NCBI RefSeq assembly: GCF_029962835.1
Contig: NC_080588.1
Location: forward strand, 47,723,001-47,787,000
DNA from: Magnolia sinica
Lineage: Eukaryota; Streptophyta; Magnoliopsida; Magnoliales; Magnoliaceae
DNA: 64,000 nucleotides
Reading direction: 5' to 3'
Of this stretch, positions 1 to 64,000 are shown piece by piece. A program made the translations under genes and the position numbers. Position 1 is the stretch's first letter; the number at the start of each line of letters is the position of its first letter. The notes beneath the pieces were generated by a model. The model was not told the origin of the DNA and ran no database searches. It worked only from the letters and a program-made list of their open reading frames with translations.

Positions 1-1030
1 GACTAAAGTGGGACCCACTTGCATAATGAAGATCTCACCATCATGATCAAAAGATTAGATCAGCAGCCAGGCCATAAAAGTATGATTTTGATCATGAGGG
101 TGGAAATCTATCCAACATCACCTATGCATATATCAATGGTTTTGGCCCAAGTGCCATAAAAGTGATTTTTGGGCCTAATTAAAAGAATTGTTGGATAACC
201 TAAATTGGACCCATTAATAGTTCTAAAAAGCACATGGATTTAAGATTTTGGGCCAAATCTATATATTATTATCATTTTGGGCCTATTGGAAAACTAGCCC
301 ATTGCTAGGTAACTTAGGGGATTTATCTTTCCCAATATAATTGTCATGATTGTGGGACACTAGAGTGGGGCCCCATTGTACGGAACACATCTGGAAATAA
401 GTAAATTAGTATGCATCAGCAAATGAAAACCAAGCCAATGCTTAATGGGCCTAAGTCAAGCCCACTTCCTATAAACGTTGTTTTGGGCCACTTTGGGCTT
501 ATCCATGGAAATGGGCCTCATAGACCCTATGGGTGAAGCGGGACCCACTAGTATTCCAATAATCGCAGCCATGAATTTTTGGTATGCTTATATAAACGGT
601 TTAGGAAAATCATTTATTTTACCATACTTGGACCATTTAGTGTAAATTGTCACTTTAAGGGCCTAGAATTGTAATATTGGGCTTTTAGTGAACTTATGGG
701 GAATTGGCAAAGTGGGGTTTGGACGATGTGAGAGACTCATTTGAAGATCCACAAGAGAATAGTACGGTTAAATCAAGCCCATTGTGATTTTAGGTTATTT
801 TGAGAGAAAAACCCACTAATGGCCCAATGCATCAACCTAGGACCAAGTGTGTAACTTATAGCTATTCTATTGAGATGGACCACTAATGTTAAGATAGTGT
901 GATAGACTTGACCACAGAGAGGGACCACTAATGTTAAGATAGTGTGATAGACTTGACCCTCATAGGTTATTTTGGACCCCAATCATCAATAACTTGACTT
1001 ACATTAACTTAAGGTAGGAGGAGTCTATAT
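1..1030. other. Unassigned intergenic DNA
   Basis: I see no recognisable gene or element here. The sequence is AT-rich with scattered 'gggcc' and 'gggcct' words. Open frames are short and show no domain. The only clear structure is the 45-bp tandem duplication listed separately. Confidence 0.5.
877..966. repeat. 45-bp tandem duplication, two copies
   Basis: A segment beginning 'ggaccactaatgttaagata' occurs at 877 and again at 922. The two copies are almost identical over about 38 bases, which gives a 45-bp period. It looks like a recent small tandem duplication. Confidence 0.85.
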
Positions 1031-1205
1031 CAAGGTGTTCCAAAATGGTAATGGTGGCCATAACGGCCACCACCATTACCATTATGATACAGGCCGTAAC
1101 AGCCGTTACAACCCCTGTATCGGCCATTACGGCCGTTTTTTATTTTTTGAAAAATGTTGTTACTGGACCGTTACGGCTGTTACATAACTGATTTTGAATA
1201 CCTTG
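1031..1205. mobile_element. hAT-like MITE (175 bp) with 8-bp target duplication
   Basis: The element begins 'caaggtgttccaaaat' and ends with the approximate inverse 'attttgaataccttg'. It is flanked on both sides by the 8-mer 'gtctatat' (1023-1030 and 1206-1213). An 8-bp duplication and CA..TG ends fit the hAT superfamily. The interior is rich in 'taacggccgttac'-type palindromes and has no coding capacity. A second, longer member of the family lies at 9451-9826. Confidence 0.8.
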
Positions 1206-1479
1206 GTCTATATGTATAGTAAAAATTAAATAAAAACACAATTTAATGTAAGACTACTTGTAAGGTCACACTAATGGACCATTAGTACACTTAAGTAAGT
1301 CTAAGTTAGGATTGAAGACTTTTGTGGTGAACACGAGAACATTTTTCCTCGTAAGGATAATTTAGGAAAGTCTATTTATGGGAAGTTTCCTGAATTAGCA
1401 TGAAAGGTCAGGATCGAGCCAATAAGAATCCCAAGTCATCCAATAAGAAAACGAGGTTAAAAAGGAAACCAAACGGGAA

Positions 1480-3140
1480 GTGTATTCAAAGGACTTTGAT
1501 GGACGTACATTGTATGTGTGTGGAAACATTTTGGTGAGTGGTTCTAAATCCAAGTCCTTATATTTTTCTGATTTTGGTATATTTAGCAAGTTTCTATTTT
1601 TGCAAATTTTATTCATGTGACAGTAATTTTTTGAAAAGTTCTATTTATGGAAATTTCAATATTTGAAAAAATATTTGTGAAATGATCTATTTTTGAAAAG
1701 TTCTAGAAAAGGGTTATTTTTAGAAAGTTTGCATTCATACATGTCTACACCACCAGAAACAGTGATTTAACTAAGAGATGGTGAGAATTATTTCAGGAGT
1801 GTTTATGAGGCCATTTTATAAGTGACTTTCATGAGTGATAGTGAGGTTATATTCATGAGTGTCACGTCCCCAAATCCAAAACCATAGCTAAGGCTAACCC
1901 CAGCCTTAGGTTTAGGTCATGACTTGGGTTAAAAGTAAAAATAAACATTCACTCCACAAAATTCACATCCAAACCATGCATACCGAGTAATAACTACTAA
2001 ACTTTATTTAAATTATTCTATCATCAATCCAAATCATAATATCCTCAAGTGAAATAACAAAATATCAAAATTCCATAGTCTAAGATATTCTAAATTCAAC
2101 ATCAAGTGATCCATGCTATCAGTCACGTCTAGCCAACTCCTGAGCATCGCAACCTATTCCTTAAGTCTACAGTTTTTCCATCAATAAATATTATGAGCAA
2201 ATCGCCCAGTAAAAAGGTTCTGAATACAAGACAAAACAATAGTTTTGTAAATATAGAAAATCACAGTGAAATCGCTTAGAAAAATGAAGAATTATATGCA
2301 TGATTTATCAACTCTCAGGTACAGTTTATCAATTTACACCAGGACCAATTCTTTTCCAATTGGTCAAACCTTACTCACAACTCACTGCACTCAGCATCGC
2401 TCATCTCTTAGTATCACTCAGCATAAATTGTCACTTGGTATCACTCGATATAATTTATCACCTAGCATAAACATCGCTCACATTCACTCATTCAAAATTG
2501 GATGGGCAGGTGCCTTCATCCAGGCCACACTGAATTCCATAAAAATTATTTATCCATAGGGATTCACCCCATTGGACACACAGTCCTCAACATAATTCAC
2601 TCATTCAAAGCATACCTCACAGTCACTCAAGTAAATCACTCATATCATAACCTCACCATCATCGTAAATGTTTCTCATAACCTCACCATCACTCTTGGAT
2701 CTCACTCTCAACAACCTCGCAGCCACTCAAATAATCCAAACCATCACTCATACGCTTTCCTCTCTCTAGTGTTATAATTGATGAAATCAACTTTCCAAAT
2801 TTAACTCATTTTCAGAGAATTTTCCAAAAATAGAATAATCTTCCAATTATCACTTTCCCAAAATAGTATTTTGCAATAATTTCCAAAACATTGAGACTTT
2901 CCAAAATTATATATAGCACAAGGACTTTCCAAATAACATGTCACAAGAATTTTCCAAATAAAGAACCTTCCAAAAATAGCACAAGTCACAATAATAGTGG
3001 AACTTTCCAAATATAATATCCTGCCAATTAAATTAGGAAAAATAGTAGCGTCTTGGATCTAGAACCGCTTACCAACACATTTCCACATTTGCCTAAGGGA
3101 CACCCATCAGGGTCCTTCACATACACCTCACACTTTTTTC
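1480..3140. mobile_element. Degenerate LTR-type remnants in inverted arrangement
   Basis: Sequence at about 1480-1858 matches, in reverse complement and with heavy decay, about 2640-3140. Shared landmarks are 'ggttctaaatccaag' against 'ggttctagatccaag', and 'gagtgatagtgaggttat' against a similar stretch. Both arms share 'tttccaaa'-type words. At 1859 a string 'tgtcacgtccccaaatcc' resembles the start of many plant Ty3/gypsy LTRs. No gag or pol coding remains. Two LTR fragments in opposite orientation is my reading, and the family is not identified. Confidence 0.4.
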
Positions 3141-5552
3141 TGTTTTTTTTTTTTTCTTTTAAACGCATGCACACACACCCCACACACTCACGCGTAGTGG
3201 AATTTCACCACCTATTGGTACTCGAACCCTTGACCTGGTGTTGAAACTCCTGAGAGCCTACCACCGAAGCAAGAGTAAGGACCCACATACACCTCACACT
3301 AGGTTTCCTTTTTGAACTTCTTTTTCGAAACGGCTAGCTTAGTTTTCTTAATTGCTCGCTCTTTGTCCTTCATACTAATTCAAGAAATTTGTCATAAATA
3401 CACTTTCTTAATTGGAAATTTATCATAAATATCACCGCATAGCTATCGATCTTGATTCACCCCTGGGGCCTTTAAACCTAGTATAGATTCACCTAAGTGC
3501 ATTAACGGTCCATGGGTGTGAACCTAAGGGTAATTTATTGTAATGACATTTTTTTGTTTAATTTCACATATGGACTGTCCATGGCTTAGGTCCACCTAAG
3601 TTAAGTCGTAGGATTTTCCAAGTCTTCTACCAAGGTTCAAAGCTGTCTACCTAAGATTCAATCCACTTAAGTCTCACTCTAGGGTTCTAGGTCAACCTCT
3701 TGGGTTGGTAGTGAACCTCGATTCAAAGTCCCACCTACAAAATGATTTGGTTCAACTAGGTCCTATTGCATAAAATAACAAATAGGATCACCAAAATACT
3801 TCCTACGTTCGGTCGTTCACCCAAAAACCCAAATGTTGCACACGACTCAAAAGTGATGTCTTGCATCCAATTATCCCAATATTATAAGTATCCATTTAAT
3901 TTGTATAACGAGTCACGCTAGGGAACACGGCTCATGAGCCTTCCACAGATAGCTGGGACAAGGGGACAATGACGGCGATGATGATATGATGATGATAGGA
4001 TGACAAGAGCAATTATGATATAAATCAGCCAAAGAGATGTAAAATCATATGAAAACTTGCAGCATATACATGAAAGGACAATTTACATTGTAAGCTGATA
4101 AATAACAGCATATACAATTAATAGCTAAATAAGAAAAGTCAGGAATGAAAGTGGTAAAGGACCTCATTAAAGGATGTGATAGGGTCATAATATTTTCCGT
4201 AAAGGGGGTGTTCAATAGTTAAACGGACCAGCCTCTTCACTGCCACAATAAGAAACCAATAACGATCAGTATAGATTCAAGAAAACTTAACTCTATTCAC
4301 ATCTGCAAAAGTTTGCATCCCATGGAACTGCAGTTTGCACGTATGATATAAGAGAATATGAAACATGACAAATTTATGATATAGGAGACCATGGAACGGG
4401 ACAAATTTTAAAGATAAAATCCATAACAATTATCAAAGATAACATATGAAGATCACAGGTGTATGAGAATAAATCAGGGGAAAGAAACCATACACAGCCA
4501 GTTGGATGATAACATGATCGACTTATCATCCAACTAGCGCATAAATGTTGACCTGTCAAGTGGATATGAGAGACTAACACATAAATGTTTACCTGTCACA
4601 TGTGCACAGCATCCAACATGTAAGAGGTCAGGGCCACCATGAAGAATTCCAATCAATCCAAACATCATGTTAGCCAGACCATAGAAAATAATGAACAGCC
4701 TCCTAACTGCTCTAAAGTACAAGTGTGGATAGTGGATCTAGTGATCTGTCAGACTTTTATGCTAGGTGTGTTCATGGTGGGCCAGCTTGTAGAATGGGTT
4801 GGATGTCATGCAAACATGGCAAGGACACATTCATGCACAACTTGTTGGCGTGTTGGATGCCGTACACACAATAAACATGGGCATTTATCCACTAGTTGAG
4901 AGATGGTTACAAAATTCTCATTTGTCCAGCTACACCATATAATCTCCCCCTTCATTAAATATGCCGTTTGCGTGAGAGAGAGACCTCTAATTGAAGCCCC
5001 TGATGAGAAGGTTTTGATGTATTTCTTGGAGGGGGTATGGGACGAGATAGGGTTTACTTAAACGCATTTTTGTAATAGGATTTATTTGTAATTGATGTTT
5101 TTTTTTTTCAGTTCTAATTGGATCAATTTTGTTCATGTTTTAATCGGATGCTTCAAAAAGGCTTGTTTGTTGATATTTTGAAAGATATAACATTTTATGC
5201 AGAAAGGTGTTTTAGTGAATATTTTTTAAATAAACATCATATAAAATGGCATATTGCTACAATGGTCGTGGGTTTATTGTGTTTTTGTTGGGATTAGTGA
5301 TTATCATAAAGATTACCAACATCTTCATCCACAACTGAATGAGTGTTTATCTCACATCAAATTGATGAGACCCACTTTCTTTATGCAAATGGTAACTTTA
5401 CTCTTCCATTTCACTTGGAGCTGCAAGTTTAGTTACCTTGTTATTCTTCCATCTCTAAATCTATTATTTATCCTTCCTCCACCTCCAAGGAGAAAATCTC
5501 CTTCTACTTTCTCTGTGATTGGTGGAGATTTGGGGATGTGACACTCGTGAAT
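3141..5552. other. Unassigned; possible LTR edge near 5543
   Basis: I find no gene or intact element. A weak inverted similarity around 'gcatccaacatg' links 4,550-4,640 with 4,790-4,880. At 5524-5543 the reverse complement of 'tgtcacatccccaaatct' appears, mirroring the LTR-like start at 1859. This suggests another minus-oriented LTR edge of the same family. Confidence 0.35.
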
Positions 5553-5953
5553 ATAAACAAGTCTGAATGGCCGGATCAGGATCAGGAGTGGCTAGCGTTC
5601 GGATAGAGACGAGAGGGTTTTAGGGGATTTAAGGTTTAGCGCGTTCGGGTGCGGCCGTGCGGGTAGAGAGGGACGGGTAGGGTAAAAACTTAAAAAATGG
5701 TAAAATTATATATATATATATAGGTGAGGGGTAAAACAGTAAATTATTAGTTATTAATACATCTGGTCCGATCCGAATCGGATCGAATTTCGGATCAGTC
5801 AGGTCCGAATTGACATTGACCCAAAACCGATCCGATTAACGGTCGGATTTGCCTGATCCTGACCGATCCAGGCCATCGGTTCGGTTCGAATCGGGTCAAA
5901 TCTAGTTGGATCGGGTCGGATCCACCGGATCGGATCCAACATGCCCAGCTCTA
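5553..5953 (-). mobile_element. Partial hAT-like element, inverted copy of 6592-7010
   Basis: This stretch is the reverse complement of about 6592-7010. It shares the 'gatccgatccgaatcgg' tract, the 'aaaaacttaaaaaatggtaa' stretch, the TA microsatellite and the outer 'gtctgaatggccggatcagg'. It ends at 5953 with 'tgcccagctcta', the terminal repeat of the full copy. The other end is missing, so this is a truncated copy in opposite orientation. Confidence 0.7.
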
Positions 5954-6591
5954 GGAGTAGGATTGACCAGATTTGAGCGACAACAACCATCATCTTCTCC
6001 AAGCCGTCCTCTTAAGATATTATCATCATCAACCCCAGAATCCCCACTCTCTCCCTTCCTCGCCTACTGTCTGATCCTACTCCCCATCTTCACTTCATTC
6101 ATCTAGTGGGGCGCGGATTAGGTGAGTCCAAGGTAACAGCTTAGTGGGTGAGTCCCTGACCATGGGGCCCACCTTGATGTATCCATTGTATATCCACTCC
6201 GTCCATTAATTTTTCCTACTCATTTTAGGGCATGGTCCCAAAAATGAAGCAAATCCAATCTTGAGTGGACCACACCACAAGAAACAGTGATTATTGACCA
6301 TTAAAAACTTATAGTGGGCCACAAAAGTCTTGGATCAAGCTGATAATTGTGTTTCCCTTCATCTAGGTCTTTGTGACCTTATCAACAGGTTAGATGGAAA
6401 AGAAACATTACGGTGGGCCCTAGGAATTTTTTATGGTGGACGTTCAATGACCAGTGTTTCTTGTAATGTGGGATCCACCTTTGGCCAATCTCCTCCAACC
6501 ACAAGACTTTTGCATCACCATGTTGGAATTCAATCTTTGCTAACTCAGCTTCACCTTCCTGATCTCATCTCATCCCTCCTCTACCTCTAAG
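5954..6591. repeat. Spacer with a dispersed MITE-like repeat (about 6108-6545)
   Basis: The spacer between the two inverted element copies holds a member of the repeat family seen throughout the window. Markers include 'cttagtgggtgagtcc', 'ggggcccaccttgatgta', 'ccactccgtccattaat', 'gtggaccacaccac' and 'acggtgggccctaggaa'. Another copy with the same leading 'gcttagtgggtgagtcc' is near 42,240. No coding capacity is visible. Confidence 0.65.
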
Positions 6592-7741
6592 TAGAGCTGG
6601 GCATATTGGACTTGATCCGGTGGACCCGATCCAATTCGACCCGATTCGAACCGAACTGACGACTTGGATCGGTCAGGTTCGAGCGGGATCAGGCAGATCC
6701 GACCGTTATTCGGATCGGATTCGGGTGAATGTCAATTCAGACCGGACCGATCTGAAATTTGATCCGATTAGGACCGGATCGGATGTATTAATAACTAATA
6801 ATTTACTATTTTACCCCTCATATATATATACACACATATATATATATATATATATAATTTTACCATTTTTTAAGTTTTTACCCTACCCGTCCCTCTATAT
6901 CCGCACAACCACACTCAAACGCGCCGAACCCTAAATCCCCCAAAACCCTCTCGTCTATACCCGAACGCCGACCACTCCCGATCCTGATCCGGCCATTCAG
7001 ACTCGTTTATCAGGTAGAAGGACCCACTCGGCCACTCAAACTCGTTTATTTATTTATTTTATTATTATTTTAGGAGAGTGGCTCGACGGTCAGCCATGGC
7101 CACTGCCCAATCGAGCTTTGAGTTACAAGAAATCAACTACACCATCCATCATTTCAAACAGCTTGGGTAGTCGGGTTTGTGAATCCAAAAATCGGGCCGA
7201 TCTGATACTTAGGTGGACCACACCACAGGGAACAATAGGGATAGGGATGCTTGTGATTGTCTGATACTTGTTCTTTTTGTCCGATACTTGTTCTTTCTGT
7301 AATCAATTTGATAGTTGTTCTTTCTATAATCAGGGTACTACAGAACATATCGAATAGTGTTGTAGTTATATATATACCACTTGATAAGTAGACAGTGCTA
7401 ATTGTTTCTAGTATTGGAACCTAATTGCAAGGTTTCAATTTTACATGTACTTAACAGCTCTTCATTATTATCTTTTTCAATGATAATCTTAAAATTTTCA
7501 AATAATAATAATAATAATAATAATAATGGACCGATCCAAACCTTGCCCAATCCGATCCGACTCGATTTTCCTGACTGAGTCGGACTCGGATCGGTTCAAG
7601 ACAGCAGTGGTTAGGATCGGTTCGAGTCAGATGACCCGGACTCGGTCCCGGATCGGATCGAGTTCGGGTCAGGCCGTGTAGATTTCGGACCGATACAAGT
7701 TGGACCTAATCCGATCCGACTCGGACCGATGCCCAGCTCTA
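6592..7741. mobile_element. hAT-like non-autonomous element (1.15 kb)
   Basis: The ends are 'tagagctgggca' (6592) and 'tgcccagctcta' (to 7741), a 12-bp terminal inverted repeat. Flanking 8-mers are 'cctctaag' and 'cctctcgg', matching at six of eight positions, which fits an aged hAT target duplication. Both ends carry 'gatccgatcc'-rich subterminal tracts. The interior has a TA tract, a fragment with 'ggtggaccacaccacaggga' near 7200 and an AAT microsatellite. It has no transposase frame. Confidence 0.65.
7501..7527. repeat. (AAT)9 microsatellite
   Basis: Nine uninterrupted AAT units lie just inside the right subterminal tract of the hAT-like element. Confidence 0.95.
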
Positions 7742-7749
7742 CCTCTCGG

Positions 7750-8367
7750 CCACCCCTTGACTCCTATGTCTTCTCCTCTTGCCCAACTTGCACCTATTCC
7801 CATCTCAAATTCTCCTTTTCACTCCAAATCTAATTTTGAATTGAATTTACTCCACCCACAGATCAACAACATCCAAGATTTCCTTCTCTATACTAACACA
7901 CTCGAACACTACCAAACTCAAGCAGACTTAGGCCTCAAACTATCCCCAAACATGCACCGGCTTTCTTCACAACCACAGATATCCAAGCATCAAGGGGGAT
8001 ACAATATATTGTTAAATGGAGTTCAATGCTTATTTTTTCTTTGATAAGATACATGAGACCTACCCAAAATAGTTGGGGAAAAGCTAGGACCACGTTAGGA
8101 AACTCTCATACAAAAACCTATATACTGATATTTCTAGGAAAGACTAGAATTAGTACACCATTACATATGCCAATACTACACTACTACCTTCACATAACAA
8201 GAGATATTTATTTAACACGACAGAACTAGTATTTTGAAGTGAAATAACTTATATAGAATTTGAAGTTATCCAAATCACAGTGTAAACCTTCTTAATTTCT
8301 AATAGAAACCAAATAGTGCAAGCACGGATCCCGTGCACTAATAAGAAATAAATTCTCTAACCCATAC
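7750..8367. other. Unassigned; no SDN downstream exon found
   Basis: A + strand open frame of 114 codons (7700-8044) runs out of the hAT-like terminus and resembles no domain I know. The segment lies where the next SDN exon should follow (minus strand, lower coordinates). I find no sequence like the conserved continuation of that gene. Confidence 0.4.
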
Positions 8368-8726
8368 TTGTTGAGGGGATTCAACATCTGAGGAGTTTTT
8401 AGCAAGTTCTTCTATTCTTTCACGATCCTTTGTGATTTTGGCAATGAACTGCAATAAAACAGCAAGGAATTTTATTGTTTTAATAATAAGTAAACCAAAG
8501 AAAGAATAAATTACAAGGTACAAACCCCATTTAGATTACTCACCTCTAAATCTTCCTCTTTTGTGAAAGTTGTTAGAAAAGCAATCAGGGTATCAATAGA
8601 TCTCTTTGCAGGATCACTTAAACTAGAACCAAACCTCTTATCATGGAAATCCAAAAATTCCTTCCAGCCTCCTTTAGCACCCTTCATTCCTTGTTTTTGG
8701 ACCAACTTTACAATCTTGACAAAATT
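8368..8726 (-). pseudogene. SDN-like 3'-5' exoribonuclease, two exons of the N-terminal region
   Basis: Two minus-strand exons can be read. Exon 8726-8544 (61 codons) follows an acceptor 'ggttag' and ends at a strong donor 'gtgagt'. It contains VQKQGMKG, GGWKEFLDFHDKRFGSSLSD and AFLTTFTKEEDLE. Exon 8448-8368 (27 codons) follows 'ttattgcag' and ends at 'gtatgg'. It contains FIAKITKDRERIEELAKN. Order and spacing match the N-terminal region of Arabidopsis small RNA degrading nucleases (SDN1-3), which trim mature miRNAs. The DEDD exonuclease domain and the first exon are not visible nearby. This is therefore either a gene split by transposons or an isolated fragment. Both exons are open and correctly spliced, so decay is recent or the rest lies in long introns. 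Confidence 0.7.
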
Positions 8727-9241
8727 CTAACCAAATTAAAGAGTTAATTTTATGCAATGAAAAATGTCAACATCACGTTATAAGCATTGGGACTTCTGAA
8801 TCATCATACTAGCAACCAAGCTACCATTTAAAGAACGAAAAGCAACCAAGCTTGTATGTAAGTAAAGTACATAACAAAAGACACTATTAGAAACAAAATA
8901 AGAGAAGACTTAGGATCACAAGCCCTCCCTCAACAAGTAGCCATGGAACAACACATGTTAAACCCAGTCTTTTGACCAATCAAACCCAATAGAGGAGGGG
9001 GATCCTTCAATGTAGTCTTTCCCTTTGTCCCTATGCTTTACAATATTTCTTGTATTTTACTATAAATACATGAGAAATGAAGATACATGTCTCTAACTTG
9101 TGCCAAATAATTCAAAAAAAAAAGAAGAGTCAAACGAAGGTTATTGTTGAGGCACACATAGGGACATGACACATACAAGCACAAACAAAAATCGCACAAA
9201 CACGTGTAGGGGGGGGAGGTGGGGAGAGAGAGGCCGAGATA
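8727..9241. other. Unassigned
   Basis: I see nothing recognisable here. The region would hold the upstream intron of the SDN-like gene if the exons are still connected to a start. A G-rich run 'ggggggga' lies near 9211. Confidence 0.4.
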
Positions 9242-9430
9242 GGTTTCAATGATAGGAACCCCCATCCCACCATATCCGGTGTTGTAGCCCACTTGAGTTT
9301 TAGATCTACCTTGGTTTTGGGTTAATGTTAATGACTAATAATGGTTTCAATGGTGGGTACACCCATCCTATTATTTCCGTTGTTGTGTACCACTTGAGTT
9401 TTATATCTACGTTGGTTTTAGGCTCACATC
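9242..9430. repeat. 101-bp tandem duplication of a MITE-like segment
   Basis: A unit starting 'ggtttcaatg' at 9242 recurs at 9343. Both copies continue through 'cccatcc', 'gttgt', 'ccacttgagtttta' and 'ttggttttgg/agg'. The content belongs to the dispersed repeat family with 'ccacttgag' phrases. Confidence 0.75.
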
Positions 9431-9450
9431 CTAACATAAGCCACTACAAC

Positions 9451-9826
9451 CAAGGTGTTCTGTAATGGTAACGGTAGTTGTAATGGCCACCACCGTTGCC
9501 TTTACGATACGGGTCATAACAGCTGTTACGACCCTCATAACGGCCATTACGGTCTCTTTTTTTATTAAAAAAATCCTAAAAAACCTGTATTTACCCCATA
9601 ATATTGATTAAAAAGTATGGAAAACCTATACCTACCCCATAACAGACAATTACAGAGCTGTTATGGCCTTTACAGGGGATGTAATGTGCCATTAACAACA
9701 ATTACGGGTCATTTTTCCCATAACGGTTGTTACGGATGTTACAACCTCGTAACGCGTAACGATTGCCACTGTTACCTTTACGTAACGGCCTTTACGGCTC
9801 CGTAATGGCCTTTACGGCACACCATG
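9451..9826. mobile_element. hAT-like MITE (376 bp), related to 1031-1205
   Basis: It begins 'caaggtgttctgtaatgg' and ends with the approximate inverse 'ggcacaccatg'. The flanking 8-mers 'actacaac' and 'actataaa' agree at six of eight positions. Repeated 'taacggcc' and 'ttacggcc' words run through it, as in the shorter relative at 1031. Confidence 0.65.
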
Positions 9827-10668
9827 ACTATAAATGATGGACAGAGTGGATGTCACACTAACCTCACAATAAGTCTTTTTTGTTACACGGGCTCCCTAAA
9901 GAATTCCATCCGAGAGAGTGAGCGCAAGGTAGATGGAATGAGGAGAGAGGATAAAACAAGTTACACAAAGAAAAAGTAAATAACCAAAATACCCTAGTTG
10001 AAGATGCAAAGAGATCCAAACCTCCTTCAATGAAGTTTACTAATCCCCCAATGACTAATCATGTGGGTAAAATTGTTCATAGCTATTGGCATTTATACAT
10101 ATAGTAGAGATGGGGTGTATTTGGTTTTACAATAATCCCAGAAATTGTCTACTCTTGAAGAAAGTGCTTTACATTCAAATTCATCATGACCAAGCACCTT
10201 CGAATTCCTGAAATATTATCAATCTTGGGAGTACCTATTAAATGAAATTAGCCATACACTTCGAATGAGAAAGTTACCCATCGGTCACTTGGCTTCACCA
10301 ATTTCAAATTTGTGCAAAAAAAAATTATCCCCTAGTACTAGGTAGCAACAACAAAACTTTCCCTAATCATGGATGATCATCCAACCGTTTATTCTTTCTC
10401 AAAAAGAGGATTCAAAATGAGATCTCGAGAAATTCTCTCATACATTAGTTCCAACAAACTTGTTCCTATTCTCAGAAGCACATCTGGAAGAAACTTTGGG
10501 TTAAAATCATACCTATATATTCTGTTGTGTTTTCTATCGACAGGAATCAAAACATGGTGTTCTTGATTATTGTCTGCTTAAATCTGTTGTGTTTGTTTCA
10601 ATCCTTTTTAGTCATAACATTTGTTTCTAAAACAATCATTTCCAACAAAATCAAGGATATAAAAACTG
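9827..10668. other. Unassigned
   Basis: No gene or repeat is identified. Short frames at 10369-10736 show no domain. Confidence 0.4.
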
Positions 10669-11205
10669 GAGAGATGCTCCAATGCTCTCAAAACATTGTA
10701 AGTTATAGTGCTCCTAGTTACATCGGTTCACTTTGACAGTCCAGTCAATCAATCTGAACTGTCCATTAAGTCCATAACACTTCTCATGGGCTACTCAGCA
10801 AAAATACCTTTGATCAAATGGTCCAATCCATCCTTCATTTGGCCTTATTTTTATATAGCCATCCTTTCTTCTAAGCCATTGATGGGATGGTTATAATTGC
10901 ATAACAAAAGTGATTCTCAAGAATCATACGCAACCAATGATTATCCTAATAAATTGATGGATCAAACTGTTGATTGGGATTTGGGCCTATGTCTGTGTAA
11001 ATGATCTTGACCATCAATATTAAAGGGCATTGATGAAATGGTTAGCATTGATCAAATCATGTGATGTTTGCATGGTAGCCCATAAAAGGTGCATCAGACC
11101 TAATGAACAGTCTGGATCAATGAATCGGACTGTGTAAGTGTCCCAAAGCAAGTGCAACTAGAAGCACTATAACTTATAGTGCTCCGACGCATTGGAGCAT
11201 CTCTC
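10669..11205. mobile_element. MITE with long terminal inverted repeats (537 bp)
   Basis: The left end 'gagagatgctccaatgc' is the exact reverse complement of the right end at 11189-11205. Similarity continues inward through 'ataagttatagtgct' and 'ctagtt', then to a region around 'ctgaactgtcc' that matches 'cagactgttcatt' inverted. Terminal inversion is therefore about 100 bp. The target duplication is unclear ('aaaactg' on the left, 'aaaattg' on the right). It has no coding capacity. Confidence 0.7.
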
Positions 11206-11786
11206 AAAATTGGGTATGCATCTCCCAAAACACGTTGCGGGTACCCATTCGTCTCTCTAAGATTCTTCCTTCAAATGCAAGTTTTAGCATCGACGCCATC
11301 ATTTGCTATGGGACCAAAATAGCCACTACACAGTGTGTCTCTTTCACCAAATGAAACAAATCCCATTTGTAATCATACGAATATGGGAGCGTTTGGATGC
11401 ACTATCGGAATGCATTGCAATTACTTGCCCAAACAAGTGCAACTTTCTCAGCATCCATAGATTGAGGGCGTGCACCCTAAATCGCAATTACGCTACTTTC
11501 TACCCTGAATTGAAAGAAACCCAACTCGAATTCCATCATTATGAACGCTGGGAATCTACTTACGAATATTTTGCAATTCAATACATTTTGCATCCACTAT
11601 AAGCATGAACCTTTCCCCTCTACATGCATGCATTCATACATACATACTTCCTTGTATACATACGCACATACGTGCCTCCTTGTCTAGTTTATCCATTGTA
11701 AACGTGAGGTTGGAAGAAGGGATTGAGAGCAGAAGGAGATTTCAAATGCCTGCTCTGCCGCTGTTGTAAACCTGTGACTAGTTTTA
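11206..11786. other. Unassigned flank of the nested element complex
   Basis: A 99-codon + frame at 11303-11602 shows no recognisable domain. 'atac' and 'atgc' words cluster at 11,620-11,680. The segment ends at the TTA duplication (11784-11786) of the next element. Confidence 0.4.
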
Positions 11787-12780
11787 GGGCCTGTTTGGAT
11801 GCCTGTAAGTTGGGTAAATGGGAAGTGACTTACAGGGAAGTCACTTACAGGTGGTGTTTGGGGGAGAAAATTCACCTGTAAGTCACTTACAGGCAAATCT
11901 ACCAAAAAACTGCAGGACGATGGGGGTGAGAAGTCACTTCCCTGTAAGCCACTTACAGGCTCAACGGTCAGATTTTTAAAAAGAGAGGAAGAAGGAGAAA
12001 CGCACTCTCCCTCTTGCAATCTCTCTCTCTCCCTCTCTGCAATCTCTCTCTGTCTGCAACGACCGCCCTCCCTCTCTACTCCTCCCAAACGGTAGGGTTT
12101 GATCGCAACGTTTCCTTTTATCTGCTTTGAAAACGGGAGTGAATTAGGTGTTACTCGTACATGGCCATGCTCACCTGTGCATGTGCGCACCTTTCCACAC
12201 GTGTCATAGGCCTCTAATCTAAACGGTCCATGTGATGAAACATCCCATTAAACCATCGGGGACTAATTTTCACCCCGATCTAAAACTCTGGTAGGCCATA
12301 GAAAAGTGAGATGAAAATCAAGAGAGAAAACTGTTTTCTTTTACCATGGTCCGCGAAAGTGTTCGATCAATGTAAAAGTTGAGCCCTTGAGGTTTCACGG
12401 GGTGGTTCATCATGTGGACCTGGGATTTTGAGCTAACCTCACGTATTATGAGTTCTCAAAAAGTTCTCACAGGAACTTGTGCCCACTCTAGCTCAGTTGA
12501 GCATTTTGACTGAAGGGATTGATCTCCACCGTAATTTATGTATTTGATCCAGCCCGTCCATCCATCTTGTTTACTATGGATGGTTTAAAGTAAGATATGT
12601 CCAGTGATATATATATAATGGTACAATGTACACTCATCAGATGGCTAGTTTGTTTAATGGAGGTTACCTTTATTCATCATCCATTCATTAGTTGGTCGCA
12701 CCAGGAATGTATTCTGGATCATTAGAAGGTGGGTGCACCTACATCGCATGCTACTTTGTTGCTGCCGTCATTTAAGAACA

Positions 12781-12789
12781 AACTGCCAA
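12781..12789. other. Left 9-bp target-site duplication of the MULE
   Basis: 'aactgccaa' directly abuts the terminal repeat and recurs exactly at 30109-30117. Confidence 0.92.
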
Positions 12790-12830
12790 GAGAAATTTCC
12801 AACTGTACGACCCATTTATGGCCCATTTAC
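12790..12830 (+). repeat. MULE left terminal inverted repeat
   Basis: It begins 'gagaaatttccaactgtacg' and ends 'ggcccatttac'. It differs from the right repeat at one base (tacg against tatg). Weaker matches such as 'cctcccca' and 'cccaaagg' continue inward to about 12,890. Confidence 0.92.
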
Positions 12831-13652
12831 CGGCCTAGGCCCACGTCATTTTGCCTCCCCAAGATACTCCGACTTGCCAAAGGCCAAAAATAACCTTGCC
12901 ATATCAATTTCACTCCATTCTCTCCTTTACACTCAAATACACGTATGGACTCACCTGTGTCATCCTTATTTCTTATTTTCACCCATTTTCTTCGCCAAAT
13001 CTTCATATAATCTCCATCATACTATTACATGACATCTTCCATGTTGCATTCTGCTCAACCCTAAGTGCATCCTTTTTTTTGAGAGGACGCCAATGCATTG
13101 ATAAACGTGAAATCTTAAAGACCTTTCTCTGAAGAACTTGTTTCACATCATTGCACTCTTATTCTTTTTATCGAACACAGATTTCACTGAAATTTAAATT
13201 CTAGGGAGTGATTGGAGTTCGCGGTCAATTACCTTGAAGTTTGAATTCTAGGTAAATTCTAAAGTGTTTATCAATTCAGTTTGTGGTCAATTTCCAATGG
13301 TCAATTTCATGCATTGCTAAGTCAATTTTACGTGGCTATCCAATAAACTTGAAGAAGTTCGCAGTCAATTTGACGAAGTGTCGAGGTCAATTTCACTTAG
13401 TTCCCGGTCAATATATTGAATTGATCGGTCAACTTCATGCACTACTTGGTCAATTTCACGCATTTTACCAGTCAAATTGTAGTGCATTTTTGTAATACGA
13501 CTATGAATTTGTAGTGCATTTTTGTAATACGATTGTGAATTTGTAGTGCATTTTTTTGTAATACGACTGTGAATGTTATATATTTGATGCATTTGTTGCT
13601 TTCTTTGAAATTGCGAATTTCTTACCACTACGATTCAAATTTCCAATAAGAC
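12831..13652 (+). repeat. MULE left subterminal region with irregular 'gtcaatt' words
   Basis: About 12,865-13,140 (with 'ttgccatatcaatttcactc' and 'gagaggacgc') recurs at 15,789-16,045 and, diverged, at about 43,860-44,110. From 13,230 the words 'ggtcaattt' recur irregularly, an apparent degenerate start of the minisatellite. Three short copies of 'tttgtagtgcatttttgtaa' follow near 13,485-13,560. Confidence 0.7.
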
Positions 13653-14667
13653 ATTCATTTCATGGTCAATAACTTCATTTCGTGGTCAATCCCCTTCACT
13701 TCACGATCAATTCTTTGCATTTCATGGTCAATTCCTTTCACTTCACGGTCAATTTCATGCATTTCACGGTCAATTCCATGCATTTCACGGTCAATTACGG
13801 CAATTCTCTTTCACTTCATGGTCAATTCAATTCATTTCACGGTCAATCCCCTCCACTTCACGGTCAATTCCATGCATTTCACGGTCAATTCCTTTCACTT
13901 CATGGTCAATTCTCTTCATTTCACCTTCAATTCCATTCATTTCATGGTCAATTCCGGCCATTCCCCTTCACTTCACGGTTAATTCAATTCATTTCACAGT
14001 CAATCCCTTTCACTTCACAGTCAATTCCATGCATTTCATGGTCAATTCACTTCACTTCATGGTCAATTCGATGCATTTCACGGTCAATTCACTTCACTTC
14101 ACGGTCAATTCCAAGCATTTCACGGTCAAATCCGGCGATTTCACTTCACTTCACGGTCAATTCCAAGTATTTCACGGTCAAATCCGTCGATTTCACTTCA
14201 CTTCACGGTCAATTCGATGCATTTCACGGTCAATTCACTTCACTTACTGGTCAATTCCAAGCATTTCACAGTCAAATCCGACGATTTCACTTCACTTCAT
14301 GGTCAATTCGATGCATTTCACGGTCAATTTACTTCACTTCACAGTCAATTCCATGCATTTCACGATCAATTCACTTCACTTCACAGTCAATTCCATGCAT
14401 TTCACGGTCAATTCACTTCTCTTCATGGTCAATTCCAAGCATTTCATGGTCAAATCCAGCGATTTCACTTCACTTCACGGTTAATTTGATGCATTTCATG
14501 GTCAATTCACTTCACTTCACGGTCAATTCGATGCATTTTACGGTCAATTCACTTCTCTTCACAGTCAATTCCATGCATTTCACAATCAATTCGCTTCACT
14601 TCACAGTCAATTCCATTATATGATATTAGGGTCAATTCACTTTACTTCATGGTCAATTCCATGAAGT
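13653..14667 (+). repeat. Minisatellite array A (21-bp unit, about 1 kb)
   Basis: Units follow TTCACGGTCAATTCNNNNCAY with a 21-bp period. They often alternate two versions ('..catgcat' and '..ctttcac'), giving a 42-bp dimer. Some units carry the variant 'ggtcaaatccggcgatttc'. Because 21 is a multiple of three, all + frames stay open for long stretches. The array lies upstream of the MURA gene and points the same way. Confidence 0.95.
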
Positions 14668-15167
14668 GGAGATTGGAGAATGGAGAAAGAGTTTGCAAAA
14701 GAAGCTCATAAGCAACCACTCCTAAAGTAATGTCTTTGGATATATTTTCTTATTTGTGTTACTCCTCTCTCATGGCTTTTAGCTATGACATTGTCATGGA
14801 TTACTTGCTTATCAAGGAATGGAAAACAACTATTCCTTGGAAGTTGCATTTGTAAACAATGCCATTTATAAAATCAACTGTTGGAAACACCTTTCCAACC
14901 ACATAAGCATTGAAAACCAACACCTTGACATCATGTGCTAGCCTTAATAAAAGATTAATTTTCATATGAACTTCATGCTTCTATTCCACATAAAAAAAAA
15001 GCTGCAACTAAGTACAGCATGGAATATCATCTCTGAGCTGATGCACAAACAATACCTAAACTGGTACAATGGTTGACACCTATAGGGAAAGCCTGAAATG
15101 GTATTGCCATGTAAACTAGTACAGCGGTTGACACCCATGGCAGATCTGAATATGAACCACACACCCC
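14656..15167 (+). repeat. Block B, inverted duplicate of 24047-24398
   Basis: Sequence from 'ccatgaagtggagattggag' to 'ctgaatatgaaccacacac' recurs in reverse complement at 24398-24047 at high identity. The left copy has 161 extra bases (14775-14935) bounded by 'catg' on both sides. These were either lost from the right copy by microhomology deletion or gained here. The block is non-coding. Confidence 0.9.
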
Positions 15168-15170
15168 AAA

Positions 15171-15356
15171 TTTTATAGCTGAAATGGTATTGCCACCTGG
15201 CTTTATAGATGAACCTTCATTGAGAAAGCCTTCTGCAGCCCGCTGATTCTCTTTTATCTGAGAAGATGAACTCATACTAGATTCTTCAAGGACATGTGAT
15301 TTGCCACCAGCTTCTGCTAAAACCCTAAATACCCGCTTATGTTCGTAATGAATATC
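15171..15356 (-). pseudogene. Candidate captured host exon (unidentified)
   Basis: On the minus strand an acceptor-like 'ctgtag' (15362-15357) is followed by an open frame of about 62 codons. It contains DIHYEHKRVFRVLAEAGGKS, SSSSQIKENQRAAEGFLNEG and GGNTISAIKFG, and stops at a donor-like 'gtgtgtgg'. Codon use and composition look like ordinary plant coding sequence, unlike the flanking arrays. I do not recognise the protein. MULEs commonly carry such transduplicated exons. The counterpart block at 24 kb lacks this exon. Confidence 0.35.
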
Positions 15357-15431
15357 CTACAGTTTGATAAATCAAAGCAACTTTATGAGTAGAAAGTAGC
15401 TGATATTGACCCCAGTCTACAAGAGATAAGA

Positions 15432-15788
15432 GTCACGGTCAATTCCCTTCACTTCACTTCACGTTCATTTCCAATCATTTCACAATCATTTCCGGTCATT
15501 CCCCTTCACTTCACGGTCATTTCCATGCACTTCACGGTCAATTCGCTTCACTTCACGGTCATTTCCATGCACTTCATGGTCAATTCCCTTCACTTCATGG
15601 TCATTTCCAATCATTTCACGGTCATTTCCGGTCATTCCCCTTTACTTCACAGTCATTTCCATGCACTTCACGGTCAATTCCCTTCACTTCACGGTCAATT
15701 CCCTTCACTTTACGGTCAATTCCCTTCACTTTACGGTCATTTCCATGCACTTCACGGTCAATTCCCTTCACTTCACGGTCATTTCCAG
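15432..15788 (+). repeat. Minisatellite array C (21-bp unit)
   Basis: Same family as array A, mostly as dimers of 'ttcacggtcatttccatgca' and 'ttcacggtcaattcccttca' versions. It points towards the MURA gene. Confidence 0.93.
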
Positions 15789-16045
15789 GCGTATGGACGA
15801 CTTGCCAAAGGTCGAAAATGCCCTTGCCATATCAATTTCACTCCATTCTCTCCTTTATGCCCAAATACACGTCCGGACTCACCTGTATCATCCCTATTTT
15901 CTCCATCATACTATTACATGACATCTTCCATGTTGCATTCTGCTCAACCCTAAGTGCATCCTTTTTTCTGAGAGGACGCTAATGCATTGATAAATGTGAA
16001 ATCTTGAAGACTTTTCTCTGAAGAACGTGTTTCACATCCACGAAA
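15789..16045 (+). repeat. Internal copy of the MULE subterminal region
   Basis: From 'gacgacttgccaaaggtcg' to 'gaagaacgtgtttcacatc' this segment matches about 12,865-13,150 in the same orientation, including 'ttgccatatcaatttcactc' and 'tgcattctgctcaaccctaa'. The terminal repeat itself is absent. It lacks about 30 bp found in the outer copy after 'catcc'. It suggests that the left arm of a second MULE was joined here. Confidence 0.88.
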
Positions 16046-16084
16046 GGAAACAATTACCTTAATTCTTATACCGTTGAAAATTAT

Positions 16085-16400
16085 TTCCTTAACTGGGCCC
16101 ACATTGATGTGCTTTCATCATCTAACCCGTCCATAGGGTCACATAGACATGGATAAGGGGAAAACACAAATATTAGCTATATGCAAAAAATTTAAAGGCC
16201 CCAAAAAGTTTTTAATGGTAGGTGTTTGATTCCCGTTGTTTCCTATGGTGTGGTCCACTTCAGCTTTGGATCTGCTCCATTTTTTTGCTCATGCCCTAAA
16301 TTCAGGTAGCATAACAAATGAGCGGTGTGGATACGTCACATACATCACGGTGGGCCCCACATTGATTTTGTAAATTCCTCGATTTAAGTGTTAGAAAAGT
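16085..16400. repeat. Dispersed MITE-like repeat remnant
   Basis: Phrases 'tgggcccacattgatgtgc', 'aacccgtccat', 'tggtgtggtccacttcagc' and 'tcacggtgggccccacatt' identify a copy of the repeat family common in this window, lying between the duplicated subterminal region and the transposase. Confidence 0.65.
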
Positions 16401-16756
16401 TGTCACATCTACATTGGGAAAGATGTGGTAATTACCTAGGTGAATAATTGTTACCCATTTACATGGTAATTACAGTTGAGCCCAAAAATCAGACTGACCC
16501 ACTCACTTTGCAGTCATTTTCAATCACTTCAAGACCAAGAAGTGAGTGAAATTCATCACGAAGTGAGCATGATGCTGCCCTATAAGTGAGTGAAAATCAT
16601 CGTAAACTGAGTGACATATCTAAGAACTTTGAAAATCTGACCACTAAGTCGATCATATTTGAGATAATACAATGGTGGATTTCCTACTACTCGGTCAAAT
16701 CCACCTTATACATGTGAATACTTAACGAGTTATATTATGGTGTTTGTTTTCAGAAA

Positions 16757-19205
16757 ATGGCTTCGGTAATGATCATATGCTCATATGGTGGGGAGTTAGT
16801 TAGCGAAAATGATCGATACATGTACAAGGGTGGTTACTCGAAGTCTACTGCCATGGGAGTTGACACTACATATGAACAACTTGTATAAAAAATACACGGA
16901 GTTGTGAAGACTAGACTTGAGCATTATGATATAAGGTTGAAAGTACTGTACCCTTGCACAAACGAATCAGTCCCTCCAGCTATAATGGAAGACGATAAAG
17001 ATGTGAGAATGTTCCTGGTAGCGCAGCTGAAGCATCCAGATCACTACATCCCTCTATTCATCGAGACAACGCATCGTGTTAATGAGGCAGTACTCGAAGA
17101 CCCGGTGGCTTACAGTGCGTTCGAATATGACACCCCAGCTGTTGTAAGTTTGGGTGAGGAACATGGATGGAAATTTGAAGATATGACATCACCTTCACAG
17201 GTTCCTCTAAGCAATACTCCAATACTCGAGCCGGCTTAGACATTAAACTTCATAACAAGTTGAGTGAGTGCATTGGCTGATGTGAACCTCAGAAGTGAAT
17301 ATGCGGCATCACCTTCATTTACAAGAGTAGACTTGCCCTCAACATCTAACGCTAGAAACATATGGAGAAGCGACATTCCAATGCCCGAACAGGCTCGAAC
17401 ATCGGACTTCACCTTCAGGTTTCCCATTGTGCCTTTCGAGGATGCTGGTTTCACCAATGCAGATCTGTCACTGTATTCATATCCACTTGATGACCCGATT
17501 GATATAGTCGTTTACCAAACATTTAAGGACACGAGCCGGTGTAAGTATGTTTTGAGCCAATTTGCAATTCACAACAACTTTTAATATAATGTCCTGTATT
17601 CCACATCAAAGAAATTTACCGTGGCATGTATGAAAGATAAGTGTGAATGGAGGGTACATACATCTAGGGTGAATGAAGCGGGGATATTCAAGATTAAGAC
17701 TTACAGGTCCATATACATGTGGAATGTCACGAATGAAGAACGATCATCGGCAAGCAAGCAGTAAGCTGGTCAGTGAACTGGTTGTCAATCGCATTGAGCA
17801 GCGCCTGGGGTTAAGACCGAAGGACATTATATTCGCAATGCAAGAGAAATATAATATTGTTATTAGTTATAAGAAGGCATGGCGTGCTAAAGAAATTGCA
17901 ATCGATCGCGTAATGGGGTCTTATGAAAACTCTTACAAAGAACTCCTGATGTACTTGCATGAGTTGAGGACGGCGAACCCAGGCACATTGACTTCCCTGC
18001 TTGTGAATTGACAGATGATGAGGTTCGAGAGATGTTTTGTTGCGTTTGGATAATGTGTCAGAAGTTTTCAAACATCTCTGCGAAGGGTCTTGGCCGTTAA
18101 CGGGACACATCTAAAAGGTAAGTACAAGGGTATTTTGTTCATTGCCATGGCTTTGGATCGCGACAATCATATCTTTCCAATCATTTTTGGGATCAGAGAA
18201 TTAGATAACAACAGCAGTTGGAACTGGTTCCTTACCTACTTCAGCGATTCATTAGGGGATCCACCTGGTCTTGTGATCATATCAGACCGGCATAAAGGTC
18301 TAATGAAAGAAGTTCCCCAGGTCTTTCAAGCAGCAATCCATGGCTACTGCGCATACCACATATACTGAAACTTGGTGGACACGTTCAAAGACAAGTCATT
18401 AGAAATGTACTATTGGCAAGCTATAAAGACTTGTAGGAGGGCTGAGTTTAAAAAGTTAATGCATGATATCGAATTTGTCAAGCCCCCAGTACATGTATGG
18501 CTGAGGGAAATAGGGTATGAAAAGTGGACATCTTCGCATTTTTCAAAAAAAAGATTCAATCTGGTCACTACAAACATAGCTGAGTATGTTAATGCTCTAT
18601 TCAAAGAAGCACGAGAATATCTTGTGACTATGTTGATAACGACCGTCAGAATGAAAATTTAAGAGATGTTTTATAAGAGAAAAGAATCAACATTATTATT
18701 CATTGAATCGTTGACACCGTGGGCCGAGAAACAATTAAAGGATCTCATACCGAAGGCATGTGATGTTCATTGCTACGCAATTTCTCGGGATGAATACTAT
18801 ATTGTGGGAGACTACAATGATACCGTCAAGCTAAACAATCTTTCATGTACATGTCGCAAGTTTGAAGTAAAAGGATTGCCTTGTTGTCATGTTCTTTCAG
18901 CATGTATAAACTATAATCTTCCTCATTATTCATATTGCTCTCAGTTTTACACAGTGAGGAATTACCAGATTACGTATGAAGCTTTCGTCTACCCAGTACG
19001 AGACAAGAGTCAATGGAAAATTTCTTTCAGATTCAAGGAGTATTCTTCAAGTATCAAGCCCCCACTACAGACGAGGTCAGCTGGAAGACCGAAGAAGGCA
19101 TGAATCCTTTCCCATGGAGAGGAACGAGAAATAAAAATATGCGGACGTTACAAACAAACAGGGCATAATCGTCGAAGTTACAAATTTTCAATACCTCTAG
19201 AATAA
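16757..19205 (+). pseudogene. mudrA-like: MURA-type MULE transposase, copy 1
   Basis: Start ATG 16757 lies just after 'tttgttttcag', suggesting a 5' leader intron. Read with corrections the frame covers 816 codons. In order it has an N-terminal domain (MASVMIICSYGGELVSEND), a MuDR DNA-binding region (about 258-330, FKDTSRCKYVLSQFAIHNNF), a MULE transposase domain with VIISDRHKGLMKEV, a SWIM zinc finger (CTCRKFEVKGLPCCH) and a C-terminal zinc knuckle. It is dead. Stops lie at 16886, 17237, about 17262, 17582, 18009, 18048, 18366, 18660 and 19101, with a 2-bp deletion near 17,705. The first catalytic Asp of the DGTHLKG motif is Asn, and knuckle cysteines are Tyr. Copy 2 (45838-48286) has the same 2449-bp length with different lesions. 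Confidence 0.92.
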
Positions 19206-19323
19206 TGTAATTTGAAGTGTATATTTTGTAATATGAATGTGAATGTTATACATTTTTTGTAATACAACTATGAATATTATACATTTCTTATACTACATGT
19301 GCTGGTTTCATTGAAATTACGAA

Positions 19324-19632
19324 TTCCCTTCACTTCACGGTCGATTCCATGCATTTCACGGTCATTTCCATGCATTTTGCGGTCATTTCCCTTCACTTCA
19401 CGATCATTTCCATGCATTTCACAGTCAATTTCCTTCACTTCATGGTCAATTCAATGCATTTCATGGTCAATTTCCTTCCCTTCACAGTCAATTCCACACA
19501 TTTCGCTGTCAAATTCCTTTACTTTACGGTCAATTCAATGCATTTCATAGTCAATTTCCTTCATTTCACGGTCAATTCAATGTATTTCACGGTCATTTCA
19601 ATGCATTTCACATTCAATTCAATGCATTCTAA
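19324..19632 (+). repeat. Minisatellite array downstream of MURA copy 1
   Basis: Same 21-bp family ('ttcacggtcatttccatgca', 'ttcacggtcaattcaatgca'), on the + strand, about 120 bp after the transposase stop. It closes the array-gene-array arrangement. Confidence 0.92.
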
Positions 19633-20757
19633 CTTATGCATGTATTAAGTACAAAAGTCGTGTATTTCACATGTTTCTGGGCAACTTGTGTACTGAATGG
19701 CTTGTTGAATCAAAATGACCTTATGTAAAATCTTTAGGTGTTTTCTATTTGATGAATCGACTATCCTGATTTTTGGGCTAGGGCGCATTCACCTTGGGTC
19801 CAACCATTCACAGCCAAGAGCATGCCAACATGGCTTATTTGAACTGCTTGTGTTTGATGTTTGCAGATGGGCACTTTCAATGGGGGGTTTTTGTGATGAA
19901 CAAACTCTATGATGATGTTTATGAGTAATTATAATGAGAAAGTAGCCACATCCAATTTCAGTTCTATTCTTGCAATTTGGTTATTTCGAATTTGCATTTG
20001 GATGAGCCATAGCTTGGAGGGCGGCTTTCTGAGGGACTTCCAACTGTCGTGTACATGTGAGTCCCATAGTTTATCCAAGCAATTAATCTGATGGGCCTCA
20101 TCATGAATAGAACATGACCACCAAAACTCCTCCATTGGTAAGCTCTTTAACATTTCCATTGTTTGTGTGCAAATACATGGAAATAAAGGGAGTAGTTTGT
20201 GGGTCATAGCGGGCACTTAGTTTATGGGTCAAGACTTGCCAAGGCAGCGTTGAATTGGTCTAACTCGCTTAAGTGGGGGCCTTGCTAGCAAAATTCATTT
20301 TTAATGTCCTCCATTGTGAGTTAAACTTGATATTTCCTTTAAAGTTCTTTTAAGTAGTCTGATCCTTTTTCTTTTTCCTCTTTTTTGCATCGGTGTCTGG
20401 CAAATGGAGATTCAGCAGATCATTGATGAACACAATGCTGTTCTGGAGTCCGAAAAACATGAGTTTGAGTTGGAAAAGGATGTGGGGCCCACCAAAATGC
20501 GGGCAATACAAGCGACGCATATAATTTAAATTACATTGCTGAAAACCAAAATTATCATCATTCATTCATTCCAGAGAATAACCAAAATTACTACCCCAAG
20601 TTTGGGTAGTATAACAATATCTAAAAAAAAATAAGAAGCCCTTTACGGACATACAATATCCAAAAATACAAAATTTACAATTAACAACATTTTTCAACTA
20701 TTTCAACTACGCATCAGGCTGGGCTGAAGGACCGATACCGTGTAGCACGGTGTCATC
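19633..20757. other. Unassigned MULE interior
   Basis: I recognise no gene. A short run 'gatgtggggcccaccaaaa' near 20,480 resembles the dispersed repeat family. The frames present are short and show no domain. Confidence 0.4.
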
Positions 20758-21990
20758 TCATCTGCATGTGATCATCGACATCAGGTCCTCTAGCTTTTTC
20801 TCCACTCGCTCGACAGTTTCTTTCGTCGCAATCGTGATCTTCTGGAGCTGCAACAATCCTTCATCGTGCTGGCGAAGTCGTTCATCTTGCCAACAAAGAT
20901 GATATATAATTGAGGTTCAACGCTCTCGGTGGCCAACATGACAATGAGTATGTGGGATTGGTGAGAACGTCGGGTCACTGTGTTGGGGCCTCTCATCTCC
21001 AATCTCTGCTACCTCGGTGTCTATCGCTTTAGTCTCAGCTCCTTCAGCTTCGGTTTCGGCCATAGTATCAAGCAGAGCAGAAGAGGAAGCCGGTGTGTCA
21101 TGCAGAGCTATTCTTTTTATGTTTAATTTGGTAAATTTGCAAGGCTCTCAGGGACGATCAGTGGTGGCAAGCAATCCCACATGTCGAGACAATAAACAAA
21201 TAAGATCAGGGAATGGAATGTACACATCTCTGGTGGCTTGGATTGCTACAGCCAACTGATGCAACATGAGAGTAGGCAGAGACAGTTCAACTTTTTGGCT
21301 AATGGCATAGAGAATTCCCAACATGAATGGGGTAAGATCAGACCTGTTGGTGCCCCTGGGATAGACGTTTGTACAGAAAATTGCGTGAAGAATGCGAAAT
21401 TGTGGAGACATGTGGGTGCCACGCAGGGAGTTACCCCGATGCCAATGAATGTCTTAGCCATTGCAGAGATGTTTGGTAATTTGTGAACGAACTTCAAGTG
21501 AGTAGAAGTCATAGTCTGCAAAGCCTTGGGATTTTGTGGGAATTTCAAGTAACTGACTGATAATTGCAGGAGTGATGTGAGTTGTGGTTTGGCCAATGGT
21601 GACATCTATGGCCGGGGGGTCAGATACTGGGGAATGACAATAAGCTAAAAACCTGTATATTTGTTCATTCAGTGTCACTCCACCAAAGTCAAGCATACGA
21701 GACCAGCTAATGGCCTTGAGCATTGGTATAATGCCGTACATAACTAGACAAGACCTATCAACTTGTCTTTCATAGTCCATCTTCCTTGCCCTAAACTTTT
21801 GATATAGAGCCTCAGGAGGTGGGGGCACATCAAGGATTAGAAGTTTGGGTGGTGAATCGTTTCTAGGCAGTGGAGAGTCATTTTGGGTAGGTGGTTGAGC
21901 ATTTCTTCTCCTAACAACTGTTTTAGCACATTTTACCCTAGGATTGGAGGATTCTCCCTGATGAACCGATTTACCCTTCTCTTTTCCCAT
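20758..21990 (-). pseudogene. Plant mobile-element protein with Transposase_32-like domain
   Basis: Frame starts at 21990 (MGKEKGKSVHQGESSNPRVK) with a basic, proline-rich leader. A domain of the 'putative plant transposon protein' type (Transposase_32, PF20167, recalled from memory) follows: MDYERQVDRSCLVMYGIIPM, ITPAIISQLLEIPTK, then in another frame FRILHAIFCTNVYPRGTNRS and LTPFMLGILYAISQKVELSL. A C-terminal coiled-coil-like end (LRQHDEGLLQLQKITIATKE) reads to a stop at 20758-20760. At least two frame changes separate the parts, so it is a relic, or introns are present. Such proteins are gag-like or of unknown role. It lies between the two MULE genes and may be a nested insertion. Confidence 0.5.
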
Positions 21991-22257
21991 TTAGAGGAAT
22001 GGCCAGCGGATATTCTTAAAGAAACGAAATGGAAATGTAGGAGATTGAAGAAAGGGACAGCAAGTAGGGATGAACAGAAAAAGGAAAATGTAGGGGAATC
22101 TAGGGTTTTAATTGATTGAAGATCAAAGGGAATTTACCAACCTTAAAAGCTTCGGATTACGGCTCGAATGCACCTCCACCGACTTTTGGGAGTGGATGTG
22201 TCACAGTTGAAGAAGAAAGAAAAAGGGAAGGAATGAGGGGTAGTAGATGCAGCGTGA

Positions 22258-23310
22258 AATAAATACACGCAACAGTTCGATATATCGAACTTCAATCGAT
22301 ATATCGAAGGAGTCCAACGGTCGGGTAAAGGGTTTTTGGTTTTTTTTTTTTTTTTTGCAATCGAGTAAACTTCGAGATGTATCGAACATTCCTTAGATAT
22401 ATCGAATATTAGTCGATGTAATCAAAAATTCGTTAAAAAAGAATAGGTAGTCTCTGGACATTTTAAGACCTTTTTCGATATATCGAGTATGTTTCGATAT
22501 ATCGAAGCACAACATATCGAAATCGATTCGATCTATCGCAAAACACATAGAATTCTTTAGTTCGATATCATCAAAAAGGATTCGATGTTATCAGTAACTT
22601 ATGCCCAATGTCATCGATTGGAAATTGATAGAATCAAAGGGCACTTGGTAATTTTACCTTCGAAGTCATCAGTAGATCCAGTGTTTTTGTAATCGAGCAG
22701 AGTTCGATTGATATCGAAATAATCTTTGATATATCGAAAATCACTCGATATAATCGAAAAATCATTTTGAAAGAACATAATGTCTTTGGACAGTTTTGTA
22801 CATTTTTTGATATATCGGGTAGCATTCGATATATCGATCACAATGATATCGAAGTTATATCGATCTATCGAAGTGGAATTGTTGGTTTTAGCTTTGAAAA
22901 GAAGGTCTTTGTAATTGAATAGAATTCGATATATGTCAAAAATTCTTTGATATATCGACATATATTCGATATCATCGAAAATTCCCTGTAAATGAACATT
23001 TAGTCTCTGGACACTTCTGGACATTTTTTCGATATATCAAATATATATTGATATATCGAAGTATAGTATATCGAATTGACTTCGATATATCATGGTGAGC
23101 TCTATGTTTTTTAGTTACGATTACATCGAATCGTATTAGATGTCATCGATTGCTTATGTTTACGAACATTGAATAGGGCTCGATATTATCGATAATTCAT
23201 TTATAATTTCACGAGCTCTCTAGAGACCATTTCCATCATTTTAGATATATCGAATGGAATTTGATATATCGAAAATATAATATCGAATATGATTCGATAT
23301 ATCATTAAAG
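22258..23310. repeat. AT-rich array of TTCGATATATCGAA palindromes
   Basis: About one kilobase is filled with perfect and near-perfect copies of the dyad 'ttcgatatatcgaa' and pieces of it ('tcgatatc', 'atatcgaa'). A larger degenerate unit recurs at about 22,432, 22,762, 22,981 and 23,205. It is marked by 'agtctctggacatttt'-like strings followed by 'tttcgatatatcga'. Spacings are about 220-330 bp. Short frames here are by-products of the repeat. Confidence 0.85.
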
Positions 23311-24046
23311 GGGATTAAGAGGCTAAGGTTTGATCATCACAAACTCTCTTCTTTTCTTTGTTATCCTTTTTCCATCGGTGACATAGGATCCAACATGTGT
23401 CAACCAATCACTGGGGCCCACACATTCTAAGATTGCTCGATGATTTGAATAGACCATGTTCTCGTTTACTTAAGGAAATTTTATAAAAAATTACCTTTGA
23501 TTTTTTATAGTTGAATAGGGGCCATTAAATATTTTAAATGTTCATCTAAAGATAGTTGTACTCACAATCATCCGTCCTTCAGTCTAATTTTCTCATAAAG
23601 GACCTCATAGGCTTCTAAGACCACTGGCCCTCTAGGCGGGCAACAAACGCAAAGGAATTCTTTTTCCTGGCTGACCCTTTATACTGGATGGGCCTGGGCC
23701 TGAGCCTGCATGTAATAAGAGCAAACGGTTCAGTTATGAAGTTGAATTTGAATCAGATTACCAAAGACTCGATCAGAACTCAAAGCCAGGCCCATATATG
23801 ATTTTAATGAGAAAGATTGAGCTAGAAGCTGAAAACCATCACTGAAAGAGCCAGGACCGGGTTTGATTAGTGCCCATGAAATGAAATCAGGCCATGCAGG
23901 ATGGCATGGAGCATAAGCACTATTATCAGATCTACGGCATTATGCACAGGCCCTTATATTCGATGTGGCGCAATTCTCAAAACTAGATTTTCCTCCTTTT
24001 TTTTTTTGGTATCCTTAAAGGAATCACCTCAAAGGGATCCCTTAAA
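23311..24046. other. Unassigned MULE interior
   Basis: No gene is recognised. A phrase 'cactggggcccacac' near 23,410 belongs to the dispersed repeat style. A stretch of 'gggcctgggcctgagcctg' lies near 23,693. Confidence 0.4.
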
Positions 24047-24398
24047 TGTGTGTGGTTCATATTCAGATCTGCTATGGGTGTCAACCACTGTACCAGTTTA
24101 AATGGCAATACCATTTCAGGCTTTCCCTATAGGTGTCAACCACTGTACCAGTTTAAGGATTGTTTGTGCATCAGCTCGGAGATGATATTCCATGCTGTAC
24201 TTAGTTGCTGCTCTTTTATTTTTTTTGTGTTGTGGAATAGAAGCATGAAGTTCGTATGAAAATTAATCTTTTATTCAGGCTAGCACATGAGAGAGGAGTA
24301 ACACCAATAAGAAAATATATCCAAAGACATTACTTTAGGAGTGGTTGCTTATAAGCTTCTTTTGCAAACTCTTTCTCCATTCTCCATTCTCCACTTCA
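24047..24398 (-). repeat. Block B', inverted duplicate of 14656-15167
   Basis: Reverse complement of block B at high identity, shortened by the 161 bases present at 14775-14935. It retains 'ggtgtcaaccactgtaccag' twice as an internal direct repeat. Confidence 0.9.
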
Positions 24399-24745
24399 TG
24401 GAATTGACCGTGAAGTGAATTGACTATGAAATGCATTGAATTGACCATGAAGTGAAGTGAAATCGCTAGATTTGACCGTGAAATGCTTGGAATTGATCGT
24501 GAAGTGAAGTGAATTAACCGTGAAATGCATCGAATTGACCGTGACGTGAAGTGAAATCGCCGGATTTGACCGTGAAATGATTGGAATTGATTGTGAAGTG
24601 AAGTGAATTGACCATGAAATGCATCGAATTGACCATGAATTAAAGTGAAATCGCTGGATTTGACCGTGAAATGCTTGGAATTGACCGTGAAGTGAAGTGA
24701 ATTAACCGTGAAATGCATGAAAAAGTGAAGTGAATTGATCGCGGA
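24393..24745 (-). repeat. Minisatellite array downstream of the Ulp1 gene
   Basis: Units read on the minus strand as TTCACGGTCAATTC.. with the 'ggtcaaatccggcgatttc' variant, as in array A. Together with block B' this forms an inverted copy of the array A/block B junction at 14.6 kb. Confidence 0.93.
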
Positions 24746-24922
24746 GTAAATGAAATTATATAATACACAAACAAATCACCATTCATATTGAAATCACTAT
24801 TATAAACACATCACTTACTACTAAATTATGACAATATATACAATACATCGTTTACATCATTTACAACAATTTACAACATTTCACAAAATGTTTCGATTCC
24901 TCTCATGCCTAAGACAAATATA

Positions 24923-25330
24923 TCATATTTTGAGGTCACTCAGGCAATCATAGGCTATTGACTTCCTAAAGTTGGGAGTGAATTGCTGCAAGTATCTCCC
25001 TAACAAAATTTTATCGCTGCACAAAATGTCGATATATTTCATGACAAAAATGCCACAATCATATCCGTTCGTCTGCTTTGGTATGGAAGTCTCTTCTCTA
25101 ACCATCCAAGCATTTCCTTCCATCGCAGACATATCTCCTGCGGTATAGAATAATATAGGTAAGGCCTCCTTCATCAGCTCGATATGTCCCTTGTATCGAC
25201 TGAGTGCCCTCGAATATAAACTTTCGAGTATAAAGATTTTTCGATCTCAAGGGTGGATGACCATCAGGTACCAATGGCTGTTAGCGTGGTTGACTGGTAT
25301 GTATATCTATCTATGTTTGACAAGATAACA
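24923..25330 (-). pseudogene. Ulp1-like cysteine protease (C48) catalytic exon
   Basis: The minus-strand frame reads HWYLMVIHP, then ILESLYSRALSRYKGHIEL, then IPKQTNGYDCGIFVMKYIDI and ends at 24923. His (HW), Gln and Cys (QTNGYDCG) of the Ulp1/SENP catalytic set are present. The Asp expected in the 'DS' position is Glu (LESL). An in-frame TGA at 25247-25249 interrupts the region between His and Glu. Ulp1 enzymes remove SUMO. In plants such domains often ride on MULEs as the second gene, and their role there is unknown. The upstream exon border is uncertain. Confidence 0.85.
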
Positions 25331-27250
25331 TATCATTATAGACATCATAGAAATGGGTACACCTAGCGTTAATAACTTGTAACAACACCATTACCTATTC
25401 ATACTGTCACATGGCCTTATGCCCTTTACGATGTTTAACAATGTTGTATACGATGAGTTTCTCCACTTCTGATAGTGAACGCACTTCGTCACTGCCAATT
25501 TCCCGATATACTCTCAATACTGACATGGAAATGTCGATACATGGCTATTATAGACAACATATATATCCAATTAGAACATATATCATATAATGAAATAACA
25601 TAATAACCATGATCTAATTCATACAATTACCAGGAAAAATGTGGGGCAGAACTTGCAATCCTTTGTATATAATGTAGGAAATGAATTTTGCCTTCTCTCC
25701 AAGAATTTGACGTACTTGTTAATAGCTTAATCAATAAAGATGGCGAATTATACTATAGTCTAATATAAGTGTTGAATAGCCATAGATGTATGTGTGTGAA
25801 TTACTTACCACGCTATCGACCCATGCATTTTCCCCCCATATGGTCTTGAACCAAATAAATTCTGCCGAATCTTTTTTTGCTTTGGCCCAACTATCCAATT
25901 CATGTAGTTCCTCCTCCGATATTACCATAAATGGATCAATCTTGGCCTGGAAGGGTATTGGAGAAGTACACAATTCTCTTAATTTCGAAGTGTCGACCAC
26001 ATTGCTTAGAGTAGTTTGAATGGCAGAGATGGAAGTGAATGGAGAACGCTTGTAGACAGATGGCTTCACCATCCTCTTAGTTATCCTCTTATATACTGGA
26101 ATGGAATATAGTGATTTCTGACAAATATCAATGTCGTGTCCATCTTAGTGTTGACCATCCATCTCTCTATTCCCCCGGTCCCTACCTTCTAATTCCTCAT
26201 ACTCCTTCTCAAACTCTTCCTTCTCCTTCTCCAACTCCTCCTCCTCCTTCCCAAACTCTTCCTTCTCCTTCTCCAACTCCTCCTTCTCCTTCTCAAACTC
26301 TCCCTTCTCCTTTTCCAGCTCCTCCTTTCAAAACTGCATCTTCTCTAAAAGAAATGCCTCCATCTGCTTCTTCAACTCTATCTTACCCTCCTCTAACTCT
26401 TCCTTCTCTAACCTCAGTTCTTCCTTCTCCCTCTTTAGCATTTCCCTCTCCATCTTTAAAACTGTCCTCTCATTCAACTCTTCCTTCTCTGACCTCAGGG
26501 CTTTTCTCACTTTTAGCACTAGTTCCACCTCCTTGCTTACTACTTCTCTCTCCTGCTTTAACTCTTCCCTATCTCTCTCCAACTGAATCTTCTCCGCCTC
26601 CAGCTCCTCCCTATCCTCCCTCGACCCCCCTGTCAATTGCAATCTTGTTCCTTCTCCCTCATCACCACTCTCTTCCTCTCCCTCATCACCACTTTCTTCC
26701 TGTCCCCCTTCTTCTCCCTCTCCCTTATCACCACTTGCCTCCTATCTCCCTTCTTCTCCCTCTCCCTGTCCCGATCTCTCTTCCATATCTTCATCAGCTT
26801 CATCGTTAATGCCCTACAAAATGAAGCAATGTATGTATGAATTATATAACATGTGAAGGTAAATATAAAATATTAACATAAAAGAAGAAATTTGTGACAT
26901 CTTACGTCAAATCTATCACGGATCAAACAAACGGCCTCCGTCTCCAGCTCCTCAATGGTAGGCTTTAATATAAGAACTATCTCGGTCTGCAAGAGAACAT
27001 CTTCGTTTTCATGTACAGAAACACACACACACATATATATAGTTGCATGGGTGATAACTTCGCTTCATAGAAATTGACTTACATATTTACTCTCTAGCAT
27101 TTTATGGATCTTCTTATACTTCCAACCATTCCATCCCCGATATCGTATGAATTATGAAATTTAGAAGGGATTGTATGAAATGATATATTCTCTGAGAGCT
27201 GGTACTCTCTCAAGGGCCCATATTTGACACAATGAAATGACAAGATGATC
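25331..27250 (-). pseudogene. Middle exons of the DUF1985-Ulp1 gene: linker and coiled coil
   Basis: Two minus-strand stretches connect the conserved ends. At 26642-26166 a long charged coiled coil repeats KEELEKEKEE-type heptads, interrupted by a stop near 26329. At 26072-25731 a linker has SEEELHELDSWAKAKKDSAE and FIWFKTIWGEN, a pattern commonly just ahead of plant Ulp1 domains. AT-rich segments between them (26,830-27,250 and 25,340-25,730) look like introns. A proline/serine-rich frame on the opposite strand is only the shadow of the coiled coil. Confidence 0.6.
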
Positions 27251-27958
27251 TTAAATAAATATAGTTTGGTATAAACTATGAATTAAATTAGACAAGGAAA
27301 GAATCCTTACTTGTAGGAAAAATATGCAACCGGTGACATTGTAATGAAGCCCTTGCAATGCCATCAAGGCACTCTCAATCCCTTCCGTCATCGTCTGGAA
27401 GGCCAAACTACCCCAAGGGTAGATATAAAAGTCTTCCAACAAGTACACAAGGTCAATAAAGTCTGTACAACATATAATATTCGTGTTGGTTCGCCTAACA
27501 AACTACTCTACACATAATATTAGGACTACCTTCATGACATCTTCGTGCTTATTGCTATCAACTAACCTATTGAACGCCTCCTGTACATGTTTATTTAGGA
27601 TAAGATATTCATTGAAGTATTTTTCTCTTATTGACTTCTTCGAACGATGGATATTGGGTATGGAGAGATCACCAGTCTTCAGCCCTATTATTAGGGTGAA
27701 GTCCATCTTGAAAAATTTTACACGGTTCCCTTGTATCTTGAATACAAGATTGCCTATATATCTCTCAACAAGTGAGTGAAAAATGGCTCCTATAAACCTA
27801 AATGATGGAATGTGTAATAAAAATGAGAATGGGGTTTGCCCAAATATATTTAATCTAGTGTTATTCTTCTTTAACCCACTCTTCACACTATCAAACCACC
27901 ATGTCAAAGAACATCTGCATGAGAGGGTGGGGGCCGACTCACCAAATCCCTTATGCAA
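27251..27958 (-). pseudogene. DUF1985-like N-terminal domain of the Ulp1 gene
   Basis: Frame 27958-27503 contains FGQTPFSFLLHIPSFRFIGA, HSLVERYIGNLVFKIQGNRV and FFKMDFTLIIGLKTGD, the layout of DUF1985. A second exon, 27448 down to about 27,305, has LLEDFYIYPWGSLAFQTM, the usual C-terminal block with 'YPWG', and an acceptor-like border between. DUF1985 followed by coiled coil and Ulp1 is a frequent plant combination, usually inside MULEs. The gene converges on MURA. Confidence 0.7.
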
Positions 27959-28417
27959 GGGTTTGTCATCTGCAAGGATGAATTGAAAATTATATCAACA
28001 ATAACATTCAATATTTAACGAAACATAATGTGAAAGTTGACTTGTTGTGGTGAAAATTCCTAAAGTATGGTGTGAGTCTGCCGAGTCGGTAGTCAGTTTT
28101 TGGTGAATTCCAAATGAAAGTACAAGACTTGTTAGTGAATTTTCACAAGTTTTGGGCCAGTTTCACTCATTTATCAGTCAATTTCATGTAGTTGACGGTA
28201 AATTTATACCAAGGTTGTCCGTAAAAAAAATGTCAATATCAAGTAGTTATCGGTCATTTTGACGAATTCCATGACAAATGGGCGACACATAGGTGACATT
28301 CAACAAGTCTACGACCAATTTCACTAAGTTATGGGTCACTTTTCAGAGTTGTATATTGCATTTTGGCCGAGAACGCCGTGAAATTGATCGTGAGTGGATT
28401 TGTCTAAGGACTGTAAA
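27959..28417. other. Upstream region of the Ulp1 gene
   Basis: No coding capacity is seen. Irregular 'gtcaatttc', 'ggtcattttgac' and 'gtcaatttcatgtag' words recur, mirroring the degenerate zone at 13.2-13.5 kb. This looks like the decayed edge of the array. Confidence 0.5.
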
Positions 28418-29178
28418 TGATTGTTAAGTGAAGGGGATTGACTGTAAAATGCATGAAATTGACCGTGAAGTGAAGGGGAATGACCGGAAATGACCGTGAA
28501 ATGATTGGAAATGACCGTGAAGTGAAAGAAATTGACCATGAAATGCATGGAAATGACCGTGAAGTGAAGGGGAATGGCCAAAAATTACTGTGAAGTGAAG
28601 GAAATTGACCGTGAAATGCATGGAAATGATCATGAAGTGAAGCGAATTGACCGTGAAATGCATGGAATTGACCATGAAGTGAAGGAAAATTGCCAGAAAT
28701 GACTGTGAAATGATTGGAAATGACCGTGAAGTGAAGGAAATTGACCGTGAAATGCATGGAAATGACCGTGAAGTGAAGCGAATTGACCGTGAAATGCATG
28801 GAAATGACCGTGAAGTGAAGCGAATTGACCGTGAAATGCATGGAAATGACTGTGAAGTGAAGGGGAATGGCCGAAAATGACCATGAAATGATTGGAAATG
28901 ACCGTGAAGTGAATGGAATTGACCATGAAATGCATGGAAATGACCGTGAAGTAAAGCGAATTGACCGTGAAATGCATGAAATTGACTATGAAGTGAAGGG
29001 GAAATGCCGGAAATGACTGTGAAATGATTGGAAATGACCGTGAAGTGAAGGGAATTGACCATGAAATGCATGGAAATGACCGTGAAGTGAAGCGACTTGA
29101 CCATGAAATGCATGGAATTGACCGTGAAGTGAAGGAGAATGGCCAGAATTGAGCGTGAAATGACGGGGAATGGCCGGA
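28418..29178 (-). repeat. Minisatellite array upstream of the Ulp1 gene
   Basis: About 36 units of the 21-bp family read on the minus strand, with 'ttcacggtcatttccatgca' and 'ttcacggtcaattcgcttca' alternating. Variants 'ggtcatttccggcatttcc' recur about every 105-130 bp. Confidence 0.95.
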
Positions 29179-29180
29179 AT

Positions 29181-29346
29181 TAAGTTAGTTCATGGTCAAT
29201 TTAACTAAGTTCACAGTGATTTAGGCTCAGTTCACGGTCATTTTAGCTCAGTTCACGATCATTTTAGCTCAATTCACGATCATTTTAGCTTAGTTCACGG
29301 TCATTTTGGCTCAGTTCATAGTCATTTTAGCTCAGTTCACGGTCCT
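29181..29346 (+). repeat. Outer minisatellite segment in opposite orientation
   Basis: Units become 'agttcacggtcattttagctc' (21 bp) read on the + strand, directly after the minus-oriented array. The core 'ttcacggtcattt' is shared but the tail 'tagctcag' is distinct. Confidence 0.85.
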
Positions 29347-29520
29347 CATCAATAACTCAGTGGGTCCTTGGTCTGTTAACTTAATCGGTGCTCGGTCTCT
29401 TTCACGGTCTTTGTTTAGTTTCACATCTCATTTCATTCTTTGTTTAAAAAACCGTCAATGTGGGCCATTTGAGTCCTGGTTTTGCTCATTTATCAGGACA
29501 TGCCATACCATTTCGTATTT

Positions 29521-29690
29521 TTAAAAAATGAAAATGGATTGTGAACCTTGCGCATTATTAGTATAATTATACAGTGGGGTCCACAGAAAGAGAGCTCAAA
29601 ATTTTTAAAAAAATGAAAATGGATTGTGGACCATGTATATATATAGTATAATATACAGTGGGGTCCACAAAAAGAAATCAAGGATTTGAA
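29521..29690. repeat. 85-bp tandem duplication
   Basis: Two copies each contain 'aaaaatgaaaatggattgtg' and 'acagtggggtccacaraaag' and are spaced 85 bp apart (ATG at 29528 and 29613). Confidence 0.85.
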
Positions 29691-30067
29691 TATACCTGTC
29701 ATTCAAAGCTTCTTAGATGGGGGACCATTTTTCGTCCTATCTTGGGCTCAAAAAAGTCGAAAAGGACGTGTGTGGGGTGTGTATTCTCGACCAGATAAAG
29801 GGGAAAGAAGAAAGCAGTAAAAGGAGGGTTTTATTGCTAGGATGGACAATCATAGAGGGGGACGAGTAATCAGAAAATGAAAATCTATGGCTAGGATGAA
29901 GGATCAAGGAGAGGTAAGAAGAAAGAACCAGGTTTTTTTGGGTGGAGACGCGGCTGGCAGCATGAGTAGGGTGCGTCGGCTGTAGTAGGGGCAGTTTCAA
30001 CCTTTGGGAAGCCATCCGTACGTATGGGGCTTATTCTGGGGAGGTAAAAAGAGGTGAGCTTAGGCGA
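29691..30067. other. MULE right subterminal region
   Basis: Single-copy-looking sequence between the arrays and the right terminal repeat. The minus strand is pyrimidine-rich, with frames such as 29737-30015 that have leader-like composition and no domain. It may carry the promoter side of the Ulp1 gene. Confidence 0.35.
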
Positions 30068-30108
30068 GTAAATGGGCCATAAATGGGTCATACAGTTGGA
30101 AATTTCTC
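30068..30108 (-). repeat. MULE right terminal inverted repeat
   Basis: This is the reverse complement of 12790-12830 with a single mismatch, ending '..ggaaatttctc'. Confidence 0.92.
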
Positions 30109-30117
30109 AACTGCCAA
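30109..30117. other. Right 9-bp target-site duplication of the MULE
   Basis: 'aactgccaa' directly follows the right terminal repeat and is identical to 12781-12789. Confidence 0.92.
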
Positions 30118-31028
30118 TTTACCTTTAAAAATTCATATGTTTTTTTGAAGTAAAAATTAGTACAGAACGAGTGTATCTCATTTTAGGACGTGGTCCTAAA
30201 AATTAAGCTGATCCAAATCTCATGTGGACCCCACCACGAAAACAGCCGTGACTAGTTTAATGAACCCATGGGTTGTTTGCTTGTTTCTAATGGTGAGGTG
30301 AGATGGATTCTTTTTATACATTTATTTATTAATATATTAAGGTGGGTCATATATGGATTCTTTTTATGCATTTATTTATTAATATATTGAGGTGGGCGAC
30401 ACAGATGTTATCCTAATATGCTCCCTTGGATTCTTATAATGCATTTATTTTTTAATTTTTATTTAATTATTTTCATACATTTGGATTCTAAAAATTGAAA
30501 GGTAATGATAATTCTGATTTTATTATATATGGACCATTTATGCTTAATGGTATGTATTTCTTGACTTAATAATTTCTTAATTTTTAGATTTATTTGCGAA
30601 ATGAACTCAGATTTCAAGATGGATTAATATTTCTTAGCTTAATGTTTTTAAGTTTCTTATCAATGCTTAAATTGAGTTATTGCTCTATATTATAAATATT
30701 TTGAATTCATGAGCCCACTTTTATGGCCCACTTGATAATTAGTTTGGCCTAAAAATTAGCTAAATATTCATCTTGATAGGCTTAATAAAATTACATATTT
30801 GATCCCATGCATTTTTATATGATCATAACATTTTGAAACAATTCCCTAATTCAAGTTCTGCTCGATGTGAATATACAGTTTTTTACCTGTAAGTAACTTA
30901 TAGGATATCCAAACAGAAAAACTAACTTACCTATAAGTGACTTACAGCTTACATCCAAACAGGTTACCTGTAAGTGAGTAAGTCACTTACAGCTTAAAAG
31001 AACTTACAGGCATCCAAACAGGCCCTTA

Positions 31029-31284
31029 GGGTTTTAGGTGTCCTTCCGCAAGCGTGGTGGATGTGAATGGGTATTTACGACATCTGAGATTTCGAATGCT
31101 GCCGCGAGTCACGCGAAGAGAAATTCAGAAGAAAACCCTTGCAAGAGTACGCGTAGGCACGGTAGGGGCTCGGTCGGTCTTGGTAGTGGCTCTTCCGAGC
31201 CACCATGATGCGAGTGTTTTATCCACGCCGTCCATCCATTTTGTCGTATCATTTTAGGATACGAGCTATTTTGCCATAAACATT
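31029..31284. other. Short host segment between two Harbinger-type elements
   Basis: About 260 bp separates the elements. A relatively GC-rich stretch at 31,050-31,200 is open on the + strand but shows no domain. Its right part carries the dispersed-repeat phrase 'ccacgccgtccatccattt'. Confidence 0.4.
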
Positions 31285-31287
31285 TTA

Positions 31288-31335
31288 GGGCCTGTTTGGC
31301 CGAGCGGATTGAGTGGGATTGGGAGGGATGGGATC
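31288..31335 (+). repeat. Harbinger left terminal inverted repeat
   Basis: 48 bp starting 'gggcctgtttggccgagcgg', with three mismatches to the right copy. TTA precedes it. Confidence 0.9.
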
Positions 31336-32353
31336 GTAATATCCCATCCTCTCAGTCCACTCGTCTGTTTGGGCATGCATATATCCCAGGGGACGACTGA
31401 TATTTCGAGCGAAGTAGTCTTCGAGCTGAGGGATTGCAAAATCCCTCTTGGATACGCAGCCATCCCTCGCTGCCATCCTTGAGCCCATCCCATGGCATTT
31501 CTCCCATCCAGTCGTACGGAACGACGAGATGGTTATTTTCAGGCGGACATGGCCGCTCGAGTTGGCGGGAGTGAAATTTTGGCGCGAACGGGTATGTCGA
31601 TAAATACCTGTTAATTTGTGAGATGGTGGTCGTCTTCGTCCCTGTGACAATGATTTCATGTGAGCAGAATGTTTAATTCATACCCATTTCAGCCGAGGTA
31701 TGCCTCCCTCTCCATCTAAATTGAAGCATCATTGTATTGATCTGTTGATTTCTTCGATTCGATTTCATAGTTTGATTTCACTGTTGATGCTTTCCTAATG
31801 GGGGTTTTGTTTCCTACATGTTGGTCCAACTACGGATTTATGATAAAAATTGGGGGTTTTGCTTCCTGCATTTGTGATCCATTGTTCCTTTCATTACAAT
31901 GTCACATGAAGTTTTTTATTGGGGGATTTTTGGGGGTTTACTGTCTATGGACTGTGTATGGTACCTGAGATGGGCCCCTGCATGTTTTGATTCATGGGCC
32001 CTTTGATTTTAATGTCGCATCGAGCTGGTTTCCTGCATGCTGTGATGCGTTATTCCTTTGATTTTAATGTCGAATGGCTTTTTTTGGGAATTTTGGGGGT
32101 TTGCTGTCTACAGACCGTGCATGGTACTTGAGATGGTTTCCTGCATGTTGTGATGCGTTGTTCCTTTGATTTCAATGTCGAATGGTTGTTTTTTGGGGGG
32201 ATTTTTCCTTTTCAGACCATGGATGTGTCTCAGTTACTGTTACAGTTCCTATGTGCTGGGAGTTTAAAATATTAGTGGGTAGTCTCGATGGGGAAGAACA
32301 TATATTGCATACTGCTTTTTCTATTTCATTTTTTTTCTTGTCGCACATATGTA

Positions 32354-32665
32354 GTTTACATCAGTAATTCGCCACTATTTCTTATGCTATTGGTGATGTA
32401 TTTGGAGTAGTTACGTTTCCTTATACTATTGGTGATGTATTTGTGGCCCATATGTAGTTTACATCAATATTTCACCACTGTTTCTTATGCTATTGGTGAT
32501 GTATTTGGAGTGGTTACGTTTCCTTGTGCTATTGGTGATGTATTTGTGGCCCATATGTAGTTTACATCAGTAATTCATCACTGTTTCTTATGCTATTGGT
32601 GATGTATTTGGAGTGGTTACGTTTCCTTATGCTATTGGTGATGTATTTGTGGCTTATATGTAGTT
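32354..32665. repeat. 103-bp tandem repeat, three copies
   Basis: 'gtttacatca' recurs at 32354, 32457, 32560 and 32663, a constant 103-bp spacing. Each unit contains 'ctattggtgatgtatttg' twice, so a shorter internal duplication preceded the 103-bp one. It lies in the 5' non-coding part of the Harbinger element. Confidence 0.92.
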
Positions 32666-33697
32666 TACATCAGTAAGTCACCCCTGCAAAAGGGTACATT
32701 TCCAGCTACATGTCCTTCATTCATCCTGGGACATGTAATGGTTAGCTTGGAATGGCATTGCCTTCACGAATGCTACATTTTGTCCATGCCAGTAATGGCA
32801 TTGCCCTCATTTAGGGCAAAGCAACAGGTTACAATATGTTCTGTATATTAGCCCAATCAAAATGGTTCATTCCCAACTCCATGTCTTTCACTCCTCCTGA
32901 GACAGGAACTGGTTGGCTTGGAATGGCTTTGGCTTCATGAATGTTACAAGAAGCCCATGCTAGTAATGACATTGCCCTCATTTTAGGTAAAGAAACAGGC
33001 TACGGTTTCTTGATGTACATTCTTTATCCATGAGGTATTGGTGATGTATTCTACTGTAAAGTATGTCTGTTTCCATGCTATAATGAAATCTCGCTTCTCA
33101 CATATATTCAGCAAGTCAGAGATTGTTTCCAAACATACAAAGATTGGTTCATCTCCTTCATGCTCATTTCCTTAGCTATGTGAGCTGTGATGCCTTTTTT
33201 GTTAAATGGGTCTGGCCATCATAATGCTAGTTTGGAATGTTTCTGATTGCCATTTTTACTTTTGTACGCTTTTCATTTTTTTTTAGGAGTGACTCTGTTA
33301 CTGCTACACTTCCTAATTGTTGTGTAAAGTATATATTATATCCATGACTGAGGTGGGCAGAACATACATTACATACTGAATTGTTTTTGGTCCCCATATG
33401 TCTGTTAAATCAGTAAATCACCATTGTTTCTTATGGTGTGGTCCGTATAAGATTTCAATGACTTTCACTTTTGACCCTGAATTGAAAATCAAAAACAGAT
33501 TCTCCTACCTTTTCGCAGATAAATGCAGGCAGACAGGCAAGCAAGCACTCTCTTTCTCTCAATCTCTTTGTCTCTGTTTTATTCTCTATGACTTTTGATT
33601 TTGATTTTTTATTTTTAAATTTTGGCTACTGATGAAATTGCCTTAGATAATTTCTTAAATTCTTCATTAAATGATTGGAAGAGAAAAATCTTGATTA
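32666..33697. other. Harbinger 5' non-coding region
   Basis: No gene is seen. Phrases such as 'gttactgctacacttccta', 'ggttggcttggaatg' and 'cattgccctcattt' recur here and again at 34.3-34.9 kb, which indicates old internal duplications. Confidence 0.5.
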
Positions 33698-33993
33698 GGG
33701 ATCGTTTGGATGCCTATAAATGGGGTTATGATTTACAGCTATATGGTTTACATTCGGTTTTTGGATGTTGAAAAATGTCGTATGCAGGTTTCAGCCCCAT
33801 TTGATTTTCAGGCTCTCCATTGATAGCCTAACGGCTATAAATGGAAAGATTGGCTCTCCATTTACAAGACTTAAAAAATTTAAAGGTCATCCAAACCTAG
33901 AGAATTCTTTACCTGTAAATCACTTATAGCTTACAACCAAACAGGACAAGCTACAGATGACCACTTAAACCATTTACAGGCATCCAAATGAGC
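33698..33993. mobile_element. Tourist-like MITE (296 bp) with TTA duplication
   Basis: The ends 'gggatcgtttggatgcctat' and '..acaggcatccaaatgagc' form imperfect inverted repeats. TTA flanks both sides (33695-33697, 33994-33996). Subterminal 'tttacag' and 'ctataaatgg' words recur. It sits inside the larger Harbinger element and resembles the 11787-31025 family. Confidence 0.8.
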
Positions 33994-33996
33994 TTA

Positions 33997-35044
33997 TCGA
34001 TCATGACCACTAATGATTGGCGAAAACAATACAAAAGATTTTTTTTTTAAAGCAATTGGAATTGATGATAACATTAAAAATAATTATTATTCATTCTTTC
34101 CAGGAACTCTAATCTTTACAATGATTTGTATTAGTCTTCTCATCATATTTTTACAGACCTGCTAGCTGTTACTCTTCTTAAATAACTAATTCCAAAAAGT
34201 GTTAATTTCCCATGAGAAAAAAAAAAGAAGATGAAAGGAAATGAAGAAAATCAAGGACATAACAGGACCTGATGGATCAGGTCTCTTGTCAAATGTAGTT
34301 CGTGTTCAGTTAGTTATCTACATTAGCCCCTGCAAATAGTAATTGCTCAACTCCATGTCTTTCATTCTACATCCATTCAAGAAATGGTTGGCTTGGAATG
34401 ATTCATTGTATTTTAGTCTTTCTTAACTGTTTATTGATTATAAGTGACTCTGTTACTGCCACACTTCCTAAGTGCTGGGCATACATCTGTATATTATCCA
34501 TGCCTGATGGATGTTTCATGATATATGACATGTCTGTAATGTGTTTGCAAGCCATGTGCAAGTTAAAAGTGTAAGTCACCACTGTTTCTTAAGGTGTGGT
34601 TCGTTTAAGATGTCACTGACATTCAGTTTTGAACCCTGGGACAAGAAATGGTTGGCTTGTAATGTTTGCATTGTGTGTATTCTCTGTTCTTTCGTAACTG
34701 TCTAGTGATTAGAAGTGACTCTGCTACTGCTACACTTCCCAAGTGTTGGGCATATATGTGTATAACATCCATGCCAGATGTGTGTAGTACATATATTGCA
34801 CTCTGTTACTGCTACACTATTACATTTCCTTACATTTTGAATTTCATGGACCGTGAGCTGTTAGGAAGTGTAGCAGTAAAGGCTTTCATTCTTCCTGGGA
34901 CAAGAACATAACTTATTTCATTCTTCCTGGGAAAATAAAACTGATTTGTCTTTCATTCTTCATGGGACAAAAACTGAAAGTATTACCTGTGGTCCATTAA
35001 GGGCCTGATTAGAATGGCCCATTGAACTGTTATATTATTTATCC
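33997..35044. other. Harbinger 5' non-coding region, continued
   Basis: I see no gene. Repeated phrases 'gtgactctgttactgcyaca' and 'cttcctaagtgctgggcata' occur at about 34,440-34,490 and 34,710-34,760, a duplication of roughly 270 bp. Confidence 0.5.
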
Positions 35045-35240
35045 ATTGAATGGAATTGTTGCTGTACATTCTGCTCATGTCCAAGGAATGGTATTGCTGC
35101 TGTACATTCTGCTCATGTCCAAGGAATAGTATTGCTACTATATATTCTGCTCATGCTGATTGAATGGTATTGCTGTTGTGCACTTTTCATCCATGGAAGG
35201 TATTGTTATTGTACATTCTGCTCATGCCCTCATTTGGTAG
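35045..35240. repeat. 38-bp tandem repeat
   Basis: 'ctgctcatg' is preceded by 'tacatt/tatatt' at 35071, 35109 and 35147, a 38-bp period. Weaker copies run to about 35,230. Confidence 0.85.
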
Positions 35241-35479
35241 ACCTGCTGTTCCAGTTCCTGCAAACAGTAGTTTCAGTTGTAGTGGAACTGTCTTATCTTC
35301 ACTCCACTAATCACGATCATTCGGTGACTATTGTTTCATGTTCTAAGCTTGTTTATTGGATTACATGATTTGGACGGTTTAGTGGTATCTGTTGCATGTA
35401 ACGTATGTAGTTTTACTAGTAAAGCCCAACATCAGATTTTGCAGCAGCAACATCTGATTTTGCTGCTGCATTGCGTGTT

Positions 35480-35650
35480 ACTGGTAGTAGCTACTCACAA
35501 ATCAGGCCTTTCTATTGTAGTGGTACTGATGGTGTTATTGGCAGTAGCGTATTTCAAATCAGGCATTTCTATTGTAGCAGTATTGATGGTGTTAGTGGCA
35601 GTAGCTACTCACAAATCAAGCCTTTCTTTTATAGTGGTTCTGATGTTGGA
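35480..35650. repeat. 57-bp tandem repeat, three copies
   Basis: Units start at 35491, 35548 and 35605 with 'ctactcacaaatcaggcctt' or variants. The period is divisible by three, so frames across it stay open and give hydrophobic repeats (LSIVVVLMVLLAVA). I regard these as by-products. Confidence 0.88.
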
Positions 35651-36312
35651 CATATGTTTGCCTTTCTCTTTGCTGCTGTTTACCTGTCATCTGCAATCGG
35701 TTTCTTCCTAATAAACTGTCATATTTCCACAAGTTCAGGTTCCCAAATTTAGTACTCTGTTTCTCAGGAATTCATCGTATATAGCGCATTTTCAGCTGAA
35801 TTTCAGGTATGTACCATGTTATTTTCTTTCCACTATTATTTGATTTCTTCTCTTTTTACTATTCAAAATTATCACCTTCCCATACAACTGTAATTCAATA
35901 TACGATGAAGTGACAGGTCTGGATATATGTTGCATATATACCTGCTCATGTCCAATTTATCAAAAGTATTTGGGGCTCCGTTCTTTATCTACCGCATGGA
36001 ATTAATCTTGGTATAAATAACATGAAGTAGCTATATGTAAATCACACGCTTAAATTATATTTATCAGATACTCCCCATGGTAAGATATTCAAATTGGGAA
36101 CTAAATTAAGCTATGGATTTAGGATTTATATTAAAAATACAATCGTACATACACGTTTAGGTGCACAGTTGGCTTGGAAGGATAATGATGAGGAAGAAGA
36201 GATGGAACGGGCTGTTGTCATGCAAGCGATGATAGCTTGCGTAGCAGCTGTTGGGAATACTGTCGCGTATATATGTTCAAACACCCGGCACGACACGGAG
36301 TAATGAGTGAGC

Positions 36313-37569
36313 AAGGTTCATCAACTCTATCATTCGGGCAACAGACAAGGATTGTGTAACTCAACTCAGAATGAGTCGAGATGCTTTTTTTAAGTTGTGT
36401 ACTAAACTACGCGAGAAGACACATCTGCGTGATACTCATAATGTGATTCTAGAAGAAAAGGTAGTTATTTTCCTCCACACTGTGGGTCATAATGTTCGTA
36501 ATCGGGTTATAAGGCACAGATTTATTCAATCAGGTGAAATCGTTAGCCACCACTTTCATCGTGTATTAAAGGCCATTGTATCATTATACCCTAAGTTTAT
36601 TAAACAGCCAGGATCAGAAACACCCTGCAAGATCTAAACAAATATAAATTAGACTCCATACTTTCAGGTATCATTTTGATTGATAGTCGTTGTATATCTA
36701 TATTATTATTCACAAACGCCTACTAACAAGTCCATCCCTAAGAGAAATTTGATGAAATGCATCTAGGATTGTGTCGGTGCAATTGACGGGACACACATAC
36801 CTGCTCATGTCCAAGCAGCGGATCATGCGAGCTTCCGCAATCGAAAAGAGTTCGTCTCTCAAAATGTACTTGCGGCATGTTCATTTCACATGAATTTTCT
36901 ATATATCTAAATGTACTTGGATGTGAGGGTGCTACACAATGCTCTAACTTGAATAGATGATCCCTTACTTGTCCCGCATGGTACAGGTTAGATTTTCAAA
37001 GATTACCCATCTAATTAATACTTATGAAATCTTCGACTGTCCACTTAATGGAACATTCATTCAACTGTGTAGAAAAATATTATGTTGTCGACGCTGGATA
37101 CCCGTATTCACCCAGTTTTATGGCTCCATACCGGGGTGTTTGATACCACTTACAGGAATATTGAACTGGGAGAGCGCCTGCGAACATGAAGGAGCTGTTT
37201 AATTACCAACATGCACAATTGCGCAATGCAATCAAGCATTGTTTTGGTGTAATGAAAGACAGATTTCCCATATTGAAGACGGCTATGTGGTATGAGTTAT
37301 ACACATAAGTAAAAATTGTTATAGCATGTTATGTGTTACATAATTTCATACGAACCGAACATGAGTCTCGTTAGGACCTACATGACGCTAACATATCTTT
37401 TGCTGAAGGGGAGAGTAACCCAACATCGCATGAGGTTTCAACGAATGACGAGAGGCAGTGGTTGCTGCGAGTTACTCGGCGAGAGAAGGATGCTTGGATT
37501 TGAGTGCGAGATGATATTGCAACTCGAATGTGGGCAGATGCGCATCAGAACAGTAGGAGTAGATAGTTG
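36313..37569 (+). pseudogene. PIF/Harbinger DDE transposase
   Basis: Three exons are deduced. Exon 36313-36667 starts in frame at RFINSIIRATDKDCV and continues through MSRDAFFKLCTKLREKTHLR and a helix-turn-helix-like NRVIRHRFIQSGEIVSHHFH. Intron 36668-36766 is phase 0. Exon 36767-36986 has DCVGAIDGTHIPAHV with the first Asp, then an intron at 36987-37072. Exon 37073-37569 has KYYVVDAGYPYSPSF with the second Asp, then FNYQHAQLRNAIKHCFGVMK. The third catalytic Glu, expected in the 'IERCFG' position, reads Lys. Stops lie at 36635, about 36,907, 36,953 and several in exon 3. The GWEGS block is missing. An acidic N-terminal piece (DEEEEMERAVV) is in another frame at 36187-36303. Transposition activity is lost. 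Confidence 0.85.
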
Positions 37570-37956
37570 AATTATTTTTATTTCTTCTTTGCAATTTTCC
37601 ATACGAACTAGACAATATTTAGGTGCTCGTAATATTAACTACTTGTCAATGGAATTATGGTTTTCCAAAAGATTAAAATATAATTATGATCAGGAATGTT
37701 CAATTTCTGATCAATCATGCTTATGTCATGTAGTTTCTCACGAAAATGGTTGACATTAGCTGAATTTCATTTGTACTTGACATGTGCTGCATGCGTAGTT
37801 GAAATGCTAGACTTCTGGTCCAATGATACATCGATATCGACGCAATCACCGGTTAAAACACATGTGGTGCCAACTCAATGTTCTCCACATAGGAAGATAG
37901 TGAAATTCATCACCAAGCCTCTGTCTCGAGCACCTAAAATCAAAAGGACTAGAGAA

Positions 37957-38889
37957 ATGGATCAAGTTCTTTTCGACACGTTGCTCAAATAGGTTACACT
38001 GGGACGTAAAGCGGATAATGGTTTCAAGCGAGAAGCCTACCAAGCAATGGCTGAAGAGGTTGCGAAGCATACAGACATAGCTGTCAACTGGCAGAATGTA
38101 CAAAACCAGCTAAGGTATTACAAGCGAGAATATAATGCCGTGAAGGACATGCTTGCGGCCAGTGGGTTTGGATGGGATAATGAGCGCATGGTGGTTATGG
38201 CCCCTGATGAGGTCTGGGAGGAATACCTTAGAGTATGATTTAAAAAAATATAGTTTATAGAACACAATCACAAACACTTAAATCATATGTACTTTTTGCT
38301 AACTTACAACTATCTTTTACAGCTGTAGTCTCACCCGTGTGTTGAAACACTTTGCAGGAAAAGAATCGATAGAATGGATGACCTTGCGGTTATCTTCGGA
38401 TCCAATCAGGCTACGGGATGATATGTGCAAGGAAGTACAAGTATGGCCACATTATCCTCTCCGATTCAGCGAGATCTCAATGAGTCCTGCAGAGACCTCG
38501 AAGATGATCTTGACGATACCATTGACCTCTCAGAGGACAACGTAGTGGACTCGACCCAGATCAATCATTTTTCCTCGAAGATTCCTTCGATGGAAAAACA
38601 CGCATCGCGTGGCACTCCAACTCGAACTTCCAATTCTGATGGTAGCCAAGGTGGGACCACATCAAAGAAATGTATGCGGCCTCCTCGTCCCTGCAATGTG
38701 CTTGACATCCCTCTTAAGACTGCTGCAGATGCTATGCGTGATTTTGGTCTAGGCAAAGAGGTTAATCGTACTAATAAGGTACTTGATGTTCTTGAAGAGG
38801 TACAAGGGTTGACCAACTCAGAGTTTATCGAAGTTGGTGAACTGTTGAGTAGGAACGAGAAGCTGACATCATTCTTTGTCAGTCTTTGA
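37957..38889 (+). pseudogene. Myb/SANT-like DNA-binding partner protein of the Harbinger element
   Basis: The frame begins MDQVLFDTLL, passes a TAG (37990) and continues VTLGRKADNGFKREAYQAMA, YYKREYNAVKDMLAASGFGW and MAPDEVWEEYLR. This is the plant Myb/SANT-like (Myb_DNA-bind_3) pattern. A 96-bp intron (38233-38328) fits before SHPCVETLCRKRIDRMDDLA and VIFGSNQATG. A TGA follows at 38419. The remaining 155 codons are acidic then Ser/Thr-rich, with a helical end (LDVLEEVQGLTNSEFIEVGE). In PIF/Harbinger elements the Myb-like protein binds the ends and brings the transposase to the nucleus. Two stops make this copy non-functional. The true N-terminus is uncertain, since the frame is open upstream from 37717. 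Confidence 0.82.
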
Positions 38890-39323
38890 CCCGATCGACG
38901 CGTTGAGTGGTTGAAGAAAACACTCCGCGATAACTTTGGTAATGCAGGTGTTAGGTCGGTCTGACAAGGACTGGTTCCTGGTTCTATTGATCTGTTTCTT
39001 TGTGGGCATGTAATAACTTTTTTATTCACTGATGATGGTGTTTTTTCCTTTTTTAGATTGATATAATTGGTATACAGTGTATACCAATTTGAATGGTGTG
39101 GTAATACTGGACCTTTTGTGCTTTAATCTATTTAATATATGTGATTTCACATGCTTGTTGTGTGCACATTGAGACAGATAGGGCCACACACTTCATTTGG
39201 AGAAAGGGTACGTACTAACAAATTTTTAAATTCAGATCATTTCAATGTAATTTTTTTCCCAGGGACAATATTGTGTATTTTTTAAATGCGATCATATTCC
39301 AATACACAAATCTCATGCCAATA
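38890..39323. other. Harbinger inter-gene spacer
   Basis: I see no coding sequence here. It is AT-rich with an 'aattggtatacagtgtatacca' -like palindrome near 39,066-39,087 and polyT runs. It probably contains the 3' end of one unit and the start of the next. Confidence 0.4.
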
Positions 39324-39743
39324 ATGGACATGCCAATGCAGATGGCAAAAGAGTAGTACTACGTTGTACTCGTGGGCCGTCGACCAGGCATTTATCTAAT
39401 GTGGGACGATGTTAGGTTGGAGGTCGAGGGATACAGCAGAGGGAGACATCGGGCTTTCAAGAATTAGAGGGAAACTATTGCATGCTGGGAGGGTCACTTC
39501 GGTGGTACCAGTGCACAGTCGAGACCTGCCATAGAATCTCATGCGGTTCATGTCGCCGCATTTTCAGACGAGGTTGACGTCCATCATTCGTCAACTTCGT
39601 CTATCCAACAGACGACCCGAGCCATGGTTTCTAGGGATACGGCGACTGATGATCCTGCCCCATCATTTGGGGAGAGATTCTGTGCACTTCTGATTGCCAT
39701 CATCATTCTTTTCTTTACGTTACTTATTATTTTTAAATTTTGA
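39324..39743 (+). pseudogene. RNase H1 hybrid-binding/viroplasmin-type domain with C-terminal hydrophobic tail
   Basis: A 139-codon frame (ATG 39324) reads MDMPMQMAKE, TAG, then YYVVLVGRRPGIYLMWDDV and EVEGYSRGRHRAFKN, TAG, then REAIACWE-like residues. The YYVV.GR.PGIY.W..V...V.G......F pattern is that of the small RNase H1 N-terminal hybrid-binding domain, listed in Pfam as Cauli_VI. A Ser/Thr-rich linker follows, then a hydrophobic end (FCALLIAIIILFFTLLIIFK) that could anchor the protein in a membrane by its tail. No RNase H catalytic domain follows. It lies 434 bp after the Myb/SANT gene, same strand, inside the element. Stops at 39354 and 39465 inactivate it. Confidence 0.6.
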
Positions 39744-40330
39744 GTATATGAGGTTGTGTAATTGAATGAATATTATTTTTTTGAACTGTGATTGTATGGT
39801 TTTGCTGATTTGGGGACCATCATCCACTGACAATTGCCTTGGTCACCTGTATATTATCGACTGCTTTACCTTGTCGATAATTTTGTCTCCAACCACTGTC
39901 TATTGGTGTGGTCCAATGAATATGTGGACCTGATATATTGATGTCGAGGTTTTTCTTATTGGGGGTGGAATCATTTGGTGTGGTCCACTAAATATTTGGA
40001 CTACACATGTTTTTTGCCTACCTCTTCCTGGGATTTGGACTGGGCACTTAGATTGGACGGTCCAAATTAGGCAATCTTCACGTGGTATGCCACTATTTTG
40101 TTGGAAATGCTACACTTGCATATAATTAGAATGGCCCATATTGAGAATGGTGTGGTCTATTGGATATCTGGACCACATTTATTTACTTACATCTAATATA
40201 TCGGACGGCTTGGATGATACTCTTTCAGATGGTGTGGTCCATTGGAGACCTAATTTTCAGTAGCTGGACCCAAGTACAACATGGATTGTGAGCTAATTGC
40301 AGTTTTGTCCGAGCCAACGAAAATCCTGGG
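39744..40330. other. Harbinger 3' region with dispersed-repeat fragments
   Basis: Repeated phrases 'tggtgtggtccaytgra' and 'tggaccacatttatt' at 39,905, 39,975, 40,150 and 40,235 mark copies of a short related motif. I see no gene. Confidence 0.5.
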
Positions 40331-40858
40331 GGAACGGATTGGCTACTCCCCCTACCACCACCCCCGTGGTTGGTTGTTGGTGCTCTGTGGCCCCCACCAT
40401 GTTGTATTTTCTTCATCCATTTCGTTCATCCATTTTTACAAATCATTATAGGGCTTAATCCCAAAAATGATAGGAATATAAATCTCAGTTGGAACAAACC
40501 ACAAGAAAGCACAAGTGATTGGATATCCACCATTGAAATCCTCCTACGGCCCACTGTATTGTTTATTTGACATCCAATCTGTTGATTAGGTAATTCAGAC
40601 CCAAATGAAGGGAAAAAACAAAGATCAGCTTGATCCAAAACTTTTATAGCCCCCAAAACAATTTTTAATGATCGAAGTTCATTCAACACTAATTCCACTT
40701 GAGATTAGAATATACCTCGGTTCTGGTCTCATACCATAAAATGATTTAGAAAAATAGAGGGACGGAATGGATGAAACACATATTTCATGATGGGGCCCAC
40801 AGAGTACCGACCACTAGGCATTGGCTGGAAGCAAAGGGAATAGCCAATCCAATTTCAA
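40331..40858. mobile_element. MITE of the dispersed family with terminal inversion
   Basis: The left end 'aacggattggctactccc' and the right end 'gggaatagccaatccaatt' are inverted relatives. Next inward, 'gtgctctgtggcccccacca' is matched inverted by 'atggggcccacagagtacc'. The interior has the usual 'ccaaaaatgataggaatata', 'tgttgattaggtaattcaga' and 'gcttgatccaaaacttt' phrases. It is the most complete copy of this family in the window, about 0.5 kb. Confidence 0.7.
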
Positions 40859-41082
40859 ATCCCGGGATGTTGATACTAATCCAAACGGGTGGAACCACTT
40901 AAACCAAGGGATTCATGCAATTCCATGCCACAACCAAACGGGACTCACTTCCGTGATCTCGGGATATGCCAGACGTCCCACGGGATATGCCTGACGTCCC
41001 AAACATGCGCGGTGAAATTGGATTAGGCAATACCATGGATCTTACAACAATCCACTGGCATCACCATGATTACCTTAAAATT

Positions 41083-41130
41083 GATCCCATCCCTCCTAAT
41101 CCCGCTCAATCCGCCCGGCCAAACAGGCCC
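41083..41130 (-). repeat. Harbinger right terminal inverted repeat
   Basis: Ends '..cggccaaacaggccc' followed by TTA. It is the reverse complement of 31288-31335 apart from three positions. Confidence 0.9.
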
Positions 41131-41133
41131 TTA

Positions 41134-43754
41134 GGGTATGAGCCCAAAATTAGAGAGATCTAAGGCTCAAGTGGATCACTTCTTAGAAACATTTGGTCAT
41201 TGATTTTTTATTTTTTATAGCTAAACGTTAGTGGGATTAAACTTGGATTATTCACACAAACTGCACTGTATCTACCAACTCATCTAACTAATGAAAACAT
41301 TATCCATAGCTGATATTTGTGTTTTTCATAGTACAGGCCTATGTGACCTTATAAATAAGTTGGATAGCAAATTAGGTCTTTTCTTATGCCTCACCAATAG
41401 ACTCAAAAAGGTTTCAAAATGAGGTCACGGGTTGAAGAATCTATTGTGATGAAATCACATCATGGTGCGAGTGAACGAGGGTATGAGTGTGTTAAAAGAA
41501 AAAATAGCAAATAAACGTTATGATACCCGTGTATAAAAGTTTCAATAGTAGACATCTTTATCACCCGTGCTTCTTGTTATATGGCTCACTTGACAATTGG
41601 GAATGTCACTTTTTACCTCAGGGCTTAAATGAGTTGATAAAGCAAAACAGATAGACAGCTTTAATAAAACGCATACATCACAATGTACCGCTGACTCCAC
41701 TGGTTTCCGTGCCTGAGGGGAAGGGGATTGGTTATTGACCCCATCGTTTTGTATGAATTTTATATCCACACCGTCCATCTATTTTGCCTGCTCATTTTAG
41801 TAAATAAGCCAAAATAATAAAATAGTCTAGAGCTCAAGTTGACCACACCATATGAAACAAAAATTATGACACATACCATTAAAACCTTCCTAAGGGCCAC
41901 TAAAATGTTTATTTGCCATCCAACTTTTTGATCAGGTCAAGCACGAGTGAAGGGAAAACAAAAATATTAGCTTCATCCAAAACCTCAGTACCCTTAAGAA
42001 GTTTTCAATGGTGGGCATTCAATCACCAATGTTTATTGTAGTGTGGTCCACGTGAACTTTTGATCTACTTCAGTTATTGGCTCAGTGGATAAAACATATA
42101 CATCATGTCAGTCATAGCTGAGTGTTGTAGTCACCAGGCAATCTGCTTGGCTGCCAGGGGAAGGACACAATCCACAGCCATAATTATTGGGACTAAGAAT
42201 GACACGTGAAGGGAGGGACGCGTATCAGGTGAGCTTGGAGTAACTGCTTAGTGGGTGAGTCCTGGCCTACCTTCATGTTTTTGTTGTATATCCACTGCCA
42301 TCCAAAATTAATTTTTTAGCTCATTTTAGACCACGGTCCACAAAATAAAGCCGATCCAAATCTTTAAAGAACCACGCCACAAGAACCGTGAACACCCATC
42401 ATTAAGATTCTAGGGTCAAACCGTAATGTTTATTTGCCATGTAACCGGTTGATAAGGTGACATGGACATCAATTAGGGAGGGATTGGCCTAATCTGCGCC
42501 CCCGCTTTTCCAATGGGCCGACGCACAGTCAAAAGCTAAGTATGGCCCCAACGTGATGTTTATAAGAAATCTTAACCATCCATCCATTTTTTTCGAATCA
42601 TGTCAAGACAGTCCAAAGGGAGACAGAACCAATACTCAAGTGGGCGACACCAGGCAAAACGGTGGGGAAAGGATGCCAATCTTTGAAACCTTTACAGGGT
42701 CCACCGAGATGTTTATATGCCATCAAACCGTTCATTCTCACTGTGATGAACTGAAAAATAGGAATATTCGCCTGATCCAAACTTACGTGGCCCCACAAAT
42801 GTTTCAACAGTGGTCGTACACTCCCCAGTGTTTCCTTTCGTGTGGCCCACTTAAAGTTTGGTTCTGCCTCTTTTTTGGGTTCATATTCTAACATGAGCCG
42901 ACAAAATGGATGACCGCGTGGATTTCTCGAAAACATCACGGTGAGGCCCACCTGGCTTCCCACCGCAGGAAGGTGCAGGCAATCCTTGTCCGCAACCGGC
43001 TGAGCCAGTTCCACCTTCTCATTATTTAACAGCTCGGTCAAACATTCCGTGAAGACTCATTGTGATACAAGTATAAAATCCACTCCGTCCATCAGTTTCT
43101 CCACTCGTTGTTAGGCCCCAGTGGCAAAATTCAGCTAGATCCACAGTTAAGATGGTACACCCCACATGGAACAATGAGGATCGGATGCTCAACCATAGAT
43201 TTGTGTGCCAGGCTACATGGTGTGCATCTTTTATAAAACCTACGAAGAGGCGTAACTAACCAAGATGAAGGCCATATACAAAAGTCAGCCTGATAAGAAA
43301 AAAAAAAAAAAAACTCTGGTGGGCCGTGCTGACTGCTGAGTGTGTGGGGGTTAGTGCGTGTTTTGTGTTTTTTTTATAAGTATGGTTGAAAACAATCGCT
43401 CTCAACTGATGGACAGAGGATTTTACATATACAATATGGTCGGTCCAGTTTGTGTGTTTTACGGCCTGTGTTGTGGACGATTTGGGACCGTCTTTTCCAC
43501 TTTTACTGATGGAATGGCTTGTTTTCACCACTAGATTACTCCCTCAGATTAATTTGAACCGTCCATGAGAACATCAGTGACGTGTAAAAGCTATATTCTT
43601 GTAATCATGGGCCATTGATGATCCTGACCTTTAAATCTTGGATTTAACATAGCAATGATGCGTTTGTGAATTTAGTCCATTTAATTTCAGTTATACATGC
43701 CACGTGTACCATTTCTTTGTACTTGTGTATCAAGTAACATGGTCACGCAAATTA
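41134..43754. repeat. Cluster of degenerate dispersed MITE copies
   Basis: At least four decayed copies lie here: about 41,135-41,420, 41,730-42,130, 42,200-42,480 and 42,500-42,990, with a partial one at 43,040-43,250. Shared landmarks are 'ccgtccatctattttgcc', 'gttgaccacaccatatgaaa', 'gtttatttgccatccaac' and 'gtgtggtccacgtgaactt'. Frames present (for example 42598-43041 minus) are shadows of these repeats. I see no gene. Confidence 0.65.
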
Positions 43755-43795
43755 GAGAAATTTCCTACTGTACGACCCATATAAGGCCCACCAAC
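43755..43795 (+). repeat. MULE copy 2 left terminal repeat
   Basis: Similar to 12790-12830 with several substitutions (cctactg, catataagg, caccaac). Confidence 0.8.
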
Positions 43796-44358
43796 CTTTT
43801 AAAGCCCACTACTTTTTAAGCTTCCACAAATAAGTCCCTGCTGTACGGACGCCCCTGCACGTGACGAAAATGCCCCTGCTCCGAAAATATCACTGCATGT
43901 ATTCCCTTACGCGCAAATACACGTCCGAACTCTCCCTGCCATCCCTAATCCTTATTTTCACCCATTTTCTCCGTGAAATCTCCGTAGAATCCCCATCCGG
44001 CTATCACAGTACATCTTTTATCATCCATTACTCAAGGTGAACGGTTTTCTTTTTCTGAGAGGACGTGTGGATGCATTGATAAATGTGAGATCTTGAAGGC
44101 TTATCTCCAAAGAATGTGTTTCACTGTCAACGAAAGAATGTGTTTCTCTGTCAACGTAATCTTATTATTCTTCTCGATTTTACTGATACGGCGGCGGCAC
44201 AAGGTAAGGACATTTAAACTCTTAACAAATTACCTAGAAGTTTGTGGTCAATTTTAAGTGTCAATTTCATGCATTGCTAAGTCATTTTACGTGGTTTTCC
44301 AATAAACTTCAAGAAGTTCGTGGTCAATTTGATGAAGTTTCGGGGTCAATTTCACTTA

Positions 44359-44858
44359 GCGCATGTTTGATTTTCTCAGGTAAATGTAAATGCAGTGGAA
44401 ATGGACAATAATTATTTCTTGGGTAATTACCTTCGAGGAGACTACCAAATATAAGTGGGGCCCACCATGATGTAGATAGATTATCCACACCGTCCATCCA
44501 TCATAACAACTAAATTTAGGGCATGAGCCAAAAAATGAGGCAGATTCAAAGTTGAAGTGGAGTACACCGCAGTAAAAATGTAATCAAACTTACCATTAAA
44601 AACTTCTTAGAGCCACTGTTTACTTTGGTGTGGGCCACTTGAAAGTTGGATTTTTCTCATTTTTTAGCTCATGCCTCAAAATGTTACGGTAAAACGGATG
44701 GACGATGCGGATATGTCATATACATGACGGTGTGGCCTACAAATTTATGCTAGTCATTTTGGACCCGTTTTGCAAAGCAGGAATGCACTGCAGGTGATAT
44801 TGTAATAATTGGCTATTTATAGGTATATTACATTCTCTTTGGAAAATCAAACAAGCCC
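44359..44858. mobile_element. 500-bp Harbinger-type MITE with precise empty site
   Basis: Ends 'gcgcatgtttgattttc' and 'gaaaatcaaacaagccc' are inverted, flanked by TTA at 44356-44358 and 44859-44861. The paralogous position in MULE copy 1 (about 13,395, 'ttcacttagttcc') lacks the insert and has a single TTA, so the borders are confirmed inside this window. The interior has dispersed-repeat phrases ('caccgtccatccatcat', 'ggtgtgggccacttgaa'). Confidence 0.92.
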
Positions 44859-45073
44859 TTAGTTCCTGGTCAATTTACTGAATTGATCGGTCAACTTCAT
44901 GCACTACTTGGTCAAGTTCACGCATTTTACCTTCAAATTGTAGTGCATTTTTGTAATACGACCGTCAAATTTGTAGTGCCTTTTTAGTAATACGACTGTG
45001 AATGTTATATATTGAATGCATTTGTTGCTTTCTTTGAAATTGAGAATTTCATACCACTACGATTCAAATTTCA

Positions 45074-45613
45074 CGGTTAATAAGACATTCATTTCACGGT
45101 CAATTTTATGAACTTCATGGTCAATTCCCTTCACTTCACGGTCATTTCTATTCATTTCATGGTTAATTCCACCGATTCCCCTTCACTTCACGGTCAATTC
45201 AATGCATTTAACGGTCAATTCCCTTCACTTCACCGTCAATTCAATGCATTTAACGGTCAATTCCCTTCACTTCACGGTCAATTCCATGTATTTCACGGTT
45301 AATTCCACCAATTCCCCTTCACTTCACGATCAATTCCATGCATTTCACAGTTAATTCCCTTCACTTCATGGACAATTCAATGCATTTCACGGTCAATTCC
45401 TTCACTTCACGGTCAATTGAATGCATTTCACAGTCAATTCCCTTCATTTCACGGTCAATGCAATGCATTTCACGGTCAAGTCCATGCATTTCACGGTTAA
45501 TTCCATGGATTCCCCTTCACTTCACAATCAATTTCATGCATTTCATGGTCAATTCCCTTCACTTCACGGTCAATTCCATGCACTTCACGGTCAATTCCCT
45601 TCACTTCACTTGG
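45074..45613 (+). repeat. Minisatellite array upstream of MURA copy 2
   Basis: 21-bp units of 'ttcacggtcaattcaatgca' and 'ttcacggtcaattcccttca', with variant 'ggttaattccaccgattcc'. They are oriented with the downstream gene. Confidence 0.95.
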
Positions 45614-45770
45614 AAAATTTGACCGATAAGTCGGTCATATTCAAGCTAGTACAACGATGTATTTCCTACAATTCCATGCATTTCACGGTCAATTCCCTCC
45701 ACTTCACTTAGAAAATTTGACTGATAAGTGGGTCATATTCAAGTTAGTACAACGATGTATTTCCTACTAC
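45613..45770 (+). repeat. 98-bp duplication just upstream of MURA copy 2
   Basis: 'gaaaatttgacygataagts' followed by 'ggtcatattcaag' and 'gtacaacgatgtatttccta' occurs at 45613 and 45711. A minisatellite unit lies between. MURA copy 1 has a single equivalent (about 16,630-16,690), so the duplication is specific to copy 2. It lies about 70-220 bp before the ATG. Confidence 0.85.
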
Positions 45771-45837
45771 TTGGTCAAATCCACCTTATACATGTGAATA
45801 CTAAAGGAGTTATATTTTTGTGTTTGTTTTTCAGAAA

Positions 45838-48286
45838 ATGTCTTCGATAATGATCTTATGCTCATATGGTAGGGAGTTAGTAAGCGAAAACAATCGATAC
45901 ACGTACAAGGATGGATACTCAAAAACTATTGTTGTGGGCGTTGACAATACATATGATGAGCTTCTATCGAAAATGTATAGGATTGCGAAGAGTAGACCTG
46001 AGGATTATGATATTAGGTTGAAAGCATTGTTTCCCTGCATAAATGAATCAGTCCCTCCAATTGTAATTGAAAATGATGAAGATGTGAGAATGTTGTTGGC
46101 AGCACAGTTGAAGCATTCGGATCAGTAAATTTCTTTATTCATCGAGACAATGGAGCGCGTTAACGAGGCAATACCCAAAGACCCGGTGGCTTTCAGTGGT
46201 TTCGAACATGACGCCCCAGCAATACGAAGTTTGGGTGAGGAACATATCTTAAAAGTTGAAGTAAAGGCATCACCTTCACATGTTCCTCTAAGCAACATCC
46301 CAGTACCCGAGCCGGCTCAGACATCAAATTTCATTACAAGTCAAGTGAGGGCATCGGTTGACATGAATCTCATAAGTGAATATACGACATTGCCTTCATT
46401 TACAAGAGTAGATTTGGCCTCAACATCCACCGCCATCAACGTAAGTGGAAGCGACATTCCATTACCCGAGCAGGCTCGAACATCGGACTTCACCACCGGC
46501 TTTCCCATTGTGCCTTTCGAGGATACTGGTTTCCCCAATGCAGACCTGTCATTGTATTCACATCCACTTGATGACCTGATTGATATAACCGTTGGCCAAA
46601 CGTTTAAGGATAAGAGCCAGTGTAAATAAGTGTTGAGCTAATTTGTAATTCGCAACAACTTTCAATACAAGGTCCTGCATTCCACATCCAAGAAATTCAC
46701 CGTGGCGTGTATGTAAGATAAGTGTGATTGGAGGGTACATGCATCTAGGGTGAATGATGCAGGAATTTTCAAGATTAAGACTTACACATCCACACATACA
46801 TGTGGAATGTCATACATGAAGAGTGATCATCGGCAAGCAAGTAGTAAGCTAGCTAGTGAACTGGCTGTCAATCGCATTGAGCAACGGCTGGGATTAAGGC
46901 TGAAGGACATTATATTGGCAATGCAAGAAAAGTATAACATTTTTATTAGCTATAAGAAGGCATGGCGCGCAAAAGAAATTACAATCAATCACGTAATAGG
47001 GTCTTATGAAGACTTACAAAGAACTCCCGATGTACTTGCATGAGTTGAGGATGGCGAACCCAGGGACACTAACCGTCCTGCTTGCGGATCAACAAACTGG
47101 GAGGTTCGAGAGATGTTTTGTTGCGCTCGGACAGTGCATCAGAAGTTTTCGAACATATCTGCGAAGGGTCTAGGCCGTTGATGGGACGCATCTGAAAAGT
47201 AAATACAAGGGTGTTTTGTTCGTTGGTAAGGCTTTGGATGGCGACAATCATATCTTTCCAGTCACTTTTGGTATCGGAGAATCAGAGAACAACAGCAGTT
47301 GGAATTGGTTTCTTACCTACCTTAGTCGTTCGTTAGGCGATCTACCTGGTCTTGTGATCATATCAGACCGGCATAAAGATCTAATGAAAGAAGTTCCCCA
47401 GATCTTCTGAGCAGCAATCCATGGCTACTACGCCTACCATATATACCGAAACTTGGGGGATACGTTCAAAGATAAGTCGTTAGAAATATACTACTGGCAA
47501 GCTGTAAAGACTTGTAGGAGGTTTGAGTTCGAAAAGCTAATGCATGATATCGAACATACCAATCCCCCGGTACATGCATGGTTGAGGGAAATAGGGTATG
47601 AAAAGTGGGCATCATCGCACTTCTTAGGAAAAAGATTCAATTTAGTCACTACAAACATAACTGAATGTGTTAATGCTCTATTCAAAGAAGCACGAGAATA
47701 TCCCGTGACTATGCTGATAAAGACGTTCAGATTGAAAATTCAAGAGATATTCTATAAGCGAAGAGAGTTAACATCATCATTTGTTGGACCGTTGACACCG
47801 TGGGTCGAGAAATAATTAAAAGATCTCATACCGAAGGCACGAGATGTTCGTTGCCATGCAATTTCTCAGGATGAATACTATATTATAGGAGAGTACAATG
47901 ATATTGTCAAGCTCAATGAGCTTTCATGTACATGCCGCGAGTTTGAAGTACTAGGATTGCCTTATTTTCATGTTCTTTCAGCATATATAAACTACAACCT
48001 TCCTCATTATTCATACTGCTCTCCGTTGTACACGATGATGAATTACCAGATCACGTATGAAGATTCCGTGTACCCAGTACAAGACAAGAGCCAATGGGAA
48101 ATTTTATTAGCATTCAAGGAATTGTGTGCGAGTATGAAGCCACTGCTACAGAGGAGGGCAGTTGGAAGACTGAAGAAGGCACGGATCCCTTTCCGTGGAG
48201 AGGAGCGAATAACCAAAAAATGTGGACGTTGCAAACAAACGGGCTATAATCATCGGAGTTGTAAATTTCCAATACATCTGAAATAA
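45838..48286 (+). pseudogene. mudrA-like: MURA-type MULE transposase, copy 2
   Basis: ATG 45838 follows 'gtttttcag', as in copy 1, and the relic is the same length (2449 bp). Domains run in the same order: N-terminal MSSIMILCSYGRELVSEN; MuDR region near residue 258; transposase core with VDGTHLKSKYK (first Asp kept) and VIISDRHKDLMKEV; TTNITECVNALFKEAR; a SWIM finger damaged at its second half (CTCREFEVLGLPYFH); zinc knuckle with cysteines kept but the His position Tyr (CGRCKQTGYNHRSC). Stops at 46126, 46627, 46714, 47171, 47408 and 47813, and a 2-bp deletion near 47,010, inactivate it. Lesions are almost all different from copy 1, so both decayed separately from an intact 816-codon ancestor. 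Confidence 0.92.
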
Positions 48287-48532
48287 TGTAATTTTTTGTG
48301 CATTTTTTGCAATAAGACTGTGAATGTTATACATTTTTTTGTAATACAACTGTAAATGTTATACTTTTTTTGTAATACGACTGTGATAAATGTTATATAT
48401 TTTTTGTAATATGACTGTGATGAATGTTATATATTTTTTGTAATACGACTGTGAATGTAATACATACGATGCGGTCTTTAAAATTGTGAATTTCTTACTA
48501 CTACGATTCAAATTTCCAATAAGACATTCAGT
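48287..48532 (+). repeat. MURA copy 2 3' flank with 'tttttgtaatacgactgtg' repeats
   Basis: Five short direct repeats of 'ttttttgtaatacgactgtgaatgttata' type (about 38-45 bp apart) follow the stop. The same phrase occurs once or twice after copy 1 (about 19,220-19,300) and in the left subterminal region (13,490-13,570). Confidence 0.8.
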
Positions 48533-49515
48533 TCACGGTCAATTCAATGCATTTCATGGTCAATTCCCTTCACGGTCAATTGAATGCATTTCACGGTCAT
48601 ATCATGGTCACTTCACAGTCATTTCCATGCATTTCACGGTCAATTCGCTTCAATTCACGGTCATTTCCACGCATTTCACGGTCAATTCGCTTCACTTCGC
48701 GATCATTTCCATGCATTTCACTGTCATTCCCAGCGATTCCGTGTTGATTCACAGTCATTTCCATGCATTTCACGGTCAATTCCCTTCACTTCACGGTCAT
48801 TTCCACGTATTTCACTGTCAATTCGCTTCGCTTCACTTCACGGTCATTTCCATACATTTCACGGTCATTCCAAATGATTTCGTGTTGATTCACGGTCATT
48901 TCCACACATTTCACGGTCAATTTCCTTCGCTTCTCGGTCATTTTCATGCATTTCACGGTGAATTTGCCTCATTTCACGGTCATTTCCATGCATTTCACGG
49001 TCATTCCCGGCGATTCCGTGTTGATTCACGGTCATTTCCATGAATTCACCGGTCAATTTCCTTCACTTCACGGTCATTTCCATGCATTTCACGGTCAATT
49101 CGCTTCACTTCACGGTCATTTCCATGCATTTCACGGTCATTCCCGGCGATTTCGTGTTGATTCACGGTCATTTTCACGCATTTCACGGTCAATTCCCTTC
49201 ACTTCACGATCATTTCCATGCATTTCACGGTCATTCCCAACAATTTCGTGTTGATTCATGCTCATTTCCACACATTTCATGGTCAATTCCCTTCACTTCA
49301 CGGTCATTTCCATGCATTTCACAGTCAATTCGCTTCACTTCAAAGTCATTTCCATGCATTTCATGGTCATTCCCGGCGATTCCGTGTTGATTCACAGTCA
49401 TTTCCATGCATTTCACGGTCAATTCACTTCACTTTGCGGTCATTTCCACGCATTTCACGGTCAATTTGTTTCACTTCACGGTCCATTCTGTCGATTCTGC
49501 TTTACTTCACGGTTT
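48533..49515 (+). repeat. Minisatellite array downstream of MURA copy 2, higher-order organised
   Basis: 21-bp family units run for about 1 kb. The variant 'cgattccgtgttgattcac' marks a higher-order unit, with 'gtgttgattc' at 48741, 48882, 49018, 49154, 49248 and 49384. Spacings are 141, 136, 136, 94 and 136 bp. The short interval is 42 bp (one dimer) less than 136. Confidence 0.93.
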
Positions 49516-51160
49516 GTGATTTCTCCTTGCGACCCAAGTTCTTCGATCTGCAGATGATGACCCACCTTGTCACATTTCTCATCCATTAACATCTCCTGTA
49601 CCCCCATATGTATGTAAACCGGGCTCCTTGCTAGGTAGATGGTGGCCCACCTTCTCCACTTGGAATCCTTCACCAGAACATGATGGCGACCATTTATCTT
49701 TGAATCGATGGAGTAACATACCCTCCAGTACATTACCATTTCCTTCTGCCCCTTCAGGAAAATCAAGACTCTTGATTAGTGGAATAACATACCTTCTAAA
49801 TCACTACCGTCTCCTCCCCCTTCATGCAAATTGAGATTCTCAATTGGAAGATGGTGGCCCACCTCCTCCACTTCAGATCCTCCACCAGTTGATGAAACTG
49901 GCCCTTTCTCTATTGATGAAAATGCTGTCTCTAAATTGACATGGAAATAAGAAGCTCAAGTGGGCCACATGATAGAAAATAGTGGAGATTGAATGCCATC
50001 ACAATTGAAAACAGTCGGGGTCGACCGTGCACAGAAACACACTTCCCCACCCACACACACACACACACAAAACCCTACTAAATGACATTAGATCTGGAGT
50101 CATTACCATTCTTCAATCCTATGACATGTCGAGTACCTAAAACCAATAGAAAATGTAAACATGGCATACCAATGTAAATAGGAAACTGAACTGCTAATTA
50201 AAGGACTCTAAATCACTTTTTATAACCCTATTATGTGATTTATGCACAACCATATGGACTTGTGGTGCTTACAATACATATGCATGGGCGAACACCCGGT
50301 ATTTCCGGTACTTCCTGCGATTGTTGCAAACCCAATGAGTTAACTAGGAACACAATCACAGTATGATCAAGTGGGACCCAATCTGAACTTTTTTTTGACA
50401 AACAAGTGCAACCAGGGACCTAGATGCACCACAAAGATTGATTTTAAAGCCATAAATAGGCATTGAAGCTTGACCTGGATCAGTGAATTTCTTGTGTCCA
50501 CTATTGCCTCCATATTATCACATGTTGTTGAAATAAACTATAGACGAAGTTAATATCATTCTCAAGCATATAAATGACTGCACTCTGATGGGAGCTGTTA
50601 CATTTACATAAGATAAATGAGGAAGGGGACCTCAAATATTTGGTTCTACCAAAAAAAAAAAAAAAAACATTTTTAGGCCAATATCCATGTGTCGGGACAC
50701 TTATTGGGCGAGGTTGTTACTTACGCTACAAACTCGTCTCCCATTGATGCATACACATGGGAAGATATGACAAATGACTAGAGGTTGCAAAGCTGGAGGA
50801 TGATGATGTAGATTGAATAATAGATCAGGTTGACCAAAGAGAGTTTACAGCAGAAGGGGGTGTTTGGACGCTACCCTTTGCACTTCAAAAATGCAAGTTG
50901 CGGGAATTTTTTTCTTATGCATAGCTATAACATCAACATATTGAAATTGGGAGTTCTATTTTCAGGAATTACTAATTTCAGCTGATTCCCTCAAAACCCA
51001 CATAAACTCAACAACCAAAATATACCCGCAAAATAACCTATGGAAATTCTACAATTCCTCCAACCACTTCGTGGGGCCCAACTCCAACTTGCATTATGTC
51101 GTTTCTAAATGGCCACCTCCTTATAAGAATTCATCCATTTCTCTCGCCACTCCCAACAGG
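49516..51160. other. Unassigned; small duplications and a CA microsatellite
   Basis: I see no gene. 'agatggtggcccacctyctc' occurs at 49638 and 49849, and 'ggartaacataccytc' occurs twice between, which indicates a tandem duplication. A (CA)n tract lies at 50051-50069 and a poly-A run near 50,652. No MULE end is visible. Confidence 0.45.
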
Positions 51161-51329
51161 GGACAATACTTTTTTTCTCCCAAAAAAAGAGTTTTTCATA
51201 TATGAATCAGCCAATTACATTCGGGGGTCTCCTGGGAGAAAAAGGATCCGAGGGACGCCTATCGTGAGATCAGGAAAAAAACAAAGCTCTATACAAAAAA
51301 AAAAACGAGAAAGAAGAAAGACTAGAAAC

Positions 51330-54300
51330 TTAGTCTCCACCCCTCTGGAATCTCGAATCTACCCTAATGGAGCCGAGCCCCACCTTATCTAGGACTAACA
51401 GGCCTCTAACCTTAGCTGGGAGGCTTCCCTGACACAGAATGAGCGCACATCCTTGCTCCATACGAGCCATCTGGTCGGCCACGGCATTACCTTCTCTGAA
51501 AATATGCTGGAACTTAAAATTTCCACTTCGCCTAATGTGATTAATCCTCTGGATCCAATATCCCCATTTCCAGTTGGGTTTAGCGAAATCAGAAAGGAAA
51601 TTGACCACTAGTTGTGAATCCGATTCCACTATCACATTCGTGAAACCTCTGCTAATACACAGATCCATCCCGTCAAAAATTGCTCTGAGCTCCGCGTTGA
51701 CATTTGATCCCTCTCCATATCCAACGGAGAAGGCAAAATGGAAATTACCTTTGTCATCCCTACACATGTCACCCCCACCTGAGATGCTCGGGTTGTCAAG
51801 GGACGAACCATCCACATTTAGTTTCACCCATCCTGGTTGCGGTTTGACCCATCTCACCACCTGGGGTACTGGGTGGTAGGGGCCATGAGGTGAGCTCCAA
51901 CAACAAGCTGAGAAATTAACTAAGCCTCGCCTGTCAGCAACTCCAGCATTGGCCGCTGGGCTAGCAAAAAGAGTTGGACTACCCTGTAGTCTCGGGGATG
52001 TTACCCCTCCCAAATCACCATTAATGACAGATATGCACTATTTACCTGTGGCAATAACAGAGGTGGCCGAAGGAATAATGCCATCGAAGACTGATGCATT
52101 CCTGCACTTTTAGATACACCATAAGATGATGGACGGGGCCAGCTTATGCAGCACTAATTTCACCGAGTCTGAAGCAGTGACAGCCCACCACTGGGCCAAT
52201 CTAGCCTCGACCGAGTCTGTCTCCAAAACGTGGACGCCAAACAACTTGCCGAAGAAGGACCAGGCCTCCACCGCAAGCTGGTTGTGTAGAGAAAGATGGG
52301 AGATGGATTCAGATGAGTGGCCCTGCCAAGAATGGCGACCACAACACACACATTTGGACGCCAAACTAACTCCCCGGGACTGGATTGCGTCGTCAACTGC
52401 AACTGCTTTCATTAACACCTTCCATGAGAACATAGAGATTCTTGGTGGGAGTTTGCCATGCCACACTCCTCGCACCCTGCTTCTATTAGGCATGGACGAG
52501 CGACATTTCTCCTAAGCCAATGATAGGGAAAACTGACCAGACACTGAAAACGGCCAGATAGGTAAGTCTTTCCCCTTAGAAATGTAGAAACCTTGGTGAA
52601 AAATAAAATTGATAACCCATTAAGGTAAAAAATTAAATGACGGCGAAGGGGGAAGGGGGCCATTTTTACCCAGCACTTGAGCCGTCTTCAGCTGAAGGAG
52701 GGAGGACGGGACAAGGGCAGAAGATAAAAGATGAGAGTACCAAGACCAATCCAATTGTCTAACCAGAACTTACAGTTACCTTCCCCCAATTGCCACTATA
52801 CGAATGACTCCACAGCAGGGATTGATGCAAAAATTCTCTTCCACATAGGCAACACAAAATTAGTAGGGCCATGCAGCTCTGGCGAAGATAAATCACAGGC
52901 ATATTTAGCAGAAATAAAGGAACTCCAGAGACTTTTTGCCGACACAAATCTGGTCTCCCAGGCCATCTTAAGACGATACGCCGACATGGTATCCTTCAGC
53001 TTCCTAATTCCCAGACCCCCCTCCTCTTTAGGGGACACAATAACCTTCCAACTTTTCTAGTGGCATTTGCTTTTACCATCTTTCCAGCCCCAGAAAAATG
53101 CCGCAAATCTCTTTTCAAGGTCTTTCAGAACAATGGATGGGATATGGACAGTTGCCAAGGTGTGAATAGGAATGCTGCTCAAAACATGACGGATCAAGAC
53201 CGCCCTCCCAGCCTGTGATAAACACCTGGACTGCCAACCCCTGATACGCCCTTCCACCCTGTCCATCAGCGGACGGAATAATGAAGCCTTCAGTCTGCCC
53301 ATGGCAAAAGGGACGCCCAGATATGTGAACACCCCAGACGCTCTAGCTATCCCAAGAATCGACTCAATGGCTCTCACTCTAGATTCTCCCAGCTTGGGAG
53401 AGTGAATGAACGAGCTTTTTTGAAGATTAAGTTTTTGACCCGAGCCCTGCTGATAGCCATCGAGGAACGACTTCAAATTCCTCAAGGAAGCTAGGCCTCC
53501 GTTAAGAAACTGCAGCGTGTCATCCGCATAAAGAAGATGTGAGACGATAGGGCAGCCAGTCCTAGATTAAATGGCTTGTAGCGACCTAGGGTGCATAAAG
53601 ATTTGAGACCTCTGCTTAGAACTTCCATTGCAATGATGAACAAACTAGGGGAGATCGGATCTCCCTGTCGCAACCCTCTCGAGGACTTGAAGAAACCTGA
53701 AACTTCCCCATTAACAAGCACCGAGAACCATGAGTTAGCCCAGCATTTCTCAACCAGTGCGATCCACGAGGAACATAAGTTGAATCTAGTCAAGACCTGC
53801 TTAAGGAAATTCCAATCTAGCCTATCATAGGCTTTTTCCATATCCAACTTTAGCACTATATTACCACCCGGCCCGAACCTTTCTGTTCAAATCTCTGAAG
53901 AGCTCCTGAGAAAGAGAAATATTTTTCGCAATCGATCTACCCTGAATAAAGGCCCCTTATTCTTCAGAAATAAGAAGCGGGAGGACCGGGCTCAGCCTGT
54001 AGGCAATAACTTTAGAGAACAGCTTGTACAGATAGTTACAAAGGCTGATCGGCCTAAATTCGAAGAATTTTTTTGGCGAGGCCGCTTTAGGGACCAGACA
54101 AATCAGGGATGCCGAGACTGCTTTAGGGAGACTGCCACCTTGAAAGAGAAAGGAAATAGCCTTCAATAGATCTTTGCACACAATACTCCAAGAGGCGGAG
54201 AAGAAGGAAGCCGAAAAACCATCTAGGCCTGTTGCGCTATCTGCTGGAATTGACCTCATAGCCTATTGAATTTCCAACTCTGATGGAGGGGCCATCAGCA

Positions 54301-55628
54301 TAGCATTCTGCTCTGGGGATATTATGGATGGGATGACCTCGAGTAGGTCATTACTCAAGAGACTCTGTTCCGCCTCAAACAATCCAGAAAAATGGTTCAC
54401 CACTGCACTTTTAATGGCTGCATTATCAACTAGCGTCTACCCCGAATCTAGAGTTATACTATGAATAACTGAGAGTTATACTATGAATAATTGATTTTCG
54501 TTGCTTTTCTTTCGCCATAGCATGGAAAAACTTTGTGTTTTTATCACCAGCTTTGAGCCATGAAGCTCTCGATTTTTGTTTCCAAAAGGATTCCTCAAGC
54601 AGTTGAAGCTGGGATAAGTTCGAGATTGCTATATTCAAATTCATCTGCAGGTCGCTATATGTGATGAAATCGTCTGAGTGATCTTGAATCAGACGTTCGC
54701 ATTTTTCCACTTTAAGTTTTGCAAGAGCCAGCTGGGAGAATATTTTTCCGAATACATCTCTATCCCACACCTTCAATGCATGCTTAACACTTTTCAAATT
54801 CGCCAAAATGTTGTTTATTGGGTGGTTGGAACCTGATGATTCCCAGGAAGATTTAACCACATGATGGAAGGATTTCTGTCTAATCCACATGTTGAGGAAC
54901 CTGAAAGGCTTCACTAGAGTTGTCGAGAGAAGGGGGCACTCTAATAAGAGAGGAGCATGATCTGAATTAATTTGAGGAAGATGGGTGACGTGAAATCCAG
55001 GGAAAGAAGAGGACCAGGCCACATTTAGGAAAACCTTGTCCAAACTGGCTCAAACACGGGCTGCACCGCCTCTATTTTTACTCCAGGTAAATTGATTTCT
55101 AGAAAAACCTGCATCCTACAAGCCCACACCGTCTATTGCCGCCGCAAAGTCAGTCGAACTCGCATTGTCTAACACCCTTCTACTTCGCCTTTCATCAGCT
55201 GCAATAGTTGCGTTAAAATCACCACAAACTACCCAGGGGCTTTGAATGGCAGAAGAAAGAGAAGCCAAATCATGCCACAGGGTTCTTCTTTGAAGCATGT
55301 CACAGCTCGCATTAATGAAGGTCATCGTGATAGGCAAGGTAGAATTTTACAAAGCAAACGCAATAGACAAGGATTGGTTAGAAGAATTAACAAGGGATGG
55401 CAAAATATGGGACCTGTAGAAGACCCAGATATTTACCCCACAGTCAGCGTTGGAAAAAGACTGGTGAAATCCCAACGATAATCTAACCCCCACTCGCTTG
55501 TTATCCGAGAGCATCGGCTCAAGCAGAACGACAATGACAGGGTCGAAATTCTAAATGAGCCTCTTAGAAGACAACACTGAGCGGCAATTCTCGATACCAC
55601 GTACGTTCCAAATGATGACTCTATCCAT
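51330..55628 (-). pseudogene. LINE ORF2: endonuclease, reverse transcriptase, zf-RVT, RNase H
   Basis: ATG 55628 begins MDRVIIWNVRGIENCRS, the start of an APE-type endonuclease. LLEP, VVCGDFNATIAADERRS and [15 protein letters not shown] follow, all catalytic blocks. Reverse transcriptase blocks are FRPISLCNYLYKLFSKV (54.1 kb), LDMEKAYDRLDWNFLKQ, SRGLRQGDPISPSLFII, and LLYADDTLQFL near 53,535, the last in a shifted frame. GVWHGKLPPRISMFSWKVLM near 52.46 kb is a zf-RVT domain. RNase H at 52013-51330 has LNVDGSSLDNP, NAELRAIFDG, VESDSQLVV and AVADQMA, so the four acidic residues are kept. Total length is 1433 codons. Stops (for example after SSKRLI and near 53,950) and frameshifts make it inactive. 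Confidence 0.9.
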
Positions 55629-56151
55629 CAGTCACACAGCCTGAATTAACCGCCCGTCTCTTTAGCCTTCTTAGCCACGATTCCCAATCTCCTCTTGTGT
55701 ATAGAACCTTAGTACGTCGCATTGATCAGGAATTCCTGGCTTCCTTATGGGCTACTACAGATGATTGCATCATTGTATTTAACAAGACCTGACCTGGATC
55801 ATGCGTAGGAGCCTGCTAGGAGGGTGATTCATTGCATTCTCCTGACTGCTGCTGAGGACCTACGAGCAGACCCAATATTTTCGAAGACTCAAATCGAATG
55901 AGAGGAGGTTCTACCTGGGAAAGCTCTGCTCCTTATCTCTCCAACCTGACCTTTGGAGAAAAAAATGGGGATAGATCAATTTCCAGCTCAGCGCTACGTA
56001 GCAAGTGCTTGGGGGTTTTAAAGGGACAAGTGCGCTCGTAGTTAACAGTTGCCTCCTATTGAACTCTGAAATCCATTGTAGCCTCCCCATGGGAAGTCCC
56101 ATCTTCTGCTGGCTCACCAAATGCAGACTCAGCTGCCAGTGCCTCCTAGCT

Positions 56152-57986
56152 CTATATAGCTAGTATTTCATCTACAACTAATCTGGACTTGCTTATTTTG
56201 ACAGGACCATCACTACCGCAATCAGACCCAACAGAGGGAAAAGGGGAACTATCAGTTGTTCTGGAACGACGATACACCACAGTCTTTCTGCAATTAAACC
56301 GAAGCAATTCCCCTTCTACTTCTAGTGGCATAAGGACCCGAGGCTCCTTCTGAGGCTGCCCATCTGACGTGTCACTCACAACCAACCTGTTCAGCGAGTT
56401 GCGCTCCTGAACAGGGGAGAACCTGACTAGAGATAACGTTGGGCGGTCTAAGGTGGTGGGAGGCGCCAAGTCAGAGACTAATGTAGGCGAAACTAAGGCC
56501 TCCCTTAAGCGAGGCTGAGAAATGCAGATAGACTGCACGGAAAAATATTCTATCCGAGTGTGTCTTTGAGAGGGACAATATGACGAACAGATGGAAGGCA
56601 TCATAGAACGCCCTCTATTTCTGACGTCTGTGGCTGAAAGGGGATTAGCTGCTTGTCTTGCCCTAATTCACTTGCTAATCCAGCTAATCCAGACTCCTCT
56701 CCTCCTGAATACATACCTACTTGCTGTTGGGAGGGACCGAAGAATGATTTTTCCACCCATTCTTTCGTGTTGCCCATCCTCTTCGTTGTAGACTGATGCA
56801 TAAAGTGGCCATGTATAGAATCCATTGGCTCCAAAACCGCATGAACAGGGAATTCCTCGTCTAACACCTTCAGGCCCAATACCCGACTTAAGTCCAGCCC
56901 TGGATGTAGCTTAACCTTCGGCCTAGTAAATACCTCGAATAGGCCGAGCCTTACATTGGCATCCACTTGGAGAACCTTACCAAAATAATTGGCCAGATCA
57001 ATTATCATTGCCTCTAACCAGGCGTGTGTGGGGATTCCAAATAACCTTAACCATCTTCCTTCGTCACCTGAGTTCATAGTCATAGACCAAGGGGATATTG
57101 ACACTATTCCCATTTGGGACTGAATAATCGCATCTTCTTAGAACTTAATGAACTCGTGTTTGGAATTAAAGACCAAGAGGAAACTGGTTGGAGTTAACTT
57201 GGAGATTTCAATAGCATCCGCCGAATATGAAGACACCCGTAGAGCATCAATTAATTAGAGTATGGATGTGGCTGACAGTGCCACATTATAGGTTAAACCC
57301 AGCTGAAGTCTCTAGAGTTTATGCTTCACCGCCCTAGGATCCACCACTGACGAATGGAGATTAGGACTGATGACTCTGTGAACCTTCCTGCTCCGGTCCG
57401 AGGCTGCTGCTGCCAAATACAAGAGGTTTCCCCTCTTAGAGGCGAGGACAAAATGAGAGGACTCTCGAGCCAGCTGAACCCCAGCTGGATTGGGACTCAG
57501 ATTAGCATAGCCTACCTCCTTGTTTTTGTGTTTCACCCAGCTCACATTAATGATTCTGCCATCTACCCATCTATCATTAAGGATGGCAATCACATTTATG
57601 GCGTCTTGCTCATAAGCAAATCTCACAAAACCATATCCCCAAGGTTTCATAATGCCAGGCCTTGTTGGAATGTACACATCTAGGAGACGGCCATACCTGT
57701 TGAAAATACCCCATAGATCTTTGCTGGTGGTGTCAAACAAGATGTTCCAAACAAACAGACCGAAATCCGATTTGGCGGTGATGGGAGGCTGGGTTTTAGG
57801 GGATTGGTCCCGTCTCTTCGAGCTAGTCCTTAGAGCAGAGGGGATCCTCCGAGGGATGGAAGGGGAGGGAAGACGGACAAAAGTCCCCTTGAATCTGTGA
57901 TGAGGGGAGTGACCCCTCATGGAAGACGAGCGATCGAAAACCTCGCCGGCTAAGATCCAACAGAGGACAATACACTCGTAAGCCAA
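56152..57986 (-). pseudogene. LINE ORF1 with RRM and DUF4283-like domain
   Basis: The first frame (57986-57312) has a basic leader and an RNA-recognition motif. RNP2 is LFVWNILF, RNP1 is PWGYGFVRFA, with the fold ending in GRIINVSWVKHK. After a stop, another frame has LTPTSFLLVFNSKHEFIKF and SISPWSMTMNSGDEGRWLRL plus FGIPTHAWLEA, the DUF4283 pattern common in plant LINE ORF1. A Pro/Ser-rich tail runs to 56152. The RRM-bearing ORF1 is characteristic of a plant L1 group described first in beet (BNR-type). ORF1 proteins bind the element RNA and help form the particle. Start may be the internal Met at about 57,920 (MRGHSPHH). Confidence 0.8.
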
Positions 57987-58005
57987 ACAAGTATCAAAGC
58001 CCTAA

Positions 58006-59062
58006 CATCTATACCTTCAACCTAGATAGGTAACACTCAAGAAATTATCCCAAAAGCACCTCCGATGGTTACTAAAGATGGATAATATCCAGAAATGGAC
58101 CCATCCACTAAATCTGAACTAAATCTGACAAAAATCCTAATAATAGCAGCAACACTAGCCCTTTTATTCTCATTCAGCTACTCATATTTTGGGTCAAACA
58201 ACTCATGTCATCAATCATAGCCAAACAGATTGAAAGCCATTATCAGCTCAAATACAACTACTAGAATGCTTGATGATTATGAGATCCAAGCTCGTAAACC
58301 ATAGCCCTTAGTTGGTGCTCTTCAGCTTTTGCATTTCGTGCTATCCTGTAGGACATGCCCACCCTTTTTTCAGGGCTCTTGAACTTCTTGTAGCTTGTAA
58401 TTGGCCGTTTCAATCTTTCGTTTATTAAAAAAAAAAAATTTCTTGCTTGTGGTCCAAAAAAAAGGTTCATCATTGTGTGTGAATGCTTCTCTTCTAACTT
58501 ACATTTCTTAGATGAAAGGTAACACTCAAGAAGTTATCCCAAGATAGGTAACATTTCATAACACCTATACCTTCAACCTAGATAGGTAACACTCAAGAAA
58601 TTATCCCAAAAGCGTCTCTGATGGTTACTACATATGGATAATAATATCCAGAAATGGACCCATCCACTAAATCTGACAAAAATCCTAACAATATCACCAA
58701 CACTAGCCCTTTCATTCTCATTTAGCTACTCATATTTTGGATCAAACAACTCATGTCATCAACCATAGACAAACAGATTGAAAGCCATTACCAGCTCAAA
58801 TACAGCTCTACCAGAATGCTTGATGATTATGAGATCCAAGCTCTTAAACCATAGCCCTTAGTTGGTGCTTTTCAACTTTTGCATTTCGTGCCATCCTGTA
58901 GGACATGCCCACGTTTTTTTCAGGGCTCTTGAGCTTCTTGTAGCTTATAGTTGGCCTTTTCAACATTTGGTTGGTAATAAAAATCTTGCTTATGGTCTGA
59001 AAAAAAAGGTTCATTATTGTGTGTGAATGCTTCTCTTCTAACTTACATTTCTTGGACAAAAG
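58006..59062. repeat. 556-bp tandem duplication
   Basis: The segment from 'ataccttcaacctagatagg' (58011) recurs at 58567. Both copies include 'ccagaaatggacccatccac', 'atgcttgatgattatgagat' and 'cttctcttctaacttacat'. Each carries a minus frame of about 70 codons (LKRPITSYKKFKSPEKRVGM) that I do not recognise. The copies differ by small indels and a few percent substitutions. The LINE lies directly against the first copy. Confidence 0.88.
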
Positions 59063-59159
59063 AAGGTAAGGATCCCTTGAGGCAGGGCTTGAACTTGGAA
59101 GCCCTCTCCTTGGGGCTTTCCAATATTCTCCAATTTTTAACTTTTTTCCCTTTTCTTTG

Positions 59160-59727
59160 TGTTAGAACTGCTTCTCTCTCCTGAGAGGCCCTAGGACTAT
59201 GGAAGTAACCATTTTGGAGTTTTGGCAGTTATAGGTATGGGACTAAATTTGTATGCGGAATAGGCCCATGGATCTGTCTATGAATGGGACATGGCGATCA
59301 GGGGTTGGATAGCTTACCTAGCTGAGATGCTGCCATGGAAGCCGGATAAGAATACCAGAATACCTGTAGAGCTTAAGATCTTCCTCTCCTTCACACCCCT
59401 TCTGCAATTCATAAGATGGGACTCGAACTTCTGTTGTGGTGTAGGATCGGGGACCCAGCTCTCTTTTATAGAATCTATGGAGAGAGAGTTTGAAACCCAT
59501 CACAACTCTCTCTCTCCCATGCTCCACATTGTAGCATCCTAGTGCAACTCAAATTGCTGTCTATGTATGACAGCTATAGCATTCCAGCCCTAGTACGCAA
59601 AGCTGCGTAGATAGACTGTGCAGCGCATCACCTGAAGTAGGGTCCACTGGTCTACTCAATCATCCAGTCCAACTGAATGACAATCCAAACCGTTGATCAG
59701 TAAGGCCCACTAAATAGAGTTCTTACA
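59160..59727 (-). repeat. 3' LTR of the Ty1/copia element (568 bp)
   Basis: On the minus strand it starts 'tgtaagaactc' and ends '..gttctaaca'. The 5'-TG..CA-3' ends are part of a short inverted repeat (tgttagaac/gttcttaca). The adjoining purine tract and the element interior fix the border. The 5-mer before 59160, 'ctttg', would be the target duplication, and the other side is outside the window. Confidence 0.75.
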
Positions 59728-59738
59728 TTCTCCCACTT
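59728..59738 (-). other. Polypurine tract of the copia element
   Basis: Minus strand 'aagtgggagaa' immediately precedes the LTR start 'tgt', the typical plus-strand primer site of plant Ty1/copia elements. Confidence 0.75.
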
Positions 59739-60224
59739 AGGCCTCATTGAGCTACGTCAATGATAGTCATATAGAATAATTTTATAAACAAGTTTTGATC
59801 TTTTAAGAAAATATTCAAATGGTTAACCAATGAAATGGTTAGACAATATGAGTAATGCTATTCAATCTGGTCCATTAAGACTGTCAATATCGAAACGAGG
59901 TAGTCGTCACAACATTTAATTTAGGCAAAGTGAGACTAAGCGCGATCACAAGTACTTTCAATCTTAACGACATAGATCATGAACTAGAAAATGTGGTATA
60001 AAGATTACACACTTTAGTGTGATGATATGTGCCTATCCTTAAGAGGTACTGAAGCTTTTACATGTCTCCAACGAGACACGACTGTAGTTCTACTTACTCA
60101 TAAATTGCGCATATATATAGAGAAGCAGAAATAAATCTTTATATCAAAATCATCCAAACAAAACTGTATAAAACGAGATCTCTAAGTGTTTGTGAAAATC
60201 AAAATATGCTCAACTCTCACTAAC
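59739..60224 (-). other. Copia 3' untranslated region
   Basis: About 0.5 kb between the end of pol and the purine tract. I see no reading frame of note. Confidence 0.6.
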
Positions 60225-63200
60225 TGAAAACATATGTGGGATCAATGACTCTCATGGATGTTACATGCTCCTAAAATGGCATGATAGGGAGCCCATTAGT
60301 GAGCGGATCTGCAATCATTTGCTTAGTGCCGATGAATTCTACGGACACTTGATGATTCTAAACTCTTTCCTTTACAACAAGGTACTTGATGTCAATATGC
60401 CTCGACCTTGATGAATGCTTGTTGTTACTAGAGAAGGAAATAGCAGTCGAATTACCATAAAATATTCTCAATGGTTTCGTAATATGCTCCAATACCCACA
60501 AACCTGAGAAGAAACTCTGTAACCATAGTGTCTGATTAGATGCCTCATGGAAAGTAATAAATTCAGCTTCCATAATGGATGAAGCTGTGGTAGACTATTT
60601 CACATTTTTTCATGACACAACTCCTCCCACCATCATGAAGATGTATCCTGAAGTAGACTTCTTACTATCAACGCAACCTGTGAAGTTTGTATTTGAATAT
60701 CCGATCAACTCCAACTAATCAGATCTTCTGTATGTGAGTCCGAAGTCTTTCGTTCTCTGAAGATACTGTAATACTTTCTTCGCAGCTATCTAATGTTGCA
60801 TTCCTGAATTAGATAGATATCTTCCCAACATTCCAGTGACAAAGGCAATATCTGGTCGCGTACTGACTTGAGCATACATGATGCTTCCTACTACTAATAC
60901 GAACGAAAATTCCTTCATTCGATTCTTTGCTAAATCATTCTTTGGACACTAAAATAAATCAAATTTGTCACCCTTCACAATGGGCGACTTTCCTAAAGTA
61001 CAATTTTGTATGTCATACCTTTCGAGTACCCTAGTAATATAGGCCCTCTGTGACAGGCTGAGCAGTCCAAGTGTTCTATCACGGTGAATCTCAATGCCGA
61101 TGATGTAAGAAGCGTCACTAAGGTCTTTCATTTCAAACCTTTGAGATAAGAATTTCTTGGTGTCGCTTAACATCATGGTATCACTGTTAGCTAGCAGAAT
61201 GTCATCAACATATAAAATCATCATAACGAACTTACTCCCACTGGTTTTAATGTAGATGCATTCATCTGTAGTGTTTCTACAAAGCCATATAAGGAAATTA
61301 CTTCATGAAACTTAAGGTACCACTGTCGCGATGCCTGTTTCAACCCATAGATGGACTTCTTAAGTTTGCAAACCAAATTTTTTGAACCAATAGCTACAAA
61401 GCCTTTAGGCTGCAATATGTACACATTCTCATTCAGATCCCCATTGAGAAATGTAGTCTTTACATCCATCTGATGTAATTCTAAATCCATATGAGCAACA
61501 AGAGCCATTATGATCCTGAATGAGTCTTTCTTGGATACTAGTGAGAAAGTCTCCTTAAAGTCAATGCCCTCACATTTGTTAAAATCCTTGGTAATAAGTC
61601 TGGCTTTATATCGTTCGACATTACCTTTGGAGTCCCGTTTGGTTTTAAATATCTATTTACAACCAATCAGCCTTATTCCAATGAGTAACTCTACAAGATC
61701 CCATACTTTATTGTCCTGCATGGATTTCAACTCATCTTTCATGGCATCAAACCAACGAGAAGGATCATCACTTTGTTTGACTTGTGTAAAGGATTCAGGA
61801 TCCTTTTCCACCCCTATGTCAAAGTCATGTTCCTGTAAGTATACGATATAATCGTCTCGATTTACAGGCCTTCTCTCTCTTTCAGATCTTCTTAATGGTT
61901 CAGCTTGTTGGGTCTGATCTTGATTTTCCTCATCAGTGGTTTGTATATGAGGTTCTACGTGGTGCTCTGCAGTGACTGCAGAATTGACTGCATCATTAAT
62001 GTCTACGTGATCTGGATTGACTATGACAGGAGTCATAGTCCTTTGTTCCTCAAATATAAAATTTTTTATGTTCATGCTCCTACGATTTTTAGTGTCCTCA
62101 ATGAATTTGACATTCTTAGTCTCAACAATCTTGATAGAGTGGGAAGGACAGTGAAATCGATAGCCTTTTGATCTTTCTAGGTATCCAATGAAGAAACAAC
62201 TTATGGTTCTAGGATCAAGCTTCTTTTCATGCGGTTATAAATTTTGGCCTCAGCAGAACAACCCCAAACATGTAAATATTGGAGACTTGATTTTCTCTCA
62301 TTCCATAACTCAAATGGAGTTTTGCTTACTGCTTTGCTGGGAACCCTGTTTAATATATGAACTGCAGTTTTGATCGCATCACACCACAGAGATTCTGGCA
62401 ATGTTGAATTGCTGACCATACTTCGCACCATATTTATAAGGGTGCGATTACGTCTCTCAGCAACTCCATTCTGCTCTGGAGTACCAGTCATAGTGTACTG
62501 AGCAACAATGACACAATCCTTCAGGTATTTAGAGAATGGCCCTAGATTGCATCCTGATTCATCATATCTGCCATAGTATTCACCACCACGGTTAGATCTG
62601 ACAACTTTAATTCTCTTATCCAGTTGATTTTCAACCTCGGCCTTATAGATTTTAAAAGCATCCAGGGCATCTGATTTCTCACTAATAAAGTATAGGTACT
62701 CGAAGCGAGAGTAGTCATCTATAAAGGTAATGAAATATTTATAGCCACTCCATGAGGCTATAGGGAATGGTCCACAGATATCTGTATGTATAACCTCTAC
62801 TAGATCTACACTCCTGGTTGCACTTTTCTTTCTTGTTCTAGTCTGTTTCCCTTTTATGCAATCAATGCATACTTTATAATAAGAGAAGTCTAGAGAATGT
62901 AAAATTCCTTCTCACACAAGCCTGTCTAATCTCTCACGAGATATATGGCATAGCCGCCTGTGCCACGACATGAAAGAATTCTCATAGTCTAATCTTCGTT
63001 TGGATCACTACATTTCCATGCAAGGTATTAATATTATAGACGTGAGAGACAATCAAGTCTAACTGGTATAAGTTGTTTACTAAAGAGTTGGTTCCAACTT
63101 TAATCGAATTAAAGTAAATACTAAAACTTTTATTTCCAAAGTGGAACGAATATCTCAACTTATCTAAATAAGAAATTGAAACTAAATTGCACCTTATAGA

Positions 63201-64000
63201 TGGCACACAGAATGTATTTACTAAATTTAAAAAATGACCAGAATTCAACTTAAGCCTATAGACTCCTATTGCCTCCACGTCAACTTTAATACCATTGCCT
63301 ACGTATACTGAGCACTCCACATCAGTTGGTGGCCTAGCCTGTAGTAATTCCTGTATAGAAGTGCATATGTGAATAGTAGTTCCTGAATCTATCCACCAGG
63401 AATCCGCTGACATATCAGTCAGATTAGATTTAAAACAGATAAGAACAGAATGATTACCTTTCTTTATGAGTCAATCCTTAAAACCTTCGCAGTCTTTCTT
63501 TAGATGACCCGCCTTTTTCAAAAGAAGCACGGTTTCCCTTAACCCATTTGCATTTAGATCCATTTCCAGATTGATTCTCATGGTTTTCAAATGGAGGACC
63601 AGAGAATCCTTTATTACAACCTTGTTTCCTTTTCCTTTTACCTTTATTCCTTTGCCCATGCCCTTGTCCTGAAGTCACCATATTAAGATTTTAAACTTTT
63701 ATCATTTGTCTGATCCTGTCTTCTTCTTGGACGCACTGAGTGATAAGTTCATCCAATGTTCACATGTTCTTCAGAGTGTTATAGTTGACCAGGAACATAC
63801 CGAATTGGGGAGGTAGGTTATTCATGATTAAATGAACCAGTTGATCATTAGTGAGTACAAGTCCTAGAGCACGGATCTTAGAAATAACTTCGATCTGTTC
63901 TACAATGTATTCACGGATGTTGCCTTTTCTATCGTAGGATGAGCGAGTCAATTTATTTAGAACAATGCCCACTTCAGATTTATCATATTTCTTGAATCGT
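60225..64000 (-). pseudogene. Copia gag-pol polyprotein
   Basis: Partial gag (63972-63760) has SSYDRKGNIREYIVEQIEVI and NLPPQFGMFLVNYNTLKN. The knuckle region keeps only KKAGHLKKDC, with its first cysteines lost. Protease: WWIDSGTTIHICTS. Integrase: [21 protein letters not shown] and [16 protein letters not shown], so the D, D, E residues remain. Reverse transcriptase: MALVAHMDLELHQMDVKTTF, LVCKLKKSIYGLKQASRQWY and ILYVDDILLANSD. RNase H: MEAEFITFHEASNQTLWLQS and SRSRHIDIKYLVVKERV. Stops near 61,660, 61,220, 60,950 and 60,600, and frame changes between integrase and reverse transcriptase, show an inactive copy. Confidence 0.9.

Follow-up and report, generated by a model that had tools for sequence, protein, structure and literature searches.

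Oriented 21-bp arrays in a two-gene Mutator-like transposon of Magnolia sinica and their candidate role in anti-silencing

Why should a minisatellite point in the same direction as the gene it flanks? In the window, the 64,000-nucleotide stretch of Magnolia sinica DNA analysed here, the original prediction described three genes (two transposases and one Ulp1 gene), each bracketed by arrays that run with the gene. Such an agreement was considered hard to explain by random satellite growth, and the array core was proposed as a binding site for an element protein.

A single element with two convergent genes

The first transposase gene and the Ulp1 gene belong to one Mutator-like transposon of 17.3 kb (12,790–30,108; Table 1). 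It is a single autonomous-type MULE, bounded by terminal inverted repeats (TIRs) of 72 bp that are 89% identical to each other, flanked by a 9-bp target-site duplication (TSD; AACTGCCAA, 9/9 bases matching) and carrying convergent MURA (+) and DUF1985-Ulp1 (−) genes. The Ulp1 gene lies downstream of and opposite to MURA, as in KI-type Ulp1 MULEs. Both genes are broken. MURA copy 1 scores above cut-off for DBD_Tnp_Mut (29.5 bits), MULE (58.4 bits), and SWIM (36.3 bits), while the second gene reaches 65.9 bits for Peptidase_C48 (Ulp1) with one TGA read through and 45.3 bits for Pfam DUF1985 (cut-off 35.1) across two adjoining frames. The latter score needs read-through of one TAG, as the two pieces scored singly give 21.1 and 14.1 bits, below the cut-off. 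Elsewhere in the genome, some transposase pieces of the family still read open, with no internal stop, for up to 829 codons.

The window contains 170 matches to the core TTCACGGTCAATTC with at most two mismatches, against 0.69 expected. Seven single-orientation arrays hold 166 of them, the other four being three matches in an opposite array and one isolated match at 13,218; the arrays and their orientation are real. Neighbouring cores are spaced by 21 bp in 147 of 186 cases and by 31 bp in 26. In the 17.3-kb element, arrays of 21-bp units occupy noncoding DNA both 5′ and 3′ of MURA and of the Ulp1 gene, and two of them sit deep inside, distant from either end. The arrays are inverted between the two halves of the element, each half having one polarity, inward from its TIR, with the exception of the small array at 29,187–29,344. 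This + array lies upstream of the (−) Ulp1 gene within the region covered by the prediction, and 3 of the 30 core matches in the 28,415–29,344 cluster are +. This one array runs against the orientation of its gene. Moreover, the stretch 13,653–15,788, originally taken as one array, consists of two, with 0.77 kb of other sequence in between.

Nor are the three genes independent cases, since MURA copy 1 and the Ulp1 gene form the halves of one element, as its TIRs and TSD show, and the region of MURA copy 2 is related to copy 1 at 81% identity. At copy 2, arrays flank MURA and a left TIR lies at 43,755, but in the window and 40 kb to its right, we found neither a right TIR with up to six mismatches nor an Ulp1 match. 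The leader blocks that precede the arrays are 95% identical when 5′ is compared with 5′, 75–92% for 5′ with 3′, and 85% for 3′ with 3′. This pattern suggests that the cassette of leader and array had doubled before the two copies split, a signal that conversion could blur.

Open frames of 291 and 316 codons at 13,609–14,623 raised the idea of a coding repeat, which we rejected: the + strand consensus unit has no stop in any of the three frames, so that the openness is compositional. The exact 21-mer is absent from bacterial and viral collections, which says little for plant DNA.

Table 1. Coordinates of the 17.3-kb element (element 1) and of copy 2 in the window.
Feature	Position	Strand	Remarks
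Left TSD copy, AACTGCCAA	12,781–12,789	.	9 bp
Left TIR, element 1	12,790–12,861	+	72 bp, 89% to right TIR
Leader block before 5′ array	13,477–13,652	+	34-bp AT-rich repeats plus unique part; homologous block precedes 3′ array
Motif-A array 1	13,653–14,663	+	21-bp units, upstream of MURA
Spacer between arrays 1 and 2	14,664–15,430	+	first 114 bp (96.5%) and bases 268–501 (91.4%) recur inverted at 24,396–24,048
Motif-A array 2	15,432–15,788	+	90% inverted match to 28,715–29,064
MURA transposase copy 1	16,757–19,202	+	broken frames; DBD_Tnp_Mut, MULE, SWIM
Motif-A array 3	19,322–19,632	+	downstream of MURA; preceded by leader copy at about 19,209–19,321
Motif-A array 4	24,393–24,745	−	downstream of Ulp1 gene
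DUF1985 – coiled-coil-like stretch – Peptidase_C48 (Ulp1) gene	24,926–27,994	−	broken frames, probable introns
Motif-A array 5	28,415–29,178	−	upstream of Ulp1 gene
Variant array 6 (AGTTCACGGTCATTTTAGCTC)	29,187–29,344	+	opposite orientation; about 7.5 units of 21 bp; upstream of Ulp1 gene
Right TIR, element 1	30,037–30,108	−	72 bp
Right TSD copy	30,109–30,117	.	matches left AACTGCCAA
Left TIR of copy 2	43,755–43,790	+	36-bp match
Motif-A array 7	45,074–45,695	+	upstream of MURA copy 2
MURA transposase copy 2	45,838–48,283	+	broken frames
Motif-A array 8	48,527–49,515	+	downstream of MURA copy 2

Motifs, partners, and gene-less relatives across the genome

The exact core of motif A occurs 28,109 times in the 1.84-Gb genome (control 3) and that of a second motif, B, 5,191 times (control 0). 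Among eight MURA copies sampled across the genome, three carry motif A, four motif B, and one the B-like motif C, all with a 21-bp period that adjoins MURA in every copy and on both sides in six. Here, 192 of 199 array units share the orientation of the gene, which upholds the predicted association in other copies. MURA identity is 69–79% between A and B carriers and 76–88% among A carriers. As the motif is wholly different between the former, MURA is a less likely binder than DUF1985-Ulp1, although an element protein as such is still favoured, as originally proposed. A shared origin of motifs A and B is not claimed, since their best overlay (12/21 bases) is equalled by 327 of 4,000 shuffles.

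Pairing of the two genes was surveyed on 150 scored MURA and 150 scored DUF1985 matches, so that the family counts at least 150 of each. Among the MURA matches listed, 44 have a listed DUF1985 match within 50 kb (shifted control: mean 1.4, maximum 6), and 42 of these 44 neighbours are convergent, as scored on DUF1985 and not on the Ulp1 domain. In the 42 listed convergent pairs, DUF1985 identity to that of the window is 78–89% in 31, 59–63% in ten, and 72% in one, while mean MURA identity is 83.3% in both large groups. MURAs of equal similarity thus have a DUF1985 neighbour that is either near to that of the window or far from it. The two classes do not separate cleanly, as 24 of the 150 listed DUF1985 matches lie at 64–77%. 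The A-motif elements with a listed partner, namely that of the window and those at L031 and L038, all belong to the 84–100% class of DUF1985. At motif-B and -C loci, none of the 150 listed DUF1985 matches lies within 50 kb, and in the 11 kb downstream of the B element L034 there is no relative of DUF1985 or Ulp1.

Nine motif-A array loci, taken in map order with 20 kb fetched each, contain neither a detectable MURA nor a DUF1985-Ulp1 gene, yet seven of them have a MULE TIR within the fetched sequence; arrays without MULEs, which the original prediction regarded as contrary evidence, are thus seen only as far as the genes are concerned. Five gene-less A elements have both ends located, and inward orientation between the TIRs holds for 633 of their 637 units. 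Since elements devoid of genes but with TIRs of the family show the same polarity, inward polarity does not require the genes. It is no universal rule: at two of the nine A loci (L011/L012 and L025/L026), the order is mixed and no TIR was found, and gene-less B clusters listed frequently show a − then + order, counter to it. By our reading of the list, the 11 B clusters with both strands comprise − + (six), − + − (four), and + − (one). At L041, one of the − + clusters, a small A array adjoins the B array.

The ends of the gene-less elements match those of the window's element over only about 33–135 bp, or not at all. Where both TIRs were found by pattern (n = 4), the inverted arms match over 0.65–0.78 kb at ~86% in two elements and over 0.13–0.21 kb in the others. 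Clean TSDs are not claimed for gene-less elements, with 6, 4, 4, and 6 of 9 bases matching (8/9 at L019/L020 with an alternative outer end). The longest arrays observed, up to 136 units, are found at gene-less loci.

What the arrays may do

At roughly even odds (about 50%), we favour a reading modelled on VANC, in which the arrays would serve as target platforms and a fast-changing protein of the element itself, DUF1985-Ulp1, would counter silencing there; both binding and anti-silencing are argued by analogy. Counted in its favour are the DUF1985 and Ulp1 domains, the change of motif between similar MURAs, and the frequent convergent pairing; counted against it are the clear TIRs, the broken genes, the overlap of the DUF1985 classes, element L034, and the order of the B clusters. 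The protein would act as a VANC-like factor that binds densely to the arrays and coats the noncoding DNA. This coat would hold the DNA clear of CG methylation, leaving both genes and the ends usable, and gene-less relatives would retain arrays so as to be served in trans. The arrays themselves would lengthen through tandem duplication, and whole cassettes would be copied within an arm, with the result that orientation would be inherited and one direction kept per arm. Array polarity can in this way seem gene-linked though inherited from the element arms. Further, a 21-bp step corresponds to two helical turns, and successive sites would share one face of the DNA. We do not take such phasing as proof of binding, because higher-order duplication multiplies one 31-bp event, and keep it as a supposition of the model.

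The same growth could occur with no binder at all, the arrays being neutral minisatellites that expand through slippage, through unequal exchange, and as sequence is copied from arm to arm. Higher-order periods of 94, 136, and 178 bp, variable array lengths, and copying of cassettes and between arms at 90–97% identity all fit this explanation, and inherited polarity requires no function, the three window genes not being independent. Decay at CpG is likewise consistent with silent, methylated DNA: C-to-T changes affect 40/208 unit CpG positions in the window against 26/610 at other C columns, and 247/1,367 against 153/3,810 in arrays of at least six units at nine other loci. The C-to-T excess counts for the platform reading too. 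We claim this side of the decay alone, since the G-to-A excess of the window (32/188 at CpG, 14/198 at the next G) is absent at the nine other loci (165/1,186 and 154/1,313). However, neutrality leaves unexplained that the 21-bp period, mostly gene-oriented, persists beside MURA across three motifs in all eight sampled copies, and that gene-less elements retain arrays while sharing so little of their ends with the window. Core columns are also mostly better conserved than the spacer: when units are cut by period instead of by core, information content is at least 1.1 bits in 13 of 14 core columns and at most 1.03 bits in five of seven spacer columns, a difference that is partly due to two alternating unit types, two spacer columns (CA) being as conserved as the core. 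On balance, we consider neutral growth without a binder unlikely.

Alternatively, MURA could use the arrays as secondary binding sites in the manner of Foldback-like elements, whose repetitive inverted arms would load many transposase molecules and aid end pairing. The inward arrays of the gene-less elements, and inverted arms that match at length in two of four, speak for this possibility. So do Galileo, whose long TIRs contain transposase sites in their tandem repeats (PMC3688188), and Tm1, a family of the Mutator/Foldback kind with TIRs of tandem repeats and TSDs of 9 bp (PMC3169594). It is hard to reconcile with an entirely different motif in MURA carriers that are 69–79% identical, or with a full element that has two arrays deep inside and whose 900-bp ends, outside the arrays, match over 72 bp only. 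We therefore regard transposase loading as quite improbable.

Least probable by far is that host factors such as WRKY read the arrays as enhancers or transcriptional boundaries: TTGACC, the core of the W-box bound by plant WRKY factors, lies on the reverse strand of motif A and remains intact in 89 of 170 window core matches, and arrays closely adjoin both genes upstream and downstream, but motif B lacks TTGAC on either strand and adjoins MURA likewise, and the longest arrays observed are those of gene-less loci.

If the DUF1985-Ulp1 protein is indeed the binder, it and the 21-bp lining motif may change together as matched modules, with the transposase and the head-on layout held constant, a proposal that we advance tentatively and with the odds somewhat against it. 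It would amount to anti-silencing on the lock-and-key principle, in MULEs that have intact TIRs and many gene-less followers, and would allow several mutually blind transposon clans per genome. The idea is directly testable, because many elements of one genome can be compared for their motif, partner protein, and copy number.

Comparison with known systems

MuDR of maize shares two convergent genes, TIRs, and a 9-bp TSD with the element of the window. Its second gene is mudrB, in place of which DUF1985-Ulp1 is found here, and MuDR is not known to carry comparable arrays. Foldback-like elements, such as Tm1, Galileo, and Arabidopsis FARE, have inverted arms of short tandem repeats, a build that the gene-less relatives described here approach, with arrays inverted between the ends in five and a long arm match in two of four; array-rich gene-less relatives and, in Tm1, a 9-bp TSD (PMC3169594) are further likenesses. 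In contrast, the full element also carries internal arrays 3′ of both genes, and its ends, arrays excluded, match over no more than 72 bp.

KAONASHI (KI) and other Ulp1-carrying MULEs of Arabidopsis, melon, rice, and grapevine carry the Ulp1 gene downstream of mudrA in opposite orientation, as here. KI is described as non-TIR, whereas the window's element has clear TIRs; in grapevine, Ulp1 occurs in TIR and non-TIR MULEs alike. The passages available on these elements do not mention ordered minisatellite arrays. A 2026 review (PMC13317346) states that certain VANC genes contain an Ulp1 domain and act upon the clan to which they belong, and treats such genes (KIU) as hypomethylating.

The closest parallel is VANDAL21 and VANDAL6 with VANC in Arabidopsis (PMC5735166, PMC10398659). 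This precedent, named in the original prediction, proves apt, and stronger than a reader of the bare sequence could know, since DUF1985, present in the Ulp1 gene, has been shown in VANC proteins (PMC5735166). VANDAL TIRs are degenerate, while those of the window's element are clear, and a motif of nine bases is reported for VANC21, compared with a regular 21-bp unit here; moreover, the DUF1985 gene of the window has an Ulp1 domain fused. The likenesses are the presence of both a transposase and a DUF1985 protein in a MULE, dense single-orientation arrays of noncoding motifs, and motifs that differ between related families or elements. Sequence-specific transposon anti-silencing has been described, in the literature consulted, for a few Arabidopsis VANDAL families; the Magnolia elements look like a related family, in which there are at least two motif classes, DUF1985 partners both near and far, and at least 150 matches each of transposase and partner.

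One element with two convergent genes

The MURA transposase gene (+) and the DUF1985-Ulp1 gene (-), which the original prediction counted as independent cases of array orientation following a gene, belong to a single element bounded by terminal inverted repeats (TIRs) and a target-site duplication (see table). Between its TIRs, the element measures 17,319 bp, and its two genes are convergent. MURA copy 1, the transposase of this element, carries the Pfam domains DBD_Tnp_Mut, MULE, and SWIM. On the minus strand, DUF1985 scores 45.3 bits when a single TAG is read through, its pieces falling below the cut-off when scored separately, while Peptidase_C48 in the Ulp1 gene reaches 65.9 bits with one TGA read through and finds mostly SENP proteases as PDB relatives. 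Further, the DUF1985-Ulp1 gene contains a coiled-coil-like stretch, for which every match lies below the cut-off. Both genes are broken in this element. Copy 2, the second MURA region (45,838-48,283, +), retains a left TIR at 43,755 besides MURA; a right TIR and an Ulp1 match were not found in the window plus the next 40 kb.

Features of the element, its arrays, and neighboring sequences in the window
Feature	Position	Strand	Remarks
Target-site duplication	12,781-12,789 and 30,109-30,117		perfect, 9 bp, AACTGCCAA; outside both TIRs
Terminal inverted repeat	12,790-12,861 and 30,108-30,037		72 bp, 89% identity
Possible captured gene fragment, left arm	15,150-15,350	-	host-coding-exon likeness by eye
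Eighth array	29,187-29,344	+	variant 21-bp unit; adjoins - array 28,415-29,178 on Ulp1 side
Tandem repeat	32,338-32,686		103 bp, 3.4 copies, 92% matches; unrelated to motif arrays
MITE-like insertion, copy 2 left arm	44,363-44,860		by eye, copy 1 has the empty site near 13,394
Retroelement ORFs	51,333-54,262	-	LINE-like; reverse transcriptase and RNase H domains
Retroelement ORF region	60,952-63,470	-	copia-like; integrase domain

Array units and the probable inheritance of their orientation

The core of motif A, the array unit of the window, is TTCACGGTCAATTC and has 170 matches there with up to two mismatches, versus 0.69 expected from shuffles. Units are 21 bp long and often paired as a 42-bp dimer, with higher-order periods of 94, 136, and 178 bp. 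Uniform orientation, as originally proposed, holds within each of seven arrays (166/170 core matches) and breaks down at an overlooked eighth array of opposite orientation. A similar short + outlier array (n = 4) adjoins a - array in the comparison stretches L023/L024.

Nor does the agreement with three genes represent three independent coincidences, as much of it can probably be traced to related MURA regions, doubled leaders, and copied segments. Identity between the two MURA regions is 81%, and a homologous leader precedes both the 5' and the 3' array of each copy. Leader identities of 95% (5'-5' between copies), 75-92% (5'-3' pairs), and 85% (3'-3') suggest that the leader-plus-array doubling is older than the split of the two copies. 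Moreover, segments were copied between the arms: 15,433-15,787 matches 29,064-28,715 in inverted orientation at 90%, and the stretches following array 1 (13,653-14,663, +) and array 4 (24,393-24,745, -) match at 91-97%. Together, these relationships argue that array orientation in the window is probably in large part inherited.

If the arrays are divided into units by their period and not at the core, C-to-T changes occur at 40/208 unit CpG positions versus 26/610 at other C columns in the window, and at 247/1,367 versus 153/3,810 in 22 arrays of at least six units from nine other loci. This CpG decay signal, a possible sign of methylation, is weaker on the other strand (G-to-A 32/188 versus 14/198 in the window, 165/1,186 versus 154/1,313 at the nine loci); the units being interrelated, any p-values for these counts are nominal. 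Possibly reflecting constraint, information content is at least 1.1 bits in 13 of the 14 core columns and at most 1.03 bits in five of the seven spacer columns, the other two (CA) reaching ~1.6; spacer variation is partly due to two alternating unit types.

Motif classes and gene-less arrays across the genome

A MURA piece gave at least 150 scored matches among 947 candidates (76-90% identity, self excluded), from which every 15th rank from rank 2 was sampled as eight 4.5-kb stretches, ranks 122 and 137 being left out. In these copies, 192 units run with the gene and 7 against it (up to three mismatches for motif A, four for B and C); the tracking of gene orientation extends to these eight copies. 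Units flank MURA on both sides in 6/8 copies and, within the 4.5-kb stretch, on the 3' side only in L032 and L038. Motif A adjoins MURA in L031, L033, and L038, another 21-bp unit, motif B (GTTTGCCCCGCTCAATTTTCT), in L034-L037, and the B-like motif C in L032; at the same mismatch limits, the motif-A loci gave no B or C units, and the loci of B and C gave no A units. Over a 213-residue piece, the MURA copies of A carriers, those of the window among them, are 76-88% identical to one another; between A and B carriers, the figure is 69-79%, while the C carrier is closer to B carriers (82-88%). Exact motif B has 5,191 matches genome-wide (control 0), and its listed clusters frequently have the order - then +, which sets them apart from motif-A elements. 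The classes can meet at one locus: in L041, the one of these motif-B clusters taken for comparison, a motif-A array (+) and a motif-B array (-) stand immediately side by side at 1,861-2,155; no MULE genes were detected in this stretch, and its TIR-like match is weak (6 mismatches). Part of the MULE family looks young, since several transposase relatives in the genome occupy open frames of >800 codons without internal stop.

DUF1985 yielded at least 150 scored matches among 1,284 candidates. A scored DUF1985 match lies within 50 kb of at least 44/150 scored MURA matches (200 random shifts: mean 1.4, maximum 6), a pairing of listed matches only, so that partners beyond the lists may exist for the remaining 106. 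DUF1985 is downstream and opposite in 42/44 neighboring pairs; where a partner is listed, the head-on arrangement is the rule. Among these 42, identity to the window's DUF1985 is 78-89% in 31, 59-63% in 10, and 72% in one, with a mean MURA identity of 83.3% in both large groups. Outside convergent pairs, the gap is less clean, because 24 of all 150 listed DUF1985 matches fall at 64-77% (85 at ≥78%, 41 at ≤63%). A partner is listed for three motif-A elements, those of the window, L031, and L038, and in each it is of the high-identity class; motif-B and motif-C loci have no partner among the matches listed. No DUF1985/Ulp1 relatives were found within 11 kb downstream in L034 (motif B), where ORFs with Pfam matches are retroelement- or transposon-like.

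In the 1.84-Gb genome, the exact motif-A core has 14,482 + 13,627 matches (reversed control 3). All nine clusters among 100 places listed, from the first 7.1 Mb of contig 1, were taken at 20 kb each; MURA or Ulp1 pieces match in 0/9 at 1e-5, and a TIR related to that of the window's element occurs in 7/9 (pattern, ≤4 mismatches). Arrays without MULEs, envisaged originally as counter-evidence, are seen in part: MULE genes were not detected within the 20 kb, but most of the nine loci have a MULE TIR. L015 and L017 have one end each. In the five loci with both ends placed (L009, L013, L019, L021, and L023, the left end of the last by blastn), 633/637 units follow an inward order (+ then -), several of these loci sharing arms at 81-93% and hence not being fully independent. 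Their ends have only ~33-135 bp in common with those of the window's element, or no match. L011/L012 and L025/L026 show mixed array order, and no TIR was found within their 20 kb by the same pattern. Target-site duplications of gene-less copies are imperfect.

Candidate binders of the arrays

We favor the motif arrays as putative targets of the element's own DUF1985-Ulp1 protein, based on VANC precedents: VANC target regions are also targeted by RdDM (PMC10398659), and some VANC genes with Ulp1 act on their own clan (2026 review, PMC13317346). Neutral array growth with inherited polarity is a less likely alternative to such targeting. Also less likely is that the arrays are candidate transposase sites in repeat-built arms, as in Foldback elements, for which PMC3688188 and PMC3169594 offer good precedent; such sites would suit the elements lacking genes, but are hard to reconcile with motifs that differ completely between carriers whose transposases are rather alike.

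In a search largely without subscription journals, no listed title or abstract opening concerned arrays of this kind in an Ulp1-carrying MULE whose TIRs are intact. Grapevine MULEs with Ulp1, as described in PMC2528002, comprise TIR and non-TIR forms with the gene in either orientation.
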